Source: Fidelibacterota bacterium 408169 (GTDB lineage Bacteria; Fidelibacterota; Marinisomatia; Marinisomatales; TCS55). Taken from it: a stretch of 64,000 bases of DNA. The stretch spans positions 62,001 to 126,000 of the forward strand of contig NNSG01000005.1 of assembly GCA_002256485.1 (NCBI GenBank). The letters are read 5' to 3'. Made by a program: the position numbers and the translations under genes. The notes beneath the pieces are model-generated. The model had not been told where the DNA came from and did not search any database. It saw only the letters and a program-made list of their open reading frames with translations. Below are positions 1 through 64,000 of the stretch, in pieces (positions within the stretch are counted from its first letter, which is position 1; every line of letters begins with the position of its first letter).

Positions 1-363
1 CACATTTCCCATGGCCCGCATAAAATCATTCCCCTCTTCAACTTCTGCCAACACTGACTTGAGGTTTGTGGTATGATTTTCGTCTTCATCAAAAAAATCA
101 GAATTTACACGCTGATCTAATAAGATGAACTGTTTGTCATCATATTTCTCCAAATGGCCTGAACGCACAATGGAGCGAATCGTACCATGATCTGTGAGTG
201 TTATCGTTACGTTCCAACTTTCCTGATCCGGCAATCCTTCGCGTGTATTTTCATTTTTGTCCACAACTCGATTGGAACAGCTCATTGAGCACATAAAAAT
301 AAAAACCCATAAACCCAAAAGTGGAGAAGAATTAATAATTAAAAAATGCTTTCTCGTATTCAT
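1..363 (-). CDS. lptC: LptC-like LPS-export lipoprotein, 3' end cut by window edge
   Basis: I read 121 codons from ATG at 361-363 down to the window edge with no stop. The N-terminus has a hydrophobic stretch and then a Cys-containing segment (CSMSCSN, about residues 26-32) that looks like a lipoprotein signal. The remainder has the family features of LptC: a PDQESWN start to the beta domain, a V-R-S-G-H-L-E-K-Y-D-D strand, a FDED segment and TTNLKS. LptC is the periplasmic bridge that passes LPS from the LptBFG transporter to LptA. Downstream position in a Kdo synthesis cluster (kdsC-kdsA-pyrG-kdsB) supports the call, since lptC commonly follows kdsC in Gram-negatives. A strong Shine-Dalgarno (GGGGAGGTG) lies 8 nt before the ATG. 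Without the C-terminal half the family call rests on sequence resemblance and context. Confidence 0.75.
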   Translation of the reverse strand, partial: MNTRKHFLIINSSPLLGLWVFIFMCSMSCSNRVVDKNENTREGLPDQESWNVTITLTDHGTIRSIVRSGHLEKYDDKQFILLDQRVNSDFFDEDENHTTNLKSVLAEVEEGNDFMRAMGNV

Positions 364-371
364 AATAATAT

Positions 372-411
372 CACCTCCCCACCTGCTTCCTGCAGAGATT
401 TAGGGGTGGTG
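372..411 (-). promoter_or_regulatory. Hairpin that would mask the lptC-like ribosome binding site
   Basis: On the minus strand CACCACCCC (403-411) can pair with GGGGAGGTG (372-380), 8 of 9 positions, and the second arm is the Shine-Dalgarno of the lptC-like gene. A second small stem, CTGC/GCAG with an AGGAA loop, sits inside. The element lies in the 144-bp gap between kdsC and the lptC-like gene, which is unusual in a cluster whose other genes overlap. Pairing is seen in sequence; a regulatory role is inferred. Confidence 0.45.
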
Positions 412-507
412 TAATTTATTTAATTTTTTCCTGCTTTCTCATTGCTCCAATCTATGACTTCTTGAGGTGTTCAGCAAAATGTAGCAAGAAAAAAGAAAAA
501 GATAAAT

Positions 508-1060
508 TTAATGATACGGATCCGTTTCAGGGGGATTTTGGACTTCATCCCCCAAAGCCAGTAATACCTCATCCAAACGCCCTTGCTGTGTAAGAATCCA
601 TTCCAAAGCCTCCCTAAAAGCTCCCTGTCCTCCTGTTTTTTTAGTCACATAAACAGAAACATCTTTCACACGTTTATACGCATTTGCTACAGCAATCGGA
701 ACAGCAACTTGCTCCATAACTGCAATATCGATGAGATCATCACCTACATAAGCTATTTCTTCATCAATAAGTCCGTATTTTTCCTTGATCTTTGAATATG
801 GTATCACTTTGTTCAATGTACCATTATACACATCTGAAATTTTCATTTCTGCAGCTCTCACAGCAGTAGATTCTGAAAACCGACCGGAAATCAACGCTAA
901 TTTAAGTCCCGCAACCCTTGCGATTGCCGATCCGGCCCCATCCGTCACATTGAAGCGTTTTAATTCTTCACCATTTGTTCCTTTGTAAATGGATCCATCT
1001 GTAAGAACACCATCCACATCGGAAATGAACATCTTTATATTGGCGCAAAGTAATTTTGTG

Positions 1061-1080
<20 letters not shown>
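508..1080 (-). CDS. kdsC: 3-deoxy-D-manno-octulosonate 8-phosphate phosphatase
   Basis: A HAD-superfamily phosphatase that hydrolyses Kdo-8-phosphate to Kdo, the step after KdsA in Kdo synthesis for lipid A. The nucleophile motif D-V-D-G-V-L-T-D-G starts at residue 21, and the later acidic metal-binding motif Y-V-G-D-D-L-I-D is near residues 112-119. At 190 aa it has the short C0-type KdsC layout with no large cap domain. Translation appears to begin at a GTG at 1078-1080, giving a 20-bp overlap with kdsA. An internal ATG at residue 17 would leave only four residues before the nucleophile and is less likely. It lies between kdsA and the lptC-like gene. Confidence 0.93.
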
Positions 1081-4191
<3,111 letters not shown>

Positions 4192-4333
4192 GAAGGGAAT
4201 ACCTTTATATACTGGAGACACGTTTCCATTGGGAGCAGATTGTTCGTCATGATGATGTCATTTTGAGCATAAACCAGCGAAAACTAGTCATTAAGTTAAG
4301 TAAATGATAGGTAGAATTATCAGTGAAATTTTT

Positions 4334-5590
4334 CTACTCAAACCGCAATGATTCAACGGGATCCAAATTTGCTGCTCGCCATGCTGGATAAATACCAAAA
4401 CCAATACCGATAAAAGAACAAACGACTAATCCATACACAACCCAATCCATAGGGATAACAGCAGGAATATTCATTAACAATGCAACTGTGTTCCCGCCGA
4501 CTACTCCTAAAATAACGCCCACAATACCGCCAATTTCACTTAAAAAAACAGCTTCCGCAAGAAACTGCGTTATAATGTCACGTTTGTTTGCTCCAATGGC
4601 TTTACGAATACCAATTTCTTTAATTCGTTCCGATACGGATACGAGCATTATATTCATAATTCCAATCCCGGCCACAAGTAAGGCAATAATACTTATAACA
4701 AAGGCAAAAGCTTTAACTCCGCCGGTAAAGGAACTAAATGTCTCTAATAATTGAGCATTTGAAATAACTTCAAAATCATTGTCTTCACCAGGCGGAACTT
4801 TGCGAATCGTACGCATTATACCAATCGCTTCATCCTGTGTTTTATTATAGAGTTCAGTTGAAGGTGATTCAACAGTAATTACTAAAGATGTTCGTTGATG
4901 AGCAAAATGATGCAAGTATGTCGAAATGGGAATAATGACATAATTATCCTGGCTTTCACCAAAGGACTGTCCTTTTCGTTCGGCGGTGCCAATTACAAGA
5001 AACTCTATCCCATCTATCGTTATTGAATTTCCTATTGCATATTCAAAAGGGAAAAGTTGATCAAGGGCATCGCCGCCTAAAATCACCACTCGCCGGGCAT
5101 AATGCACATCATCATGGGTAATATTTCGTCCGTCATCTATCGTCGTATTATATGTCCTCGCAGTCCATTCATCTCCTGCATAAAGCGCTGTATTTCTCTT
5201 CGCCTGGTTATCATCATTTTTGATGATCTTACCCCAGGTATCATCATTTGCGCTGACAAACGCAGCTGTTTTTACACTTTCACGCAGTTTTTCATATTGA
5301 TCGTAGGTAATACTTTTACGTTTTGAATATTTTTGCCACGAGCCATGACCACCCAAATGAATGGCTGGATATTTTTGGAATGAAAATGTATTCGTCCCAA
5401 ACACATTCAACCCCGATTGTATGGATGATTCCATAGTTGTTATGGCCGTCATAACGCCAATGACAGAAAACACACCAATGGCAATTCCCAGCAATGTTAA
5501 TGAAGAACGTAATTTATTCTGTCGAATGGATTGGAAAGCCATGATTAGGCTTTCCCTCAACGTATTTTTAAAATGGCTTTTCTTCTGCAC
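4334..5590 (-). CDS. MacB/FtsX-type ABC transporter permease (second of two)
   Basis: A 418-aa inner-membrane permease of the MacB type. An N-terminal TM helix (about residues 29-50, within LTLLGIAIGVFSVIGVM) is followed by a periplasmic MacB_PCD domain to about residue 290, then three TM helices of the FtsX domain containing ALLVAGIGIMNIMLVSV, the cytoplasmic coupling segment R-I-K-E-I-G-I-R-K-A-I-G-A, and a final ARWRAANLDP-like end (AWRAANLDPVESLRFE). The apparent start is GTG (5588-5590); internal TTG and ATG codons at residues 11 and 17 are alternatives. It is last in the exporter cluster Yip1-TolC-HlyD-ATPase-permease-permease and is clearly diverged from its neighbour, so the pair probably forms a heterodimer. 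Confidence 0.88.
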   Translation of the reverse strand: MQKKSHFKNTLRESLIMAFQSIRQNKLRSSLTLLGIAIGVFSVIGVMTAITTMESSIQSGLNVFGTNTFSFQKYPAIHLGGHGSWQKYSKRKSITYDQYEKLRESVKTAAFVSANDDTWGKIIKNDDNQAKRNTALYAGDEWTARTYNTTIDDGRNITHDDVHYARRVVILGGDALDQLFPFEYAIGNSITIDGIEFLVIGTAERKGQSFGESQDNYVIIPISTYLHHFAHQRTSLVITVESPSTELYNKTQDEAIGIMRTIRKVPPGEDNDFEVISNAQLLETFSSFTGGVKAFAFVISIIALLVAGIGIMNIMLVSVSERIKEIGIRKAIGANKRDIITQFLAEAVFLSEIGGIVGVILGVVGGNTVALLMNIPAVIPMDWVVYGLVVCSFIGIGFGIYPAWRAANLDPVESLRFE

Positions 5591-5631
5591 TTTCCTTATG
5601 TCCTAATCTTAATCCTAATCTAAACTCCCTT

Positions 5632-6846
5632 TTACTCATAACGAAGTGCCTCAATGGGATCCAGCCGTGCCGCTTTGTATGATGGCGCTAATCCCGCAAC
5701 AACTCCAACAAATGAACTTAATATTAAAGAAATAAAAGCCAAGGATACAGGCATGGTAGAAGGAAACACAAATTTATCGATCAAAAAACTTCCGCCTAAA
5801 GCCAGTATAATTCCTATACATCCGCCAAATAAACAAATGAGCAGTGCTTCCAATAAAAACTGTCTCATAATACTTCCCTGTGTAGCACCGATTGCTTTCC
5901 GGACCCCGATTTCCTTCGTCCGTTCTTTCACAGATACAAACATAATATTCATGATTCCGACACCTCCCACAACCAGAGAAAGAACCGTAATAAATAAACC
6001 TGTACCACCGATGGCAATTTTCATTGTTTGATATTGTTGGCGAAATGCGTCCTGCTGATTTACAGCGAAATCATTTTTTTCTTCTGGATGGAGCCCGCGC
6101 AAGCGACGCATAATGGCTATAATTTCATCTTTTGCTTCATCAATATGTTTATCATCCACTTTTACGTCCAGGCGCATCCATCCTCGGCGGGCAAATAAGC
6201 GTTGATAGGTTCCCAATGGAATGATAGCTCGATTATCCATGCTAAATAAACCCAAAAATTTGCCCTGTTTTTCTGTAACTCCAACCACACGGAATACATA
6301 ATTTCCGATCTTCACTTTTTTACCGATGGGATTTTCATTTTCAAACAATACATTAGCCACATCATAACCAATGGCAATAACACGTGCACCACTGCGTTCC
6401 TCACCTTCCGTATAAAAACGGCCGGATTCAATATTCATAAAAGCCGTTTGTGCAAATTCCGGTGTAGTACCTGCCAGATTTATGCCCATGGCCATTTCAT
6501 CTTTACGGGTAATATTGACTGATCGCATGGCAACCGGTGCTGCTGCAATGACGTATTTACTTTGATTTTTTAATTTTTCAATATAATCCACTTTTAAATC
6601 AGGCCGATTGCGAATCTCCCACCATTCCTCTTGACCAAACCATTCGTGTTTGGCGATATACAACACATCTCTACCCAGAAAGGACATACTATTTTCAAAG
6701 GATCGATCCAATCCAGAAATGAGGGTGCCCATTAGCGTCACAGCTAATATACCGATTATGATTCCAAGAGTGGTCAACACTGCTCGTAGTTTATTGTCCC
6801 AAATTGCACTCAGAGCCATACGCAGGGATTCAACATAAGCAAACAT
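5632..6846 (-). CDS. MacB/FtsX-type ABC transporter permease (first of two)
   Basis: A 404-aa permease with the same plan as the next gene in the operon: TM1 near residues 21-45 (LTTLGIIIGILAVTLMGTL), a large periplasmic MacB_PCD domain to about 275, and a C-terminal FtsX domain with VVGGVGIMNIMFVSV, then K-E-R-T-K-E-I-G-V-R-K-A-I-G-A, and a closing AARLDPIEALRYE. Such permeases use ATP-driven conformational change to push substrates from the periplasm through a TolC channel (MacAB-TolC knowledge). It starts 2 bp after the ATPase gene. The 41 bp between it and the second permease holds short CCTAATC-like repeats. The substrate cannot be told from sequence. Confidence 0.88.
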   Translation of the reverse strand: MFAYVESLRMALSAIWDNKLRAVLTTLGIIIGILAVTLMGTLISGLDRSFENSMSFLGRDVLYIAKHEWFGQEEWWEIRNRPDLKVDYIEKLKNQSKYVIAAAPVAMRSVNITRKDEMAMGINLAGTTPEFAQTAFMNIESGRFYTEGEERSGARVIAIGYDVANVLFENENPIGKKVKIGNYVFRVVGVTEKQGKFLGLFSMDNRAIIPLGTYQRLFARRGWMRLDVKVDDKHIDEAKDEIIAIMRRLRGLHPEEKNDFAVNQQDAFRQQYQTMKIAIGGTGLFITVLSLVVGGVGIMNIMFVSVKERTKEIGVRKAIGATQGSIMRQFLLEALLICLFGGCIGIILALGGSFLIDKFVFPSTMPVSLAFISLILSSFVGVVAGLAPSYKAARLDPIEALRYE

Positions 6847-6848
6847 AT

Positions 6849-7580
6849 TTAGGCTGTCGCTTTTTTCTTACTTTGTATTTTACGTTGTTTTGTTGTTTTG
6901 TTTTGCGCGTCTTTTTCGATGCGACCATCTAAAATATGGATTGTGCGGTAAGCGTGTTTTGCAATATAGGCTTCATGGGTAACAAGAATAATTGTATTCC
7001 CTTCTCTATGCAACTCATCAAAAACATCCATGATTTCTACTCCACTTTTTGAATCCAGATTTCCCGTTGGTTCATCCGCTAGAATAATGGAAGGATTTGT
7101 TACCAATGCTCTGGCAATGGCCACGCGCTGCCGTTGACCGCCAGAAAGTTCATTTGGCTTGTGGTGCATGCGGTCGGTCAGGCTTACTTTTTCCATGGCG
7201 ATTTCAGCAAGTTCTAACCGCTCATCTTTTGGTATGTTTGCATAAATCAATGGGAGTTCCACATTTCTTAAAGCTGTCAGTTTTGGCAATAAATTAAATG
7301 TCTGGAAAACAAAACCAATCTTCCTATTTCTAATGGATGCCAATTGATTATCATCCATTTCATGAACTTTTTCACCCTCAAATTCATAGGTGCCATTCGT
7401 AGGTGAATCCAAGCAGCCAATCATATTCATCATTGTAGATTTACCAGAGCCGGAAGGCCCCATGATGGAAATATATTCATTATGGTTAATAATGAGATCA
7501 ACGCCATCCAGCGCTTTTACCGTTTCACCCCCGACTTCATAATACCGTTGTAATCCGGAAAGTTTGATTAAATCAGCCAT
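6849..7580 (-). CDS. MacB/LolD-type ABC transporter ATP-binding protein
   Basis: A 243-aa ABC ATPase with every canonical motif: Walker [10 protein letters not shown] (about residues 41-49), Q-loop F-V-F-Q-T-F-N-L-L, signature [10 protein letters not shown], Walker [13 protein letters not shown] and the H-loop V-T-H-E. The pattern belongs to the MacB/LolD/FtsE group that pairs with FtsX-type permeases. The C-terminus carries a Lys-rich tail (about residues 225-243) absent from standard LolD. Its ATG overlaps the adaptor stop at 7580 by one base, so it is in the same operon as the HlyD adaptor upstream and both permeases downstream. Confidence 0.93.
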
Positions 7581-8836
7581 TAGTCTTCATCTAAACGAAC
7601 GGGGCTATTATGTTTTAAATCTCGGCTGATAGCTTTATAACTGCCGTTTACTACTTTTTCTCCTTCAGTTAATCCACTGAATATTTCATAATGTGTTTCA
7701 CTGCTGATGCCCACTTCCACCGGTTTAGCCACTGCAAAAGGTCCTTTATTATTACCCTTTATTTCTTGATCTCCAGCAGGTTCATCCTGAACGACAAACA
7801 CCAATTCAATCATTTTTTTCTTTTCATTTCCGCTTCTGTATTTTTTGTTTTCATCATCCTTATCTTTTTTCTTTTCGGTTGATTGTTTATCATATCCTTC
7901 CGGTCGAACGGTTAAACTTTGAATAGGAATGGTCAGAGCATCCTTATGAACATCTGTAATAATATTTGTATTGGCGCTCATTCCCGGACGGATTTTAGGA
8001 TGGACATCCAGCATGCGTACCTTAACCTTAAAATTTGTTACTTGTTCTTGGGTACCAAAATTGGATGTTTCAGCTACATGGGCAATTTCACTTACAACTC
8101 CTAAAAACACAGTATCTTGAAAAGCATCTACTTCAATTTCCGTCGTGTCACTCAATGCAATTGACACAACATCATTTTCATTCACATCCACTTCCACTTC
8201 TAATTTTGTCAAATCAGCAATGGTCATCAACGTTGCAGCTTGAAAAACACTGCCAACAGCCATTTCCCCTACTTCAATATTAATTCTGGTGACTATTCCA
8301 TCTGAAGGAGCCGTCATCTTTAATTTCGATAATTCATCTTCCCTGGATATTAACGCTGCTTTGGCTTGACGCAATTGGTTCACTGCCAATTCATACTGTG
8401 CAGTGATAGATTCCAGTTCTTGTTCTGAAATCAATTTTTGTTTATAGAGTGACTCCATTCGTTTTTTCTGTGCGTCCACTTGTTTCAAACTTGCTTTAGC
8501 AGAATTCACTGAAGATTGCGCCTGCTCTGTTGCTGCTAAATGTTGTTTTGCATCCAACGTAATTAATAATTGCCCTGCTTTCACTCGGTCACCTTCCTTA
8601 ACGGTAATTTTTGTTACCCATGCGGATGTTGTAGCACTAATCTTAATTTCCCTTATGGGTTGAATTTTACCACTGGCATTAACTTTGTGAACAATTGTTC
8701 CTCGTTGAACTTCCTCAACTTCTACTTTAATAACATTGTCATCTTCACGGAAAATATTAGCAGCAATAATAATGATTAATAACACCGCTACTCCGCTGAT
8801 GATATATATTTTTTTCTTATTCTTTTTTATTAGCAA
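7580..8836 (-). CDS. HlyD/MacA-type periplasmic adaptor (membrane fusion protein)
   Basis: A 418-aa adaptor linking the inner-membrane ABC complex to TolC. One N-terminal TM anchor (about residues 10-26) is followed by a half-lipoyl segment, an alpha-helical hairpin of about residues 95-195 rich in Gln, Ala, Lys and Glu, the second half-lipoyl segment ([11 protein letters not shown]) and beta-barrel domains. A highly charged insertion of Lys, Asp and Glu (about residues 318-345) interrupts the region before the last domain and is not a normal family feature. The start is TTG (8834-8836), with GGGAG 7 nt upstream. It lies between tolC-like and ATPase genes. Confidence 0.9.
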
Positions 8837-8849
8837 AATTTACTCCCTG

Positions 8850-10175
8850 TTATCTGTAATCTTGATCAAGCGTTCCTAATAGTGCCCTTAATTGAGCTTC
8901 CTGAATGCGTGCATTGTATTTTGTGTTTACCAATGAACTTCGCGCCTGGCTGACTGATACTTGAGCATCCAATACTTCCAAGATGGTTGTAGATCCAAGT
9001 TTATAGCGCTCCTGGACTAAATTCATATCTTCTTCAGCTGAAGCTAACACTTGCTCACTAATGGGTATTAACTCTTGATAATTATCCAAAACATTAATCA
9101 AATTCTCCAACTGCACCATCAAATCATGTTTCTGAGTTAAATAATCGTATCGCTGCTTGCGGACATTTAATTCTGCCTGCTGCTGTTTTGTGGATAAACT
9201 ATATCCGGTAAAAATTGGGATGGATAATGATAAAGAAACACTCGATGACCAATCATCTAATTGAGTCATACTATCAAAATCATTCGTAAGGGTTCCATAA
9301 TCCATTGACGCAGTTAATTTAGGAAGGCGTGTACCGACTAAAATTTTTCTGCTTAATTCAGCTCCGGCTATCTGCGACCGAAACACGAGAAGTGTGGGGC
9401 TATATTCTACCATTTCAGGCACAGATTGCTCAACATCCGGAACAGGAAGCAGCGGTCGTCCAGTATCTACAATTTCATAATGACTATTGCTCCCCACCAA
9501 ACCCATGCTGTTTCGGAGAGCAAGATTCGCATTTCGTAGATTCGTTTCCTTTATTAATAAATCCGAATGAGCATTTCCTTTTAAAACCTGTGCTTTCAAT
9601 AAATCCGTTTTTTTCACTGCACCTAATTCAAATTGGGTTTTTACCAAACTCACTTGATGGCGAGCAAGAGCTAAATTTTTCTTGGAGACATCCAATAATT
9701 GCTGTGCTTTTAAAAATTCATAGAATGATTGATGCACATTGAGGATAACATTAATCTTCTGCTGGCGGGTAAGCTGTTGGTTTATAACTAGAGTATTATT
9801 TGCCGATCTGATCTGGTTCAACCACTGACCGCCATCGTAAATAGGTTGATTGACAGAAAATGATGCGCCAAATTTATTTGATGTACCGCCGTACGGAGTT
9901 GAAAAAGATATGGTATCACCCAAGAACACCATCTCTGATGTGTTTACACCTTTTGTAGAATGTGATTCACTCCATGAATTACCATAACTAAACGTAGGCA
10001 GAATATTGCTCAACGAACCTTTTTTCCCGGCAATAGCAGACTGTACATCTAATTCTACTGATTTTATTGATTCCTTATTTAGTAAGGCAATCTCAATGCA
10101 ATCTGACAGTGAATACACTTGCGCATTCAAGTTTACAAAGTGTAAAAAACAGAATAGATATAATTGACTTTTCAT
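8850..10175 (-). CDS. TolC-family outer-membrane efflux protein
   Basis: A 441-aa TolC-type channel. The mature part begins Q-V-Y-S-L-S-D-C-I-E-I-A-L, a typical OEP start, and the protein has two repeats with long helical stretches. The chosen ATG at 10173-10175 gives a short signal peptide (MKSQLYLFCFLHFVNLNA) and lies 2 bp after the Yip1 stop. The frame stays open further upstream, but that would overlap the Yip1 gene by over 130 bp and bury the signal peptide. It is followed 13 bp later by the adaptor gene, making a complete tripartite export system with the ABC genes. Confidence 0.9.
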   Translation of the reverse strand: MKSQLYLFCFLHFVNLNAQVYSLSDCIEIALLNKESIKSVELDVQSAIAGKKGSLSNILPTFSYGNSWSESHSTKGVNTSEMVFLGDTISFSTPYGGTSNKFGASFSVNQPIYDGGQWLNQIRSANNTLVINQQLTRQQKINVILNVHQSFYEFLKAQQLLDVSKKNLALARHQVSLVKTQFELGAVKKTDLLKAQVLKGNAHSDLLIKETNLRNANLALRNSMGLVGSNSHYEIVDTGRPLLPVPDVEQSVPEMVEYSPTLLVFRSQIAGAELSRKILVGTRLPKLTASMDYGTLTNDFDSMTQLDDWSSSVSLSLSIPIFTGYSLSTKQQQAELNVRKQRYDYLTQKHDLMVQLENLINVLDNYQELIPISEQVLASAEEDMNLVQERYKLGSTTILEVLDAQVSVSQARSSLVNTKYNARIQEAQLRALLGTLDQDYR

Positions 10176-10177
10176 TT

Positions 10178-10876
10178 TTAAGTAAATAGTGACCCAATAA
10201 ATGAGAAAAAGGTTGTCTGCAATATCCAATAAATAACTAAAGCGATCATAAATGGTTTTACCTCCCGGCGGTATAAAACACTCATACCAACGGCAAGCAC
10301 TATTACTCGCCAAAAGGCGAAAAGATCCATTCCACCCATAAAATTATACAAAAAACTTCCTTTTTCTCCAAGACTCAATAATCCCAACCCTGTATGAATA
10401 TCAACACGCCATTGAGAAACCATTAGTGGAATTTTTACAAGTGATTCTAATACAGTGATCATATACGTATACGATGTCATAACAAGAATATTCCCGAATG
10501 ATGATTTTCCCCCAAAAAAGAAATTTCCTATCAGCAGAATCATTAGAGACATCATTAATATTCGAACAGGTGTAGATAGGGAACTTGATACATATCCAAT
10601 AAAAACCATACTGCTTGATGGATCTGTGATTTTTTCCAGACTTTCTGATAAAATTTCTTCTTTTTGATCTTCGGGTATTTGTGAACTACTCATGATGTAC
10701 TTTTCAGTTTGTTCTATTTGTACTTCCGTCAATAATTCTCCCAAAACCAACATACTGGTAAAACCCACTACTGCTGTAATGATGATGGGTAAAAAAGCAC
10801 TTGTCCAATTATTTTGTTCTTGCAATAAATTAAATGTTTCTCTCGGTTCTATAAATACGTTAATTAGATTATTCAT
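10178..10876 (-). CDS. Yip1-family integral membrane protein
   Basis: A 232-aa hydrophobic protein with about five TM helices. The start N-N-L-I-N-V-F-I-E-P-R-E-T-F and the helix containing A-F-L-P-I-I-I-T-A fit the bacterial Yip1 family, where a phage-shock or export-related function is often guessed but not established. A soluble loop rich in Glu and Gln lies at about residues 48-85. It sits 2 bp upstream of the TolC-type gene, so it is probably co-transcribed with the exporter; its role there is unknown. It lies 8 bp after the CCA-adding enzyme gene. Confidence 0.75.
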   Translation of the reverse strand: MNNLINVFIEPRETFNLLQEQNNWTSAFLPIIITAVVGFTSMLVLGELLTEVQIEQTEKYIMSSSQIPEDQKEEILSESLEKITDPSSSMVFIGYVSSSLSTPVRILMMSLMILLIGNFFFGGKSSFGNILVMTSYTYMITVLESLVKIPLMVSQWRVDIHTGLGLLSLGEKGSFLYNFMGGMDLFAFWRVIVLAVGMSVLYRREVKPFMIALVIYWILQTTFFSFIGSLFT

Positions 10877-10884
10877 TTATTTTT

Positions 10885-12306
10885 CTATTCAGCTAAAATG
10901 TTGTCTTTAATTTTAAACATGTATTCTCTGGCTGCGTTATAATCATTTTCAATTTCTCCATTTAGAATTGCTTCCTCAATTGCATGTTTGATTTTTCCCA
11001 CTTCCTTACCTTCGGTCAATCCACACGTTTCCATAATTTCTTTGCCCCTTACAGGAGATTGAAACGATTTCATCGCATCTCTTTCCTCCACATTAGACAT
11101 TTTAGCTTCTACAATTTCAAAATTTTTCATGTACTTCTTTACTCGTTGTGGGTTACGAGAAGTGATATCAGCCCGACACAAGGTCATGAGATCATCCAAG
11201 TCTTCACCTGCCGCAGCCATCACTCTCCGAACGGCAGAATCAGTTACTTCTTTTTTTACTAATGCTATGGGTCGGAGATGCAAAAGAGTAAGTTTTTTAA
11301 GATAATCCCGAAGTTCGTTCGAAAGCTTTAAATGTTTTGCTACTTTGTTCAGCATTCGTTCCCCAACTGCATCGTGTCCATGGAATGTATACCCTTTTTT
11401 CTTATCCACTCTTCGAGTGTTGGGTTTTGCAATATCATGAACTAGGGCCGCAAAACGTAATTCCATTTTTTCAGATAATTGAGCGGCATTATCCACAACT
11501 TGCATTGTGTGATAAAAAATATCTTTATGGTGCCATTCTTTTGTTTGTTCCATACCGAACATTTTTTCAATATCAGGAAAAACATACTTCATCAATCCAG
11601 TCTTTTGTAAAATAATCAACCCGATAGACGGTTTATCAGTATTTAATATTTTCAAAAGTTCAGCTGTGATTCTTTCTTGTGAAACAATGCTGATTCGATC
11701 AGCTTGTTTGCATATTGCTGCAAAACATTTTTCTTCGATCTCAAAATTCAGGGCTGCGGCAAAATATGCTGCCCGCATCATTCGCAAGGGATCTTCACTG
11801 AATGTTTCATTCGGATCAAGTGGAGTTTTTAGAATTTTAGCTTTTAAATCTACAATTCCGCCATGAGGATCATGCATTTCACCAAATCGATCCGGATGGA
11901 GATCCAAAGCTAATGCATTGACTGTAAAATCGCGACGTAGTAAATCCCCCTTGAGATCTGTATAAACAACTTCTTGGGGTTTACGGGAATCTTTATCATA
12001 GGATTCAGTTCGCGCTGCAGCCACTTCAAGAGGAATGGCTTTGTATGGAATTTTGGCAGTAGAAAATTTTTGGAAGGGAACAATTTTTTTGACTTTTAAT
12101 TTTTTTGCAAGCACTTTAGCAAATTCCACACCATCGCACACAACCATAAAATCAATTTCTTTTAACCGCCTCCCAAGGATAAGATCGCGTACGTAACCGC
12201 CCACAACATACGTATCGTGTTTTCGCTCTACACCCAATTCTCCAACGAGTCGCAGGACCTTAGATCCGATGAAATCTTCAGATATTAAATGATGAATATT
12301 GGTCAT
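10885..12306 (-). CDS. CCA tRNA nucleotidyltransferase with HD domain
   Basis: A class II nucleotidyltransferase of 473 aa that adds or repairs the 3' CCA of tRNA. The N-terminal head has V-G-G-Y-V-R-D-L-I-L-G followed by K-E-I-D-F-M-V; the first metal-binding acid is Glu rather than the usual Asp. The second motif is R-R-D-F-T-V-N-A-L-A, and the EDPLRMMRA motif is present. A C-terminal HD domain follows (RFAALVHDIAKP near residues 280-291), as in bacterial CCA enzymes with phosphohydrolase activity. It could instead act as a poly(A) polymerase, but no arginine-rich tail is evident. Its start overlaps nothing essential of the divergent DUF4835 gene. Confidence 0.9.
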   Translation of the reverse strand: MTNIHHLISEDFIGSKVLRLVGELGVERKHDTYVVGGYVRDLILGRRLKEIDFMVVCDGVEFAKVLAKKLKVKKIVPFQKFSTAKIPYKAIPLEVAAARTESYDKDSRKPQEVVYTDLKGDLLRRDFTVNALALDLHPDRFGEMHDPHGGIVDLKAKILKTPLDPNETFSEDPLRMMRAAYFAAALNFEIEEKCFAAICKQADRISIVSQERITAELLKILNTDKPSIGLIILQKTGLMKYVFPDIEKMFGMEQTKEWHHKDIFYHTMQVVDNAAQLSEKMELRFAALVHDIAKPNTRRVDKKKGYTFHGHDAVGERMLNKVAKHLKLSNELRDYLKKLTLLHLRPIALVKKEVTDSAVRRVMAAAGEDLDDLMTLCRADITSRNPQRVKKYMKNFEIVEAKMSNVEERDAMKSFQSPVRGKEIMETCGLTEGKEVGKIKHAIEEAILNGEIENDYNAAREYMFKIKDNILAE

Positions 12307-12399
12307 AATAGTAAAGAATTTACGGAACTTGATTTAATTCTTACACTGTATCATAATTTCATTTGTTCTCTTCATCAACTACCTCTATTTTCAACCGTG

Positions 12400-13230
12400 A
12401 TGGGTATAAGACAGATATGGATAACGCTCCTTTTTTCCTGTTTTGCATACGGGCAGTTTGGTGAAGTGAAGGTTGTTTTTGACAATCGCCTTCTGAAAGT
12501 CCATCAGCAGCAGAATATTTTACCTCTCAAGGAAGATATTGTACGATATATAAAAATGACGCGCTGGGATGAAGATTACAGCGATTTGAAAATTCCACTT
12601 CACATTCAGTTTATTTTTGAAGGCGCAGCCCAAAAAGGCGCACAGGAAACGTATCTAGCACAAGTTCTATTTTCCACTGGTACTGATCAGCGATTTTTTG
12701 ATAAATCTGTACAATTTCCTTATGGTCAAGGTGGTGCATTATATTTTGATCTTGTACAATTTGATCCATTAGCCAGCTTTTTAGCATTTTATGTAAACCT
12801 TGTTTTAGCAGGTGAAATTGATACATACGAACCAATGGGCGGTACGCGCATCTTTGAAATGAGTAGGGAAATCGCTCTTCGAGGCACTGCAAGTGATTTT
12901 TCTCGAGGCTGGTCAGACAGAGCAAAGCTCGTTGATAATGTGAGTACGAATTTCGGTTTACGAAAAGCAAAATTTTCTTTTTATTACGCCATGGATCTCT
13001 TCCAGAATGGTGATATGGATGAGTCAATTTTAGAATTTAAAAACATGATTAAAGGTCTTGATGAAGTTTATGATCGAACCCCGCGAGAACATTATACAAT
13101 GATGTTTCTGAAAGCACACACCAATGATTTGGCACAGATATTGCAGTTATTGGGTCAGAAAAATATGATTAAAGATATGATGGAATTGGATCCGGATAAT
13201 CTGGAGATTTACAAAAAAGCGATAGATTAA
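12400..13230 (+). CDS. DUF4835-type exported protein
   Basis: A 276-aa protein with a signal peptide (GIRQIWITLLFSCFAYGQ). The frame is open from 12289, but that region would overlap the divergent CCA gene, and the ATG at 12400 places the signal peptide at the start. The segments Y-F-D-L-V-Q-F-D-P-L-A-S-F-L-A-F-Y-V and the Gly-Trp motif near residue 175 match the pattern of DUF4835, a family of Bacteroidota exported proteins without known function. The C-terminal third is helical and ends close to the stop of the convergent GT2 gene. It is the only plus-strand gene in the first 32 kb. Confidence 0.72.
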   Translation: MGIRQIWITLLFSCFAYGQFGEVKVVFDNRLLKVHQQQNILPLKEDIVRYIKMTRWDEDYSDLKIPLHIQFIFEGAAQKGAQETYLAQVLFSTGTDQRFFDKSVQFPYGQGGALYFDLVQFDPLASFLAFYVNLVLAGEIDTYEPMGGTRIFEMSREIALRGTASDFSRGWSDRAKLVDNVSTNFGLRKAKFSFYYAMDLFQNGDMDESILEFKNMIKGLDEVYDRTPREHYTMMFLKAHTNDLAQILQLLGQKNMIKDMMELDPDNLEIYKKAID

Positions 13231-14246
13231 AGATCGCTGTATTTCTTAACTCCGCGAATATAATGGGCGAAAACTATACTTCCTCGGTAGAATTTCTTTA
13301 AAATTTCCCTGTCATTTATCATTCGTACTTTCCGAACAAGGTGTCTTTTCTTTATAATATTTAGTGGATGAGTCAATAACCAGAATAATGAATTGAACAC
13401 CGCACCGAAATGCCGTAAATCCCATTTGACAATCGCATATGCAATGGCTACAAATTCCAGCATCAGGCGAACAGGCAAAAAATACAGTGTAAGCGGTAGA
13501 TTATAATTCGTTAGCAGCATGAAAAATGAATTTCGGTGGTTTAAATAATATTTCCGATATGAATGCATAGGTAGTGATACAGCGTTCTTATGATATACAA
13601 CTGCTTTGGGTTCAAAAACAATGCGCTTACCCATAAGCTGCAAACGCCAGCATAAATCAATCTCTTCCTGATGAGCAAAAAATGTTTCATCAAATCTACC
13701 GGCTTGTTCAAAGACATCTTTCCGGACCATGAAAGCTGTTCCCGATGCCCAGAAAATATCGTCAGCAGTATCATATTGACCGCCGTCTTCCTCTTGCTCT
13801 AAAAAGATCCTTCCTTTTGCAAAGGGATAACAAAACAAATCAATATGCCCGCCAGCTCCTCCTGCGTAATCGAATAATTTTCGTTCGTAATAATTAATGA
13901 TTTTTGGTTGGATTGCTGCCACATCATCTTTTCCTTCGACTGATTTGGCTAAAAGTTCCAGCCAGTCCGGTTCATGGATTGTATCATTATTCAGAAAAAG
14001 TAGCCAGTCTCCCTTTGCAGTGTAAACACCACGGTTACACCCACCTGCATAGCCGTAATTCTGGTCATTTTCAATTAAAATTATATCCGGATGATTTTCT
14101 TTAATCCACTCTTGGCTGCCGTCTGAAGATGCATTGTCAACAACAATGATTTCCTTATCTTTATACGTGGATTTTTTGAGGGATTCTAGACATTCAGAGA
14201 GTACATCAATCCCATTCCAGTGTGGGATTATTATGGAAATTATCAT
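13227..14246 (-). CDS. GT2-family glycosyltransferase
   Basis: A 339-aa GT-A enzyme beginning IISIIIPHWNG, typical of family GT2. It has the sugar-nucleotide motifs V-D-N-A-S-S-D-G-S and L-F-L-N-N-D-T (DxD-like N-N-D) around residue 90, a W-A-S-G-T-A-F-M-V acceptor loop, and a Q-E-E-I-D-L-C-W-R-L motif near residue 205 with the catalytic-type acidic residue. The C-terminal part holds hydrophobic segments (about residues 250-300), suggesting membrane association. It resembles rhamnosyl- or mannosyltransferases of cell-surface polysaccharide synthesis, but donor and acceptor are unknown. The start was set at the ATG at 14244-14246 because the glycosyltransferase core begins there; the upstream bases are repeat sequence. 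Confidence 0.88.
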   Translation of the reverse strand: MIISIIIPHWNGIDVLSECLESLKKSTYKDKEIIVVDNASSDGSQEWIKENHPDIILIENDQNYGYAGGCNRGVYTAKGDWLLFLNNDTIHEPDWLELLAKSVEGKDDVAAIQPKIINYYERKLFDYAGGAGGHIDLFCYPFAKGRIFLEQEEDGGQYDTADDIFWASGTAFMVRKDVFEQAGRFDETFFAHQEEIDLCWRLQLMGKRIVFEPKAVVYHKNAVSLPMHSYRKYYLNHRNSFFMLLTNYNLPLTLYFLPVRLMLEFVAIAYAIVKWDLRHFGAVFNSLFWLLTHPLNIIKKRHLVRKVRMINDREILKKFYRGSIVFAHYIRGVKKYSDL

Positions 14247-14256
14247 ATTAGTTAGC

Positions 14257-14337
14257 GGTAATTGGTAGTTGGTAGTTTGTGAATAGTGAGTTGTTCTACC
14301 AATCACCCCTCAACCAGTTACCCCTCTATCCCTCACC
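14257..14337 (-). repeat. Heptamer-phased inverted repeat between GT2 and GT117 genes
   Basis: The spacer consists of G/T-rich heptads (GGTAATT, GGTAGTT, GGTAGTT) followed by A/C-rich heptads (TACCAAT, CACCCCT). ATTGGTAG at 14261-14268 is exactly complementary to CTACCAAT at 14296-14303. The A/C arm runs into the last codons of the GT117 gene. Three further spacers in the window have the same architecture. Confidence 0.55.
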
Positions 14338-17292
14338 ATTTTCCAATTCTTTTAACAGTTTGGTTGCTTCTTTATCTTTTGGATTTCGGTCCAACCATAT
14401 CGTCAACAAATCTTTAGCATCTTCATCCAATCCAAGATTGCGGTAATTGATAATCAAATGACTTACAATATCCGGATAATTTTTCCTGTATTGATTCCAC
14501 ATTTTCGAATTAATATTTTTTCGATCTCTCCCACCAGCCAATATTTTTGCTTCCATTGAATTATATCCATCATAGAGATTTTTTAAGATAGTCAAACTGG
14601 TGTCAAAATCTTCTAATTCCATATACGATTGGGCATATTCTACACGATGACGTACTGAGTTATCATTTCGCTTTGTGAGTTCAGAAAGGACATCCCTGAA
14701 TTTTTCCTCATTTCCAATACCCATATATAATCTACCTACCTGATAATGTAAATCTCTGTTATCCATATGGATTGTATTTTCAGGTAAATTTTCTGACATT
14801 TTATCTAAAACTTCTTCAACTTTTGCTCTTTTTAATTCTGCTTCATCTGTCTTTTTAGAAGATTGAAATTTTTGAAAATCCATGAAATGATGGACAGCTA
14901 ACTGCATATATGCACTACGATAGTTTTGCAGCAGGCGTATGACTTGAGTATTATAATAAACATCCTCATTCCCCAGGTTGCGAAATAAGTACTTTTCATG
15001 GGGACTACGGTACCAAAGAGTCCCTTCCTGATCTTCCCATTTTGCCCCAACCAAATCACGACTCCAGGTTTCTTCACCTAATTCAGTCATTAAATGATAT
15101 TCCATGCGTTCAGCATTGATTCCTTTAGTTTTATACGGACGTAAGCGATATGCCAATCCTTCCATTTCCAAGTAGTTTTCAAGTCCGATGCGATTCCCCG
15201 GAGAAACAGTCACAGCAAAATAAATAGGTGATGTCCAGTCCGTATCATTGATGATTTGCATGATCATCATGTCCTGTACTTTCAATGCCTGCTTTGCAAA
15301 AGTGGGTTTAACGCTCCATGTTATCTGCTGGTCACTTTGCACCGGAAATGTAACATCCCGCGTTTTCCAACGTGTTAACCCTGAGGTAATGTTGCGAATA
15401 TCATCATCGCTAATTTTAACAAATCGTTGCCCGATAATTTCATCGCCCTCTCGTTCTTGAATAAGATTATTATACTCGGAATTAGTGGGGCGTGAATCCC
15501 TGAGCTGTTTAATGTACCAAGGTGTATTCAGCAAACTCAAATTTGCAACTGCAACATCCTTTCGAATACCTTCCACTTCCTGTAAATACCACAGAGGAAA
15601 GGTATCATTATCACCGTTTGTGAAAAGAATACCATTGGGCTCACAGGACTGTAAAAGGTTATAACTGTAATCCCAGGCAACATAATTCCCTGAACGATCA
15701 TGCTCTCTATAATTTGCTTTGAGCATAATACCGGGAATAAAAATTGTTTGTAAAACTAAGGCTCCCAAAATTACATTTTTCGCCAATGTCGGTTTTTTCA
15801 AAAGGTTTGTTATCCATTCGCTTAATGCAGCAGAACCAACCCCAATCCAAATGGCAAACGCCATAAAACTGCCCACGTATGAATAATCCCGTTCCCGAGG
15901 TTGGGGATTATCTTGGTTTAAATAAACGATTAATAACCAGCCCGTAACAAAAAAAAGTGTAAAAACTGTAAAGAAAATATTCCAATCTTTACGTAAGTGA
16001 TGTACCAGACCAATGATACCTAAAATGAATGCTAGGGGTAATCCAAACTGTAGCCAGTGAACACCATCTTGCCTATTATTGGCTCCCATGGCTGTCGTAT
16101 AGTCACCAGCAGATGGACCACGCCCTGCGTATTGCCAAAGAAAATAACGGTTGTACATTTTCCTAATCTGGTAATTCCAGAAAAAATTCCACTGTTTTGA
16201 ACTATTGAAAAACATGTATTTCCTATCTTGACTGGACGAATATTTATTTCTCCCAGCTGATGGGCGGCCGACTGTTTCATGTTTGGCTGGAAGGCCATTA
16301 TATCGACGAGGGAATTGGCTTATTTCACCATATTGTTCACGTTGCAAATATGAAATAGCACCCGCCATCGTTTCCGGGTTATTCTCATCAATAGCAGGGT
16401 TTTGATTTGATCTAATAAAAATAAGAGAATAACTCGAAAAGCCAATTAATATTAAAACAGCTGATGAAAGAGCTAATGAGATTAATTGGTGTTTATTTCT
16501 AATTGACCACACAGTTGAACCAAACACTAAAAGTACAAGAATGATCACACCTGCAAGACCAACTGAACCTGCTAGCTTAGGCAGACCAATAATAATTCCA
16601 TTATGAATAACCAAAAAGACGACAAATGTAATGGCTGTAGTAAGAAAAAATGTTTTCCATTCGAATTTCATTTTACGGAAATAAATAATGAGTGCAATAA
16701 AAGGCAAAGTTAAAAGATTGAGTATATGTACACCGATGGCTAAACCGAACATATAAGCAATAATGAGAATGTAGCGCTCACTACCCGGTTCATCTGCCCT
16801 GTCAGACCAATGTAGAATTAGCCAAACCACGATGGCAGTAAAAAAAGTACTGATAGCATAGACTTCTGCTTCCACTGCATTGAACCAATGACTATCTGTA
16901 AAGGCAAATGTCATTGCGCCTATAAATGCAGCTCCAAATACAATTATGGCATCTTGTCGAGATTGTATTTTACCACGATAATGAGCAATCACTTTTACGA
17001 TTATAAGATAGAGAAGCATGACTGCAACTGCACTGGCAATCGGAGACATAAGGTTTACTCGGTAAGCAATATCCGTATTTAGAGGCAGCATGGAAAAAAT
17101 ACGCCCCAGAATTAAATAAAGTGGACTCCCCGGCGGATGTGGAACCCCCAAAATATAGGAAGTGGCAATAAATTCACCACAGTCCCAGTAAGGTACAGTC
17201 GTCGCCATTGTACTTAGGTAAACAATAAAAGAAACCACCAGCGTTACTACTGCCAATACTCTATTCATAAAAACATTATCACTTGAAATCAC
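14326..17292 (-). CDS. DUF2723 / GT117 membrane glycosyltransferase with TPR-like tail
   Basis: A 988-aa polytopic protein. The first loop holds P-Y-W-D-C-G-E-F-I-A-T-S and G-V-P-H-P-P-G-S-P-L-Y, the signature of the DUF2723/GT117 family of GT-C-type transferases, proposed to add sugars to exported proteins or cell-surface glycans in the Bacteroidota. About a dozen TM helices lie in the first 550 residues, a periplasmic domain follows, and helical TPR-like repeats fill roughly residues 840-985. Translation likely starts at the GTG at 17290-17292, overlapping the TGA of the DUF1844 gene (GTGA) with GAGGG just upstream. An ATG at 17268 is an alternative. Confidence 0.88.
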   Translation of the reverse strand: MISSDNVFMNRVLAVVTLVVSFIVYLSTMATTVPYWDCGEFIATSYILGVPHPPGSPLYLILGRIFSMLPLNTDIAYRVNLMSPIASAVAVMLLYLIIVKVIAHYRGKIQSRQDAIIVFGAAFIGAMTFAFTDSHWFNAVEAEVYAISTFFTAIVVWLILHWSDRADEPGSERYILIIAYMFGLAIGVHILNLLTLPFIALIIYFRKMKFEWKTFFLTTAITFVVFLVIHNGIIIGLPKLAGSVGLAGVIILVLLVFGSTVWSIRNKHQLISLALSSAVLILIGFSSYSLIFIRSNQNPAIDENNPETMAGAISYLQREQYGEISQFPRRYNGLPAKHETVGRPSAGRNKYSSSQDRKYMFFNSSKQWNFFWNYQIRKMYNRYFLWQYAGRGPSAGDYTTAMGANNRQDGVHWLQFGLPLAFILGIIGLVHHLRKDWNIFFTVFTLFFVTGWLLIVYLNQDNPQPRERDYSYVGSFMAFAIWIGVGSAALSEWITNLLKKPTLAKNVILGALVLQTIFIPGIMLKANYREHDRSGNYVAWDYSYNLLQSCEPNGILFTNGDNDTFPLWYLQEVEGIRKDVAVANLSLLNTPWYIKQLRDSRPTNSEYNNLIQEREGDEIIGQRFVKISDDDIRNITSGLTRWKTRDVTFPVQSDQQITWSVKPTFAKQALKVQDMMIMQIINDTDWTSPIYFAVTVSPGNRIGLENYLEMEGLAYRLRPYKTKGINAERMEYHLMTELGEETWSRDLVGAKWEDQEGTLWYRSPHEKYLFRNLGNEDVYYNTQVIRLLQNYRSAYMQLAVHHFMDFQKFQSSKKTDEAELKRAKVEEVLDKMSENLPENTIHMDNRDLHYQVGRLYMGIGNEEKFRDVLSELTKRNDNSVRHRVEYAQSYMELEDFDTSLTILKNLYDGYNSMEAKILAGGRDRKNINSKMWNQYRKNYPDIVSHLIINYRNLGLDEDAKDLLTIWLDRNPKDKEATKLLKELENGEG

Positions 17293-17714
17293 TTTTTACC
17301 CTCATCATTTTCTTTGTCAGTTTCTTCAACTTTTTTATTCGAACCGTTTTTCTCCGCCTTATGCTTAACCTTTTTTTCTTCTTCGTTCTTTCCTTTCACT
17401 TCTTCCTTATCTACACCTTTTTCATCTTCCATGTTATCTTCTGTTGGTTTATTTTTTTCTTCAACAAAGTTCATTTTCAATTCCCTGACCAGATGATTGA
17501 GATATTGATCTTCGTTATCAGAAAGATTTCCTTTCATACGTTTATATAGCATATCCAGCATGTCAATTTGGATAGATGCTTGTTCTAAATTTCTTTCCAA
17601 TTCATCATTCATTGGGTTTTTTATTTTCCCCAGAAATACCCAGGCACTATGTACTATTGATGAAATAAGTTGGTCAAATAGTTGTTGCTCTGTTGGTTTA
17701 TTATCTTGAGTCAT
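17289..17714 (-). CDS. DUF1844 protein with charged tail
   Basis: A 141-aa soluble protein. Residues 1-85 match DUF1844: an amphipathic N-terminal helix, then A-W-V-F-L-G-K-I-K-N-P, I-D-M-L-D-M-L and K-G-N-L-S-D-N-E-D. The remainder is a low-complexity run of Lys and Glu of about 55 residues. The family is small, widespread and of unknown function, often near lipid or translation genes. It ends in a 4-bp GTGA overlap with the GT117 gene, implying coupling. A 110-bp gap separates it from the methyltransferase gene, and its promoter should lie there. Confidence 0.8.
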   Translation of the reverse strand: MTQDNKPTEQQLFDQLISSIVHSAWVFLGKIKNPMNDELERNLEQASIQIDMLDMLYKRMKGNLSDNEDQYLNHLVRELKMNFVEEKNKPTEDNMEDEKGVDKEEVKGKNEEEKKVKHKAEKNGSNKKVEETDKENDEGKK

Positions 17715-17824
17715 TATTTTTTGTACCTAACGTTTTAAATATGTTGTTGTTTCAATCTAAAAAAGCCTGCGAATTTATGCTTAATGAGACTAAAGATGAA
17801 TGATTGATTCCAAATTAAATTTTC

Positions 17825-18697
17825 CTATTTCATTATATAAATCAGCGAACTGCACTTTTCTTTATTTACCCAACACGATAACCAAGAAACAAATCCGTTC
17901 CAAATTCCGTTTATTATAGATTTTCCTATGTGTTGTGAACTCAATATGGAAACATAAAATGCATCGAAAGACATCCTTTGACTTTCCTCAATTAAAAATT
18001 CATTATTGAACATAATTTTTTCCATAGATGTGGTTGTAAAATGATATAAATGACGGGGAGTATCATACGCAGCCCAATTGGCTCCATATTTGTTTCCGTC
18101 CGCTGATTCATAATTTGGTAATGCTACAATTAACACACCATCAGAACTTAACTGTGTTTTAATTTTTTCCAAATAAACCCAAGGTTTATGAACATGCTCC
18201 AAACTATGCCAGCATGTAATTACATCATAAGTTTCATCAGAATTCAACCAGTCTTCAGGAGTCAAGCCATCAATCTCGAATTGGCTTTTTACCAACTTCC
18301 TTGCTTTTGGGGAATCATCCACGCCTTTTACATCCCAACCGCTTTCTTTCATTGAGTTTAAAAAATGTCCAGTTCCACAGCCAATATCCAAAATTCTCCC
18401 TTGTTTTTTCCCGGATGATTTCACAATTATATTTCTTTTTCTTTTCAGCATATACGAACGGACCATATTATAAATGGAATTAAATACTCCTTTTGTTTCG
18501 TCCGCGTGCGAGATATACTCGTCCGATTCATAATAACCACCTATATTGTCCTTGTCAGGAAACGGGCTGGTCATGCGCAGGTGGCAGTCTGAACATTCCA
18601 CAATATCAAATTCTTCATCGCTCACTAAATAATCTTTAGTGGAGAAAACAGTTTCCAGTTTTCTTTGACAAAGTGGGCAGTTGGTGTGATTTATCAT
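17825..18697 (-). CDS. Class I SAM-dependent methyltransferase with N-terminal zinc-binding motif
   Basis: A 290-aa protein with CPLC at residues 7-10 and C-S-D-C at 35-38, probably holding a zinc, then a Rossmann methyltransferase fold with motif I I-L-D-I-G-C-G-T-G-H-F-L near residues 103-114 and C-W-H-S-L-E-H-V-H. The C-terminal region from about 245 is hydrophobic and may touch the membrane. Such Cys-containing methyltransferases (UbiE/Ubie-like, often near glycan genes) act on sugars or small molecules; the substrate here is unknown. Its ATG overlaps the recG stop by one base (TAATG), so translation is probably coupled to recG. Confidence 0.85.
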   Translation of the reverse strand: MINHTNCPLCQRKLETVFSTKDYLVSDEEFDIVECSDCHLRMTSPFPDKDNIGGYYESDEYISHADETKGVFNSIYNMVRSYMLKRKRNIIVKSSGKKQGRILDIGCGTGHFLNSMKESGWDVKGVDDSPKARKLVKSQFEIDGLTPEDWLNSDETYDVITCWHSLEHVHKPWVYLEKIKTQLSSDGVLIVALPNYESADGNKYGANWAAYDTPRHLYHFTTTSMEKIMFNNEFLIEESQRMSFDAFYVSILSSQHIGKSIINGIWNGFVSWLSCWVNKEKCSSLIYIMK

Positions 18698-20772
18698 TAA
18701 CTTATCACAACCGTTTCCAAATATTGAGCATAATCCTTCAGCAGCCGCTCTTTCATAAGGGGGTGATCATTTAATGCAGGATCACTTTCAACGATATCCT
18801 GTGCAACTTTTCTGGCTTGCCTGATGATGGGGCCGTCTGTAACCATATCTGCAATTTTATGTTTAAAAAAACCACTCTGTTCCGTACTGAAAAATTTCCC
18901 CGGTCCACGCATTTTCAAATCTTCATCGGCAATGATAAAACCATCATTTGTATTTTCCATTATTGCCAACCGTTGTCTGGATGTATCCCGGATATTCCGT
19001 TCCACTAAAATGCAGTAACTCTTGGCGGTACCGCGGCCCACGCGGCCCCGGAGCTGGTGTAACTGCGTTAGTCCAAATCGCTCGGCATGTTCAATGAGCA
19101 TAACGGTTGCATTTGGAATATCAATCCCCACTTCAATCACTGTGGTCGAAACCAGAATATTAATCTCATTTTTTGCATAGGCATCCATTATAGCATCTTT
19201 TTCTTCCTTTTTCATTCGTCCGTGGATAAGGCCGATTTTTATACCTTTAAATATATTTTTCAGAGCTTCAAATCCTTCAGTAGCAGCTGCGAGGTCAGAC
19301 TTTTCCGTTTCTTCCACTAGAGGGTAAACCACCATGCATTGTCGTCCGGCTTCCACTTCTTCACGAATAAATTTATATACATTCTGTAAGCGATCTTCTT
19401 TGACTATTTTTGTAATGACCGGCTTCCTGTCTTTTGGCATTTCGTCAATGATGGATAAATCCATATCGCCATGATACGTGATTGCCATGGTTCGGGGAAT
19501 GGGAGTTGCTGTCATAGCCAACAAATGAGGATGCAGCCCTTTTTGTAAGAGAATACCACGTTGAACCACACCGAAGCGATGTTGTTCGTCCACAATTACA
19601 AAACCTAGTTTTTTGAATTCTACATCATCCTGGATTAAGGCATGGGTGCCTATGACAACATTTATTTTACCATCTTTAATGGCTTCAAGAATTTGTTTTC
19701 GCTCCGACGCTTTTTGTTTCCCAACCAATAATGCACAGCTTATATGCACTTTATTTAATTGCTTCTTGAACGATTCATAATGCTGGTGTGCCAGAATTTC
19801 TGTTGGTGCCATGACAGCAACTTGGACGTCATTGGCAACAGCGGCGGCTGCAACTAAAATTGCCACGATTGTTTTTCCTGAACCGACGTCTCCCTGGAGC
19901 AAACGATTCATCGCTTTTGGACGTGCAATATCTACTCGAATTTCCTGGATTACTTTTTGTTGAGCATCAGTGAGTTCAAAACCCAATTCATCCTCGATTT
20001 GTTGTACTTGTACTCCGGATTTAGTGAGGGCATTTGTTCCAATTTTTTCATATGATTTTTTTCGCAGTAACATTAATAACTGGAGGAAAAAATGTTCGTC
20101 AAATTTCAATCTATCCACAGCTGCAAGCAGGTTTTCTCTGGATTCAGGGAAATGGATATGCTGCAGAGCAGTATTCAGTGGTATCAATTTTTGTTCGTTT
20201 AATACACTTTCTTCGAAATGATCATTTATGATTGAAAATACATCTTCATTTTCTTTGATGATACGCCGAAAGCTGCGGTGGTCAATGCGAACTTTTTTCA
20301 GTTCTGCAGAAAGGGGATATAATGGAATAATTGTTCCTGTGTTTATAGGATCTGCATCGGAATCCAATTTATCAAAATCCGGATGAACAATCTGAAAGCC
20401 GTTATAAAATTCCACCTTACCATGAACAGCCAGGCGGTCACCTTTTTGAATAGCATTTTTAATATATTTTATACCATTGAACCAAACAAGTGTTATCATT
20501 CCGGTGCCATCAGAAAGGATAGCCTGGAATAATTTTCGTTTCCGCATCTGGCGTTCGCCGCAGACTTCCACCGTCCCGACCATTGTTGCCTGATCATCTT
20601 TTTTTACATCATGGATTGATTTAACCGTTGTTCTGTCAAGATAGCGACGGGGATAATAATGCAGTAAATCATCAACTATATGAATACCAACTGTCGCCAG
20701 CGCTTCTGCCCTTTTTGAGCCCACGCCCGGTATATATTGGATTGAAGTTGAAAGGGATTGAGTATTAGACAT
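18697..20772 (-). CDS. recG: ATP-dependent DNA helicase RecG
   Basis: Branch-migration helicase that remodels stalled forks and Holliday junctions. The 691-aa protein has the wedge/OB domain at its N-terminus (about residues 55-150), preceded by helix-hairpin-like Y-I-P-G-V-G-S-K-R-A. The helicase core has Walker A G-D-V-G-S-G-K-T near residue 294, DEQH near residue 394, T-A-T-P-I-P-R-T and the C-terminal motifs V-S-T-T-V-I-E-V-G-I-D-I-P and Q-L-R-G-R-V-G-R. The TRG region at the C-terminus is present. It is coupled to the methyltransferase gene downstream; a heptad repeat spacer separates it from the DUF4139 gene upstream. Confidence 0.97.
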   Translation of the reverse strand: MSNTQSLSTSIQYIPGVGSKRAEALATVGIHIVDDLLHYYPRRYLDRTTVKSIHDVKKDDQATMVGTVEVCGERQMRKRKLFQAILSDGTGMITLVWFNGIKYIKNAIQKGDRLAVHGKVEFYNGFQIVHPDFDKLDSDADPINTGTIIPLYPLSAELKKVRIDHRSFRRIIKENEDVFSIINDHFEESVLNEQKLIPLNTALQHIHFPESRENLLAAVDRLKFDEHFFLQLLMLLRKKSYEKIGTNALTKSGVQVQQIEDELGFELTDAQQKVIQEIRVDIARPKAMNRLLQGDVGSGKTIVAILVAAAAVANDVQVAVMAPTEILAHQHYESFKKQLNKVHISCALLVGKQKASERKQILEAIKDGKINVVIGTHALIQDDVEFKKLGFVIVDEQHRFGVVQRGILLQKGLHPHLLAMTATPIPRTMAITYHGDMDLSIIDEMPKDRKPVITKIVKEDRLQNVYKFIREEVEAGRQCMVVYPLVEETEKSDLAAATEGFEALKNIFKGIKIGLIHGRMKKEEKDAIMDAYAKNEINILVSTTVIEVGIDIPNATVMLIEHAERFGLTQLHQLRGRVGRGTAKSYCILVERNIRDTSRQRLAIMENTNDGFIIADEDLKMRGPGKFFSTEQSGFFKHKIADMVTDGPIIRQARKVAQDIVESDPALNDHPLMKERLLKDYAQYLETVVIS

Positions 20773-20779
20773 TTTGGAT

Positions 20780-20845
20780 CGGTGATTATAAATTGGTAAT
20801 TGTCAATTGGAAACTGCCACCGTTCACCAGCTACCAATCACCAAC
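20780..20845 (-). repeat. Heptamer-phased inverted repeat between DUF4139 gene and recG
   Basis: The spacer reads as heptads, G/T-rich at the left (GGTGATT, GGTAATT) and A/C-rich at the right (TTCACCA, GCTACCA, ATCACCA). The two arms are approximately complementary. Same style as the spacers at 14.3, 24.8 and 29.7 kb. Confidence 0.55.
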
Positions 20846-22165
20846 TCATTTCCATTCTTTGCGATAAGTATATGTGACCGTTTTAGATTCGCCGGCATCC
20901 AGCGAAAATGGAAAGTGAATTGTTGAAGCTTCTTTCTTTATATAATTGTCTGATGCATCGCGGATAATCCAATCACCACGGATCTGTTCCACGAGACGGA
21001 TGTTCACTTTTTCATCACGTTTATTTTTCACAATAATTTCGATGGATGCTTCTTCACTTTTTCGCTGTCGGTCATAGTGCAAAACAATGCGTTTACCAAT
21101 TACATCAAAAGCCCTGCCAGCTGAAATAGTAGCTGTTTCTCCTCGGGGTACTTGTTTCAGTTCATCCTCCCCAGCGTATTCCAATGAACCATCCGGTGAT
21201 TTTAAATATAAACTTACGTTCCCCCGGGGCAGAGGAATATTCAACCCATTTTCTATGGTATTAGCAAGCTTGATTTCAATTTTGAGTGGTTCTTCTTTTT
21301 TACTCCGTTCGGAATTTTGAAATACATACGTTTTGGTATAACTTACATTTTTAGGGTCGTACAACCGGACTGTTACGCTTTGATTTTGGCTTAAGTTTAT
21401 ACGTTCCGGTAATGAATAAATGTGAAAATCGCCCAATACATCTTCACTGGCCACAGGGGGAGAATCAATCGTTAGAGCGGACATGCTACGTTCTGTCCGA
21501 TAAACTGGTTGGGGACGGCCACCTTTTTTCTGGAGTTTTCCTTCCACGAGTTTTAGTGAAAAATTGCTGAAATCAACATTGCTGGAATTTTTGACAATCG
21601 CTTCAGTGATGAGTTGACCTTTATTACCATATAGAATTAATCGGTAGACGGCATTCCAGTCAAACCCACCGGATAAATATACCAGATCTCCGGAAATCGT
21701 ACCGGTCATTGAGCTGTTGATATCCCAAGCAAGTTCCGGGCGCAATTGGGGAATTGTCTGTTGATCTCGCGTATACATATAATCCACTTTGGAGCGAGCG
21801 ATTGTCATTATATCTTTGCGTGTTTTCAGTGAAAGATTACTTCCTTTTGTTTCTATTAGCGTGCCTTCTTGAATTTTATCATTATGCACTTTTACGTAAA
21901 CATATTGGCCCAGTTTATCGTTGAAATATTTTTCACCGCTAAACACATCATTATTATAGCGTTGGTAGAGAATTGTAGCATCAGAGAGTGACAAAAATGG
22001 AGATTCAGGAAAAAGGCCATTAGGGAGTTGATCATAGGTAATTTCAGATAATCCTGCCTGAACAGACCAATATACTGGTTCTTTTACCAGCGCAATATTA
22101 TCCTTATAAACCGTCATGCTTTGGCTAAATATTATTATCGGCAGAAATAGATTAATTATTCTCAT
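20846..22165 (-). CDS. DUF4139-type exported protein
   Basis: A 439-aa exported protein with a short signal peptide (RIINLFLPIIIFSQS). The N-terminal part resembles the DUF4140/DUF4139 group: S-M-T-V-Y-K-D-N-I-A-L-V-K-E, then mid-protein A-W-D-I-N-S-S-M-T and G-F-D-W-N-A-V-Y-R-L-I-L. The last 150 residues contain beta strands ending K-T-V-T-Y-T-Y-R-K-E-W, a common end of DUF4139 proteins. Function unknown; beta-rich secreted or outer-membrane-associated. It overlaps valS by 4 bp, an odd partner for a tRNA synthetase, and has no evident link to translation. Confidence 0.7.
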   Translation of the reverse strand: MRIINLFLPIIIFSQSMTVYKDNIALVKEPVYWSVQAGLSEITYDQLPNGLFPESPFLSLSDATILYQRYNNDVFSGEKYFNDKLGQYVYVKVHNDKIQEGTLIETKGSNLSLKTRKDIMTIARSKVDYMYTRDQQTIPQLRPELAWDINSSMTGTISGDLVYLSGGFDWNAVYRLILYGNKGQLITEAIVKNSSNVDFSNFSLKLVEGKLQKKGGRPQPVYRTERSMSALTIDSPPVASEDVLGDFHIYSLPERINLSQNQSVTVRLYDPKNVSYTKTYVFQNSERSKKEEPLKIEIKLANTIENGLNIPLPRGNVSLYLKSPDGSLEYAGEDELKQVPRGETATISAGRAFDVIGKRIVLHYDRQRKSEEASIEIIVKNKRDEKVNIRLVEQIRGDWIIRDASDNYIKKEASTIHFPFSLDAGESKTVTYTYRKEWK

Positions 22166-24795
22166 TGCAGCATCTCCAAATTTGCGTTCACTTTTTCAAG
22201 TTCGGCTGTCATATCTTCTTGTTTTTCTTTTTCTCTGGTCACCACTTTTTCTGGTGCCCTGCTCATAAATTGTTCATTGGACAGTTTTTTAGAAATTCCC
22301 ATTAAATGTCCGCTAATTTCGTCAGCTCGTTTTTGTAATCGGGCCATTTCCACATCTAAATCTATCAATCCGCCCAATGGAATATACAGTTCATTTTTGC
22401 CTATGACCACCGTTGCTGAATGTTCCGGTTTTTCCTGGTCTTCGCTCGCCATAACTGATGATGTCCGCGTTAGACTTGCTATAATCATGTGATGGGTTTT
22501 TAAAAATTCTGCCATTTCATTATCACATTTTGCAATTAAATCTGATTTTTTTCCCGGTGGAATATTCATACGACTTCGGATTGTGCGAATTCCAGTTATA
22601 ATTTCCTGAAGTAATTCCATCTTCTTTTCTGCAGCACCATCTTTTTTATCCATCTCAATTTCTGGCCATTTATTAATAATAAGATCCGGCTCATCAATAT
22701 TTTTCACATGAGCCCATAATTCCTCAGAAATAAATGGTGCAAAGGGATGTAGAATTGCTAAAATAGTTTTCAGTACTTTAATTGCTACAACCCTTGCAAT
22801 ATCAGCTGTATGACCATCGTTTCCATAAAATCGTGTTTTAGCAATTTCGATATACCAATCACAAAAATCATTCCATGTAAAATCATAAAGCACTTTAGCC
22901 GCCTCATTAAAATGGAATCGATCCAGTTGACGATTATAATTATGAACAGACAATTGCAATTTGCTTAAAATCCAGCGTTCCGGTAAATCCAATTCTTCCT
23001 TGTTTAAATCAATGTCCGGTACATGTCCATCCTCCAAGTTCATTAAGACAAAACGAGATGCATTCCACAGTTTATTCATAAAATTTCGCCCTACTTCCAA
23101 ACGTGTGGATGAAAAAAGGACGTCCGACCCTTGAGGTGCCATGAGCATAGTTCCAAAACGAACAGCGTCCGTTCCGTATTCTTCGAACAGTTCAAAAGGG
23201 TCAGGTGAATTGCCTAATGATTTACTAAACTTTCGACCTGTTTCATCTCGAAGAATTGACGTGAAATACACATCTTTAAACGGTAAGTCATCTTTGAATT
23301 CATAACCAGTCATTATCATCCGAGCGACCCAGAAAAATATAATATCCGGCCCCGTAACTAAAGTATCGGTGGGATAAAAATAATCCAAATCGGAACTATC
23401 TTCCGGCCAGTCATGGACAGCCATGGGCCATAGCCATGAACTTGCCCACGTATCCAGTACATCTTCATCTTGAATCCAATTTTCGGGATCTTTTGGTCCT
23501 TCAACGGACACATACAATTTCTTTGTATCATCCTTATGATACCAAACCGGGATCTGGTGCCCCCACCAGAGCTGACGGCTGATACACCAATCTTTTATAT
23601 TTTCCATCCAATGGTTATAGGTTTTAACCCAATGAGCCGGATGAAAGTTGATTTTGCCGTCAGACACTGCCTGCAGTGCCGGTTTGGCTAATTCACTCAT
23701 TTTCATAAACCACTGTTCAGACATATAAAATTCAATGGGTACATTTCCACGTTCTGAATAACCGACCTTGTTTATATAGTCTTCTGTTTTATGAAGAAAA
23801 TTCTGATTATCTAAATCATTAATTACAGCTTTTCTCGCATCTTCCCTTGAAAGATTTTGGTATGCTTCAGGGACATTTTCATTTAACGATGCATCATCAT
23901 TCATAATATTGATAAATTCTAAATTATGGCGCTCACCCATGGCAAAATCATTTTGATCATGAGCCGGTGTTACTTTTACGCAGCCTGTTCCAAATTCCGG
24001 ATCCACATAATTATCTGCAATGACTGGAATTTCCCGACCCACCAATGGTAGAAGGATCGTTTTATCAACTAAATGTGCAAATCGTTCGTCTTTTGGATGA
24101 ACAGCCACAGCCGTATCCCCCAGCATTGTTTCCGGTCGTGTTGTGGCTACCACCATGTATTCGTCGCTGTCTTTGATTGGATATTTAAAATGCCATAAAT
24201 GACCGTTCACTTCCCGGTGGATAACTTCCTCATCACTAATGGCTGATTTTGAAACCGGACACCAGTTCACCAAGCGGTGACCTTTATAGATTAAACCTTT
24301 TTCGTATAATTTTACAAAAGCGGACAGGACAGCTTTGGAATATCCTTCATCCATGGTAAACCGTTCCCGTTCCCAATCGCATGAGCAACCCAACTTTTTC
24401 AATTGCTGAATGATAATGCCACCGTATTTTTCTTTCCACTTCCAAGCGTGCTCCAAAAATTCCTCTCTTGTGAGGGTGTGTTTGTCAATGCCTTGCTCTT
24501 TGAGCATAGCGACAACTTTTCCTTCGGTAGCTATGGATGCGTGATCAGTTCCTGGAATCCAACAGGCTTCTTTTCCCTCCATGCGTGCTTTTCGAATCAG
24601 GATGTCCTGAATGGTGTTATTGAGTACATGCCCCATTGTGAGCATACCCGTTACATTGGGTGGTGGGATAACAATGGTATACGGATCTTTTTCAGGATTG
24701 ACTTCACCATGAAAATATCCTTTTTCCAGCCAGTGCTGATACCACTTATCTTCAATCGAAGATGGAGAATAAACTTTGTCCAGCTGTACCGTCAT
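22162..24795 (-). CDS. valS: Valyl-tRNA synthetase
   Basis: A class I aminoacyl-tRNA synthetase of 877 aa. The HIGH equivalent is H-V-L-N in T-M-G-H-V-L-N near residue 54, and the KMSKS motif appears as K-F-S-K-S near residue 523. The editing domain motif T-T-R-P-E-T-M-L-G-D-T and V-T-P-A-H-D lies in between, with the anticodon-binding domain and a C-terminal coiled coil (about residues 800-877). Good match for length and order. Starts with ATG at 24793-24795; the next gene overlaps its stop by 4 bp. Confidence 0.97.
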   Translation of the reverse strand: MTVQLDKVYSPSSIEDKWYQHWLEKGYFHGEVNPEKDPYTIVIPPPNVTGMLTMGHVLNNTIQDILIRKARMEGKEACWIPGTDHASIATEGKVVAMLKEQGIDKHTLTREEFLEHAWKWKEKYGGIIIQQLKKLGCSCDWERERFTMDEGYSKAVLSAFVKLYEKGLIYKGHRLVNWCPVSKSAISDEEVIHREVNGHLWHFKYPIKDSDEYMVVATTRPETMLGDTAVAVHPKDERFAHLVDKTILLPLVGREIPVIADNYVDPEFGTGCVKVTPAHDQNDFAMGERHNLEFINIMNDDASLNENVPEAYQNLSREDARKAVINDLDNQNFLHKTEDYINKVGYSERGNVPIEFYMSEQWFMKMSELAKPALQAVSDGKINFHPAHWVKTYNHWMENIKDWCISRQLWWGHQIPVWYHKDDTKKLYVSVEGPKDPENWIQDEDVLDTWASSWLWPMAVHDWPEDSSDLDYFYPTDTLVTGPDIIFFWVARMIMTGYEFKDDLPFKDVYFTSILRDETGRKFSKSLGNSPDPFELFEEYGTDAVRFGTMLMAPQGSDVLFSSTRLEVGRNFMNKLWNASRFVLMNLEDGHVPDIDLNKEELDLPERWILSKLQLSVHNYNRQLDRFHFNEAAKVLYDFTWNDFCDWYIEIAKTRFYGNDGHTADIARVVAIKVLKTILAILHPFAPFISEELWAHVKNIDEPDLIINKWPEIEMDKKDGAAEKKMELLQEIITGIRTIRSRMNIPPGKKSDLIAKCDNEMAEFLKTHHMIIASLTRTSSVMASEDQEKPEHSATVVIGKNELYIPLGGLIDLDVEMARLQKRADEISGHLMGISKKLSNEQFMSRAPEKVVTREKEKQEDMTAELEKVNANLEMLQ

Positions 24796-24817
24796 AAATT
24801 AATTTTCCAACTTTTGC

Positions 24818-24880
24818 TTAGGAGGTTGAAATATTGAATGAATGCCCCATCTTCCATATCCCATCATCCATGTTCCATGT
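24818..24880 (-). repeat. Heptamer repeat between CNBD gene and valS
   Basis: Five exact 7-bp units follow one another: CCCCATC (24845-24851), TTCCATA, TCCCATC, ATCCATG and TTCCATG (ending 24879). A weaker purine-rich arm (AGGTTGA, AATATTG, AATGAAT) precedes them. It lies in the gap between the cyclic-nucleotide-binding gene and valS. Confidence 0.6.
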
Positions 24881-24883
24881 AAG

Positions 24884-25387
24884 TTATCTTTCTAAAATCA
24901 AACTGAATGCTGTGGTCAGTTTTAATACATTTTGATTCGCTTTAACCAAATTACCGCAAAGAGTTCGGCAGAGGTTTTGCATCACTTTATAACCCGTTGT
25001 TGGGTGGGCATCACAAACTTCAAACAATTCTTCTTTCAAGATTTTTGCTAGTTTGCAATCTGATAATGCTTTAACGCTTGCTGTGCGACGGTCCCCTTCA
25101 TTAAACAAGGACATTTCTCCAAAAAGGGGCTTAATTTCGCTGGAAAGTTTAATGATCGCCTTTTCCCGATTATCTGTTTCACTCTTATTCATGGAAAGTG
25201 TCAACGCCTGATTAATTTCAACTTCACCTTCCAAGAGGAGAAAAATGGAATCACCTACATCTCCTTCCACAATAAAACTATTTCCTTCAGATATTTTTAC
25301 TGGAGAAACTTTATCAGCAAATAATTTTATTTCCGAATCATCCAATCCATTAAAAATATTGAATTCTTTTAATGCTCCTACATCCAT
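24884..25387 (-). CDS. Cyclic-nucleotide-binding domain protein
   Basis: A 167-aa protein that is one CNB (Crp-like) domain: F-N-G-L-D-D-S-E-I-K at the start, the beta-roll G-D-V-G-D-S-I-F-L-L-L-E-G-E-V-E-I, and a phosphate-binding cassette-like F-G-E-M-S-L-F-N-E-G-D-R-R-T-A-S-V near residues 90-107. No helix-turn-helix DNA-binding domain follows, so it is not a Crp transcription factor. I chose the ATG at 25385-25387 because GAGG lies 5 nt upstream; a GTG two codons earlier falls inside that signal. The gene begins 7 bp after the K+ channel stop, suggesting a gating partner for it. Confidence 0.85.
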   Translation of the reverse strand: MDVGALKEFNIFNGLDDSEIKLFADKVSPVKISEGNSFIVEGDVGDSIFLLLEGEVEINQALTLSMNKSETDNREKAIIKLSSEIKPLFGEMSLFNEGDRRTASVKALSDCKLAKILKEELFEVCDAHPTTGYKVMQNLCRTLCGNLVKANQNVLKLTTAFSLILER

Positions 25388-25394
25388 ACGCACC

Positions 25395-26519
25395 TCAAGG
25401 TATAATGATGGCTCGCTCGCCGTCTTTAATTATATAATTATTATCAGGATTGATCACCGTAGAAATTTTACTTTCTTCTTGAAGTGAAACACCGCCATCT
25501 TTCAACTTCCGCTCAATAAACGCATCCAAAGCGGAAGAATCGGCCGATAATACTTCTCCGATACCCAGATTTTCTTCTTCAGAAAAAACACCTATAAGTA
25601 ATGACCCATTGTTATTTCTGAAGTGGTCAAACAATTTATCAAATGATTGTCCGACAAATTCGCCGGGGATATCCACACGTTTAAATCGGTTTTCAGATAC
25701 ATTGTCCAGCAAGCGATTCAATGTTTGAGGAATGCCCGGGTCCACAACATGAGATGCAAGCATGTACGCACCAAAATCATCACTAATGACAACCTCATCG
25801 GCATTGGCTCGTTTGATATGAGTCAGGTTATCTCGACTATACAGATAAGCAATCAATCGCTTATTCGGTTCTAATCCCTTAATTGTTAATGTGGCCAAAA
25901 TCGTTTTTTCATCGGGATTATGAATCGTCGCATCTACATCGCTTGGGATTATAATTATTGTGTCTGCATCTTCCAGAGATGCACGTTGAAGAATCTGCTC
26001 ACTCGTGTAATCGCCCGCTACAAAATGTAGATGAATATCCCGATAGCGAGTCTTTAAGCGGGCGACGGACTCTTCATCCAAATCATTGATCAAAACGAGG
26101 TCCTTTCGACGACCTTCTGATAAATACTGAATAGAGTCAATTATTTTATCTGCGTTTCTGTTCCAACCACAAAGAATGATATGATTTTTTACATTTACTT
26201 TTTCCAAACCTTTATCCTCTCTAATTCTTTTAGCAACAAAAATTGACGAAATGACAGCTGTAAACATAGCTGTTAGTGAAATGCCTGCAAACATAACCAA
26301 AACAGCAAATATTCTGCCTTCAGACGTTGATGGTGCATAATCACCATAACCAACAGTCGTCATTGTAACAATTGCCCACCAAAAAGGCGTTTCACCTTCA
26401 GTGATTGCTCCCGTTTCCAGAGACCGCAAAATAAGTCCGCCCAAGATCATGACCATAAAGATGCCCATACCTACTTGGAAGAAACTGTTACGTATCAGTA
26501 ATCGAAACCATCGACGCAT
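25395..26519 (-). CDS. Two-TM potassium channel with RCK (TrkA-N) domain
   Basis: A 374-aa channel subunit of the MthK/Kch type. TM1 lies near residues 15-31, the pore helix and selectivity filter T-V-G-Y-G-D at 55-60, and TM2 at about 70-95. The RCK domain starts N-H-I-I-L-C-G-W-N-R-N-A (about 112-123), a Rossmann nucleotide-binding fold, and a TrkA-C-like region closes the protein. The channel passes K+ under control of a cytoplasmic ligand, probably a nucleotide. It is followed directly by a CNBD gene, so ligand sensing may be shared. Confidence 0.93.
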   Translation of the reverse strand: MRRWFRLLIRNSFFQVGMGIFMVMILGGLILRSLETGAITEGETPFWWAIVTMTTVGYGDYAPSTSEGRIFAVLVMFAGISLTAMFTAVISSIFVAKRIREDKGLEKVNVKNHIILCGWNRNADKIIDSIQYLSEGRRKDLVLINDLDEESVARLKTRYRDIHLHFVAGDYTSEQILQRASLEDADTIIIIPSDVDATIHNPDEKTILATLTIKGLEPNKRLIAYLYSRDNLTHIKRANADEVVISDDFGAYMLASHVVDPGIPQTLNRLLDNVSENRFKRVDIPGEFVGQSFDKLFDHFRNNNGSLLIGVFSEEENLGIGEVLSADSSALDAFIERKLKDGGVSLQEESKISTVINPDNNYIIKDGERAIIIP

Positions 26520-26563
26520 AGTTTAAAATTTAAGCCTGATATGACAAAAATATAAGTGTTGAA

Positions 26564-27973
26564 TCAGATCTTTTCTAAAACACCAACCGTCTCAATATGA
26601 GGCGTATGGGGAAACATATCCACCATTGAGAGTTTCTTAAGCTCATATCCATTTTCCATTAATAATGCCACATCTCGAGCTTGAGTTGTTGGATTACAGG
26701 ATACATATACTAAACGTTGTGCGCCAAATTTTGGCAAAGCACTCACCATATCTTTATGCATGCCAGCTCGTGGAGGATCCACAATTATAATATCAGGATT
26801 TGGCACTTTTTTACGTTTAGACTCTTTTTTGAAAAAGAAATCCAAATTAGCTTTATGAAAGCGTACATTGGTTATCAAATTTGTGATTGCATTCCGCGTG
26901 GCGTCTTCTACAGAAGATGTAATGAGTTCAAACCCATGGACTTCTTTTGCTTTTTGCGCAAGAAAAAGCGAAATAGATCCCGTTCCGCAATAAAGATCGT
27001 ACACAATTTCTTTCCCCGTAAGTTCAGCGCCATCCAATGCGGTCTGATAAAGCTTTGCACCTTGGTTTGTATTCGTCTGAAAAAATGAATTGGCAGAAAT
27101 TTCAAATGTAAGACCACCCATTTTTTCCGTAATGGTCGGATTACCGTATAGAATTGTTTCATATTCTCCAAAGGCTATATCTGCTTTCTTGGTGTTGATA
27201 TTATTGATAATGGATGTGACTTGAGGAAATGTTTCATGGATATGATCAGCCAATGGTTGAATTAATTCCGGGTTTTCATAACTGGTAACCAAGTTTACCA
27301 TCATATCACTTGTATTATGACCAAAGCGCATAACCAAGTGCCGTAGAAATCCATTATGCGTTTTAACATCGTAGGGTTTGAGTTTTAATTCACGCGCTTT
27401 ATCTTTAACAGCATTGAGAATTTCATTTCCCAGCTTCGGTTGAAGGTGACATTCATTAATATTCAAAATTTTATCATATCTTCGGGGTACGTGTAGTCCT
27501 AAAGCAAAACTTCTTTCTGTATCATCGTCTTCATCAGGTAATGTCCAGCGGCGGTTGGAAAAAGAAAATTCCATCTTATTTCGGTAATGATATTGTTCTT
27601 CTGCGGCAATAACATCATCCACAGAAAAATCAGCAATCCCTGCTTGACGCCTGAATAAATCTTCTACCTGCTGTTTTTTCTGGTTCACCTGTTCAGCATA
27701 ATCCAACTGTTGGAAAGTGCAGCCACCGCAAAATGCAAAATGTTCACAGGGAGCTTCAACCTTGAACGATGATTCTTTTATCACCTCTAACGGTCGAGCC
27801 TCGGCAAACCCTTTTCGCTTACGATAAACAAGTGCACGGACTTTTTGCCCGGGAATGGCATTTTTTACAAAAACAACAAAGCCGTCCACTTTGGCAACTC
27901 CCTTTCCGCCATACGCCAATGATTCAATGGTTAATTCGTATTTCTGTCCTTTTTTGACTGTCGGTTCTATCAT
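26564..27973 (-). CDS. rlmD: 23S rRNA (uracil-5-)-methyltransferase, RlmD/RumA family
   Basis: A 469-aa RNA m5U methyltransferase. The N-terminal TRAM domain (about residues 5-65, E-S-L-A-Y-G-G-K-G-V-A) is followed by iron-sulfur Cys residues in C-E-H-F-A-F-C-G-G-C (about 76-85). The C-terminal domain has SAM motif Y-D-L-Y-C-G-T-G-S and the catalytic Y-V-S-C-N-P-T-T-Q-A-R-D. It could be RlmD, RlmCD or a TrmA-like tRNA enzyme; the exact uridine is not decidable from sequence. It stands alone between the channel gene and the purine nucleoside phosphorylase gene. Confidence 0.9.
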   Translation of the reverse strand: MIEPTVKKGQKYELTIESLAYGGKGVAKVDGFVVFVKNAIPGQKVRALVYRKRKGFAEARPLEVIKESSFKVEAPCEHFAFCGGCTFQQLDYAEQVNQKKQQVEDLFRRQAGIADFSVDDVIAAEEQYHYRNKMEFSFSNRRWTLPDEDDDTERSFALGLHVPRRYDKILNINECHLQPKLGNEILNAVKDKARELKLKPYDVKTHNGFLRHLVMRFGHNTSDMMVNLVTSYENPELIQPLADHIHETFPQVTSIINNINTKKADIAFGEYETILYGNPTITEKMGGLTFEISANSFFQTNTNQGAKLYQTALDGAELTGKEIVYDLYCGTGSISLFLAQKAKEVHGFELITSSVEDATRNAITNLITNVRFHKANLDFFFKKESKRKKVPNPDIIIVDPPRAGMHKDMVSALPKFGAQRLVYVSCNPTTQARDVALLMENGYELKKLSMVDMFPHTPHIETVGVLEKI

Positions 27974-28015
27974 GATGCCTTTTTAGTATAAAATGTATTA
28001 TTTGGGGAAATTATT

Positions 28016-28813
28016 TTAAGAATATGATTCTAAAAAGCGAATGAGCAGAGTTTTCAAATCTTGAATACCTTTATCGGCATTTGCCATTGTTAATTCATGG
28101 TTCAATACTTCATCACTCATACCCGCAGCCATATTGGTTATTACAGACAATGCAGCCACTTTCATTCCGGCGTGGCGGGCCAAAATCACTTCCGGAACCG
28201 TGGACATACCCACTGCATCGGCGCCCAACATTTTTGCAGCTAGAATTTCTGCCGGTGTTTCAAAACTGGGACCGCAAAACCATATATAAACACCTTCGTG
28301 AATTTTAATATTTTCATTATCAGCAATTTGATGGAATCTTGATCGCATATCTGAATTGTATGCGTCAGCCATATTCACAAATCGATTATTACTTTCTTCG
28401 CCAAACAATGGATTTACACCTGTAAAATTGATATGATCTGTTAGTGCCATTACACTTCCCGGCTGGGCTTCTTCCATTAAACTCCCGGCGGCATTGGTCA
28501 GAATCAGTGATTCACACCCAAGTTTCGCCAACGTACGAACGGGAATTTTCATTACATCTGCAATACCAGATTCGTAATAATGAGCTCGTCCTTGAAGAAC
28601 GGCTATTTCTGTATGATTAATTTTTCCTAAATGAAGTTTTCCCTCATGCCCGGAAACACCCGCATCTGGAAATCCTTCTAATTCATCATAGGATAATGTA
28701 ACCGGATTTTCCAACACATCTACAAAAGACCCTAAACCAGAACCTAAAATAATTCCAACCTTGGGATTTATTCCTTGGGATTTTGATTGAATATAATCGA
28801 CTATTTTACTCAT
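28016..28813 (-). CDS. Purine nucleoside phosphorylase
   Basis: A 265-aa trimeric-type purine nucleoside phosphorylase. It cleaves purine (deoxy)nucleosides with phosphate to free base and (deoxy)ribose-1-phosphate. Diagnostic motifs are G-I-I-L-G-S-G-L-G-S-F, the phosphate-binding G-R-A-H-Y-Y-E-S-G, L-T-N-A-A-G-S and A-V-G-M-S-T-V-P-E. The start is ATG at 28811-28813, which overlaps the stop of the ALDH-like gene (ATGA); the open frame extends 81 bp further but into that gene. With deoC and the ALDH genes it supplies the deoxyribose route: deoxyribose-1-P, then deoxyribose-5-P, then acetaldehyde and glyceraldehyde-3-P. Confidence 0.94.
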   Translation of the reverse strand: MSKIVDYIQSKSQGINPKVGIILGSGLGSFVDVLENPVTLSYDELEGFPDAGVSGHEGKLHLGKINHTEIAVLQGRAHYYESGIADVMKIPVRTLAKLGCESLILTNAAGSLMEEAQPGSVMALTDHINFTGVNPLFGEESNNRFVNMADAYNSDMRSRFHQIADNENIKIHEGVYIWFCGPSFETPAEILAAKMLGADAVGMSTVPEVILARHAGMKVAALSVITNMAAGMSDEVLNHELTMANADKGIQDLKTLLIRFLESYS

Positions 28814-29673
28814 ACACCTACCGGATGCCATGTTGTTTTCGTTTCTAACGTATTCAAAATTCGATATGGATCCTGTGTATTTTTGTCGAGCCAATTTTCG
28901 TCAGAATAAACAATTGGTCGCTTCACGTTCAAGGCTGCATTTTCCTGAACGAGTTTGATTTCTTCTGTTTCATTCCCGCAATACACAATGGCATTCACAT
29001 CCATGTGAGACGAAAATTGACCAATCAATTCTGATCGATGTCCAGTTAAAATATTCACCACACCACCGGGGACATCTGACGTATGGAGTACTTCTGCAAA
29101 TGTAATTGCACACAAAGGATTTTCTTCTGATGCCAAAACGACAACCGTATTCCCACCAGAAATGATGGGTGCAATAATTGAAACTAATCCAATTAAGGAT
29201 GAGTCATTTGGTGCGATGGCTGAAACCACTCCTGTTGGATCTAGATAGGAAAAATTGAAATAGGGCAGAGCCACAGGATTTACTCTACTAAATATTTGCT
29301 GATATTTATCCGCCCAGCCCGCATAGTATATTAATCTGTCAATGGAATGGTTAATTTCTTTTTCCGCTTCTTTTTTTGAAGAACCCTGGAGAATCAATTC
29401 ATCCAAAAATTGACTGCGTCTGCCTTCCAGCATTTCTCCTATTCTATATAGAATCTGACTGCGATTATATGCTGTTCTCGAAGACCATCCGCATAACGCT
29501 TCTCTCGCGGCAACCACGGCATTTCGAAAATCTTTCCGTGATCCTCGGCAAATATTTACTTGGGTCGATTGTTTTTGATCAATCCATTTGATGTAACGTC
29601 CCGATTCCGTTCTGGGAAATTTTCCGCCAATATACAACTTATATGTTTTTTTAATATCTTCTCGTTTATTCAT
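28810..29673 (-). CDS. Catalytically incomplete ALDH-family protein (ALDH16 C-terminal-type pseudoenzyme)
   Basis: A 287-aa protein that aligns with the N-terminal NAD-binding half of aldehyde dehydrogenases: L-Y-I-G-G-K-F, A-A-R-E-A-L-C-G-W, Y-Y-A-G-W-A-D-K (shared with the neighbouring full ALDH), G-V-V-S-A-I-A-P-N-D and V-P-G-G-V-V-N-I-L-T-G. It then skips the catalytic domain, with no active-site Cys and no E-L-G-G segment, and ends in a short tail (E-T-K-T-T-W-H-P-V-G-V). The open frame begins at TTG 29685, but I place the start at ATG 29673, which has GAGG 6 nt upstream. The reading frame is intact, so this is not a decaying pseudogene. With the neighbour (485 + 287 aa) it resembles a split ALDH16, whose C-terminal domain is also non-catalytic. 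It is coupled to the purine nucleoside phosphorylase gene. Confidence 0.85.
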   Translation of the reverse strand: MNKREDIKKTYKLYIGGKFPRTESGRYIKWIDQKQSTQVNICRGSRKDFRNAVVAAREALCGWSSRTAYNRSQILYRIGEMLEGRRSQFLDELILQGSSKKEAEKEINHSIDRLIYYAGWADKYQQIFSRVNPVALPYFNFSYLDPTGVVSAIAPNDSSLIGLVSIIAPIISGGNTVVVLASEENPLCAITFAEVLHTSDVPGGVVNILTGHRSELIGQFSSHMDVNAIVYCGNETEEIKLVQENAALNVKRPIVYSDENWLDKNTQDPYRILNTLETKTTWHPVGV

Positions 29674-29694
29674 TACATTCCTCAATTGTTATAT

Positions 29695-29779
29695 ATGGAA
29701 TGATGGAATATTGAAAAAACAATATCCCATCTCATTTTTACCATTCATCCAGTAATCCATTGATCCAGCAATCCAATTT
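29695..29779 (-). repeat. Octamer-phased repeat between two ALDH-family genes
   Basis: Four 8-bp units TCCAGTAA, TCCATTGA, TCCAGCAA and TCCAATTT run from 29748 to 29779. An opposing ATGGAATG-like arm lies at 29695-29715. The layout is a G/A-rich arm facing a T/C-rich arm, as in the other spacers, but with an 8-bp period. Confidence 0.55.
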
Positions 29780-29782
29780 TTT

Positions 29783-31240
29783 TTACACCAAGTTAACATA
29801 AGGCATTAATCCTTCTAATCCACCTTCACGACCCATGCCGCTTTCTTTATAACCACCAAACGGTGATGTTGGATCAAATTTATTGAATGTATTCGCCCAT
29901 AATACTCCGGAACGAATCGCTTTGGATACTTGAAATATTTTCGCACCTTTATCTGTCCACACACCGCCGGACAGTCCGTAAGGTGTATTGTTTGCTTTCG
30001 CAATCACTTCATCAACAGTTCTGAATGTTTGAATCGCCAACACAGGACCAAATATTTCTTCCTGCACAATGCGATGAGATTGGCTTACATCTGTAAAAAT
30101 TGTCGGTGCATGCCAATATCCTTTTTCAGGTAAACTACACGATGATTGGTGAATCAAGGCGCCTTCTTTTTGTCCAATATCCACATACATCTTAATTTTA
30201 TCTAATTGCATTTTTGAATTGATTGCACCAATATCTGTATTTTTATCCAGAGGATCACCTACAATTAATGATTCCATCCTGTCTTTTAATTTAGAAATGA
30301 CCGTTTCAGCCACACTTTCTTGAACAAACAGCCGGGAACCAGCACAACAAACGTGTCCTTGATTAAAAAAGATACCATCAACAATTCCTTCAACAGCCTG
30401 ATCTATTGCTGCATCTTCAAAAATAATATTTGCTGCTTTTCCTCCCAGTTCAAGCGTATATTTTTTTCCCGTACCTGCAACTGATTTCATTATCAGTTTC
30501 CCCACATCTGTCGATCCCGTAAAGGCGATTTTATTTATGTCAGGATGTTCAACCAAAGCCTGTCCTGTTTTTCCAGCACCATTAATAATATTCACAACAC
30601 CCGGCGGTAAATCTGCTTCTTGAATTATTTCCGCCAATTTCATAGCTGTTAAGGGTGTTGTTTCAGCTGGTTTTAAAATAACTGTATTCCCCGTCGCCAA
30701 TGCTGGCGCCAATTTCCATGCTGCCATTAATAAAGGGAAATTCCATGGGATTATTTGTCCAGCTACACCGATGGGTTTTGCTTTTTTCCCGGGGAACGCA
30801 TATTCCAGTTTATCCGCCCAGCCAGCATAATAAAAGAAATGAGCTGATACCAATGGAATATCAATATCCCTTGATTCACGAATCGGTTTTCCCCCATCCA
30901 TGGTTTCAATAATAGAAAATTCTCTGGCGCGTTCTTGAATCAAGCGTGCAATACGATAAATATATTTTCCCCTTTCAGCAGGATCCATTTTGGACCAGAC
31001 TTTATCGTATGCGGTCCTAGCCGCTTTGACAGCTTTATCTACATCCGATTGATCCGCTTCTGCTACATCAGCCAATTTTTGTTCATTCGCAGGGTTGATT
31101 GTTTTAAAATATTTTCCCTTTTTCGGTTGTATAAATTTCCCATCGATGAAAAGATCGTTTTTCCTATTAATCTGAATATGATCTGTGCTTTCAGGGGCCG
31201 GACTGTAAAACCAATCTGTTTTTTTTGTTTTTGTCTTCAT
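29783..31240 (-). CDS. NAD(P)-dependent aldehyde dehydrogenase
   Basis: A 485-aa complete ALDH: I-I-P-W-N-F-P motif, nucleotide-binding T-G-S-T-D-V-G, catalytic Glu in T-L-E-L-G-G-K (about residue 265) and catalytic Cys in V-C-C-A-G-S-R (about residue 298). Between deoC and the truncated ALDH, it most likely oxidises the acetaldehyde that DeoC releases from deoxyribose-5-phosphate. DeoC ends 2 bp upstream. The truncated ALDH-like gene follows after a repeat spacer. Specific substrate and cofactor are inferred from context only. Confidence 0.94.
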   Translation of the reverse strand: MKTKTKKTDWFYSPAPESTDHIQINRKNDLFIDGKFIQPKKGKYFKTINPANEQKLADVAEADQSDVDKAVKAARTAYDKVWSKMDPAERGKYIYRIARLIQERAREFSIIETMDGGKPIRESRDIDIPLVSAHFFYYAGWADKLEYAFPGKKAKPIGVAGQIIPWNFPLLMAAWKLAPALATGNTVILKPAETTPLTAMKLAEIIQEADLPPGVVNIINGAGKTGQALVEHPDINKIAFTGSTDVGKLIMKSVAGTGKKYTLELGGKAANIIFEDAAIDQAVEGIVDGIFFNQGHVCCAGSRLFVQESVAETVISKLKDRMESLIVGDPLDKNTDIGAINSKMQLDKIKMYVDIGQKEGALIHQSSCSLPEKGYWHAPTIFTDVSQSHRIVQEEIFGPVLAIQTFRTVDEVIAKANNTPYGLSGGVWTDKGAKIFQVSKAIRSGVLWANTFNKFDPTSPFGGYKESGMGREGGLEGLMPYVNLV

Positions 31241-31242
31241 AT

Positions 31243-32130
31243 TTAATCCATAGAAAAATAATTTGCTGATTGATACACACTTGTGGATTGTTTGACAATC
31301 TGCATCAGGACATCATTCGCCAGAGAACTGGCGCCAAATCGAAATAAGTCAGCATGCAGCCAATCCTGCCCCAATGTTTCTTTAATCATTACCAAATATT
31401 GAATTGCCAATTTAGCTTTACTAATTCCCCCTGCTGGTTTCATGCCAATTTTTTTGCCTGTTTTTTTATAATAATCACGAATAGCTTCCAACATGACAAG
31501 CACAACGGGAGGCGTGGCAGCCGGTGATACTTTTCCTGTAGATGTTTTAATGAAATCAGCTCCTGCTTTCATGGCTATATCACTGGCTAATCGAACATTA
31601 TCCAACGTTACCAATTCGCCAGTCTCTAAAATAACCTTTAAATGCGCCTTCCCACAGGCCTCTTTTACTGCTGATATTTCATCTGCTACATACGTGTATT
31701 CCCCACGAAGAAATTTCCCTCTGGAAATGACCATATCCACTTCATCCGCTCCATCTGCTACCACCATTTTCACTTCATTTAATTTATACTCAAGAGATGC
31801 CATACCGCTTGGAAAAGCTGTGGCAACAGAAGCGACATTAATATTTGTATTCTCAAGTGCTTTTTTTGCAATTGGTACCATAGTGGGATAAACACAAATC
31901 GCCGCAACGGATGGCAAACTTGGAAATTGATCGTGCAAATGAACCGCTTTGTAGCATAATTGTTTTACTTTACCCGGAGAATCTTTTCCTTCTAAAGTAG
32001 TTAAATCAATCATACTTAATACAGTATGTAACGCATTTATTTTAGATTCTTTTTTAATACTTCGGGAAAAAAGTCTAGCAACCCGTTCTTGGACACCCAC
32101 TTGGTCGATGCGATTAACAAAAGTTTCCAT
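31243..32130 (-). CDS. deoC: Deoxyribose-phosphate aldolase
   Basis: Cleaves 2-deoxyribose-5-phosphate to acetaldehyde and glyceraldehyde-3-phosphate. The 295-aa protein carries the Schiff-base Lys in D-F-I-K-T-S-T-G-K (about residue 193), the partner Lys motif G-M-K-P-A-G-G-I and A-I-C-V-Y-P. An N-terminal extension of about 45 residues makes it longer than E. coli DeoC but usual for the eukaryote-like group. First gene of the deoC-ALDH-ALDH-PNP operon; divergent from the GAPDH operon with a 235-bp shared control region. Confidence 0.95.
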   Translation of the reverse strand: METFVNRIDQVGVQERVARLFSRSIKKESKINALHTVLSMIDLTTLEGKDSPGKVKQLCYKAVHLHDQFPSLPSVAAICVYPTMVPIAKKALENTNINVASVATAFPSGMASLEYKLNEVKMVVADGADEVDMVISRGKFLRGEYTYVADEISAVKEACGKAHLKVILETGELVTLDNVRLASDIAMKAGADFIKTSTGKVSPAATPPVVLVMLEAIRDYYKKTGKKIGMKPAGGISKAKLAIQYLVMIKETLGQDWLHADLFRFGASSLANDVLMQIVKQSTSVYQSANYFSMD

Positions 32131-32267
32131 AATTATTTCATAAGCATTATTTTGGGAATTTACACCGGTTGCATGACCAAAAAGTTTTGTTTCAAGTTAT
32201 CAATTTATGAAATCTATTACTTTATCAACAAGGTATTGCAAATTCTTATCTTAAAATTTCATTCATA

Positions 32268-32276
32268 TAAGTTACT
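32268..32276. promoter_or_regulatory. Half-site of the island operator upstream of the GAPDH operon
   Basis: TAAGTTACT matches 8 of 9 bases of one arm (TGAGTTACT) of the operator found at 32309-32330. No second arm at the right distance was found. It might assist binding or be chance in AT-rich DNA. Confidence 0.25.
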
Positions 32277-32308
32277 AATATTTACTTTTCAAATTATTAC
32301 ATATAATT

Positions 32309-32330
32309 AGTAACCAATATATGAGTTACT
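32309..32330. promoter_or_regulatory. Candidate TrmB-type operator before the tandem GAPDH operon
   Basis: AGTAACCAA-TATA-TGAGTTACT. The right arm is identical to the perfect palindrome at 51346-51367 and the left arm matches 7 of 9. Arm length (9) and spacer (4) are the same at all four sites. It ends 35 bp before the first GAPDH start codon and lies 179 bp upstream of deoC. Confidence 0.6.
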
Positions 32331-32365
32331 AAATAAAATAGATTTTTGTATTAAATTTTCTATTA

Positions 32366-33385
32366 ATGAATAGTACAATTAACATCGGAATCATCGGTTT
32401 CGGACGAATAGGCCGCAATCTTCTGCGAATTGGTTATAATAATCCTCATTTAAATTTTGTTGGTATCAGCGATTTGGCTGATCCAGAAGCATTGGTGTAT
32501 TTGCTCATGCATGATACTGTATATGGTCCAGTGGAAGATGAAGCTGTCTTGAAGGATCATCATATCATAATTGGTGAACAAAATGTTCGAATACTTCCAG
32601 GTGGAGGTCCCGGTTCTCTTCCTTGGGATGCTCTGGGAGTTGATATTATAATCGACTGTACCGGCAAAATATGGTCTCGAGAAACTTTAGAAAAATATCT
32701 TGAGGCTGGCGCTAAAAAAGTGATTGTTACAACACCGCCTGAAGATCCCGTAGACCGTATAGTTGTGATGGGCTTGAATGATAAAGATATTTCTAATGAT
32801 GACAAGATTGTTTCCCCTTCTTCCTCCACCACCCAGGTATTGGCACTAATGCTGGATATTTTGGATAAAGAATACGGCTTGGAGAAAGCCATGATGACCA
32901 CTGTCCATGCTTATACTTCAGATCAGCCTCTGTCTGACAGTGTCCGCTCTGATCTTCGCCGAAGTCGATCTGCTGTAGAAAATATTATTCCAAACCAAAC
33001 TCGTTCTCCCAAACTTGTAGAAACCATCCTTCCTCAATTTAAGGGGAAAGTTGAAGGCATTGCGTTTAATATACCTATTCCTGATGGATCGTGCGTGGAT
33101 CTTACATGTGAATTAAAAAAAATTCCTTCGATCCATGAAGTGAATTCCCTTATGAAATCTATTTCTGAAGGACCTCTTGCGCCTATTATTGGCTATACTG
33201 AAGATCCTATTGTTTCCAGTGATGTGGTCGGTGACAGCCATTCCATGATTTTTGATTCAAAAGCAACCATGATAGCTGCAGATAATCTACTTAAAACAAT
33301 TTGCTGGTATGATGATGGTTATGGTTATTCTCAACGAATATTAGATCTGACAAAATCCTATTGTGATTTGGAGAACGTTTCATGA
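32366..33385 (+). CDS. GAPDH-family protein lacking the catalytic cysteine
   Basis: A 339-aa protein of clear GAPDH fold: G-F-G-R-I-G-R Rossmann motif at the start, catalytic-domain strands and C-terminal W-Y-D-D-G-Y-G-Y-S. The active site is degraded. The usual S-N-A-S-C-T-T-N-C is S-P-S-S-S-T-T-Q-V here, with Ser154 (codon TCC at 32825-32827) in place of the nucleophilic Cys. The general-base His is retained (V-H-A-Y-T, His181). The phosphate-binding T-G-A-A is R-S-P-K, and the Arg of A-M-R-V-P is Asn (A-F-N-I-P). It overlaps the functional gapA-like gene by 4 bp (ATGA). It may be a regulatory subunit, or a partner in a hetero-oligomer; Ser could also support a different reaction. No frameshift. 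Confidence 0.9.
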   Translation: MNSTINIGIIGFGRIGRNLLRIGYNNPHLNFVGISDLADPEALVYLLMHDTVYGPVEDEAVLKDHHIIIGEQNVRILPGGGPGSLPWDALGVDIIIDCTGKIWSRETLEKYLEAGAKKVIVTTPPEDPVDRIVVMGLNDKDISNDDKIVSPSSSTTQVLALMLDILDKEYGLEKAMMTTVHAYTSDQPLSDSVRSDLRRSRSAVENIIPNQTRSPKLVETILPQFKGKVEGIAFNIPIPDGSCVDLTCELKKIPSIHEVNSLMKSISEGPLAPIIGYTEDPIVSSDVVGDSHSMIFDSKATMIAADNLLKTICWYDDGYGYSQRILDLTKSYCDLENVS

Positions 33386-34380
33386 GAATTGCATTAAATG
33401 GATTTGGTCGTATCGGTCGTACAGTATTCCGCATTCTGAATAATCAAAAAGATTTTCAAGTTGTAGCTATTAATGACTTAGCGGACAATGATGCGTTGGC
33501 GTATCTACTTAAATATGATACTGTTATGGGACGGCTAAAAGATACTGTTTCAGTAAAAGACGGAATTTTAAAAACAAGTAACCATTCAGTTAAAATGCTT
33601 AACGAGCGTGATCCTGCCGCCTTGCCATGGACTGAATTAGGTGTCGATGTTGTGATTGAAGCAACGGGTGTCTTTAGAACTCAAGAGCAACTCCAAAATC
33701 ATTTGGAAGCAGGAGCAGGAAAAGTTATCCTTACAGTTCCCGCCAAAGATGAAATTGATTATACTCTTGTTATAGGTGTTAATGAAGATGGTCTTGCCTC
33801 TGATCATAAAATTGTATCCAATGCATCGTGTACCACAAATTGCCTTGCCCCAATGGCAAAAGTGTTGAATGATGCTTTCGGAATTGAATATGGTGTTATC
33901 AATACGATTCATGCTTATACAAACGACCAGCGTTTGGCTGACGTTCCTCATTCGGACTGGCGGCGCAGCAGAGCAGCCGCAGAAAATATTATTCCAACAA
34001 CCACTGGCGCTGCCCGAGCTGTGGGAGTTGTTTTGCCCGAACTCAAAGGAAAACTAGACGGCATTGCCATGCGCGTTCCTGTTCCTGACGGATCGATCGT
34101 GGATTTGAATGTTCAATTAAAAACTGATGTCAATGCCGATGACATTCGTCAAGCGGTTAAAGAAGCAAGTGAGACTGACCGCTTGAATTCCATCTTGCAA
34201 TACGAAGATACGCCCATTGTTTCTTCAGATATTATCGGCAATCCTCATTCATCTATTTTTGATGCACCTTTTACTTCGGTTATTGATAAGCGATTTGTAA
34301 AAACCCTTAACTGGTACGATAATGAATGGGGTTATTCTAACAGAGTGGTGGATCTAATTAATATTTTTAATAATAATTAA
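33382..34380 (+). CDS. gap: Glyceraldehyde-3-phosphate dehydrogenase, type I
   Basis: A 332-aa catalytically complete GAPDH: G-F-G-R-I-G-R, catalytic Cys150 in S-N-A-S-C-T-T-N-C, the base His in I-H-A-Y-T, T-T-G-A-A-R phosphate site, A-M-R-V-P and closing N-W-Y-D-N-E-W-G-Y-S-N-R. The Asp in I-N-D-L-A-D predicts NAD preference. It oxidises glyceraldehyde-3-phosphate to 1,3-bisphosphoglycerate in glycolysis, or runs in reverse. Second gene of the operon, coupled to the Cys-less paralogue by ATGA. G3P made by DeoC next door and from glucan breakdown both feed this step. Confidence 0.97.
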   Translation: MRIALNGFGRIGRTVFRILNNQKDFQVVAINDLADNDALAYLLKYDTVMGRLKDTVSVKDGILKTSNHSVKMLNERDPAALPWTELGVDVVIEATGVFRTQEQLQNHLEAGAGKVILTVPAKDEIDYTLVIGVNEDGLASDHKIVSNASCTTNCLAPMAKVLNDAFGIEYGVINTIHAYTNDQRLADVPHSDWRRSRAAAENIIPTTTGAARAVGVVLPELKGKLDGIAMRVPVPDGSIVDLNVQLKTDVNADDIRQAVKEASETDRLNSILQYEDTPIVSSDIIGNPHSSIFDAPFTSVIDKRFVKTLNWYDNEWGYSNRVVDLINIFNNN

Positions 34381-34384
34381 GTAG

Positions 34385-34576
34385 ATGATTGAATCAGCAA
34401 AAGAAACTAAAAATATATATCAAATTGGAGATTCAGTACTGATTAACTCCAAAGAGTGGATAATTGCTGAAGAATTCAATGGGGATGTGTTACTTTTTCG
34501 AGATAGCGTTGATGGACATAGCCGTACGATGAAATATTCAAAATCAGAACTGCCTGAAAAAGACGAATACTGCTGA
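34385..34576 (+). CDS. Small hypothetical protein in the GAPDH operon
   Basis: A 63-aa acidic protein beginning 4 bp after the GAPDH stop and ending in TGA immediately before the stop of the convergent CotH gene (34577). The composition, with beta-type stretches Y-Q-I-G-D-S-V-L-I and E-W-I-I-A-E-E-F, suggests a small SH3-like barrel. I do not recognise the family. Codon use resembles that of the neighbours. Tight spacing makes it a likely member of the GAPDH operon, but expression is unproven. Confidence 0.55.
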   Translation: MIESAKETKNIYQIGDSVLINSKEWIIAEEFNGDVLLFRDSVDGHSRTMKYSKSELPEKDEYC

Positions 34577-36889
34577 TTATTTGAGCAGCAATATTTTTTT
34601 ATTTTTTACCTGATTACCAACCTGTACTCTTACTAACCAGATTCCTGAAGGTAATTTTTCCCCTTCATTATTTTTACCATCCCAATTGATTCTATGTTGT
34701 CCTGTTGATTGTTTGGATAAAATTATTGTCTTTTGTTTTCTGCCTAGTAAATCAAAAATACTTATATGAACAAATGCGTCATTTTGCAAATTGTATTGAA
34801 TTTGAATTGAATTATTAAATGGATTTGGATATACTATGAATGAAAAATCTTTTGGTTGAAATTCATTTAAAATATTCAATGATTGATTTGGCGCTAAAGG
34901 GGTTGGAGTCAAGAATGACCAGCTTTCACTACCATTTGGTAATCGACCAAAAGAAATATCTGCTGTTTGCTCTCCAAACGTTATAGAATCTATAACTGTA
35001 ACTCCATCCGGATTTATCAACCCAATGAATTCGCCATTTCCTGACAATTTGAAATTTGTATGTAATTCACCCTGTTCATCATCATTATCGCACCAAATTA
35101 ATAAATAATCATTTGGTGGAATAAATATATCAGATTCGGTAAATCTCCATTTTGTCAAATTATCTGATTTGTCTGTTAGATAATGGTTAAATAAGTACAC
35201 AGTATCATTTGATGTATTATATAATTCTAACCAATCATCGAATTCTCCCATTTCATCTGTATTAACAGCGTCATTCCGTGCTAAAAATTCATTAATGAAA
35301 ATTCCTTCAGTAATTGCGGATGTTACGATTTCAATTATCCATTCACCTGTAGAAGGGAAAACACCAGTGATTTGATTTATATTAGTTGTCAAAAATTGTA
35401 ACCCAATTTCACCAGATGATTCTAGTGGTGGAATGGTTACAGACCAGCGATCGGTTTCTTCTACAATTATTGATCCAGGTATTGAATTATCTACCATACT
35501 ATAACTATTGAACGAACCGTTATTATAATTGTGGATAATAACATTAATCTGATCGATTTCCGGGAAACCAAAAGCCGATGCATTTATTGTAATCGAATCA
35601 CCAGTAAGAGGAATTTGAGGCTCCCAACTCACATTATATATTGAAGGTTCAGTTGAAATATAATTTAATTGATTTTCCAAAGATCCTGTTCGCTCAATAA
35701 AAAATTCTTTTAGTCCTCGCTTTATATGTTGATTTGTATAACCTGTTTCTGAGTAAGAGTTGTTGAAATCACCAAACGTAAAACCATAATCAAGAGTTCG
35801 ATACATATCATAAAATGCAGAAGTATCAATCATAGCTTTGGTGCTGTCGATCCAATCTTCCCATAATTCAAGCGAAAAATAATGGTCCATGTAAAAGGAA
35901 ATAAAATGAGAAAATAGGTTTTTGTATGGATTACTATCAAAAATTAAATCAGCTAAAGGCCGGTCAGAATCATCGATCAAATAGTACGAATATGGGTCAA
36001 TGGTTGCCCAGTCTACATTAAACCAGTCTACCCCAAAGGTGTTATCATAATCGTATGGAATCAACTGAAACTGATCAATTGCTGGATCATGATATAAATA
36101 GAAATTATTCCTTAGGGAACGGTAATCATCCCAGCTGCCAGTGAGAATATTAATTGCTAAGTATTTTATAAATCCGGATACATCTAAAATATACTCTAAT
36201 GAATCGGGGTCATTGTTTATTATATTGATCAATCGAGCCAACTGGGCATAGTTATATTCGTCTTTATTTGTTTTAAGCTCGTAAGGTCTATATCCATCTA
36301 TCCAAGGATAATAGTCTTCGGGGTTAGGTCCACGATAGGTTAAATCTGCTGGCCAAATACATTTCCACAAGTTGCCGGAATCATTCGCATAATTTTTAGA
36401 TAAAAAAGTATCATCAATATGCTCAATAGATATATAAAGTCCATAATATTCTTCATTGATATATACTTCCATATGACATGCTCTGGAAGATTTTATCCCA
36501 ATTTGTTGAAATAAATCCCAACACAGTTTACTGCGAGTGATGGAAACATCATTATGTTCGCCATTCAGGTTTATTTTTTCAACATCATAAAAATCTCTAC
36601 CTTGGACAAAATGATTAAAATCCAATTTAAACGATTTTTTTTGCGAATATCGGGAAGTGTTTCCACGGAGTCTAAAACCAACATTTTCCACAGTCTCATC
36701 AATATAACTATTTTGAAAATGAATTTCTGCTATATGCAGAGAGTCACTTTCTACATTATTATACATCCAAACTAAATCAGATGAATCAACTGTTATATCT
36801 ACTCTACCCACAATGGAGTCATCATATAGTTTCCAGCTCTCATCAGCAAAAACGAGAGACACCAAAAGCATAAATACAATTTGTCTCAT
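34577..36889 (-). CDS. CotH-family kinase-like protein with LTD and T9SS sorting domains
   Basis: A 770-aa secreted protein. Start set at ATG 36887-36889, one base after the GH13 gene stop, since it opens a signal peptide (RQIVFMLLVSLVFA); an upstream ATG five codons earlier overlaps that gene. Residues about 30-400 form a CotH domain: F-R-L-R-G-N-T-S-R, S-F-K-L-D-F, L-N-G-E-H-N-D and G-L-Y-I-S-I-E-H-I-D-D, then Y-D-Y-D-N-T-F-G. CotH proteins are atypical kinases of secreted proteins. An LTD (lamin-tail-like) domain follows near 535-650 (I-N-E-F-L-A-R-N-D). The end (about 685-770, Y-P-N-P-F-N-N, K-K-I-L-L-L-K) is a T9SS type A sorting domain. Likely co-transcribed with the GH13 lipoprotein. 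Its target is unknown. Confidence 0.88.
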   Translation of the reverse strand: MRQIVFMLLVSLVFADESWKLYDDSIVGRVDITVDSSDLVWMYNNVESDSLHIAEIHFQNSYIDETVENVGFRLRGNTSRYSQKKSFKLDFNHFVQGRDFYDVEKINLNGEHNDVSITRSKLCWDLFQQIGIKSSRACHMEVYINEEYYGLYISIEHIDDTFLSKNYANDSGNLWKCIWPADLTYRGPNPEDYYPWIDGYRPYELKTNKDEYNYAQLARLINIINNDPDSLEYILDVSGFIKYLAINILTGSWDDYRSLRNNFYLYHDPAIDQFQLIPYDYDNTFGVDWFNVDWATIDPYSYYLIDDSDRPLADLIFDSNPYKNLFSHFISFYMDHYFSLELWEDWIDSTKAMIDTSAFYDMYRTLDYGFTFGDFNNSYSETGYTNQHIKRGLKEFFIERTGSLENQLNYISTEPSIYNVSWEPQIPLTGDSITINASAFGFPEIDQINVIIHNYNNGSFNSYSMVDNSIPGSIIVEETDRWSVTIPPLESSGEIGLQFLTTNINQITGVFPSTGEWIIEIVTSAITEGIFINEFLARNDAVNTDEMGEFDDWLELYNTSNDTVYLFNHYLTDKSDNLTKWRFTESDIFIPPNDYLLIWCDNDDEQGELHTNFKLSGNGEFIGLINPDGVTVIDSITFGEQTADISFGRLPNGSESWSFLTPTPLAPNQSLNILNEFQPKDFSFIVYPNPFNNSIQIQYNLQNDAFVHISIFDLLGRKQKTIILSKQSTGQHRINWDGKNNEGEKLPSGIWLVRVQVGNQVKNKKILLLK

Positions 36890-36890
36890 A

Positions 36891-39233
36891 TTATTTTCGT
36901 TCAAGAAACATACTGGTATATGGTTTGAGTGTTAAAGAGTTATGATAGAATTTGTTTTGTGGATTTGTTGAATAATTTAATTTGTATTCATAACGAGGAT
37001 CTAATTCAACGATTTCATTTTTGGATCCCTGATTCATAGCTAACAAAATTTCTTCATTAAAATATTTCTTTAATAAAACCAGAATCGGACCATCTGCTAA
37101 TAATATATTTACATCTCCCATAGAAAGAGCAGTGTGTTCCATGCGTAATTCATTCAGACTGCTTATGACTTGTTTGTGTATGATTTCATTGAGATCCAAA
37201 TCGTCACCAAACCGCATCATTCGGCGATTATCCGGATCGCCCGCACCCATCATACCAATTTCTTCACCATAATATAAAACCGGAACCCCGGGTAAACAGA
37301 TATTCAAAGCATGAAAATTCTGGAGTTTACTATAACTTGATTTCTGTCTAACATCTCCCGGGGGATTTGAAAATGAACGTTCTGTTCCATTATCGCTAAA
37401 ATCCATTTGGCCATCGGCAAACGCCATAAATCGAACCTGATCGTGGCTGGATGTAATGTTACCCATAAGATGAATTGGATCAAACGTGATGAGATTGTTT
37501 TCAATCTCTTCAGCCAATTGTGAAAAGTCTGCTTTTTTTCCGCTAAACTGCCAACGAGCATTGAAATAAATACTGAAATTAAATTGAGCATCTAATTCAC
37601 CTGGGTTCACATAACTGCGGATTAGTTGATCCGATCCAAATGATTCACCAATTTGGTAATACGTTTTTTCATTGTTTTGTGCCCGCATTTTAGATGTCAA
37701 TTTTCTCCAAAAATCATGAGGAACATGCTTTACTGCATCCTGACGGAATCCATCTAAATTATAGGTTTCAAGCCACCAAACTGCATCATCAGTTGTTTGA
37801 TTGATTGCATCCGAATTTTTTGTAAAATCATAAGATGGAAGAAATGTATCAAACCATGTTGTCAAGCGCGTTTCTTCACTCCATAATCTGATATTTTTTC
37901 TACCGTCGGGCAAATTTACATTGCCATACCACTGTCTGTTATTATTGAAATATGGGTGTTCTTCATGAGTATGATTTGAAACAAAATCTAAAATTACATT
38001 TATATTTTGTTCATGAGCATTATTGACAATATTCTTAAAATCTCCAATCGTGCCAAAACGAGAATCTATCGTTCGCGAGGAAACAGGCCAGTAGCCATGA
38101 TAACCGGACACTTTTCTATAAGGTTCGATGAACTCTGTAAAAGCACTATCGGGCTGTTGTTGAATGGGTGAAATCCATAATGCAGATACATTCAAATCCC
38201 GAAAATATCCTTGTTCCAGTATTTTATAAATTCCCTTTAAATCGCCTCCCATAAAATTAAATAAAGCATTGAGATCAGGATCATTAATGATACTATTATT
38301 TTCAGAAGCCCCATCGAGAAAACGATCCACCATCAAACTGTATAAAACAGTAAAATACCATGAGTCGTTGTTATGATTGACTTTTAATGCTTCATCGCCA
38401 TTTATTTCAGTATGGTTTTCTAATATAACCCTGTCTTGTTCATCCACTGCTGTAACTCGCAATCGACCAGACTTTAACCCACGTTTATGAACAATAATTT
38501 TTCCTTTTTCCAAATCATAAACGTCCGGATGAAGAATTTCATTATCCAACGAGATGATGATATTCCTTAACAAGGCTCCATCGGAGGGAGGTTCATATTC
38601 AAATGTAAGGCGGTCATTAAATTCTTTTTCTTTAAAAATTTTTCCAGGTGATAAGGGTTTCAAACCTGATAAATCAAGTATAGAATTCCAACCTCCAATG
38701 TTATTGGATACAAAAACAGGATTGTCAGGATCAATGAGTTCTTCTCCATTTACTATAAACTTATATTCATGTCTAATGGGATCAAGAAAAACTGTTCGTT
38801 CTAATATTCCGTCACCATCTTCGTCTGCCATCTTCAGTTGGCTTCGTGACCAATCATTAAATCCACCCATAACGACTATTGAAGTATCATCTTCATTGGG
38901 TTGATACGTAAATGTATGGTTAATCATTTTTTTCAAACGAATCATTAAATTCATTTCTTGTCCATTTGCAGAGAAAGACACAACAGAAAATGTAGGTGTT
39001 TTCTCATTATTGGAAATGACTAATGTGTCAGTCTTTGAATTAAAATCAATATTTAGTTGAGAATGCTGGGAAAAATAAATAGATACTTCAGGTTGTTTTT
39101 TATACAACCCTAAATCAATTACTAAGGGCTTCCCTGGAGAAAACTGCTGAGTCGGGATAAAAAACATTACGCTTCCATTTTCCTTGGTACAGCCATTGAG
39201 AAATAATATTAATATTAATATAATTTTGTTCAT
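36891..39233 (-). CDS. GH13 alpha-amylase-type surface lipoprotein
   Basis: A 780-aa lipoprotein (L-N-G-C lipobox at about residue 15). N-terminal beta domains include a CBM48/AMPK-type glucan-binding module (G-G-F-N-D-W near residue 121), then a second E-set-like stretch and the GH13 catalytic barrel. Region I D-F-V-S-N-H (about 418), nucleophile Asp in G-F-R-Q-D-A-V-K-H (about 496), acid/base Glu in I-G-E-S-F (about 526), and transition-state Asp in T-S-S-H-D-Q (about 597). This combination resembles neopullulanase/cyclomaltodextrinase or SusA-like enzymes. It hydrolyses alpha-1,4-glucans at the cell surface or in the periplasm. Divergent from the GH13 at 39284 across a shared operator. Followed by the CotH gene. 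Confidence 0.9.
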   Translation of the reverse strand: MNKIILILILFLNGCTKENGSVMFFIPTQQFSPGKPLVIDLGLYKKQPEVSIYFSQHSQLNIDFNSKTDTLVISNNEKTPTFSVVSFSANGQEMNLMIRLKKMINHTFTYQPNEDDTSIVVMGGFNDWSRSQLKMADEDGDGILERTVFLDPIRHEYKFIVNGEELIDPDNPVFVSNNIGGWNSILDLSGLKPLSPGKIFKEKEFNDRLTFEYEPPSDGALLRNIIISLDNEILHPDVYDLEKGKIIVHKRGLKSGRLRVTAVDEQDRVILENHTEINGDEALKVNHNNDSWYFTVLYSLMVDRFLDGASENNSIINDPDLNALFNFMGGDLKGIYKILEQGYFRDLNVSALWISPIQQQPDSAFTEFIEPYRKVSGYHGYWPVSSRTIDSRFGTIGDFKNIVNNAHEQNINVILDFVSNHTHEEHPYFNNNRQWYGNVNLPDGRKNIRLWSEETRLTTWFDTFLPSYDFTKNSDAINQTTDDAVWWLETYNLDGFRQDAVKHVPHDFWRKLTSKMRAQNNEKTYYQIGESFGSDQLIRSYVNPGELDAQFNFSIYFNARWQFSGKKADFSQLAEEIENNLITFDPIHLMGNITSSHDQVRFMAFADGQMDFSDNGTERSFSNPPGDVRQKSSYSKLQNFHALNICLPGVPVLYYGEEIGMMGAGDPDNRRMMRFGDDLDLNEIIHKQVISSLNELRMEHTALSMGDVNILLADGPILVLLKKYFNEEILLAMNQGSKNEIVELDPRYEYKLNYSTNPQNKFYHNSLTLKPYTSMFLERK

Positions 39234-39260
39234 TCTTGAATAGTTTGATGTTTTTAAGTT

Positions 39261-39282
39261 AGTAACTCAATTAAGAGTCAAT
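39261..39282. promoter_or_regulatory. Candidate TrmB-type operator between divergent GH13 genes
   Basis: AGTAACTCA-ATTA-AGAGTCAAT. The left arm is identical to the consensus and the right arm matches 6 of 9. It lies 27 bp upstream of the minus-strand GH13 start and ends one base before the ATG of the plus-strand GH13, so that transcript must have a very short leader or use a promoter upstream of the operator. Confidence 0.55.
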
Positions 39283-39283
39283 A

Positions 39284-41296
39284 ATGATGAGGAATTTACA
39301 ATCTCTTACTAATCTCTGCACTTTTCTAATATTAATTTCGTGCACAAATAATCATATGAATATAAAAAACACTCAATTGTCTTATGGTGCTTTTGTATCT
39401 AAAAACAGCACTACTTTTAAAATTTATGCACCAAAATCTACTCATGCATATTTGGTTATTTTCGATTCTCCGGAAGCTGAAACTGGCACAGAATATGAAA
39501 TGGTAAAAAACGAAAACGGGGATTTTACTGTAGAATTAAATGATGCCGGTATCGGAACGTATTACGGGTATAGGTTGGAAGGACCGCTTAATGATCCTGA
39601 TGTAATTATCGCTGATCCATATTCAAAAGCGGCCGTCACACAAAATTCCATGCGGCATGTGGCAAAATCTCTCATCATTGATGACCATTATGATTGGGAT
39701 GGAGATTCATGGATGGAAATGGATCCACACGATTTGATCATTTATGAAATGCATATACGGGATATGACAACACATCCAACTTCCACAGCAAAACAAAAAG
39801 GAACCTATTTAGGGCTTATTGAGCCAGTTCAGAATGGCGGCATTGAACATATAAAATCTATGGGGATTAATGCAGTTCAAATTTTACCAGTTCAGGAATT
39901 TGCCAATGTGGAAGTTCCGTATAAGGATAAAACTGCACCCGTTTATAACGATTGGAATCCATACTCCCGGAATCACTGGGGTTACATGACAACATTTTTC
40001 TTTGCACCTGAATCCTATTATGCAACCGACGGAACAGATGTACCGGACTCTTGGAATGGCACTGATGGAAGAGCTGTAAAAGAATTTAAAGATATGGTCA
40101 AATCATTCCATAATGAGGGAATTGCTGTTATCATGGATGTAGTGTATAACCATGTATCTAATTACGACTGGCATCCGTTAAAATATATTGATAAAAAATC
40201 CTATTTCAGATTAGATGAAAATGGAGAATACATTGCCCACAGCGGCTGCGGAAATGATACCCGTTCGGAACATCCAAAAATGCGCCAACTCATTTTGGAA
40301 AGTTTGAAATACTGGATGTTAGAATATCATATAGATGGTTTCCGTTTTGACATTGGTAATTTAATAGATGCTGAAACAAGACAATTAATTATAGATGAAT
40401 TGCAGGCTCTTAATCCAAACGTCATCATTTTAGCCGAACCTTGGGGCAATGGTTATGATCCTCAGGGATTTTCCGACATGGGTTGGTCATCTTTCAATGA
40501 TCAGTTTCGCGATGGACTGAAAGGCAGCACTTGGGATATAAACGATAAAGGATTTCTTTTCGGGCAATTTCGAGAAAACGATGATCAACAATTTTTACAA
40601 CGATTGGTTATGGGATCACTCCGAGATTATGGCGGTCAATATGTTCAATCCATCCATAGTGTTAATTATTTGGAATGCCACGATGATTACACATTTGGTG
40701 ACCGACTTCGAATCACCGGTGGTTTTGTAGATAAGGATGAAAAAATTACAAATAAGAAAACCAATGCTCTTGTAGAAGGTAGATTGCTTGATATGAGTAA
40801 GCTTGGTGCTTTATTTTTGTTTACAAGCCAGGGAATTGTATTCATGCATGAGGGACAGGAATGGGCTCGTAGTAAAGTCATTGCTGCCACACATGCTCCT
40901 GATGATCATGTTGGTATAATCGATCATAATTCATACGAAAAAGATAATGATACAAATTGGCTGAATTGGAATGAACGGAAAATGAATTCAGAATTGGTCG
41001 ATTATTATAAAGGATTGATTGAATTTAGAAAACAATATTCCGAATTTCGACACTCTGAACCAAGCGATTTTGATTTCATGGATGTGGGTGAAAATGTGGC
41101 TATCGCTTATTTATTGAAGGAGAAATTTATTGTAATTCTAAATGGAGAAGAGGAGCATACATTAGATATTAATTTACCCACTGGTCAGTGGAAAATTTTA
41201 GTGGACGGAAAAAAGGTATTACTTGAGAATCAAGAAACACTTACCGGAGAATTGTCCGTCCCTTCCTCAACTGGTTTGGTATTGATACGAAACTAA
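39284..41296 (+). CDS. GH13 pullulanase/debranching-type lipoprotein
   Basis: A 670-aa lipoprotein (L-I-S-C lipobox at about residue 20) with a CBM48-like N-terminal domain (about 30-120, T-T-F-K-I-Y-A-P) followed by a GH13 barrel. Catalytic regions: M-D-V-V-Y-N-H (about 283), nucleophile Asp in G-F-R-F-D-I-G-N (about 351), acid/base Glu in L-A-E-P-W-G (about 381), and Asp in E-C-H-D-D-Y (about 464). W-G-Y-M-T-T-F-F-F-A-P-E-S-Y-Y precedes the barrel, in the place of the Y-N-W-G-Y-D-P motif of type I pullulanases. These features fit a debranching or type I pullulanase-like enzyme. A beta domain closes the protein. Stop is 4 bp from the convergent GT gene stop. Confidence 0.88.
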   Translation: MMRNLQSLTNLCTFLILISCTNNHMNIKNTQLSYGAFVSKNSTTFKIYAPKSTHAYLVIFDSPEAETGTEYEMVKNENGDFTVELNDAGIGTYYGYRLEGPLNDPDVIIADPYSKAAVTQNSMRHVAKSLIIDDHYDWDGDSWMEMDPHDLIIYEMHIRDMTTHPTSTAKQKGTYLGLIEPVQNGGIEHIKSMGINAVQILPVQEFANVEVPYKDKTAPVYNDWNPYSRNHWGYMTTFFFAPESYYATDGTDVPDSWNGTDGRAVKEFKDMVKSFHNEGIAVIMDVVYNHVSNYDWHPLKYIDKKSYFRLDENGEYIAHSGCGNDTRSEHPKMRQLILESLKYWMLEYHIDGFRFDIGNLIDAETRQLIIDELQALNPNVIILAEPWGNGYDPQGFSDMGWSSFNDQFRDGLKGSTWDINDKGFLFGQFRENDDQQFLQRLVMGSLRDYGGQYVQSIHSVNYLECHDDYTFGDRLRITGGFVDKDEKITNKKTNALVEGRLLDMSKLGALFLFTSQGIVFMHEGQEWARSKVIAATHAPDDHVGIIDHNSYEKDNDTNWLNWNERKMNSELVDYYKGLIEFRKQYSEFRHSEPSDFDFMDVGENVAIAYLLKEKFIVILNGEEEHTLDINLPTGQWKILVDGKKVLLENQETLTGELSVPSSTGLVLIRN

Positions 41297-41300
41297 TATA

Positions 41301-42491
41301 TTACCTGTAACCGCCGTAACCTTTAACAGACTTTTCGGGCATACCCAGTTTTTCAGATAGGCTATTCAATTCTTTTATTTCTCTTGCATTGGTATTCAAT
41401 AAAATTTCTTTCCATTTTCCTTTGATCACTTCCGGGCGAAAATCATCTAATGCAGTTCGAGCTTGGTCTGCCATGGCTTGTCTCATATCTGCAGACGTAT
41501 TCCAAAACCTTTCAACAGCTAAAAGAAAATTATCAACATCTTTATTAAAGTCCTTATCAACCTCATAAACAAATACTGATTCAATTACGTTGGCTGTAAT
41601 TTCACTGGGGCCATCAATATTTTGTACTAATGCAGGGATTCGTCGATCCAGTGTTTCGCACATGGTATAACCGAAAGGTTCGTATATACCGGTAATGCTA
41701 TTGGCACCAATACTATTCCAGTAAAATTGAGCCGTTTCCTTATTTGAACTGAATGGAATAATGATAAGTTGTTTAGGATGTTTTCTTCCAAGTTCTTCCC
41801 AAAAAGGATTTCCCTGCTCTCCTTGATAATCTACTCCCATATTAAAGACACGAATATCTTTTCGTCCTGATTTTTCTACAGCAAAAATGGGTAAATCAGG
41901 ACGCTTTCGAGGGACATGTCTGCCAATATATCCAATATCATTTAATTCATAATTTGGTCGCCATGTATCCGTATCAAATTTTGGCTTATAGCTATTATAA
42001 ATAACATGTGGAGTTGATTCATATTTATCATACCCGAACGAAATATAATGTTGTTTTTCCGCTTCGGAGATAAGCACAACAATATCGGAATATTGAAATG
42101 TAATTTCCTGCTCGAAATAATTGCTGGTAATGGGTCCGCCCATATTTGTTATATGCTCCATTCGAATCAAGGAATGGCATACAGAAACCATGAGTTTATT
42201 AGGAAAAGTTTCTTTTATAGTTCGTGTAGTATCAAACGCCACCCATAAATTATTTATACATGCATCCAAATCTGCGAATGTATTTTTCACATCTTCAGGC
42301 CCGTGAATGATGCGTATCCCCGGATATCTTTCCGGAAAATCTGATGGCGGCTCATCTAATTGCGCCAGAAATACGGGAATAATTTCAATATCCTCGTCGT
42401 CCTGAAACATATCCAGAAAATTGAGAATCCATGTAGCTACTCCGCCATAGACAATGGGTGGAATTTCGTTTGTGAGTAAACCGACTTTCAT
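41301..42491 (-). CDS. GT-B glycosyltransferase, possibly glycogen synthase-like
   Basis: A 396-aa cytoplasmic GT-B enzyme. The N-terminus V-G-L-L-T-N-E-I-P-P-I-V-Y-G-G-V-A-T recalls glycogen/starch synthases and GT4 enzymes. The C-terminal domain has G-Y-I-G-R-H-V-P-R-K-R-P-D and a retaining-enzyme E-x7-E pattern (I-Y-E-P-F-G-Y-T-M-C-E-T). The sequence does not separate GT5 from GT4. As last gene of the trmB-malQ-phosphorylase-symporter-amylase operon it could make intracellular glucan from imported sugar. The donor (UDP- or ADP-glucose) cannot be told. Confidence 0.8.
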   Translation of the reverse strand: MKVGLLTNEIPPIVYGGVATWILNFLDMFQDDEDIEIIPVFLAQLDEPPSDFPERYPGIRIIHGPEDVKNTFADLDACINNLWVAFDTTRTIKETFPNKLMVSVCHSLIRMEHITNMGGPITSNYFEQEITFQYSDIVVLISEAEKQHYISFGYDKYESTPHVIYNSYKPKFDTDTWRPNYELNDIGYIGRHVPRKRPDLPIFAVEKSGRKDIRVFNMGVDYQGEQGNPFWEELGRKHPKQLIIIPFSSNKETAQFYWNSIGANSITGIYEPFGYTMCETLDRRIPALVQNIDGPSEITANVIESVFVYEVDKDFNKDVDNFLLAVERFWNTSADMRQAMADQARTALDDFRPEVIKGKWKEILLNTNAREIKELNSLSEKLGMPEKSVKGYGGYR

Positions 42492-42516
42492 TATGACTTG
42501 CCCTCCAATAAAATAG

Positions 42517-45417
42517 CTATTTCAGCAAAATCATTTTGACAGTCTTCATTTTTTTACCGGATGTTAATCGTACAAAATAAACACCACTTGGGTGAGTTGA
42601 TCCGTCCCAAGTTATTGAAAATTCTCCTGGAGAAAGTTGTTCATCTATCAATGTTTTTACTACACGTCCCATTATGTCAACTATCTGTAATTGGGACTTA
42701 TGTGTCGATGCTACACTAAAATGAATAGTTGTTGCTGGATTAAATGGATTAGGAAAATTCTGACTCAAGCTGAATTCACGAGGAGTATAATTTTCATCGA
42801 AAGCATTTGTAAGAATTCCTTGTTCCGGTGGTTCGATGAAACTATCTGTATAAATATGGAATTCTCCAGGTAATAAAAATAATTGTTCATTTACATTTTG
42901 GACGTCTATACTATCACCGGAAAAATAATCATACCACACACCTGTATTATAAAACTGTGGATCTATGGATTGACCGGTCACACCAAAGTTACCGATGATA
43001 ATTGCATCCATTTCGCTGTGAGAAAGTCGAATTCGCTTCTTTCCGGTTGAACTACCAACGGATAATGAAACGTCAGTATCAGAACTATGAAAAACAGGAT
43101 ACTCTTTTCGCAACTGAATTAATGCTTGAAAAACTTTATATAATCTGCTCCGGTTTACATTATTTTGATAATTCCATAGTATCGGCTTTTCACAGACACG
43201 GCAGGGATCATCAATGCTCACATCATACCCCAGCTCACCAAACTGCCAAACCATTTTTGGTCCTGGAATGGTAAAGAAAAAAACCCCGACTGCTTTCATT
43301 CTGTTCAATGCAGTGGATAGATTTTTTATATTATAATCACCGGCACTGTTACCCCATGACAGGTTTTTGAACATGAGCCTTTCTTCATCGTGGCTTTCAA
43401 AATAAGTGACCACATGGGGATGCTCCCAACCACGTGTTTCGTAGTAACCCCAAGAAAAATCTGACTTACCATTGCTGTGATAGCCCATGGCAGCTTCAGC
43501 ATAATTATAATTGGAATTCCCCCACAAAAGCATTCCATAATCGGCCAATTCTTCCTCTTCAGAATTCTCTGCCAAATGTTCTAAAATCACATATACAGTC
43601 GAATCTACATCCCAAATTTCATCTGCCATGCGTTTCAACAAACGAATACGATCTGCATCATAAAGACTGCCCCAGGGATCATTGGATCCTTTAACATTAT
43701 TTCCAAACCCTTTAGTAAAATCAAAACGAAAACCATCAATACCATATTCTTCAATCCAGTAACGATTGATACGATCTACCAATTTTTGGGTATGGATACT
43801 TTCATGGTTAAAATCATTACCCCATTGAGCATCAGGATTGGTGAAGTTTGATTGAGTATTATACCACGGATTTTGCGGTGTAGGCGGCCCCCACTCCCCC
43901 ACATTATATAATCGTACAAAGGGCGATTGACTATAGGTATGGTTTAATACAATATCCATTATAACAGCAATTCCCCTATGATGACACTCATCTACAAATG
44001 CTTTTAATGCATTTTTAGGACCGTAATATTTATCAGGAGCAAAATAGAAACTAGGATTATATCCCCAACTGGAATTACCCTCGAATTCATTGAAAGGCAT
44101 CAGTTCAATGGCATTGATTCCTAGTCTTTCTAAATAATCAAGTGTATCTATGAGTGTCTGAAAATCGTGTCGAGCGATAAAATCCCGCACTAGTAACTCA
44201 TAAATGATCAATTCTTCCTTTGGTGCTCTATCAAATGAGTCGCTGTATTGCCAATCATATTGATTCTGATTCGTTTGTAAAACTGATGCTATATGATCAG
44301 TCTTTCCAATGGGATATTCAATTAAGTTTGGATATGTTTCTTCCGGAATCCACGGATCATTCCATTTATCCAACACTTTGTCAGCATAGGGATCGGCAAT
44401 ACGGATTTCACCATCTACATAATACTGAAATGCAAATTCTTCACCAGGCGTTAAATAATTCAGAGTTATCCAGAAATGAACTGAATCTTCAGAGCCCACA
44501 TCTTTCATCATATAGTAATCTTCGTCTACAATCCAATCATTGAAATCCCCAACAACATAAACAAATTCCTTATACGGAGCGAATAATGACAAGGACACCG
44601 TTACTACACCGCCATCGTAATAGGAAATTCCATCTTCAATATAATTGGGGCGTTGATTTTCAATAGGTTCATTATGAATCATTATATAAAACCGAGAGCT
44701 GTCAGTCAAACCGGTTGTATCAAATACAACAGCTGTTAGTTCGTGCATTCCCAGTGAATAATTTTGCAAATATAATTCAGTTGTCAATGTATCTGATAAT
44801 GATTGAGTATGGAGAGAATCATCAACGAGCAATCTTAATTCAGACATTTCAGTTCCGACGGCAGCGCCTGTAATTTCAACTGTAATCGTATCCGTCGGGA
44901 ATCCGAATACAGGAGCACGGCGAGGATCTCCAAAAGAGAAATCTACAAATGGAGAAACAACAATCGCTGTTACCCCGGGGGCATAGAGATTCAGAAATAT
45001 ATCAGCCCCACCAATATCTCTTCCGGTCTGGCTTCCATCGTGATTACGAAAAACAAATGCTAATTGAAGAATCTGTTCACCATTCGGAACACCATAATAC
45101 GCATGAGGAAATCCGATGTCCAGTTTCCACAAATCATTCCCCAGGGGAGTTAATTGTGTGTCATCGGTATTTTCTCCCCAATTTGTTTTTACATATTTCC
45201 AATCTGTTGGACCAGTGCTTGCTGTGGTGATTACACCGGCATGAGCCCATACTTCACCGGTAAACCCCATAAGTCCCTGATCGCCTTCAGTGGCATCAAA
45301 ATATACCGTGATGGAATCCCATTCCGTGGCATAATTGGGATCGGAATAAACAGGCGATTGACTAAATGCAGTCGAAACAAATAACAACAAGCAACATGTA
45401 ACCATTGATTTTTTCAT
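42517..45417 (-). CDS. T9SS-exported multidomain GH13 alpha-amylase
   Basis: A 966-aa exported enzyme: signal peptide (KSMVTCCLLLFVSTAFSQ), one or two N-terminal beta modules likely to bind glucan, an E-set/CBM48-like domain with V-V-G-D-F-N-D-W (about residues 285-380), the GH13 barrel (about 390-800), and a T9SS type A sorting domain (about 890-966, N-F-P-N-P-F-N-P). Region I D-I-V-L-N-H, nucleophile Asp in G-F-R-F-D-F (about 565), Glu in L-E-H-L-A-E-N (about 609), Asp in E-S-H-D-E-E (about 672). Fifth gene of the trmB operon, 1 bp after the symporter. It attacks extracellular starch or glycogen. Confidence 0.92.
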   Translation of the reverse strand: MKKSMVTCCLLLFVSTAFSQSPVYSDPNYATEWDSITVYFDATEGDQGLMGFTGEVWAHAGVITTASTGPTDWKYVKTNWGENTDDTQLTPLGNDLWKLDIGFPHAYYGVPNGEQILQLAFVFRNHDGSQTGRDIGGADIFLNLYAPGVTAIVVSPFVDFSFGDPRRAPVFGFPTDTITVEITGAAVGTEMSELRLLVDDSLHTQSLSDTLTTELYLQNYSLGMHELTAVVFDTTGLTDSSRFYIMIHNEPIENQRPNYIEDGISYYDGGVVTVSLSLFAPYKEFVYVVGDFNDWIVDEDYYMMKDVGSEDSVHFWITLNYLTPGEEFAFQYYVDGEIRIADPYADKVLDKWNDPWIPEETYPNLIEYPIGKTDHIASVLQTNQNQYDWQYSDSFDRAPKEELIIYELLVRDFIARHDFQTLIDTLDYLERLGINAIELMPFNEFEGNSSWGYNPSFYFAPDKYYGPKNALKAFVDECHHRGIAVIMDIVLNHTYSQSPFVRLYNVGEWGPPTPQNPWYNTQSNFTNPDAQWGNDFNHESIHTQKLVDRINRYWIEEYGIDGFRFDFTKGFGNNVKGSNDPWGSLYDADRIRLLKRMADEIWDVDSTVYVILEHLAENSEEEELADYGMLLWGNSNYNYAEAAMGYHSNGKSDFSWGYYETRGWEHPHVVTYFESHDEERLMFKNLSWGNSAGDYNIKNLSTALNRMKAVGVFFFTIPGPKMVWQFGELGYDVSIDDPCRVCEKPILWNYQNNVNRSRLYKVFQALIQLRKEYPVFHSSDTDVSLSVGSSTGKKRIRLSHSEMDAIIIGNFGVTGQSIDPQFYNTGVWYDYFSGDSIDVQNVNEQLFLLPGEFHIYTDSFIEPPEQGILTNAFDENYTPREFSLSQNFPNPFNPATTIHFSVASTHKSQLQIVDIMGRVVKTLIDEQLSPGEFSITWDGSTHPSGVYFVRLTSGKKMKTVKMILLK

Positions 45418-45418
45418 C

Positions 45419-47218
45419 TTACTCTTCGACTTTTACTTCCGTTGATAAGTGGCGGAACCAGTTGAAATATAATGCTACGGAGAGTATCGCTAGTATGATG
45501 AAAAGCACACTTACGTGACTCCATTGTTTTAATACAATCATCATTCCAAACAGAAAAAGGACAACTTGCCAAGGTACGGCAATAAACGTAGATAGAATGT
45601 CCCGTTTGTTTTCTGCATTCACTTTTTCCATAACATTCTTTGGCAAAGATTTCCGGACGGGATTCCAGTATCCAAAAGGACGGGTTACCTTATAAAAATT
45701 GTCCAGCACTTTTGCATCGGTGGGTTGTGTGAAGTATGTTCCAAGGACACACCCAACCAGTGAGCCTCCGCTGGCAATTAAAAAGGAATAATATTCAGGT
45801 AATCCTACTGGACCAATAGCACGATTGAGTAATGCAACGACCATCCCTAAAACTGTTCCCAATGCAAAACCATAACCATTAAACCTCCACCAATACCAAC
45901 GCAATAATTGCGGAATGAATAATCCTGAACCGATTCCCATGGTGATCCAGCCCCAAATATCATTAATATTTCTAATAGTATAGCTGAGAAGCACCGCCAA
46001 AATCACTATGACAACGGATGCTAGTCTACTGTGAAGCATGAGTGTTTTTTCAGTTGCTTGTGGATTCATATACGTTTGATACAAATCTTTTACCCAATAC
46101 GCTGCTCCGGCATTTACGGTAGAATCAAACGTCGACATTGCTGCCGCCATAAGACCGGCAACCAGTAATCCTTTCACTCCTGTTGGGATATAGGTTCGAA
46201 TTACCGTCGGCAATACTAATTCAGGATCCGCGATAACGTTACCGGTTGTAATTCCGTAATAAACACCTAACATAGCAAAAGATGCAATCAGCGGCCAGCG
46301 AAAGGACAGTAAAAATGTCCAAAATAATGACAGCAAACCCGCTTCACGATCATTCCGTGCTGCAAAGTAGCGCTGAATCATGTAACCACCAGTTCCAGAG
46401 GAACCTTCCAATGTGACTTTAAACAAATAGAACATGATCGCAATACCAAAAAAATTATATATAGAATATTGTGAATCTACCGGCATATTCATTTTCGCCG
46501 GTGGCGATATCCGTGTCCATTCTGTCAAAGTTGCTTTAATCTCCTGAAAACCGCCACTATTAAGTGGAACTGATACCATAAATTCATTTGGCAGTACAAC
46601 CGTCTTCATAGCAAGGCCACAGATAAACAGAATTGTTCCAAATATTAACACACCCTGAAAAACATCAGTCCATACCACACCGTACAGACCACTGGCGACT
46701 GTATAAATCATAGCCAGAACGATCATTATGAGAGCCGCCAGGTGCGGATCGATACCGAGAAAATCACCTACAAATTTTCCTGCACCTACTGCAAAATAGG
46801 TAACCATTGCTATGGTCATGATTATGGATGAAACAGCAGAAATAATTCTAGCGTAATCTCCTTCTTTTCCAGAACCAAATCTGAAATGCATCCATTCTGC
46901 CAGAGTCATTACATTTGCACGACGATTCCATTTCCCCATGAAAATCATAAGAAAAGCCATTATCAGAGTAACTCCTCCTCGGATTTCGATAAAAAATCCT
47001 TTTGTGCCTAAAGCATAAATGAAAGCTGTATTGATCATAGTACCTGCAACATCAGTATTTGACGCCATTCCTGAAGCACCCAAAACCCACCAAGGCAATT
47101 TCCGGTTTCCTAAAAAATAAGAGTCAATACCACTCGAAGCTTTACGTTGTAAGACAAGCCCTACACCTACTATCGCTATTAAATAAACTCCTACAATAAT
47201 GTAATCAATGGTCGTCAT
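45419..47218 (-). CDS. Sodium:solute symporter (SSS family)
   Basis: A 599-aa inner-membrane transporter with about 14 hydrophobic helices and SSS-family motifs: D-S-Y-F-L-G-N-R-K-L-P-W-W near residue 35, S-N-T-D-V-A-G, and G-L-M-A-A-A-M-S-T-F-D-S-T-V-N near residue 360. SSS members move sugars, myo-inositol or other solutes with Na+. Its place between phosphorylase and amylase genes suggests uptake of glucose or a maltodextrin, but the family does not show the substrate. It follows glucan phosphorylase by 14 bp. Confidence 0.92.
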   Translation of the reverse strand: MTTIDYIIVGVYLIAIVGVGLVLQRKASSGIDSYFLGNRKLPWWVLGASGMASNTDVAGTMINTAFIYALGTKGFFIEIRGGVTLIMAFLMIFMGKWNRRANVMTLAEWMHFRFGSGKEGDYARIISAVSSIIMTIAMVTYFAVGAGKFVGDFLGIDPHLAALIMIVLAMIYTVASGLYGVVWTDVFQGVLIFGTILFICGLAMKTVVLPNEFMVSVPLNSGGFQEIKATLTEWTRISPPAKMNMPVDSQYSIYNFFGIAIMFYLFKVTLEGSSGTGGYMIQRYFAARNDREAGLLSLFWTFLLSFRWPLIASFAMLGVYYGITTGNVIADPELVLPTVIRTYIPTGVKGLLVAGLMAAAMSTFDSTVNAGAAYWVKDLYQTYMNPQATEKTLMLHSRLASVVIVILAVLLSYTIRNINDIWGWITMGIGSGLFIPQLLRWYWWRFNGYGFALGTVLGMVVALLNRAIGPVGLPEYYSFLIASGGSLVGCVLGTYFTQPTDAKVLDNFYKVTRPFGYWNPVRKSLPKNVMEKVNAENKRDILSTFIAVPWQVVLFLFGMMIVLKQWSHVSVLFIILAILSVALYFNWFRHLSTEVKVEE

Positions 47219-47232
47219 GGTTATCTCACTTT

Positions 47233-48873
47233 CTAATAATATTTTTCCTGATAATCCCGAATCATTCGTTGGGCGGTAAATTGCACTCCTGTTTTAATTG
47301 AAGACTTCATCATCTGGGTCCACGTTGATTTATCACCATAATAAAGGGGTATAATTTTGTTCTCCAATATTGAATATAATTGATTAGCATCCTCTTCATC
47401 ATTGGGCTCTTCAGGGTTACCAATAGCCCATCCATTAATACCGTCCTCGCAGGCTTCTGCCCACCAGCCGTCCAGTACAGATAAATTTGGCACGCCGTTT
47501 AAGGCAGCTTTCATGCCGCTGGTTCCGGACGCTTCGTTTGGTCGCAATGGCGTATTCAACCAAACATCCACTCCGGATGTTATCAATCTCCCCAGCCACA
47601 TGTTATAATTTTCCAGAAAAATCACTTTCACTTTCCCATATAGATTATTGGCGTTTCGTACAATCTCTCGAATAATCTCTTTTCCCTGATCATCTTTTGG
47701 GTGGGCTTTTCCTGCAAATACAAATTGAATTTGGCCTTGAGATAAATGGACCAATCGATCCATATCCGAGAATAATAAATGAGCCCGCTTATATGTTGCA
47801 GCTCTTCTGGCAAATCCAATGGTTAATGTATTACGGCTTAATGCTTTTTGAACTTGGGCATTTGCATATCCCAACAATGATCGTTTTCGCTTTGCATGAG
47901 CGTTTAAAAGTGTATCATCAGATATGGTATCAATTTCTAAAAGTTTTTTCCCTTCTTTGTTCCAGTTTGGTAAATGATCATCGAATAATTCCCGCAATTG
48001 GGGACAAATCCAATAGGGATGATACACACCATTTGTAATGTGACCAATTTGTACTTGGGGAAATTGATCTTGAGCCACTTTGCCGTGGAGTTGTGAAACA
48101 CCATTGGCCGACCGGCTGAAATGAAGACCCAGTTCTGTCATATGTAAACGGCTGTTTTGGACCAATGACGGCAGGTTGAGGTTTTCCGGTATTAAGTCAT
48201 ATAAAAGATTTTTAACCCGCTCTACAGAAAAATGATCATGCCCTGCCGGAACAGGAGTGTGGGTCGTAAAATGGCATTTTCCCCTTACGTTATTTTCATC
48301 TTTGAATTCTTCCAGCAACTTTAACGTAAGAAATGAGCAATGCCCTTCATTCATATGAAATGTTTCGATATTGTCAAAGATTCCCAGATGCTTTAATAAG
48401 TGAATTCCTCCAAACCCTAAAATCGCTTCCTGCATAATTCGATGATCCTTGTTTCCGGAATATAACCGGAGTGAAATGATTCTGTCTTCTACAGAATTAC
48501 ATTCCAGATCTGTATCCATAAAATAAATGGGGACCGTGTGTCCATTCAACCCTTTGTAGTCCAAACGAAATACCTCAATTTGTACATCTCTGCCCATGAG
48601 GTGCAGAGGAAAGGTAAATTCTAATTTTTTTAATAATGGTTCCGGATCAAATTTTGGATACGTTTCAGATTGATTTCCATCCTCATCGATGCGCTGTTTA
48701 AAATATCCTTCTTTATACAATAATGTAATTGCACAAAACGGTAAATTCTCATCAGCGGCTGCTTTGATATGATCTCCGGCCAATACACCCAAACCACCAC
48801 TATATGTAGGAAGGCTGGAACTAATTCCAATTTCAGCTGAAAAATACGCTATTTTAATTTGTGATTTTGTCAT
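47233..48873 (-). CDS. Alpha-glucan (glycogen/maltodextrin) phosphorylase, short type
   Basis: A 546-aa GT35 phosphorylase of the short class (TIGR02094 type), shorter than the 800-aa GlgP. N-terminus K-I-A-Y-F-S-A-E-I-G and G-G-L-G-V-L-A-G-D-H. The PLP lysine is in G-T-S-G-M-K-A-A-L-N-G near residue 453. It releases glucose-1-phosphate from alpha-1,4-glucans with phosphate. Cytoplasmic: no signal peptide. It lies between malQ and the symporter, so imported maltodextrins can be extended by MalQ and phosphorolysed here. Confidence 0.94.
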   Translation of the reverse strand: MTKSQIKIAYFSAEIGISSSLPTYSGGLGVLAGDHIKAAADENLPFCAITLLYKEGYFKQRIDEDGNQSETYPKFDPEPLLKKLEFTFPLHLMGRDVQIEVFRLDYKGLNGHTVPIYFMDTDLECNSVEDRIISLRLYSGNKDHRIMQEAILGFGGIHLLKHLGIFDNIETFHMNEGHCSFLTLKLLEEFKDENNVRGKCHFTTHTPVPAGHDHFSVERVKNLLYDLIPENLNLPSLVQNSRLHMTELGLHFSRSANGVSQLHGKVAQDQFPQVQIGHITNGVYHPYWICPQLRELFDDHLPNWNKEGKKLLEIDTISDDTLLNAHAKRKRSLLGYANAQVQKALSRNTLTIGFARRAATYKRAHLLFSDMDRLVHLSQGQIQFVFAGKAHPKDDQGKEIIREIVRNANNLYGKVKVIFLENYNMWLGRLITSGVDVWLNTPLRPNEASGTSGMKAALNGVPNLSVLDGWWAEACEDGINGWAIGNPEEPNDEEDANQLYSILENKIIPLYYGDKSTWTQMMKSSIKTGVQFTAQRMIRDYQEKYY

Positions 48874-48884
48874 TGATACAAACT

Positions 48885-50414
48885 TTACAATCTGTTACAA
48901 TCTTCCGTTAGTGTCTTCATCCGTTGAATAATTTCTTTTGTTAGCTGATTTTTTTTAAATCGCCATTCCCAATTTCCTTCAACTGTACCGGGTGTATTCA
49001 TACGTGCTTTTTCATCCAACCCCAAAATATCCTGTAAAGGAAAAATTACAGTATTAGATTTTGATTGCATTGCTAGAGAAATTAAATCCCAGTTAATTTG
49101 GCTACCATCAGTTCCCAGTAATTCCAATGCATTATTTCTCTCATGAGCAATCTCATCTACAGTTTGAATATTTCCTTTTCCAGGTTTAGTTTGAAACCAA
49201 CCAATGGTAGTATCATTATCATGTGTTCCTGTATAAACGACAATGTTTTCAATTTCTAATTCAGGAATTGATCCATTTAGATTTTCAGTCCCTCCAAAAG
49301 CCATTTGTAATACTTTCATCCCGGGAATATCAAATTTTTCTCTGATTATTTTTGCATCTAAAGCAGCATCACCTAAATCTTCAGCAATAATGGGTTGATT
49401 TCCTAATTTCTTCCTGACTGAAGTTAGCAATTTCTCTCCGGGACCTTTAACCCATTTAGCTTTTATACCGTTTGAAGCTTCCATGGGAATTTCCCAATAT
49501 TTTGCAAAACCATTAAAATGGTCAATTCTGACAATATCGACTAAAGTAAATAAGTATTTTAATCGATCAATCCACCATTTATAATCGGTTTTTTTATGGA
49601 CATTCCAATCGTAAATGGGATGTCCCCACACCTGTCCATCTTTCAAAAAGAAGTCCGGTGGGCAGCCGGATTGAAATTTCATGATACCATTTTCATCCAG
49701 CTTAAATAATTCAGGATTTGCCCAAACATCAGCACTGTCATGGGAAATATAAATAGGAATATCTCCAACAATACGAATTCCTTTTCCATTTGCATATTTT
49801 TTTATCCTTTGCCATTGATCATAAAATAAAAATTGCTGTATTTTTAATTTTTGAATAAATAATTTATTTTCATTTCGAATTTCCTCGAAAACTATATTAT
49901 TGTCAGAAAATTTAATCCCCCATTCAGTCCAGTTTTTATTTTTATGAATCTGTTTCAAAGTCTGAAATAGTGTATAACTGTTTAACCAGTATTCATTTTC
50001 TAAACAATATGATTCGAAATGTTGTTTATTTGTTTCTGATTCGTATTCCAAAAAATTTTTGCAAGCAATATCCAAGATTTTTTTTCGATCAGATATGATT
50101 TTTTTGTATTCTACTTTTTGTGAAGAATATTGCTTAAACCCATTTAAATCTTCCTGTTTCAAATATCCGTCTTCAATGAGGGTATCAATACTAATCAGCA
50201 ATGGATTGTTTGCAAATGCGGAAACAGTTGTATAAGGAGAATTACATGATCCTGTGTCACCAGTTGGTAGAATTTGCCAAAGACTTTGGTTCATTTCAGA
50301 AAGCATATCAATGAATCGAATCGCCTCTTTCCCTATTTCACCAATTCCATAGGGACCAGGCAACGAAGTTATGTGCAGAAGAATACCGCTTTCTCTAGGG
50401 AAAAATTTCAACAA
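48885..50414 (-). CDS. malQ: 4-alpha-glucanotransferase (amylomaltase, GH77)
   Basis: A 509-aa cytoplasmic GH77 enzyme that transfers glucan segments between maltodextrins and frees glucose. It opens R-E-S-G-I-L-L-H-I-T-S-L-P. Nucleophile Asp is in R-I-D-H-F-N-G (about residue 295), acid/base Glu in I-A-E-D-L-G (about 341), and the third Asp in G-T-H-D-N-D-T (about 396). The start is a TTG (50412-50414), with AAGGA just upstream; the next codon is also TTG. Second gene of the operon, 30 bp after trmB. Confidence 0.95.
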   Translation of the reverse strand: MLKFFPRESGILLHITSLPGPYGIGEIGKEAIRFIDMLSEMNQSLWQILPTGDTGSCNSPYTTVSAFANNPLLISIDTLIEDGYLKQEDLNGFKQYSSQKVEYKKIISDRKKILDIACKNFLEYESETNKQHFESYCLENEYWLNSYTLFQTLKQIHKNKNWTEWGIKFSDNNIVFEEIRNENKLFIQKLKIQQFLFYDQWQRIKKYANGKGIRIVGDIPIYISHDSADVWANPELFKLDENGIMKFQSGCPPDFFLKDGQVWGHPIYDWNVHKKTDYKWWIDRLKYLFTLVDIVRIDHFNGFAKYWEIPMEASNGIKAKWVKGPGEKLLTSVRKKLGNQPIIAEDLGDAALDAKIIREKFDIPGMKVLQMAFGGTENLNGSIPELEIENIVVYTGTHDNDTTIGWFQTKPGKGNIQTVDEIAHERNNALELLGTDGSQINWDLISLAMQSKSNTVIFPLQDILGLDEKARMNTPGTVEGNWEWRFKKNQLTKEIIQRMKTLTEDCNRL

Positions 50415-50444
50415 ATGTTCCTTAATTATTCCTATTTGAAAGGG

Positions 50445-51266
50445 TTAGATTTTGTTTTGAGCTTGATCAATCAACTTGTCCAAATCAAACTCATCTTTTT
50501 GCATGATGTTTTTAACTGTTGGATTGATATCTATATTTAACCGTTGTCCAGCAAGGGTGATATCCAAGACAATGTAATCTGAAGCGATCTTCGTAATTGC
50601 AGGATTTGAAGTCCAAATAGCCCGCCCATTATTTTCTGATGCACTTCCCATAATCGTAATTTTATGATCAATAACCAGCACAACCTTTGGTTGCCAAATT
50701 TTTTGAATATCAACTTCATTTAAATTATATGAAATTGCTGTACCAAGAGGATTTTTTATAGTAGAAAATGAAAATATGATTATATCTACATTTCGATCAT
50801 TAGCAGCTATTAATTCTTTATCTACTTTTTCTAATTCTCTATTCCATACATTAATTATTATTGAAGAATTAGCATTATTAATTGCCTCACGCATTTTAAA
50901 AATAAGATTATCATAACCATGTATATGCCAGAAATCAAATGCTTCTTCATCTAGCTCCAAATTGTCTAAAGCTGTATTAAGGTTACCAATTTGATGTTCA
51001 TGCATGCTTTGCAAATGTTCAATAAGCGATGAAGGTGATAAAGGAATAAATTTTTTGGGAGAGTTTCCTTCAGAGTTAACTATACCCATTTTTTCCATGC
51101 GGTTCAATGTGGCATAGATTGCAGAACGAGGAATACCAGAATCTTTACTTATTTCATATCCGGTTGAAGGACTATTGTGCAGCAAACTTATATACGCTTT
51201 GGCAGCATTTGCTGAAAATCCAAATTGTTCCAGCAAATTGATAATGTCTTTTTCTGTTGCTGTCAT
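50445..51266 (-). CDS. TrmB-family transcriptional regulator
   Basis: A 273-aa regulator. Residues about 10-80 form the TrmB winged helix-turn-helix (A-K-A-Y-I-S-L-L, G-I-P-R-S-A-I-Y-A-T-L-N-R-M), then a short coiled segment (about 90-115) and a C-terminal ligand-binding domain of the phospholipase-D-like TrmB type. Archaeal TrmB proteins sense maltose, trehalose or glucose and control sugar genes. Here the gene heads the glucan operon and faces the plus-strand amylase operon; the perfect 22-bp palindrome at 51346-51367 lies in the shared gap, so it probably controls itself and its neighbours. The effector sugar is unknown. Confidence 0.9.
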   Translation of the reverse strand: MTATEKDIINLLEQFGFSANAAKAYISLLHNSPSTGYEISKDSGIPRSAIYATLNRMEKMGIVNSEGNSPKKFIPLSPSSLIEHLQSMHEHQIGNLNTALDNLELDEEAFDFWHIHGYDNLIFKMREAINNANSSIIINVWNRELEKVDKELIAANDRNVDIIIFSFSTIKNPLGTAISYNLNEVDIQKIWQPKVVLVIDHKITIMGSASENNGRAIWTSNPAITKIASDYIVLDITLAGQRLNIDINPTVKNIMQKDEFDLDKLIDQAQNKI

Positions 51267-51345
51267 TATAGTCTTCTATTAATAATTCTTACAGTTTGAT
51301 TAAATTGTGTTGAGACGTTTACCGGAATATACTTAATTTATAAAC

Positions 51346-51367
51346 AGTAACTCAATAGTGAGTTACT
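51346..51367. promoter_or_regulatory. Candidate TrmB-type operator, perfect palindrome
   Basis: AGTAACTCA-ATAG-TGAGTTACT, with 9-bp arms complementary at every position. It lies 79 bp upstream of trmB and 32 bp upstream of the amylase GTG. A half-site TGACTCA lies at 51383-51389, between it and the start codon. It is the clearest copy of the four in the island, which supports autoregulation of trmB. Confidence 0.75.
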
Positions 51368-51399
51368 AATTTTTTAATTAACTGACTCAATAGTAATTC

Positions 51400-53241
51400 G
51401 TGCGACTCATACTTTTTGTATCATTATTCAGCGCTGTTTCATTAGCATTTGACAGGCCTTCTTGGGCTGAAGATGCCATCTGGTACCAAATATTCCCGGA
51501 GCGCTTTTACAACGGTGATTTGACAAATGATCCGACAGTAGAAAGTCTGGTGGGTACATGGCCTTGGGATGTGCAATCGGAATGGCAGCGTTCACCATGG
51601 ACATCGGATTGGTATGAATTTCAGCCGTGGGAAAAAAAGAACGGACATGATTTTCGATACCAGTTTCAGATTCGGCGATATGGGGGCGATATCCAAGGTG
51701 TCATTGATAAATTGGATTACTTAGAGCAACTGGGCATTAACGCCATTTATTTTAATCCTGTTTTCGATTCCCCTTCCTCACATAAATACGGCGCTGCATA
51801 TTATCATCATATCGATCGGTATTTTGGACCTAATCCCAATGACGATTCAGAAATAATCAATAAAGAAGTTCATGCAGATCCTACAACCTGGCAGTGGACA
51901 CATGCAGATAAATTATTCCTGGAATTAATCCAAAAAGCACACGATAGGAATATTAAAATCATTATTGATGGTGTGTTCAATCATGTGGGCCTCACCTTCT
52001 GGGCCTTTCAGGATGTTATCCAAAAGAAGCAAGACAGTCCCTATTATAATTGGTTTGTTATTGAAGGATCAACGCTCCAAGACGCAGGGCATGCCAATGA
52101 ATTTCAAGAACTTCCAGGTCTTTTTGCCGATAAATATGGTTATCTTAAATACAAAGGTTGGGTAGCAGATTTACCGGCATTCAGGCAAGATGAATATGGT
52201 CCAATTGAACCAGTTCGCAATCATTTGCATGATGTGATTAAACGCTGGATGGACCCAAATGGCGATGGTGATCCATCAGACGGCGTGGACGGCTGGCGGC
52301 TGGATGTAGCAGAACGTATCAGTATAAATTTTTGGGATATGTTTGGTGAATGGGTTCGGGATATAAATCCTGATGCATATATTACAGGTGAAATCTGGTG
52401 GGAAGATTACTGGAATAATAAACAATTTAATGCATCCCCTTGGTTTCAGAATAACCGTTTTGACGCAGTGATGAATTATCGTTTTGGCGATGCCATGTTC
52501 AAATTTTTTATTGATGAACAGACCCAAATCACACCATCTGAACTGGGTAGCCTTTTGGATGAAATCATATCAGACTATGGATTGGAAAGAACATTAATCC
52601 TCCAGAATGTTTTGGATAGCCACGATATGGAGCGGTTAGCATCGGCAATAGTGAATCCTGACCGCTGGATAGATCACGGGAATAATACTTGGTATAACAG
52701 AGAGTTTGATATTCGGAAACCGAATACTAATGAAAGACAAGTACAGAAAACGATTATAACATTTCAATTTTTATTTCCCGGAGCGCCCTTTATTTATTAT
52801 GGTGATGAAGCAGGTATGTGGGGTGCAGATGATCCGGATTGCCGAAAACCAATGCTGTGGCCTGAATTTACGTATGAATCGGAAAAAGCTCATTTCTGCG
52901 ATCAATTGGATGACTGTTCTGATTCGAGGCCCATTGATAACGTTGCAGTTGATGAGAATATATTCAACCATTATCGTCAATTAATTTCTCTACGGAATAA
53001 TCATAAAGCTCTCACGAAAGGCGAATACCGGACGGTTTATACGAATAATAAAACAGGTGTGTTTTCCTTTGAACGATTTAATAATAATGAGCGAATTTTG
53101 GCTGTTTTCAATGGATCAAAAAAACCTGTTTCTATCATAGAAGACATGTTTCCTGATGAACAATCAAATTGGAAGCAGATTTTTGGTGATAATTCAAATA
53201 AATTAAACGGAAAAGATGTACAGATTTTTATTCATAATTAG
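51400..53241 (+). CDS. Exported GH13 alpha-amylase/neopullulanase-type enzyme
   Basis: A 613-aa exported GH13 enzyme with a signal peptide (RLILFVSLFSAVSLA) and no lipobox. The mature protein begins near the catalytic domain: A-I-W-Y-Q-I-F-P-E-R-F. Region I G-V-F-N-H (about 188), nucleophile Asp in G-W-R-L-D-V-A (about 297), Glu in T-G-E-I-W-W (about 329), Asp in D-S-H-D-M-E-R-L (about 405). W-R-L-D-V-A-E resembles cyclomaltodextrinase/neopullulanase members. GTG start. First gene of the five-gene operon; the next gene begins inside its 3' end. Probably periplasmic or secreted, trimming oligosaccharides. Confidence 0.9.
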   Translation: MRLILFVSLFSAVSLAFDRPSWAEDAIWYQIFPERFYNGDLTNDPTVESLVGTWPWDVQSEWQRSPWTSDWYEFQPWEKKNGHDFRYQFQIRRYGGDIQGVIDKLDYLEQLGINAIYFNPVFDSPSSHKYGAAYYHHIDRYFGPNPNDDSEIINKEVHADPTTWQWTHADKLFLELIQKAHDRNIKIIIDGVFNHVGLTFWAFQDVIQKKQDSPYYNWFVIEGSTLQDAGHANEFQELPGLFADKYGYLKYKGWVADLPAFRQDEYGPIEPVRNHLHDVIKRWMDPNGDGDPSDGVDGWRLDVAERISINFWDMFGEWVRDINPDAYITGEIWWEDYWNNKQFNASPWFQNNRFDAVMNYRFGDAMFKFFIDEQTQITPSELGSLLDEIISDYGLERTLILQNVLDSHDMERLASAIVNPDRWIDHGNNTWYNREFDIRKPNTNERQVQKTIITFQFLFPGAPFIYYGDEAGMWGADDPDCRKPMLWPEFTYESEKAHFCDQLDDCSDSRPIDNVAVDENIFNHYRQLISLRNNHKALTKGEYRTVYTNNKTGVFSFERFNNNERILAVFNGSKKPVSIIEDMFPDEQSNWKQIFGDNSNKLNGKDVQIFIHN

Positions 53242-54490
53242 TCTTATTTCTTCACTTTTCGTTTCTTGTGAAAAACCTAACGAGCAGACATTAGCCAATG
53301 TTAATGAAAAAGCGATTTCTTTGGAATCCTTTCTTCCGCGTTATACTGATTTTCTTTCCAAAACCCACCACCAAGACAATCTTTTAAATCGACATATTTT
53401 CCTTAACTCTATGATTGATGAACAATTGATTGTTGATTATGCTGCGGATAATAATATAGTGAACGATCCGAAAGTCAACCGTGAAAAACAACGCATGTAT
53501 GATCAGCTTTTGCTGAATCAATTTTTTGAACATGAAATATCGCCTCGAACAAAAGCGACTGATCCGGAATTACGGCGGTTGTTTACCTGGTCAAAAACAT
53601 CGCTCCATGTTCGTCATCTTTTCGCAAGAGATTTGGAGTCTATCAAATCAATTCAAATGGAATTAGAAAACGGTGCTGATTGGAATACATTGGCGCAAAC
53701 ATGCTTTAATGATCCCGTTTTAAAAGAAAAGGGTGGAGATTTAGGTTGGATCAATATGGGTGATATGGACCCTGCTTTTGAAGTTATGGCGTATTCTCTG
53801 AAGGATACTGATATTTCGGATCCTGTGAAAACGAAATATGGATTTAGTATCATACAGGTCATGGAACGAGAAAAAGATATTTTTCTCACAGAACAGGATT
53901 ATCAGCTGGAAAAAATATGGCTGGAAATCATGGCTGCACAGTATAAAAAATTACCGGCAATTCGGGCATATACAGACAGTGCTGAATCACAGTTGGGAAT
54001 CCAATTTGAACAAGAGGCGTTGAATGATTTATTTCTTGTTATTAAAAATAATAATGAGTCACATAACATTTATAGTCGCTCTGAATTGGTGTTTTTTCAC
54101 AATGGTAATAAATGGACTGTCCGGGAAACATATTCAAAATTAAACGAATTGTCTTCAAGACAATTTAATCACATAATAATGAAAGAAAATTTAATCAGTA
54201 TTATTAAAGGACTTGCCGTACGAGAACAATTTTTACAAAAAGCAGAAAGATTAAATCTGCACAAAACACCGCTCTTTACCGAAACATTGGATCAAAAACA
54301 TAATTCATATTTAATCAATTTATGCTTGAATAAACTATACGACACTGTACCGTTTGACATTGATGATCGATCACAACACATTAAAACAGCTTATTTAAAC
54401 TTTCGGAATGAGCTCGCTGACAAAAGTTCAATTACAATAGATAGCCTTGCAGTGAAATCGTTCGTATTAAATCAACGAGTTGCATCATGA
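53216..54490 (+). CDS. PpiC/SurA-type peptidyl-prolyl isomerase lipoprotein
   Basis: A 424-aa lipoprotein (F-V-S-C lipobox near residue 18) with an N-terminal SurA-like helical domain and a parvulin-type rotamase domain at about residues 125-220 (H-V-R-H-L-F-A, G-G-D-L-G-W, D-P-A-F-E-V-M-A). Chaperones of this class help outer-membrane proteins fold. Its ATG lies 26 bp inside the amylase gene, and its stop overlaps the TonB receptor start (ATGA). Placement suggests it assists the receptor and PorV-like protein made by the same operon (inference). Confidence 0.88.
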   Translation: MYRFLFIISLISSLFVSCEKPNEQTLANVNEKAISLESFLPRYTDFLSKTHHQDNLLNRHIFLNSMIDEQLIVDYAADNNIVNDPKVNREKQRMYDQLLLNQFFEHEISPRTKATDPELRRLFTWSKTSLHVRHLFARDLESIKSIQMELENGADWNTLAQTCFNDPVLKEKGGDLGWINMGDMDPAFEVMAYSLKDTDISDPVKTKYGFSIIQVMEREKDIFLTEQDYQLEKIWLEIMAAQYKKLPAIRAYTDSAESQLGIQFEQEALNDLFLVIKNNNESHNIYSRSELVFFHNGNKWTVRETYSKLNELSSRQFNHIIMKENLISIIKGLAVREQFLQKAERLNLHKTPLFTETLDQKHNSYLINLCLNKLYDTVPFDIDDRSQHIKTAYLNFRNELADKSSITIDSLAVKSFVLNQRVAS

Positions 54491-57393
54491 AATGCATTCG
54501 TCACTCAATTTTATTCTTTGTTTTACCCGGCATACTTTTTGCTGGTACAACAGGAAAGTTAACCGGCGTTCTTTCAGATCAGGAAACCGGAGATCCACTC
54601 ATTGGCTGTAATATTATTTTAACAGGGACAGATTTGGGAACGGCATCGGATATAAACGGTGAGTATTTTATATTAAATATCCCACCCGGACAATATTCAG
54701 TTCGATTTCAAATGATCGGATATGAAACAGTTGTTTCGCAAAAAGTTCGTATTTCCATTGATAAAACGACAAGACTTAATGCTGCTTTAGGTATAGAAAT
54801 TATTGAAGGATCCGAAGTGGTTGTCACAGCAGAGCGGAAATTAATCGAATTTGATGTTACGCAATCAGAAGCACGTGTAACTTCTGATCAATTGGATGCC
54901 ATGCCGGTAACTGAGGTGAGCGATGTGCTTCGACTGCAAGGCGGAATAACCCAGGATGCTGGCGGCGGTCTCCACATGCGAGGAGGAAGAAGTAATGAAA
55001 TTTCTTACATGGTGGACGGCGTACCAATGTCTGATTCGTATGACGGAGGAATTTCTGTTCAAATTGAAAACGATAATATTCAGGAATTGCAGGTCATCAG
55101 CGGAACCTTCAATGCCGAATATGGGAAAGCGCTTACCGGTGTAGTAAATATGGTTACCAAAGACGGTGGAAATAATTTTGAAGGATTTCTTAATATTTAT
55201 TCCGGTGACCACATCACTACTGATCCCATTTACCCAAATCTTGACTCATATTCAATGAAAAACGATGTGAGTATATCAGCAAATGTAAGCGGTCCCATTA
55301 TCTCAGGATTTCTCACATTCTATTCTTCCGGCAGAATCAATAAATCAAACGGCTGGTTAAATGGCATGCAAACCTTTACCCTGTATGGCGATACACTTTT
55401 TAATGATCAAAATAACAATGGCTATCGTGATAATAACGAATCTTTACAAGATCCTGATTACAAAAGTATGAATTGGTTTAAGGCATGGTCAACACAAAAT
55501 AAATTCACACTAAAAATAAGCCCTGTTACAAAAATTAAACTGAATACCATTTTAGACGGTCATCAATCCCAAGGGTTTGACCAAAGTCGTCAACTGGTTC
55601 ATGATGGCAGAAAAACCAACTATTACAGTGGTCAATTTTTGGGTGTTAATCTCTCCCATTCATTTTCATCCACCTCCTTTTTTGAATTCAACGCTACACA
55701 GTTTACCCATCGCTATGAATCCTATTTATTCGAAGATCCTCTTGACCCTAGATATATTACTCCCGATAGTCTATACTGGGCACATATTCAAGGAGAGTTA
55801 CCTGAATACATTTTGAATGAATTTGGTCCCGAAACAAACTATTTTCCTCAATATACATTTAATAGGTGGGGTGTAGAAACGGATCGATTTAAACGAAAAA
55901 CAGTCACGCAAAGTTTAAAGTTTGATTATACGAATCAAATCAACAAATACAACCAGATTAAAGCAGGGTTTAATTTGAGCCGCCACCAATTATCGCTGGA
56001 CACATATGCGTTAGTTGATTCTTCCCAAGCCGACCAAATCTTTACGCCAATTATTCCGAAAATTGGAAGTTTTAATCGTTCCACCTATGAATTCAATCCA
56101 ACAGAAATGTCATTTTATTTACAGGATAAAATTGAGTACGGTGATATGATTATTAATGTAGGACTCCGCTTTGAAACATTTGATCCGAAATCACAAACAC
56201 CGAAAAATATTCATGAACCTTACATCCAAGATCCACGGAATCCTGCATTGGACACTTTATCTATGGACGAATTAGAAAATCTTGATTGGGGAGCAATTTC
56301 CTATTTTGATGAAGACAGCCTCGGTAATCCTGTTTCTCATAACTATGCTGAATATTATGACAGGTTCAATGACCAACCAGATTTAATAAATCAAAAAGGA
56401 TGGTGGAAAAAAACAACTGTAAAATCACAATTCAGCCCGAGGCTTGCTGTTGCCTATCCTATTTCCGATAAAGGTGTTATTCATTTTGCCTACGGTTATT
56501 TTTTCAAAATTCCCGATTTTCACCTATTATATAATGATACAGAATATAAACTTACCGAAACGGGTACCAATTTCGGAATCTTTGGCAACCCTGATTTGAA
56601 ACCAGAAACAACCGTCAGTTATGAATTGGGTTTAAGACAGGAAATTGGTTTTAATACCAAAATAGAGCTAAAAGGGTATTACAGGGATGCCCGGGATTAT
56701 GTTTCAAGTGGCATTCCCATTGATTTAGGGGATGGAAAATCATATTATATTTATGTAAATAAAGATTATTCTAATTCACGGGGGGTCATACTTACTCTTT
56801 ATAAACAGTTTACTCAAAATCTAGGCTGGAATTTGGATTATACTTATCAAATAGCAGAAGGATCTAATTCAAACCCAAATGAAGAATTTGGGGCAGTCTT
56901 GGCAGGTAAGGAACCAACTCGTTCTATCATACCTCTTGATTGGGACCAAACCCATAATATAAATGGTGCTCTATTTTGGACTTATAATGGCTGGGGGGTA
57001 AACACCATTTTTCAATATGGCAGTGGATATCCCTATACACCTGTCATAACCAATTATGAGCAACAAGGTGAAGTTCTTTCTAATGTACTCATTCGAAACA
57101 GTCGCCGTAAAATGAGTACACTTAGAATAGATGCTAAATTATTTAAAGAAATTTCTTTTGGCTCATTTAAGGGTAAAATATATATAAATATTTATAATGT
57201 GTTAGACCGGCGAAATGAAATTAATGTTTTCGGGGATTCTGGTCGTTCAAGTGAAACGATTGAAAGTACTCGCGCAGAAGTTCTTTCTCCATTCGAACCT
57301 TTAAGACCTAATACTCTCGAAGAATTTTTCAATCATCCAGACTGGTATGACGAGCCCAGAGAAATACAGTTCGGAGTCCAATTCGTATGGTAA
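54487..57393 (+). CDS. TonB-dependent receptor with carboxypeptidase-regulatory-like N-terminal domain
   Basis: A 968-aa outer-membrane receptor. A signal peptide is followed by a CarbopepD_reg-type beta-sandwich (about residues 24-110), a TonB-box-like segment (S-E-V-V-V-T-A-E-R near 115), the plug (about 120-230, M-R-G-G-R-S-N-E-I-S-Y-M-V-D-G-V-P) and a barrel ending in aromatic F-V-W. The fold and size are SusC-like, but no SusD gene follows. It probably carries maltodextrins across the outer membrane with TonB energy. ATGA coupling joins it to the PPIase gene, and it overlaps the next gene by 7 bp. Confidence 0.92.
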   Translation: MKCIRHSILFFVLPGILFAGTTGKLTGVLSDQETGDPLIGCNIILTGTDLGTASDINGEYFILNIPPGQYSVRFQMIGYETVVSQKVRISIDKTTRLNAALGIEIIEGSEVVVTAERKLIEFDVTQSEARVTSDQLDAMPVTEVSDVLRLQGGITQDAGGGLHMRGGRSNEISYMVDGVPMSDSYDGGISVQIENDNIQELQVISGTFNAEYGKALTGVVNMVTKDGGNNFEGFLNIYSGDHITTDPIYPNLDSYSMKNDVSISANVSGPIISGFLTFYSSGRINKSNGWLNGMQTFTLYGDTLFNDQNNNGYRDNNESLQDPDYKSMNWFKAWSTQNKFTLKISPVTKIKLNTILDGHQSQGFDQSRQLVHDGRKTNYYSGQFLGVNLSHSFSSTSFFEFNATQFTHRYESYLFEDPLDPRYITPDSLYWAHIQGELPEYILNEFGPETNYFPQYTFNRWGVETDRFKRKTVTQSLKFDYTNQINKYNQIKAGFNLSRHQLSLDTYALVDSSQADQIFTPIIPKIGSFNRSTYEFNPTEMSFYLQDKIEYGDMIINVGLRFETFDPKSQTPKNIHEPYIQDPRNPALDTLSMDELENLDWGAISYFDEDSLGNPVSHNYAEYYDRFNDQPDLINQKGWWKKTTVKSQFSPRLAVAYPISDKGVIHFAYGYFFKIPDFHLLYNDTEYKLTETGTNFGIFGNPDLKPETTVSYELGLRQEIGFNTKIELKGYYRDARDYVSSGIPIDLGDGKSYYIYVNKDYSNSRGVILTLYKQFTQNLGWNLDYTYQIAEGSNSNPNEEFGAVLAGKEPTRSIIPLDWDQTHNINGALFWTYNGWGVNTIFQYGSGYPYTPVITNYEQQGEVLSNVLIRNSRRKMSTLRIDAKLFKEISFGSFKGKIYINIYNVLDRRNEINVFGDSGRSSETIESTRAEVLSPFEPLRPNTLEEFFNHPDWYDEPREIQFGVQFVW

Positions 57394-60300
57394 AACAATC
57401 ATTCATTTTATTATTTTTAAGTTTATTCATATTTGCACAATCAGAAGAACGTGGTGACCCGGATTATCGTCGCTCAACAAATATTGATGTAAATAAAGTT
57501 CGTACCACAATCTTTAATTTTGGTATTACTGGTCGTACCAGTGCTAACCCCGGTGAAATACCATACGAATGGCCTGTAAATTCAAATCAACATTATATTG
57601 CCATGACTGCCTTGGCTGTTGGAGCAGAAGTGCAAACAAACTCTGAGGTAATCAGGCCCCTTGTCACTATCCCCTTTCGTTCAGACCAATCAGGGAACTC
57701 CATGGCATGGGAGCCTGTCCCAGGTTATTTAAATCCAAATTCCCAAAAGATTGCCATTAGCGATGATGAAAATACATGGCCAATTACTTGGCCGGACAAG
57801 ATGGATGACAATAACGATCCTGGGTGGACGGATTCGTGGAATGGATATTTTGGAAAAAATCAATTTAATGCACAACAAGAGATTTATTATAAAACGTCTG
57901 ATGACAGAAATTTTATTGTTGGAATTCCTTATTCTCCGGATACTACAGATTTGAGTAGAAATGGTGCAGGGTTGCTTTCCGGTGTTCGCATCATGGAATG
58001 GAAGCAAATCCTTATCGAAGATGTGGTATTCATTCTCCACGAAATCACCAATGATGGATCGTATGATTACGATAAAGTCTCTTTTTCCTTATGGCTAGCA
58101 GACCTTGTGGGTGGAGATGGAGACAGTGGTGATGATACGCCCGATTTTGATTTAATTTATGACGTTGCCTGGTCCATGGACAGTGATGGAATCGGCAATG
58201 CTGCTTTTGGTACCGATCCGGTAGGTGTGGCAGCGACTTCCTTTATTGAAACTCCAGGAAACAATACGGACCGTATTGATAATGATGGTGATGGTGAAGA
58301 AAATGGTCCAATTATTCTCGAAACGATGATCGAAAATGAAATCCTGGGAAATGCTATTGACGATAATTATAATGGCCTTGTGGACGAAAACATGACCCAT
58401 GTTCCCTTTGGCGATCAATTGGGTGTGAGTTACTCAGACCATATTGATAATGACAATGATGCTGAAGAAGGCAGCCCCACAATTACACAAGAAATGATTA
58501 ACGCCGCTAATTCGGGGCTTTGGAGTATTTGGCCCAATTTAAATGATGATATTCAAGATTCCATCATTCATATCATCGGATTAGATGAGGCTGATTTGGA
58601 TTTGGCTTATGCGGATGGAATTGATAATAACGCTGATCCTGAAAATCCGTATTTACTGGAATATCCCATGGGGCTGGGAGCAGAAGTCAATTCCCCACTG
58701 GTAGATTCTGCCATGGTTCTGTCTGCTACCGATGATGAATGGCTTCGCTTCAGAGTACCAAATACAAATATCATTCTCTATGACGTTAATTTTGAAGATA
58801 TTGGTAAACCCTATGCAGACGGTATTGATAATGATGGAGATGGTGCTGTTGATGAAGGCATCGATGAAGGCATTGATGAAATGATTGACGAATCACGGGA
58901 TGATTTTATTGACAATGACAGTGACTGGGAATTTTCTGACGATGTGGGAATTAATGGCGATGAATCCGGAGGCTTGACTGCAGGTGTAGGTGATCAAAAA
59001 CCCACCTCCGGTTCCGGAACAGGTTTCCCTGGTGAACCCAATATTGATAAAACAGATGTGTCCGAATCAGATCAAATGGGGCTTACGGCTGTTGGTTATG
59101 ACCCTGCAGGATCTATTCCTGTTACAAGTGATAATTACCTTTGGTTATTTTATATGACTCCAGGTAGTTATTGGCAGCCACCAGCAGGGGGACAACCGCC
59201 GGGAGATTATGATTTATTTGTTACATCGGGATTTTTTCCTCTTGAATCAGGCCAAACTGAACGGATTGCTATGGCGGTTACTTTAGGAAATAACGAAGCG
59301 GATGCATTGCGAAACAAAGCTGTGGCACAAACAACCTACGATTTTGATTATCAATTTGCCAAAGCTCCAAATCCTCCAAATGTGTCAGCAGTTTCTACCG
59401 ATGGAGAGGTGACACTTTATTGGGATGAAAGTGCAGAGCAATCTGTTGACAAATATATGGGAGAAGTAACTAATGGTGTTGATCTTGAAGATTTTGAAGG
59501 TTATAAAATATATAGAGCTACTGACTTTGAATTTAATGATGCCTACACTATCACCGATGGTGAAGGAAATCTGACCTTTTTAGAACCCTACTCTCAAAAT
59601 GGTGAAAATGCCCAATGGGATTTAATAGACGGCAGAAGCGGCTGGCATCCGGTGGATTTAAATGGAATTAAATTTTATCTGGGAGATGACACTGGATTAG
59701 AACATTCCTATGTTGATGAAAACGTTGTGAATGGTCAGCGATATTTTTATGCTGTCGTCTCTTATGATTATGGTGGTGACTTAACCAACAATATTATTCC
59801 CAGTGATTCACCCATGAAGCTTCGGGTCAATTCATTGACCGGTACTATTGAAATGGGACCGAACGTGGTTGAGGTGGTGGCATCCCCGCCTGCTGCCGGT
59901 TATACAGATGCGCAATTTGAAGGTAAAACCATTAATCATATATCCGGCACATCCAGCGGTGAAATATATCTGGATATAATTGATCCCATGGCAATCAAAG
60001 ATCACCATACATACAGGATCACGTTTGAAGATACCACACTGGCAAACCAGCAAGGTCCGGCCGGTTACGATACAATCACAACAAAATCATATTATTTAGT
60101 GGATATCACATTTGAAAACGATCCTGATACTCTCATTAATAATGATCATTATTTGCCAAAGTCTGATGCACAAATCATAGACGGCTTCCAATTAGCGTTT
60201 AACAATATTGATGAATTAAGATATAATGATGATAAATCTTATTGGTCTAGGGACAGTATTTGGACCTTCAGGGTTCAACGCTATTCTACTTTCAATGTTA

Positions 60301-61112
60301 TTGGTACAAAAACACCCTATGATTACAGAATTATATTTACTGAAGAACAATCTGATTCAACCGTTGATCTTTGCATGCGATATTTACCGAATTCAACTAC
60401 TTGCTATCCAGGTTTTTTATATTTGGGTAATTCAGTTAATATAATAGCCCAACGGCGCGAATCACTCACTGGCGTAGATAGTTTAGACTGGGTTAATATA
60501 CCACTGGGATTTATTGATGTCATTCCCGTGGGCGATTCTGATGGCTATTTCAATGCCGATGGCAATCGGGAAAGCGACTGGCTAGTGTTTATGGATTACG
60601 AAGATTCTAATGGAAACCCTGCTCCATCCTGGTCTTTCTTTTTGAATTTACATCAAGGTGATGAAGAATTGATTTACAATGAACCACAACCGGGAGACAC
60701 AGCCTACATCATAATTGAGAAACCCTTTCTTCCAGAAGATATTTATGAATTCACAACTATTTCTCCTTTTATTGATCCTGAGAAAGCAAAAAAGGATTTG
60801 AATAAAATCAAAGTTGTACCCAATCCATATTTTGCCGCAAATGCCTTTGAAGGACAAAATACTTATACATCAGGTAGAGGACCTCGGGAAATTCAATTTC
60901 GCAATTTACCAAATGATTGCACCATTCGCATTTATACTATTTCCGGTGATTTAGTTAAAACCATTAAACATTCTTCTACCATAGATTTCGGTACTGGTAA
61001 ATGGGACTTACTAACCAAAGATAATTTAACCGCTTCTTATGGTATTTATGTATATCACATTGAGGCTCCCGGAATAGGTGAAAAAATTGGGAAAATGGCC
61101 ATCGTAAAATGA
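57387..61112 (+). CDS. Large T9SS-exported Asp-rich protein following the TonB receptor
   Basis: A 1241-aa exported protein (signal peptide V-K-Q-S-F-I-L-L-F-L-S-L-F-I-F-A-Q). It has several Asp-rich stretches of calcium-binding type: R-I-D-N-D-G-D-G near residue 296, H-I-D-N-D-N-D near 352, G-I-D-N-N-A-D near 410, and the long Asp-Gly-Glu stretch around 479-513. A fibronectin III-like domain lies near 660-780. The end (about 1144-1241, V-V-P-N-P-Y, K-M-A-I-V-K) is a T9SS-type sorting domain. It takes the place a SusD would have beside the receptor, so a surface glucan-capture role is possible but unproven. No known enzymatic motif was recognised. Confidence 0.8.
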   Translation: MVKQSFILLFLSLFIFAQSEERGDPDYRRSTNIDVNKVRTTIFNFGITGRTSANPGEIPYEWPVNSNQHYIAMTALAVGAEVQTNSEVIRPLVTIPFRSDQSGNSMAWEPVPGYLNPNSQKIAISDDENTWPITWPDKMDDNNDPGWTDSWNGYFGKNQFNAQQEIYYKTSDDRNFIVGIPYSPDTTDLSRNGAGLLSGVRIMEWKQILIEDVVFILHEITNDGSYDYDKVSFSLWLADLVGGDGDSGDDTPDFDLIYDVAWSMDSDGIGNAAFGTDPVGVAATSFIETPGNNTDRIDNDGDGEENGPIILETMIENEILGNAIDDNYNGLVDENMTHVPFGDQLGVSYSDHIDNDNDAEEGSPTITQEMINAANSGLWSIWPNLNDDIQDSIIHIIGLDEADLDLAYADGIDNNADPENPYLLEYPMGLGAEVNSPLVDSAMVLSATDDEWLRFRVPNTNIILYDVNFEDIGKPYADGIDNDGDGAVDEGIDEGIDEMIDESRDDFIDNDSDWEFSDDVGINGDESGGLTAGVGDQKPTSGSGTGFPGEPNIDKTDVSESDQMGLTAVGYDPAGSIPVTSDNYLWLFYMTPGSYWQPPAGGQPPGDYDLFVTSGFFPLESGQTERIAMAVTLGNNEADALRNKAVAQTTYDFDYQFAKAPNPPNVSAVSTDGEVTLYWDESAEQSVDKYMGEVTNGVDLEDFEGYKIYRATDFEFNDAYTITDGEGNLTFLEPYSQNGENAQWDLIDGRSGWHPVDLNGIKFYLGDDTGLEHSYVDENVVNGQRYFYAVVSYDYGGDLTNNIIPSDSPMKLRVNSLTGTIEMGPNVVEVVASPPAAGYTDAQFEGKTINHISGTSSGEIYLDIIDPMAIKDHHTYRITFEDTTLANQQGPAGYDTITTKSYYLVDITFENDPDTLINNDHYLPKSDAQIIDGFQLAFNNIDELRYNDDKSYWSRDSIWTFRVQRYSTFNVIGTKTPYDYRIIFTEEQSDSTVDLCMRYLPNSTTCYPGFLYLGNSVNIIAQRRESLTGVDSLDWVNIPLGFIDVIPVGDSDGYFNADGNRESDWLVFMDYEDSNGNPAPSWSFFLNLHQGDEELIYNEPQPGDTAYIIIEKPFLPEDIYEFTTISPFIDPEKAKKDLNKIKVVPNPYFAANAFEGQNTYTSGRGPREIQFRNLPNDCTIRIYTISGDLVKTIKHSSTIDFGTGKWDLLTKDNLTASYGIYVYHIEAPGIGEKIGKMAIVK

Positions 61113-62116
61113 TAAAAAATGTAAAAATGACTGCGAGTGTTTTTCTGTTAGCGACAACACTTTTTGCTGTGGATAAGACCGGAACAACCGCTGCTGATTT
61201 CTTATCCATCAATGTTGGATCTAAGGCCAACGGTATGGGAGGCGCATTTACATCTATTGCGAATGATGCCACGGCTATGTACTGGAATCCCGCTGGTTTG
61301 AGCTTTTATAAAATGAAAGAAGTATATTTAAACCACTCCAATTGGATTGCAGACATTGCCTTCGATTATTTCGGTGTAACCATTCCGCTTCAGGGAAGCC
61401 ATGTGTTAGGATTTAATATTACGTCAGTCACTATGGGAGACATGGAGGTCACCCGGTACGGAAATGAAGATACCGGTGAAACTTTTTCTGCCGCGGATTA
61501 CGCAATCGGAGTAACCTATGCACTAAATCTTACAGATAGATTTTCAATTGGCTTTAATGGAAAATATATTCAAGAAATTATAGCCAATAATCATGCCGGT
61601 GGTGTAGCCCTGGATGTGGGAACATTGTTTAAAACGCCGTACGGATTTAAGCTGGGAACCAGTATCAGCAATTTTGGTCCAAAAATGAACATGACCGGAG
61701 ATGATTTGCTTGTTCCCGTGGATGTCGATGAAACGATTGAAGGAAACGGCGAAAGTGTCACAGGATATTTATCCACAGATTATTTTGATTTACCATTACT
61801 TTTAAGGGTTGGAATTTCAGATGTTATTCAATTCGGAAGAGTTGCTCGTTTTACTTGGGCCGTAGATGCCAACAGTCCAAATGATAACTCTGTATATATG
61901 AATATTGGCGGCGAAGCGGGATTGTTTAATAATTTATTAGTTATCAGAGCCGGTGCTAACTCTCTTTTTATGAATGATAGAGAAAAAGAGTTTTCACTGG
62001 GTCTGGGAATTAATACTCCAAGTACTTTTAAAACAATTTTACATTTTAATTATAGTTTTGAATCTTTGTCCCACCTTGGGGATGTCCATCAATTGAGTAT
62101 TCATATTTCCTATTAA
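61109..62116 (+). CDS. PorV/PorQ-family outer-membrane protein
   Basis: A 335-aa outer-membrane barrel protein with signal peptide and the PorV-type start: A-D-F-L-S-I-N-V-G-S-K-A-N-G-M-G-G-A-F-T and A-T-A-M-Y-W-N-P-A-G-L. PorV shuttles T9SS cargo at the cell surface. ATGA overlap with the preceding cargo gene suggests the two are made together. Another member could serve the same cargo elsewhere in the genome. The plus-strand operon appears to end here. Confidence 0.88.
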   Translation: MIKNVKMTASVFLLATTLFAVDKTGTTAADFLSINVGSKANGMGGAFTSIANDATAMYWNPAGLSFYKMKEVYLNHSNWIADIAFDYFGVTIPLQGSHVLGFNITSVTMGDMEVTRYGNEDTGETFSAADYAIGVTYALNLTDRFSIGFNGKYIQEIIANNHAGGVALDVGTLFKTPYGFKLGTSISNFGPKMNMTGDDLLVPVDVDETIEGNGESVTGYLSTDYFDLPLLLRVGISDVIQFGRVARFTWAVDANSPNDNSVYMNIGGEAGLFNNLLVIRAGANSLFMNDREKEFSLGLGINTPSTFKTILHFNYSFESLSHLGDVHQLSIHISY

Positions 62117-62414
62117 AATAAACAATTGTAACTATAGCCTCGCTATTGGTTATGTTTCCCGTCTTGAAACAAGTTCGAGATATCCATTTTGTTACAACTT
62201 TAATCAGATTAATTATAATTTTTTCTTCATATATAAAGTGTATTAACAGGTTCCAAAACTTCCAAAATTATTGCTTGAATATTCCGAAATTTCTTCAGAA
62301 ATTCGGAGTGACTCATTAGTGAGTTACTAATTATGTCAGATAAGTATTTTTCTTTTAAAATGCTTTAAAACTTACAGACATATAAACAAGAGTTATAAAA
62401 TCAAGGATAATCTT
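62117..62414. other. 298-bp intergenic region before the repeat protein gene
   Basis: AT-rich spacer. A short dyad, ATAGC-CTC-GCTAT, at about 62133-62146 follows the PorV-like stop; it might be a weak terminator, though no clear T-run follows. TTGTAAC (62126-62132) is complementary to GTTACAA (62191-62197). An imperfect hairpin with one bulge (62284-62306, arms CCGAAATTTCT and AGAAATTCGG) ends directly before the operator at 62307. AAGGAT lies 7 nt upstream of the next start codon. No gene was seen. Confidence 0.4.
62307..62328. promoter_or_regulatory. Candidate TrmB-type operator before the repeat protein gene
   Basis: AGTGACTCA-TTAG-TGAGTTACT. The right arm is perfect and the left arm matches 8 of 9. 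It ends 86 bp before the ATG at 62415, consistent with promoter-region binding. Confidence 0.65.
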
Positions 62415-64000
62415 ATGAATAAAATGATAAAATCTATTAGCCAAATAATGATAGCTGGGACGCTTTTCATGTCTTTTGGCTGGTCACAAATAAGTGTCAC
62501 CTTCCAAGTTGATATGAATAATGAAACAGTGGATGCAAATGGTGTTCATTTAGCCGGTTCATTTCAAGGTTGGGATCCTTCAACAACAGAAATGTTTGAT
62601 TCTGATGCTGATGGTATATATTCCCTCACTGTTGATACTTTAACTGCAGGATCAGTGCTTTCATTTAAATTTATAAACGGAAATGCATGGGGAAACGACG
62701 AAGCTAATGATCGCTCTTATACTGTTCCTGATACAAATACTGTATTACCTGCATATTGCTTCAATTCACTTATTCTCTGTTCAGAAGTGTATGTCACTTT
62801 CAATGTTGACATGAATTTTGAAGTAGTGGACGCCAATGGTGTTCATTTAGCCGGTTCATTTCAAGGTTGGGATCCTTCAACAACAGAAATGTTTGATTCT
62901 GATGCTGATGGCATATATTCGGCCACTTTAGCAATAACAAGTGGCGATACGGTGTATTACAAATTTATAAATGGAAATGCATGGGGTGGCGATGAAACTT
63001 CTGACCGTTCTTTAGTGATAGGTTTTGAAGACATGGTATTGCCTGATGTATGTTTTAACAGTCCCGATCCATGTGAGTATGATGCTGAGGGCGTTTGGGT
63101 GACATTCCAAGTTGACATGTCTTTTGAAATTATTAATGAAACAGATGGTATCCACATTGCCGGCGGTTTTCAGGGTTGGGATCCTTCATCAATAGAGTTA
63201 TCTGATACAGATGGCGATATGATTTATGAAGTTATGTTGGATATTCTCGAAACAGTTGGTGATACGGTGTATTACAAATTTATAAATGGCGATGAATGGG
63301 GTGAAGATGAAAATATTGGCGCTGATAGAATGCTGGTTGTACCAGATACCACAACGGTCCTGTCTGCCCCTTGTTTTGGCAGTCCCGATCCTTGTCCTGC
63401 TCCTCCTGACAGCGTAGTAGTTACTTTTGTTGTGGATATGGAATACGAAGACGTATCTGTTAATGGTGTACACATTGCCGGAAACTTCCAAGGTTGGGAC
63501 CCCGCCGCAAGCGAACTTACAGATACCGACGGCGATGGTAAATATGAAATAAGTTTTACGTTTGCACCTGGTGAAGCACTGGAGTACAAGTTTGTCAATG
63601 GTGACGCATGGGGTTCAGAAGAATCTGTTCCTGATGAGTGCGCTACAGGTGGAAATCGAACAGTAGCCGCACCTAATTTTGATCGTCCATACGAAGTATG
63701 TTACGAAATGTGTGAAGTGTGTCCGGCCGCACCTGTTACAAAAACAGTTGTTTTCTCTGTGGATATGTCAGAATGGCTTGATGAAGATGGTGCAACCGGA
63801 ATACCATTATTCAGTGTTGCTCGTGGTGATACGATGCAGGTAAGAGGTGGGTTTAACGCTTGGAATTGTGATGATCCCACAGATTGTGTTATGTCACGTT
63901 TGCCTGGAACAAATATTTTTAGTCTTGCCGTTACACTTACTGATCAAGCTGATCATGACAATGAATACAAGTTCTATTTACAGCATAGTGCTGCATCTTT
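62415..64000 (+). CDS. Secreted tandem-repeat glucan-binding protein, cut by the window end
   Basis: At least 528 codons with no stop before the window end. A signal peptide (M-I-K-S-I-S-Q-I-M-I-A-G-T-L-F) is followed by four similar beta modules starting near residues 28, 127, 229 and 336, and a more divergent fifth near 445. Each has V-T-F-x-V-D-M, a G-V-H-x-A-G-x-F-Q-G-W-D-P core, D-x-D-G-x-Y and Y-K-F-x-N-G-x-x-W-G. The pattern recalls CBM48/CBM20 and AMPK glycogen-binding folds, so starch or glycogen binding at the surface is likely but inferred. The first two modules share an exact 77-bp stretch. The upstream operator places it in the glucan regulon. What lies after the binding modules is not visible; a catalytic or T9SS domain is possible. 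Confidence 0.75.
   Translation, partial: MNKMIKSISQIMIAGTLFMSFGWSQISVTFQVDMNNETVDANGVHLAGSFQGWDPSTTEMFDSDADGIYSLTVDTLTAGSVLSFKFINGNAWGNDEANDRSYTVPDTNTVLPAYCFNSLILCSEVYVTFNVDMNFEVVDANGVHLAGSFQGWDPSTTEMFDSDADGIYSATLAITSGDTVYYKFINGNAWGGDETSDRSLVIGFEDMVLPDVCFNSPDPCEYDAEGVWVTFQVDMSFEIINETDGIHIAGGFQGWDPSSIELSDTDGDMIYEVMLDILETVGDTVYYKFINGDEWGEDENIGADRMLVVPDTTTVLSAPCFGSPDPCPAPPDSVVVTFVVDMEYEDVSVNGVHIAGNFQGWDPAASELTDTDGDGKYEISFTFAPGEALEYKFVNGDAWGSEESVPDECATGGNRTVAAPNFDRPYEVCYEMCEVCPAAPVTKTVVFSVDMSEWLDEDGATGIPLFSVARGDTMQVRGGFNAWNCDDPTDCVMSRLPGTNIFSLAVTLTDQADHDNEYKFYLQHSAAS
62538..62911 (+). repeat. Exact 77-bp direct repeat within the repeat protein gene
   Basis: Bases 62538-62614 recur without change at 62835-62911, a spacing of 297 bp (99 codons), so the reading frame is kept. 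The identity continues 8 more bases after one mismatch. A second near-identical 32-bp pair lies at 62943-62974 and 63258-63289. The rest of the modules differ at many synonymous positions, which points to recent duplication or gene conversion within the array. Confidence 0.9.

Follow-up and report, generated by a model that had tools for sequence, protein, structure and literature searches.

What is a protein of the CotH kinase family doing beside the alpha-glucan enzymes of a bacterium from a marine phylum? The question is raised by a gene of Fidelibacterota bacterium 408169 (assembly GCA_002256485.1, contig NNSG01000005.1), which was analysed within a stretch of 64,000 nucleotides, here called the window (positions 62,001 to 126,000 of the contig, forward strand); all coordinates below are those of the window.

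The CotH protein and its surroundings

The gene is a single open reading frame on the reverse strand with an ATG start, coding for 770 amino acids, and the following features were assigned to it:

34577-36889, minus strand: gene of the CotH-LTD-T9SS protein (open reading frame, Pfam, NCBIfam)
36842-36889, minus strand: probable signal peptide, MRQIVFMLLVSLVFA/DE (judged by eye)
35690-36673, minus strand: CotH kinase domain, residues 73-400 (Pfam PF08757, E 2.2e-51, and fold match)
35315-35656, minus strand: Ig-like beta-sandwich, residues 412-525 (fold matches)
34973-35311, minus strand: Lamin tail domain (LTD), residues 527-639 (PF00932, E 5.6e-13)
34592-34834, minus strand: T9SS type A C-terminal sorting domain, residues 686-766 (PF18962 and TIGR04183)

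The initial annotation, made from the letters of the sequence, had named a CotH fold, an LTD and a T9SS sorting domain, and all three were borne out by profiles above their cut-offs: the CotH domain with 175.7 bits (cut-off 23.8), the LTD with 49.7 bits (cut-off 34.3) and the C-terminal end with both Por_Secre_tail (PF18962, 37.7 bits, cut-off 27) and TIGR04183 (41.5 bits, cut-off 23), the latter being the model for cargo with a type A sorting domain. A FlgD_ig match overlaps Por_Secre_tail at the same end of the protein. Among the Pfam matches at E <= 0.001 there was no dockerin, the module that a cellulosomal CotH protein would carry. The gene is the sole CotH match (E <= 0.001) in its own genome, which measures 2.47 Mb and is 95% complete.

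The N-terminus of the protein resembles a Sec signal peptide when judged by eye. Those components of the T9SS machinery that were sought are present, PorU (590 bits, cut-off 420) and SprA_N (142 bits) in the host genome and a PorV-family gene within the window itself, which together with the sorting tail makes export via T9SS plausible; the protein is presumably located outside the cell. Between a TonB-type receptor and a PorV-family gene lies a gene for a protein of 1241 residues (57387-61112), for which no Pfam or NCBIfam match was found at E <= 0.001.

An AlphaFold2 model of the protein (mean pLDDT 89.8) was built from 73 sequences. Alignment A2 consists of the window protein plus 72 of the 80 relatives described below; seven were removed because of ambiguous bases or length, and L111 was omitted as near-identical to L108. 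The top matches among solved structures were two of Bacillus cereus CotH, 5jda and 5jd9 (Foldseek E 2e-22). Residues 26-411 of the model superimposed on 5jd9 with Z 38.1 and an rmsd of 2.6 A, and 342-344 residues were aligned across the two structures. The predicted model thus has the CotH kinase fold, in accordance with the Pfam match.

According to an excerpt of PMC7821199, the D228Q and D251A variants of B. subtilis CotH are inactive. Just one pair of Asp residues 23 positions apart, 224 and 247, is found in the stretch of 5jd9 examined, and a profile alignment places this pair opposite the conserved motifs W-Asp-D-Y and P-Y-Asp-Y-Asp, that is, opposite Asp254 and Asp280 of the window protein. 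A second alignment agrees on these two residues, with chain numbers lower by 2 owing to dropped columns. The catalytic equivalence was drawn from the spacing in 5jd9 and the excerpt of PMC7821199, in place of the B. subtilis sequence itself:

36128-36130, minus strand: Asp254, putative equivalent of catalytic Asp228 of B. subtilis CotH (Asp in 81/81)
36050-36052, minus strand: Asp280, putative equivalent of Asp251 of B. subtilis CotH (Asp in 81/81)

In the alignment of relatives Asp254, Asp280, Asp282, Asn283 and Glu156 are present in all 81 sequences, while Lys84 and Lys85 are present in 80, with one gap. The initial annotation had proposed an alignment of the active site and had regarded absent residues as evidence against a kinase; the residues are there, both Asp in every sequence. 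Such conservation argues for catalysis, and the CotH kinase may be active.

The genes on one side of the CotH gene are the following:

36891-39233, minus strand: GH13 lipoprotein, upstream of the CotH gene with one base between (PF00128, E 5.5e-40; lipobox by eye)
39284-41296, plus strand: pullulanase-type GH13, divergent (CBM_48 and Alpha-amylase, Pfam)
41301-42491, minus strand: glycosyltransferase group 1 (PF00534)
42517-45417, minus strand: GH13 with T9SS sorting tail (PF00128 and PF18962)
45419-50414, minus strand: SSF symporter, carbohydrate phosphorylase family protein and 4-alpha-glucanotransferase (Pfam)
50445-51266, minus strand: TrmB-type regulator (PF01978)
51400-53241, plus strand: further GH13 (PF00128)

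The lipoprotein carries a GH13 domain (138 bits) and an AMPK1_CBM domain, and its N-terminus, MNKIILILILFLNGC, is by eye an apparent lipoprotein signal. Its stop codon ends at 36891 and the ATG of the CotH gene begins at 36889, which agrees with the one-base spacing first reported. The lipoprotein and pullulanase genes are divergent with 50 bases between them; the best NCBIfam model for the latter is TIGR02104 (pulA_typeI), at 402 bits below its cut-off of 504.5. Neither the promoter count nor the terminator count was above that of shuffled sequences. Judged by these predicted functions, the surroundings of the CotH gene are an extracellular alpha-glucan locus. Two consecutive GAPDH-like genes (32366-34380) adjoin this locus, and homologues of the pair follow the GH13 lipoprotein in two other genomes (G013, locus L093, and G051, locus L097) without CotH between.

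Linkage to alpha-glucan loci among relatives

Conservation of the pair was examined in 101 genomes, the own genome and 100 relatives, with a CotH match defined by at least about 49% identity over at least 290 residues. CotH matches were found in 16 of these genomes and orthologues of the GH13 lipoprotein also in 16, with both present in four, and in all four the two genes are adjacent and on the same strand. The pair, whose conservation the initial annotation had suggested checking, is therefore kept together where both members occur, but each was also found without the other, and the lipoprotein is the partner in just six of the 20 linked arrangements described below. Of the other 12 CotH genes, ten adjoin another alpha-glucan gene, the exceptions being G064 (contig edge) and G056. 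In 12 loci that have the GH13 lipoprotein without CotH, the hits listed in a search for CotH remnants were matches to T9SS tails and chance hits. A close CotH match and a pullulanase orthologue were both present in 11 of the 101 genomes, CotH alone in five, pullulanase alone in 16 and neither in 69 (Fisher p 1.4e-4, with no correction for relatedness or for incomplete genomes). G056, which is among the 11, fell outside the alpha-glucan group on the later tree. An exclusive link between CotH and pullulanase is not compatible with the genomes that have only one of them. Since 16 of the 27 genomes with a pullulanase orthologue have no close CotH match, the CotH gene appears to be optional. Order-wide, 23 of 130 genomes matched the query at E <= 1e-120, and among these it is again G056 that lies outside the group, with no GH13 next to its CotH gene.

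To cover wider relatives, named genomes were scanned and the best 80 of 435 relatives were kept, and the linkage counts below refer to those 80. They are labelled Fidelibacterota, Ignavibacteriota, Calditrichota, Bacteroidota and a few others. The nearest named relative of the window protein in this set is from a Candidatus Neomarinimicrobiota genome (84% identity), which is assigned by the tree labels to Fidelibacterota (SAR406). All 81 sequences (window and 80 relatives) cover the CotH, Ig-like and LTD regions, and 77 the sorting tail. Seven additional genomes were not counted as new, the lengths of their contigs being equal to those of contigs already in the scan set. A GH13 gene lies within 250 bp of CotH in 19 of the 80 relatives, and in the window. 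In the other 61 no GH13 was found in the DNA examined, which extended at least 5 kb on both sides for 29 of them; the GH13 profiles were seeded from this phylum and may miss distant members. In 14 of these 61 loci the neighbours were sampled (16 proteins) and were mostly unrelated to each other, including CstA (twice), asparaginase, BrkB, amidohydrolase and TPR proteins. As a control with paralogues, 17 CotH ORFs were found in 30 short loci, and the six distant ones were without GH13 in flanks of only about 0.8-1.5 kb, which makes this a weak control.

The 20 linked cases fall into four types of partner. CotH lies directly after the GH13 lipoprotein in six (window, L103, L107, L112, L140 and L168), after a secreted-type GH13 in another six (L105, L106, L117, L133, L143 and L146), after a GH13 of 434 residues that follows the pullulanase in three (L126, L151 and L169), and divergent from the pullulanase in five (L104, L123, L127, L132 and L150). 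Pfam confirmed the GH13 domain of the 434-residue type for L126, and the combination of GH13 and T9SS tail for L105 and for one more gene of the L107 locus; the remaining partners were assigned by best matches to window proteins together with the GH13 profiles. Four partner types indicate that CotH is linked to the alpha-glucan locus and not to one enzyme. Linkage to the alpha-glucan locus characterises the examined group as a whole.

Several of these loci have peculiarities of their own. In L104 a gene of the GH43 beta-xylosidase type (3765-5435) adjoins CotH on the side opposite from the pullulanase. In L090 (G047, contig 101) the N-terminus of CotH is like that of G003 (L079) and the body is 95% identical to L150, with a pullulanase 80% identical to that of the window; the pattern suggests recombination or a chimeric contig. 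The contig of L146 is titled Euryarchaeota archaeon, and its CotH is so close on the tree to that of the Marinimicrobia locus L143 that its bin was probably mislabelled.

On a tree of all 81 proteins the 20 GH13-linked labels need two changes, compared with a mean of 18.1 for shuffled labels (0/500 as low; L109 counted as negative). The positives fall in two starred groups, one of three rows and one of 18, both inside a 22-row fork (SH-aLRT 94) that also contains the negative row L179 (no GH13) at the unresolved base of the group. Inside the group of 18 just one row is negative, L109, where the contig breaks off 97 bp upstream of the CotH gene, and in the best tree the 20 positives and L109 make up one side of a branch with support 62. 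With three more rows, a FastTree of 84 rows needed three changes for 22 labels, compared with 19.7 when shuffled. On these trees a single origin of the alpha-glucan linkage in Fidelibacterota is favoured rather than established, the support of only 62 and the three changes of the FastTree counting against it. A phage origin of CotH was also considered, and none of 85 pattern hits in viral contigs was confirmed as a relative. At the cut-offs used, three positions separate the alpha-glucan group from the rest (21 and 60 rows, respectively), among them the group-specific Asp90 and His93 just past the Lys84-Lys85 motif. With just three such positions, the CotH protein seems to have been barely retooled.

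Comparison with known CotH systems

With Bacillus CotH (5jd9, 5jda) the window protein shares the kinase fold over 342 residues and, putatively, the two catalytic Asp. As described in excerpts of PMC7821199, Bacillus CotH acts in assembly of the spore coat on the Ser-rich proteins CotB and CotG, whereas the window protein carries LTD and T9SS domains and belongs to an alpha-glucan locus in which no Ser-rich partner was found. Another parallel is offered by the cellulosome of Clostridium thermocellum, where a CotH module is also associated with polysaccharide-degrading enzymes: in the part of PMC6083626 used here, CseP (Cthe_0044) is numbered beside Cel9N (Cthe_0043), and Cthe_0239 joins LTD with CotH in the order LTD-LTD-Fn3-CotH. 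Both are listed there as proteins with a type I dockerin that belong to a cellulose-degrading complex, unlike the window protein, which has no dockerin match, ends in a T9SS tail and is found among alpha-glucan genes. The role of cellulosomal CotH is called unclear (PMC12484212, excerpt), and CotH accounts for about 20% of dockerin-domain proteins in five anaerobic fungi (PMC8665504, excerpt).

Gram-positive Pel loci likewise combine a polysaccharide locus with a predicted secreted CotH (SIR_1594), whose deletion in a streptococcus lowers Pel and aggregation (both from an excerpt of PMC12345266). The difference is that Pel loci serve synthesis of a polysaccharide and that their CotH travels with a polyphosphate polymerase and DUF4956 (PMC7112168, excerpt). 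A polyphosphate-linked CotH module was considered for the window gene and rejected, as the VTC-family polymerase PF09359 had no match in the host genome (95% complete). Stalk gene clusters of Zetaproteobacteria also include a CotH domain protein (PMC8250860, excerpt).

The first reading of the window had called a kinase in a glucan locus unusual. This can be retained in part: among the matches listed in a search of open-licence literature, by titles and starts of abstracts, there was no T9SS CotH protein in an alpha-glucan locus, but CotH proteins beside polysaccharide genes are already known from cellulosomes and Pel loci, as far as excerpts of the papers go (PMC6083626, PMC12484212, PMC8665504, PMC7112168, PMC12345266). 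What is new here is that one group of Fidelibacterota CotH proteins sits in predicted extracellular alpha-glucan loci, with similar proteins in several phyla. CotH modules recur in polysaccharide systems outside the cell, among them Pel loci and the cellulosomes of bacteria and fungi, with a role that is unsettled, and a group confined to a single type of locus would narrow the possible substrates to a few co-exported alpha-glucan proteins, so that the role becomes testable in a defined system. The linkage also adds a possible layer of control on alpha-glucan use in a marine phylum.

Possible roles of the CotH protein

We consider it about an even chance (roughly 0.5) that the protein is a surface CotH-family phosphotransferase which was recruited, probably once, to alpha-glucan acquisition and acts on a protein part of the apparatus. 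Such a phosphotransferase would be produced together with the extracellular alpha-glucan enzymes, would exit by Sec and then by T9SS, and would be displayed outside the cell, where it would most likely phosphorylate a protein component of the apparatus for capture and degradation of alpha-glucan or of its surface matrix. From a widespread family of exported CotH-LTD proteins, one lineage would have been recruited, probably once, into Fidelibacterota alpha-glucan loci and would have remained in them although the neighbouring GH13 gene changed. We infer both catalysis by the protein and the protein nature of its substrate. Against this reading we counted the optional nature of the gene, the lack of a substrate candidate in the acceptor tests described below, the small number of positions that set the group apart, and the relatives that span the same domains outside alpha-glucan loci (61 of the best 80 of 435). 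In a bolder and more tentative form, the whole would be a polysaccharide utilisation locus run with extracellular phosphorylation, in which a T9SS-exported kinase modifies the alpha-glucan surface apparatus of SAR406, drawing on a phosphate donor such as the ATP released by lysed plankton. It counts against a phosphotransferase that no ATP is to be expected in the periplasm or outside the cell. A 2023 paper by Lillington and colleagues reportedly describes hydrolysis of ATP by CotH proteins of fungi. Even for Bacillus, an excerpt of PMC7821199 treats the question of where CotH obtains its ATP as unanswered.

A non-catalytic scaffold or adhesin, in which kinase fold, Ig-like domain and LTD keep enzymes or glycan attached to the cell surface, would sidestep the lack of extracellular ATP, and for CotH of cellulosomes and fungi both a structural role and binding to plant cell wall have been proposed (excerpts of PMC12484212 and PMC8665504). 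In the model, residues 412-525 match the fold of amylase N-domains and of the corresponding domain in a GH5 mannanase (Z about 10-12), and the likeness to amylases is also in favour of a scaffold. This likeness of fold was not backed by sequence: the domain has no Pfam match, and a profile search with E up to 10 through the proteins of the window and of the collected neighbourhoods gave no Ig-like match outside CotH proteins. A starch-binding module was accordingly rejected, and the domain, which is covered in all 81 sequences, most of them outside alpha-glucan loci, is treated as a generic beta-sandwich. As the catalytic-site residues are conserved in 81/81 sequences, we regard a purely structural protein as doubtful.

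The initial annotation had suggested that the protein may modify surface glucan enzymes or act on something else, and phosphorylation, hence regulation, of the adjacent GH13 lipoprotein or of other amylases could be suspected from the one-base spacing, from the adjacency in 4/4 genomes with close matches to both and from the presence of some GH13 beside CotH in all 20 labelled rows. To look for acceptors, six GH13 lipoproteins with CotH were compared with 11 without. The former are slightly richer in Ser/Thr overall (11.4-13.3%) than the latter (10.2-12.2%), but no Ser/Thr column tracks CotH, the best one being matched by 57/200 shuffles, and there is no insert specific to the CotH set. Non-overlapping ORFs of the window of at least 100 amino acids were also scanned for stretches of 30 residues with 12 or more Ser/Thr, or with 18 or more Ser/Thr/Lys/Arg/His, and the sole ORF that passed (8850-10313, 12 Ser/Thr in 30) lies outside the alpha-glucan genes, among which there was no Ser-rich substrate of the Bacillus type. 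Nothing in these sequence comparisons marked the GH13 partner out as the substrate. As GH13 lipoproteins also occur without CotH and the GH13 partner differs between lineages, we find this proposal improbable.

Fam20B and POMK are secreted animal kinases with sugar acceptors, and CotH could by analogy phosphorylate the alpha-glucan or a surface glycan, which would suit a linkage to the glucan locus rather than to one protein. The locus, with its symporter, phosphorylase family protein and 4-alpha-glucanotransferase, handles unphosphorylated glucan, and no phospho-sugar enzyme was found among the locus proteins scanned with Pfam and NCBIfam, which makes a glycan kinase very unlikely. Slightly less probable still is that CotH is a passenger beside GH13 genes through shared descent only, as the grouping of labelled rows on the tree and the mostly unrelated neighbours in the 14 of 61 outside loci sampled could suggest, because the GH13 linkage stayed while partner gene and orientation changed, in proteins down to about 48% identical to that of the window.
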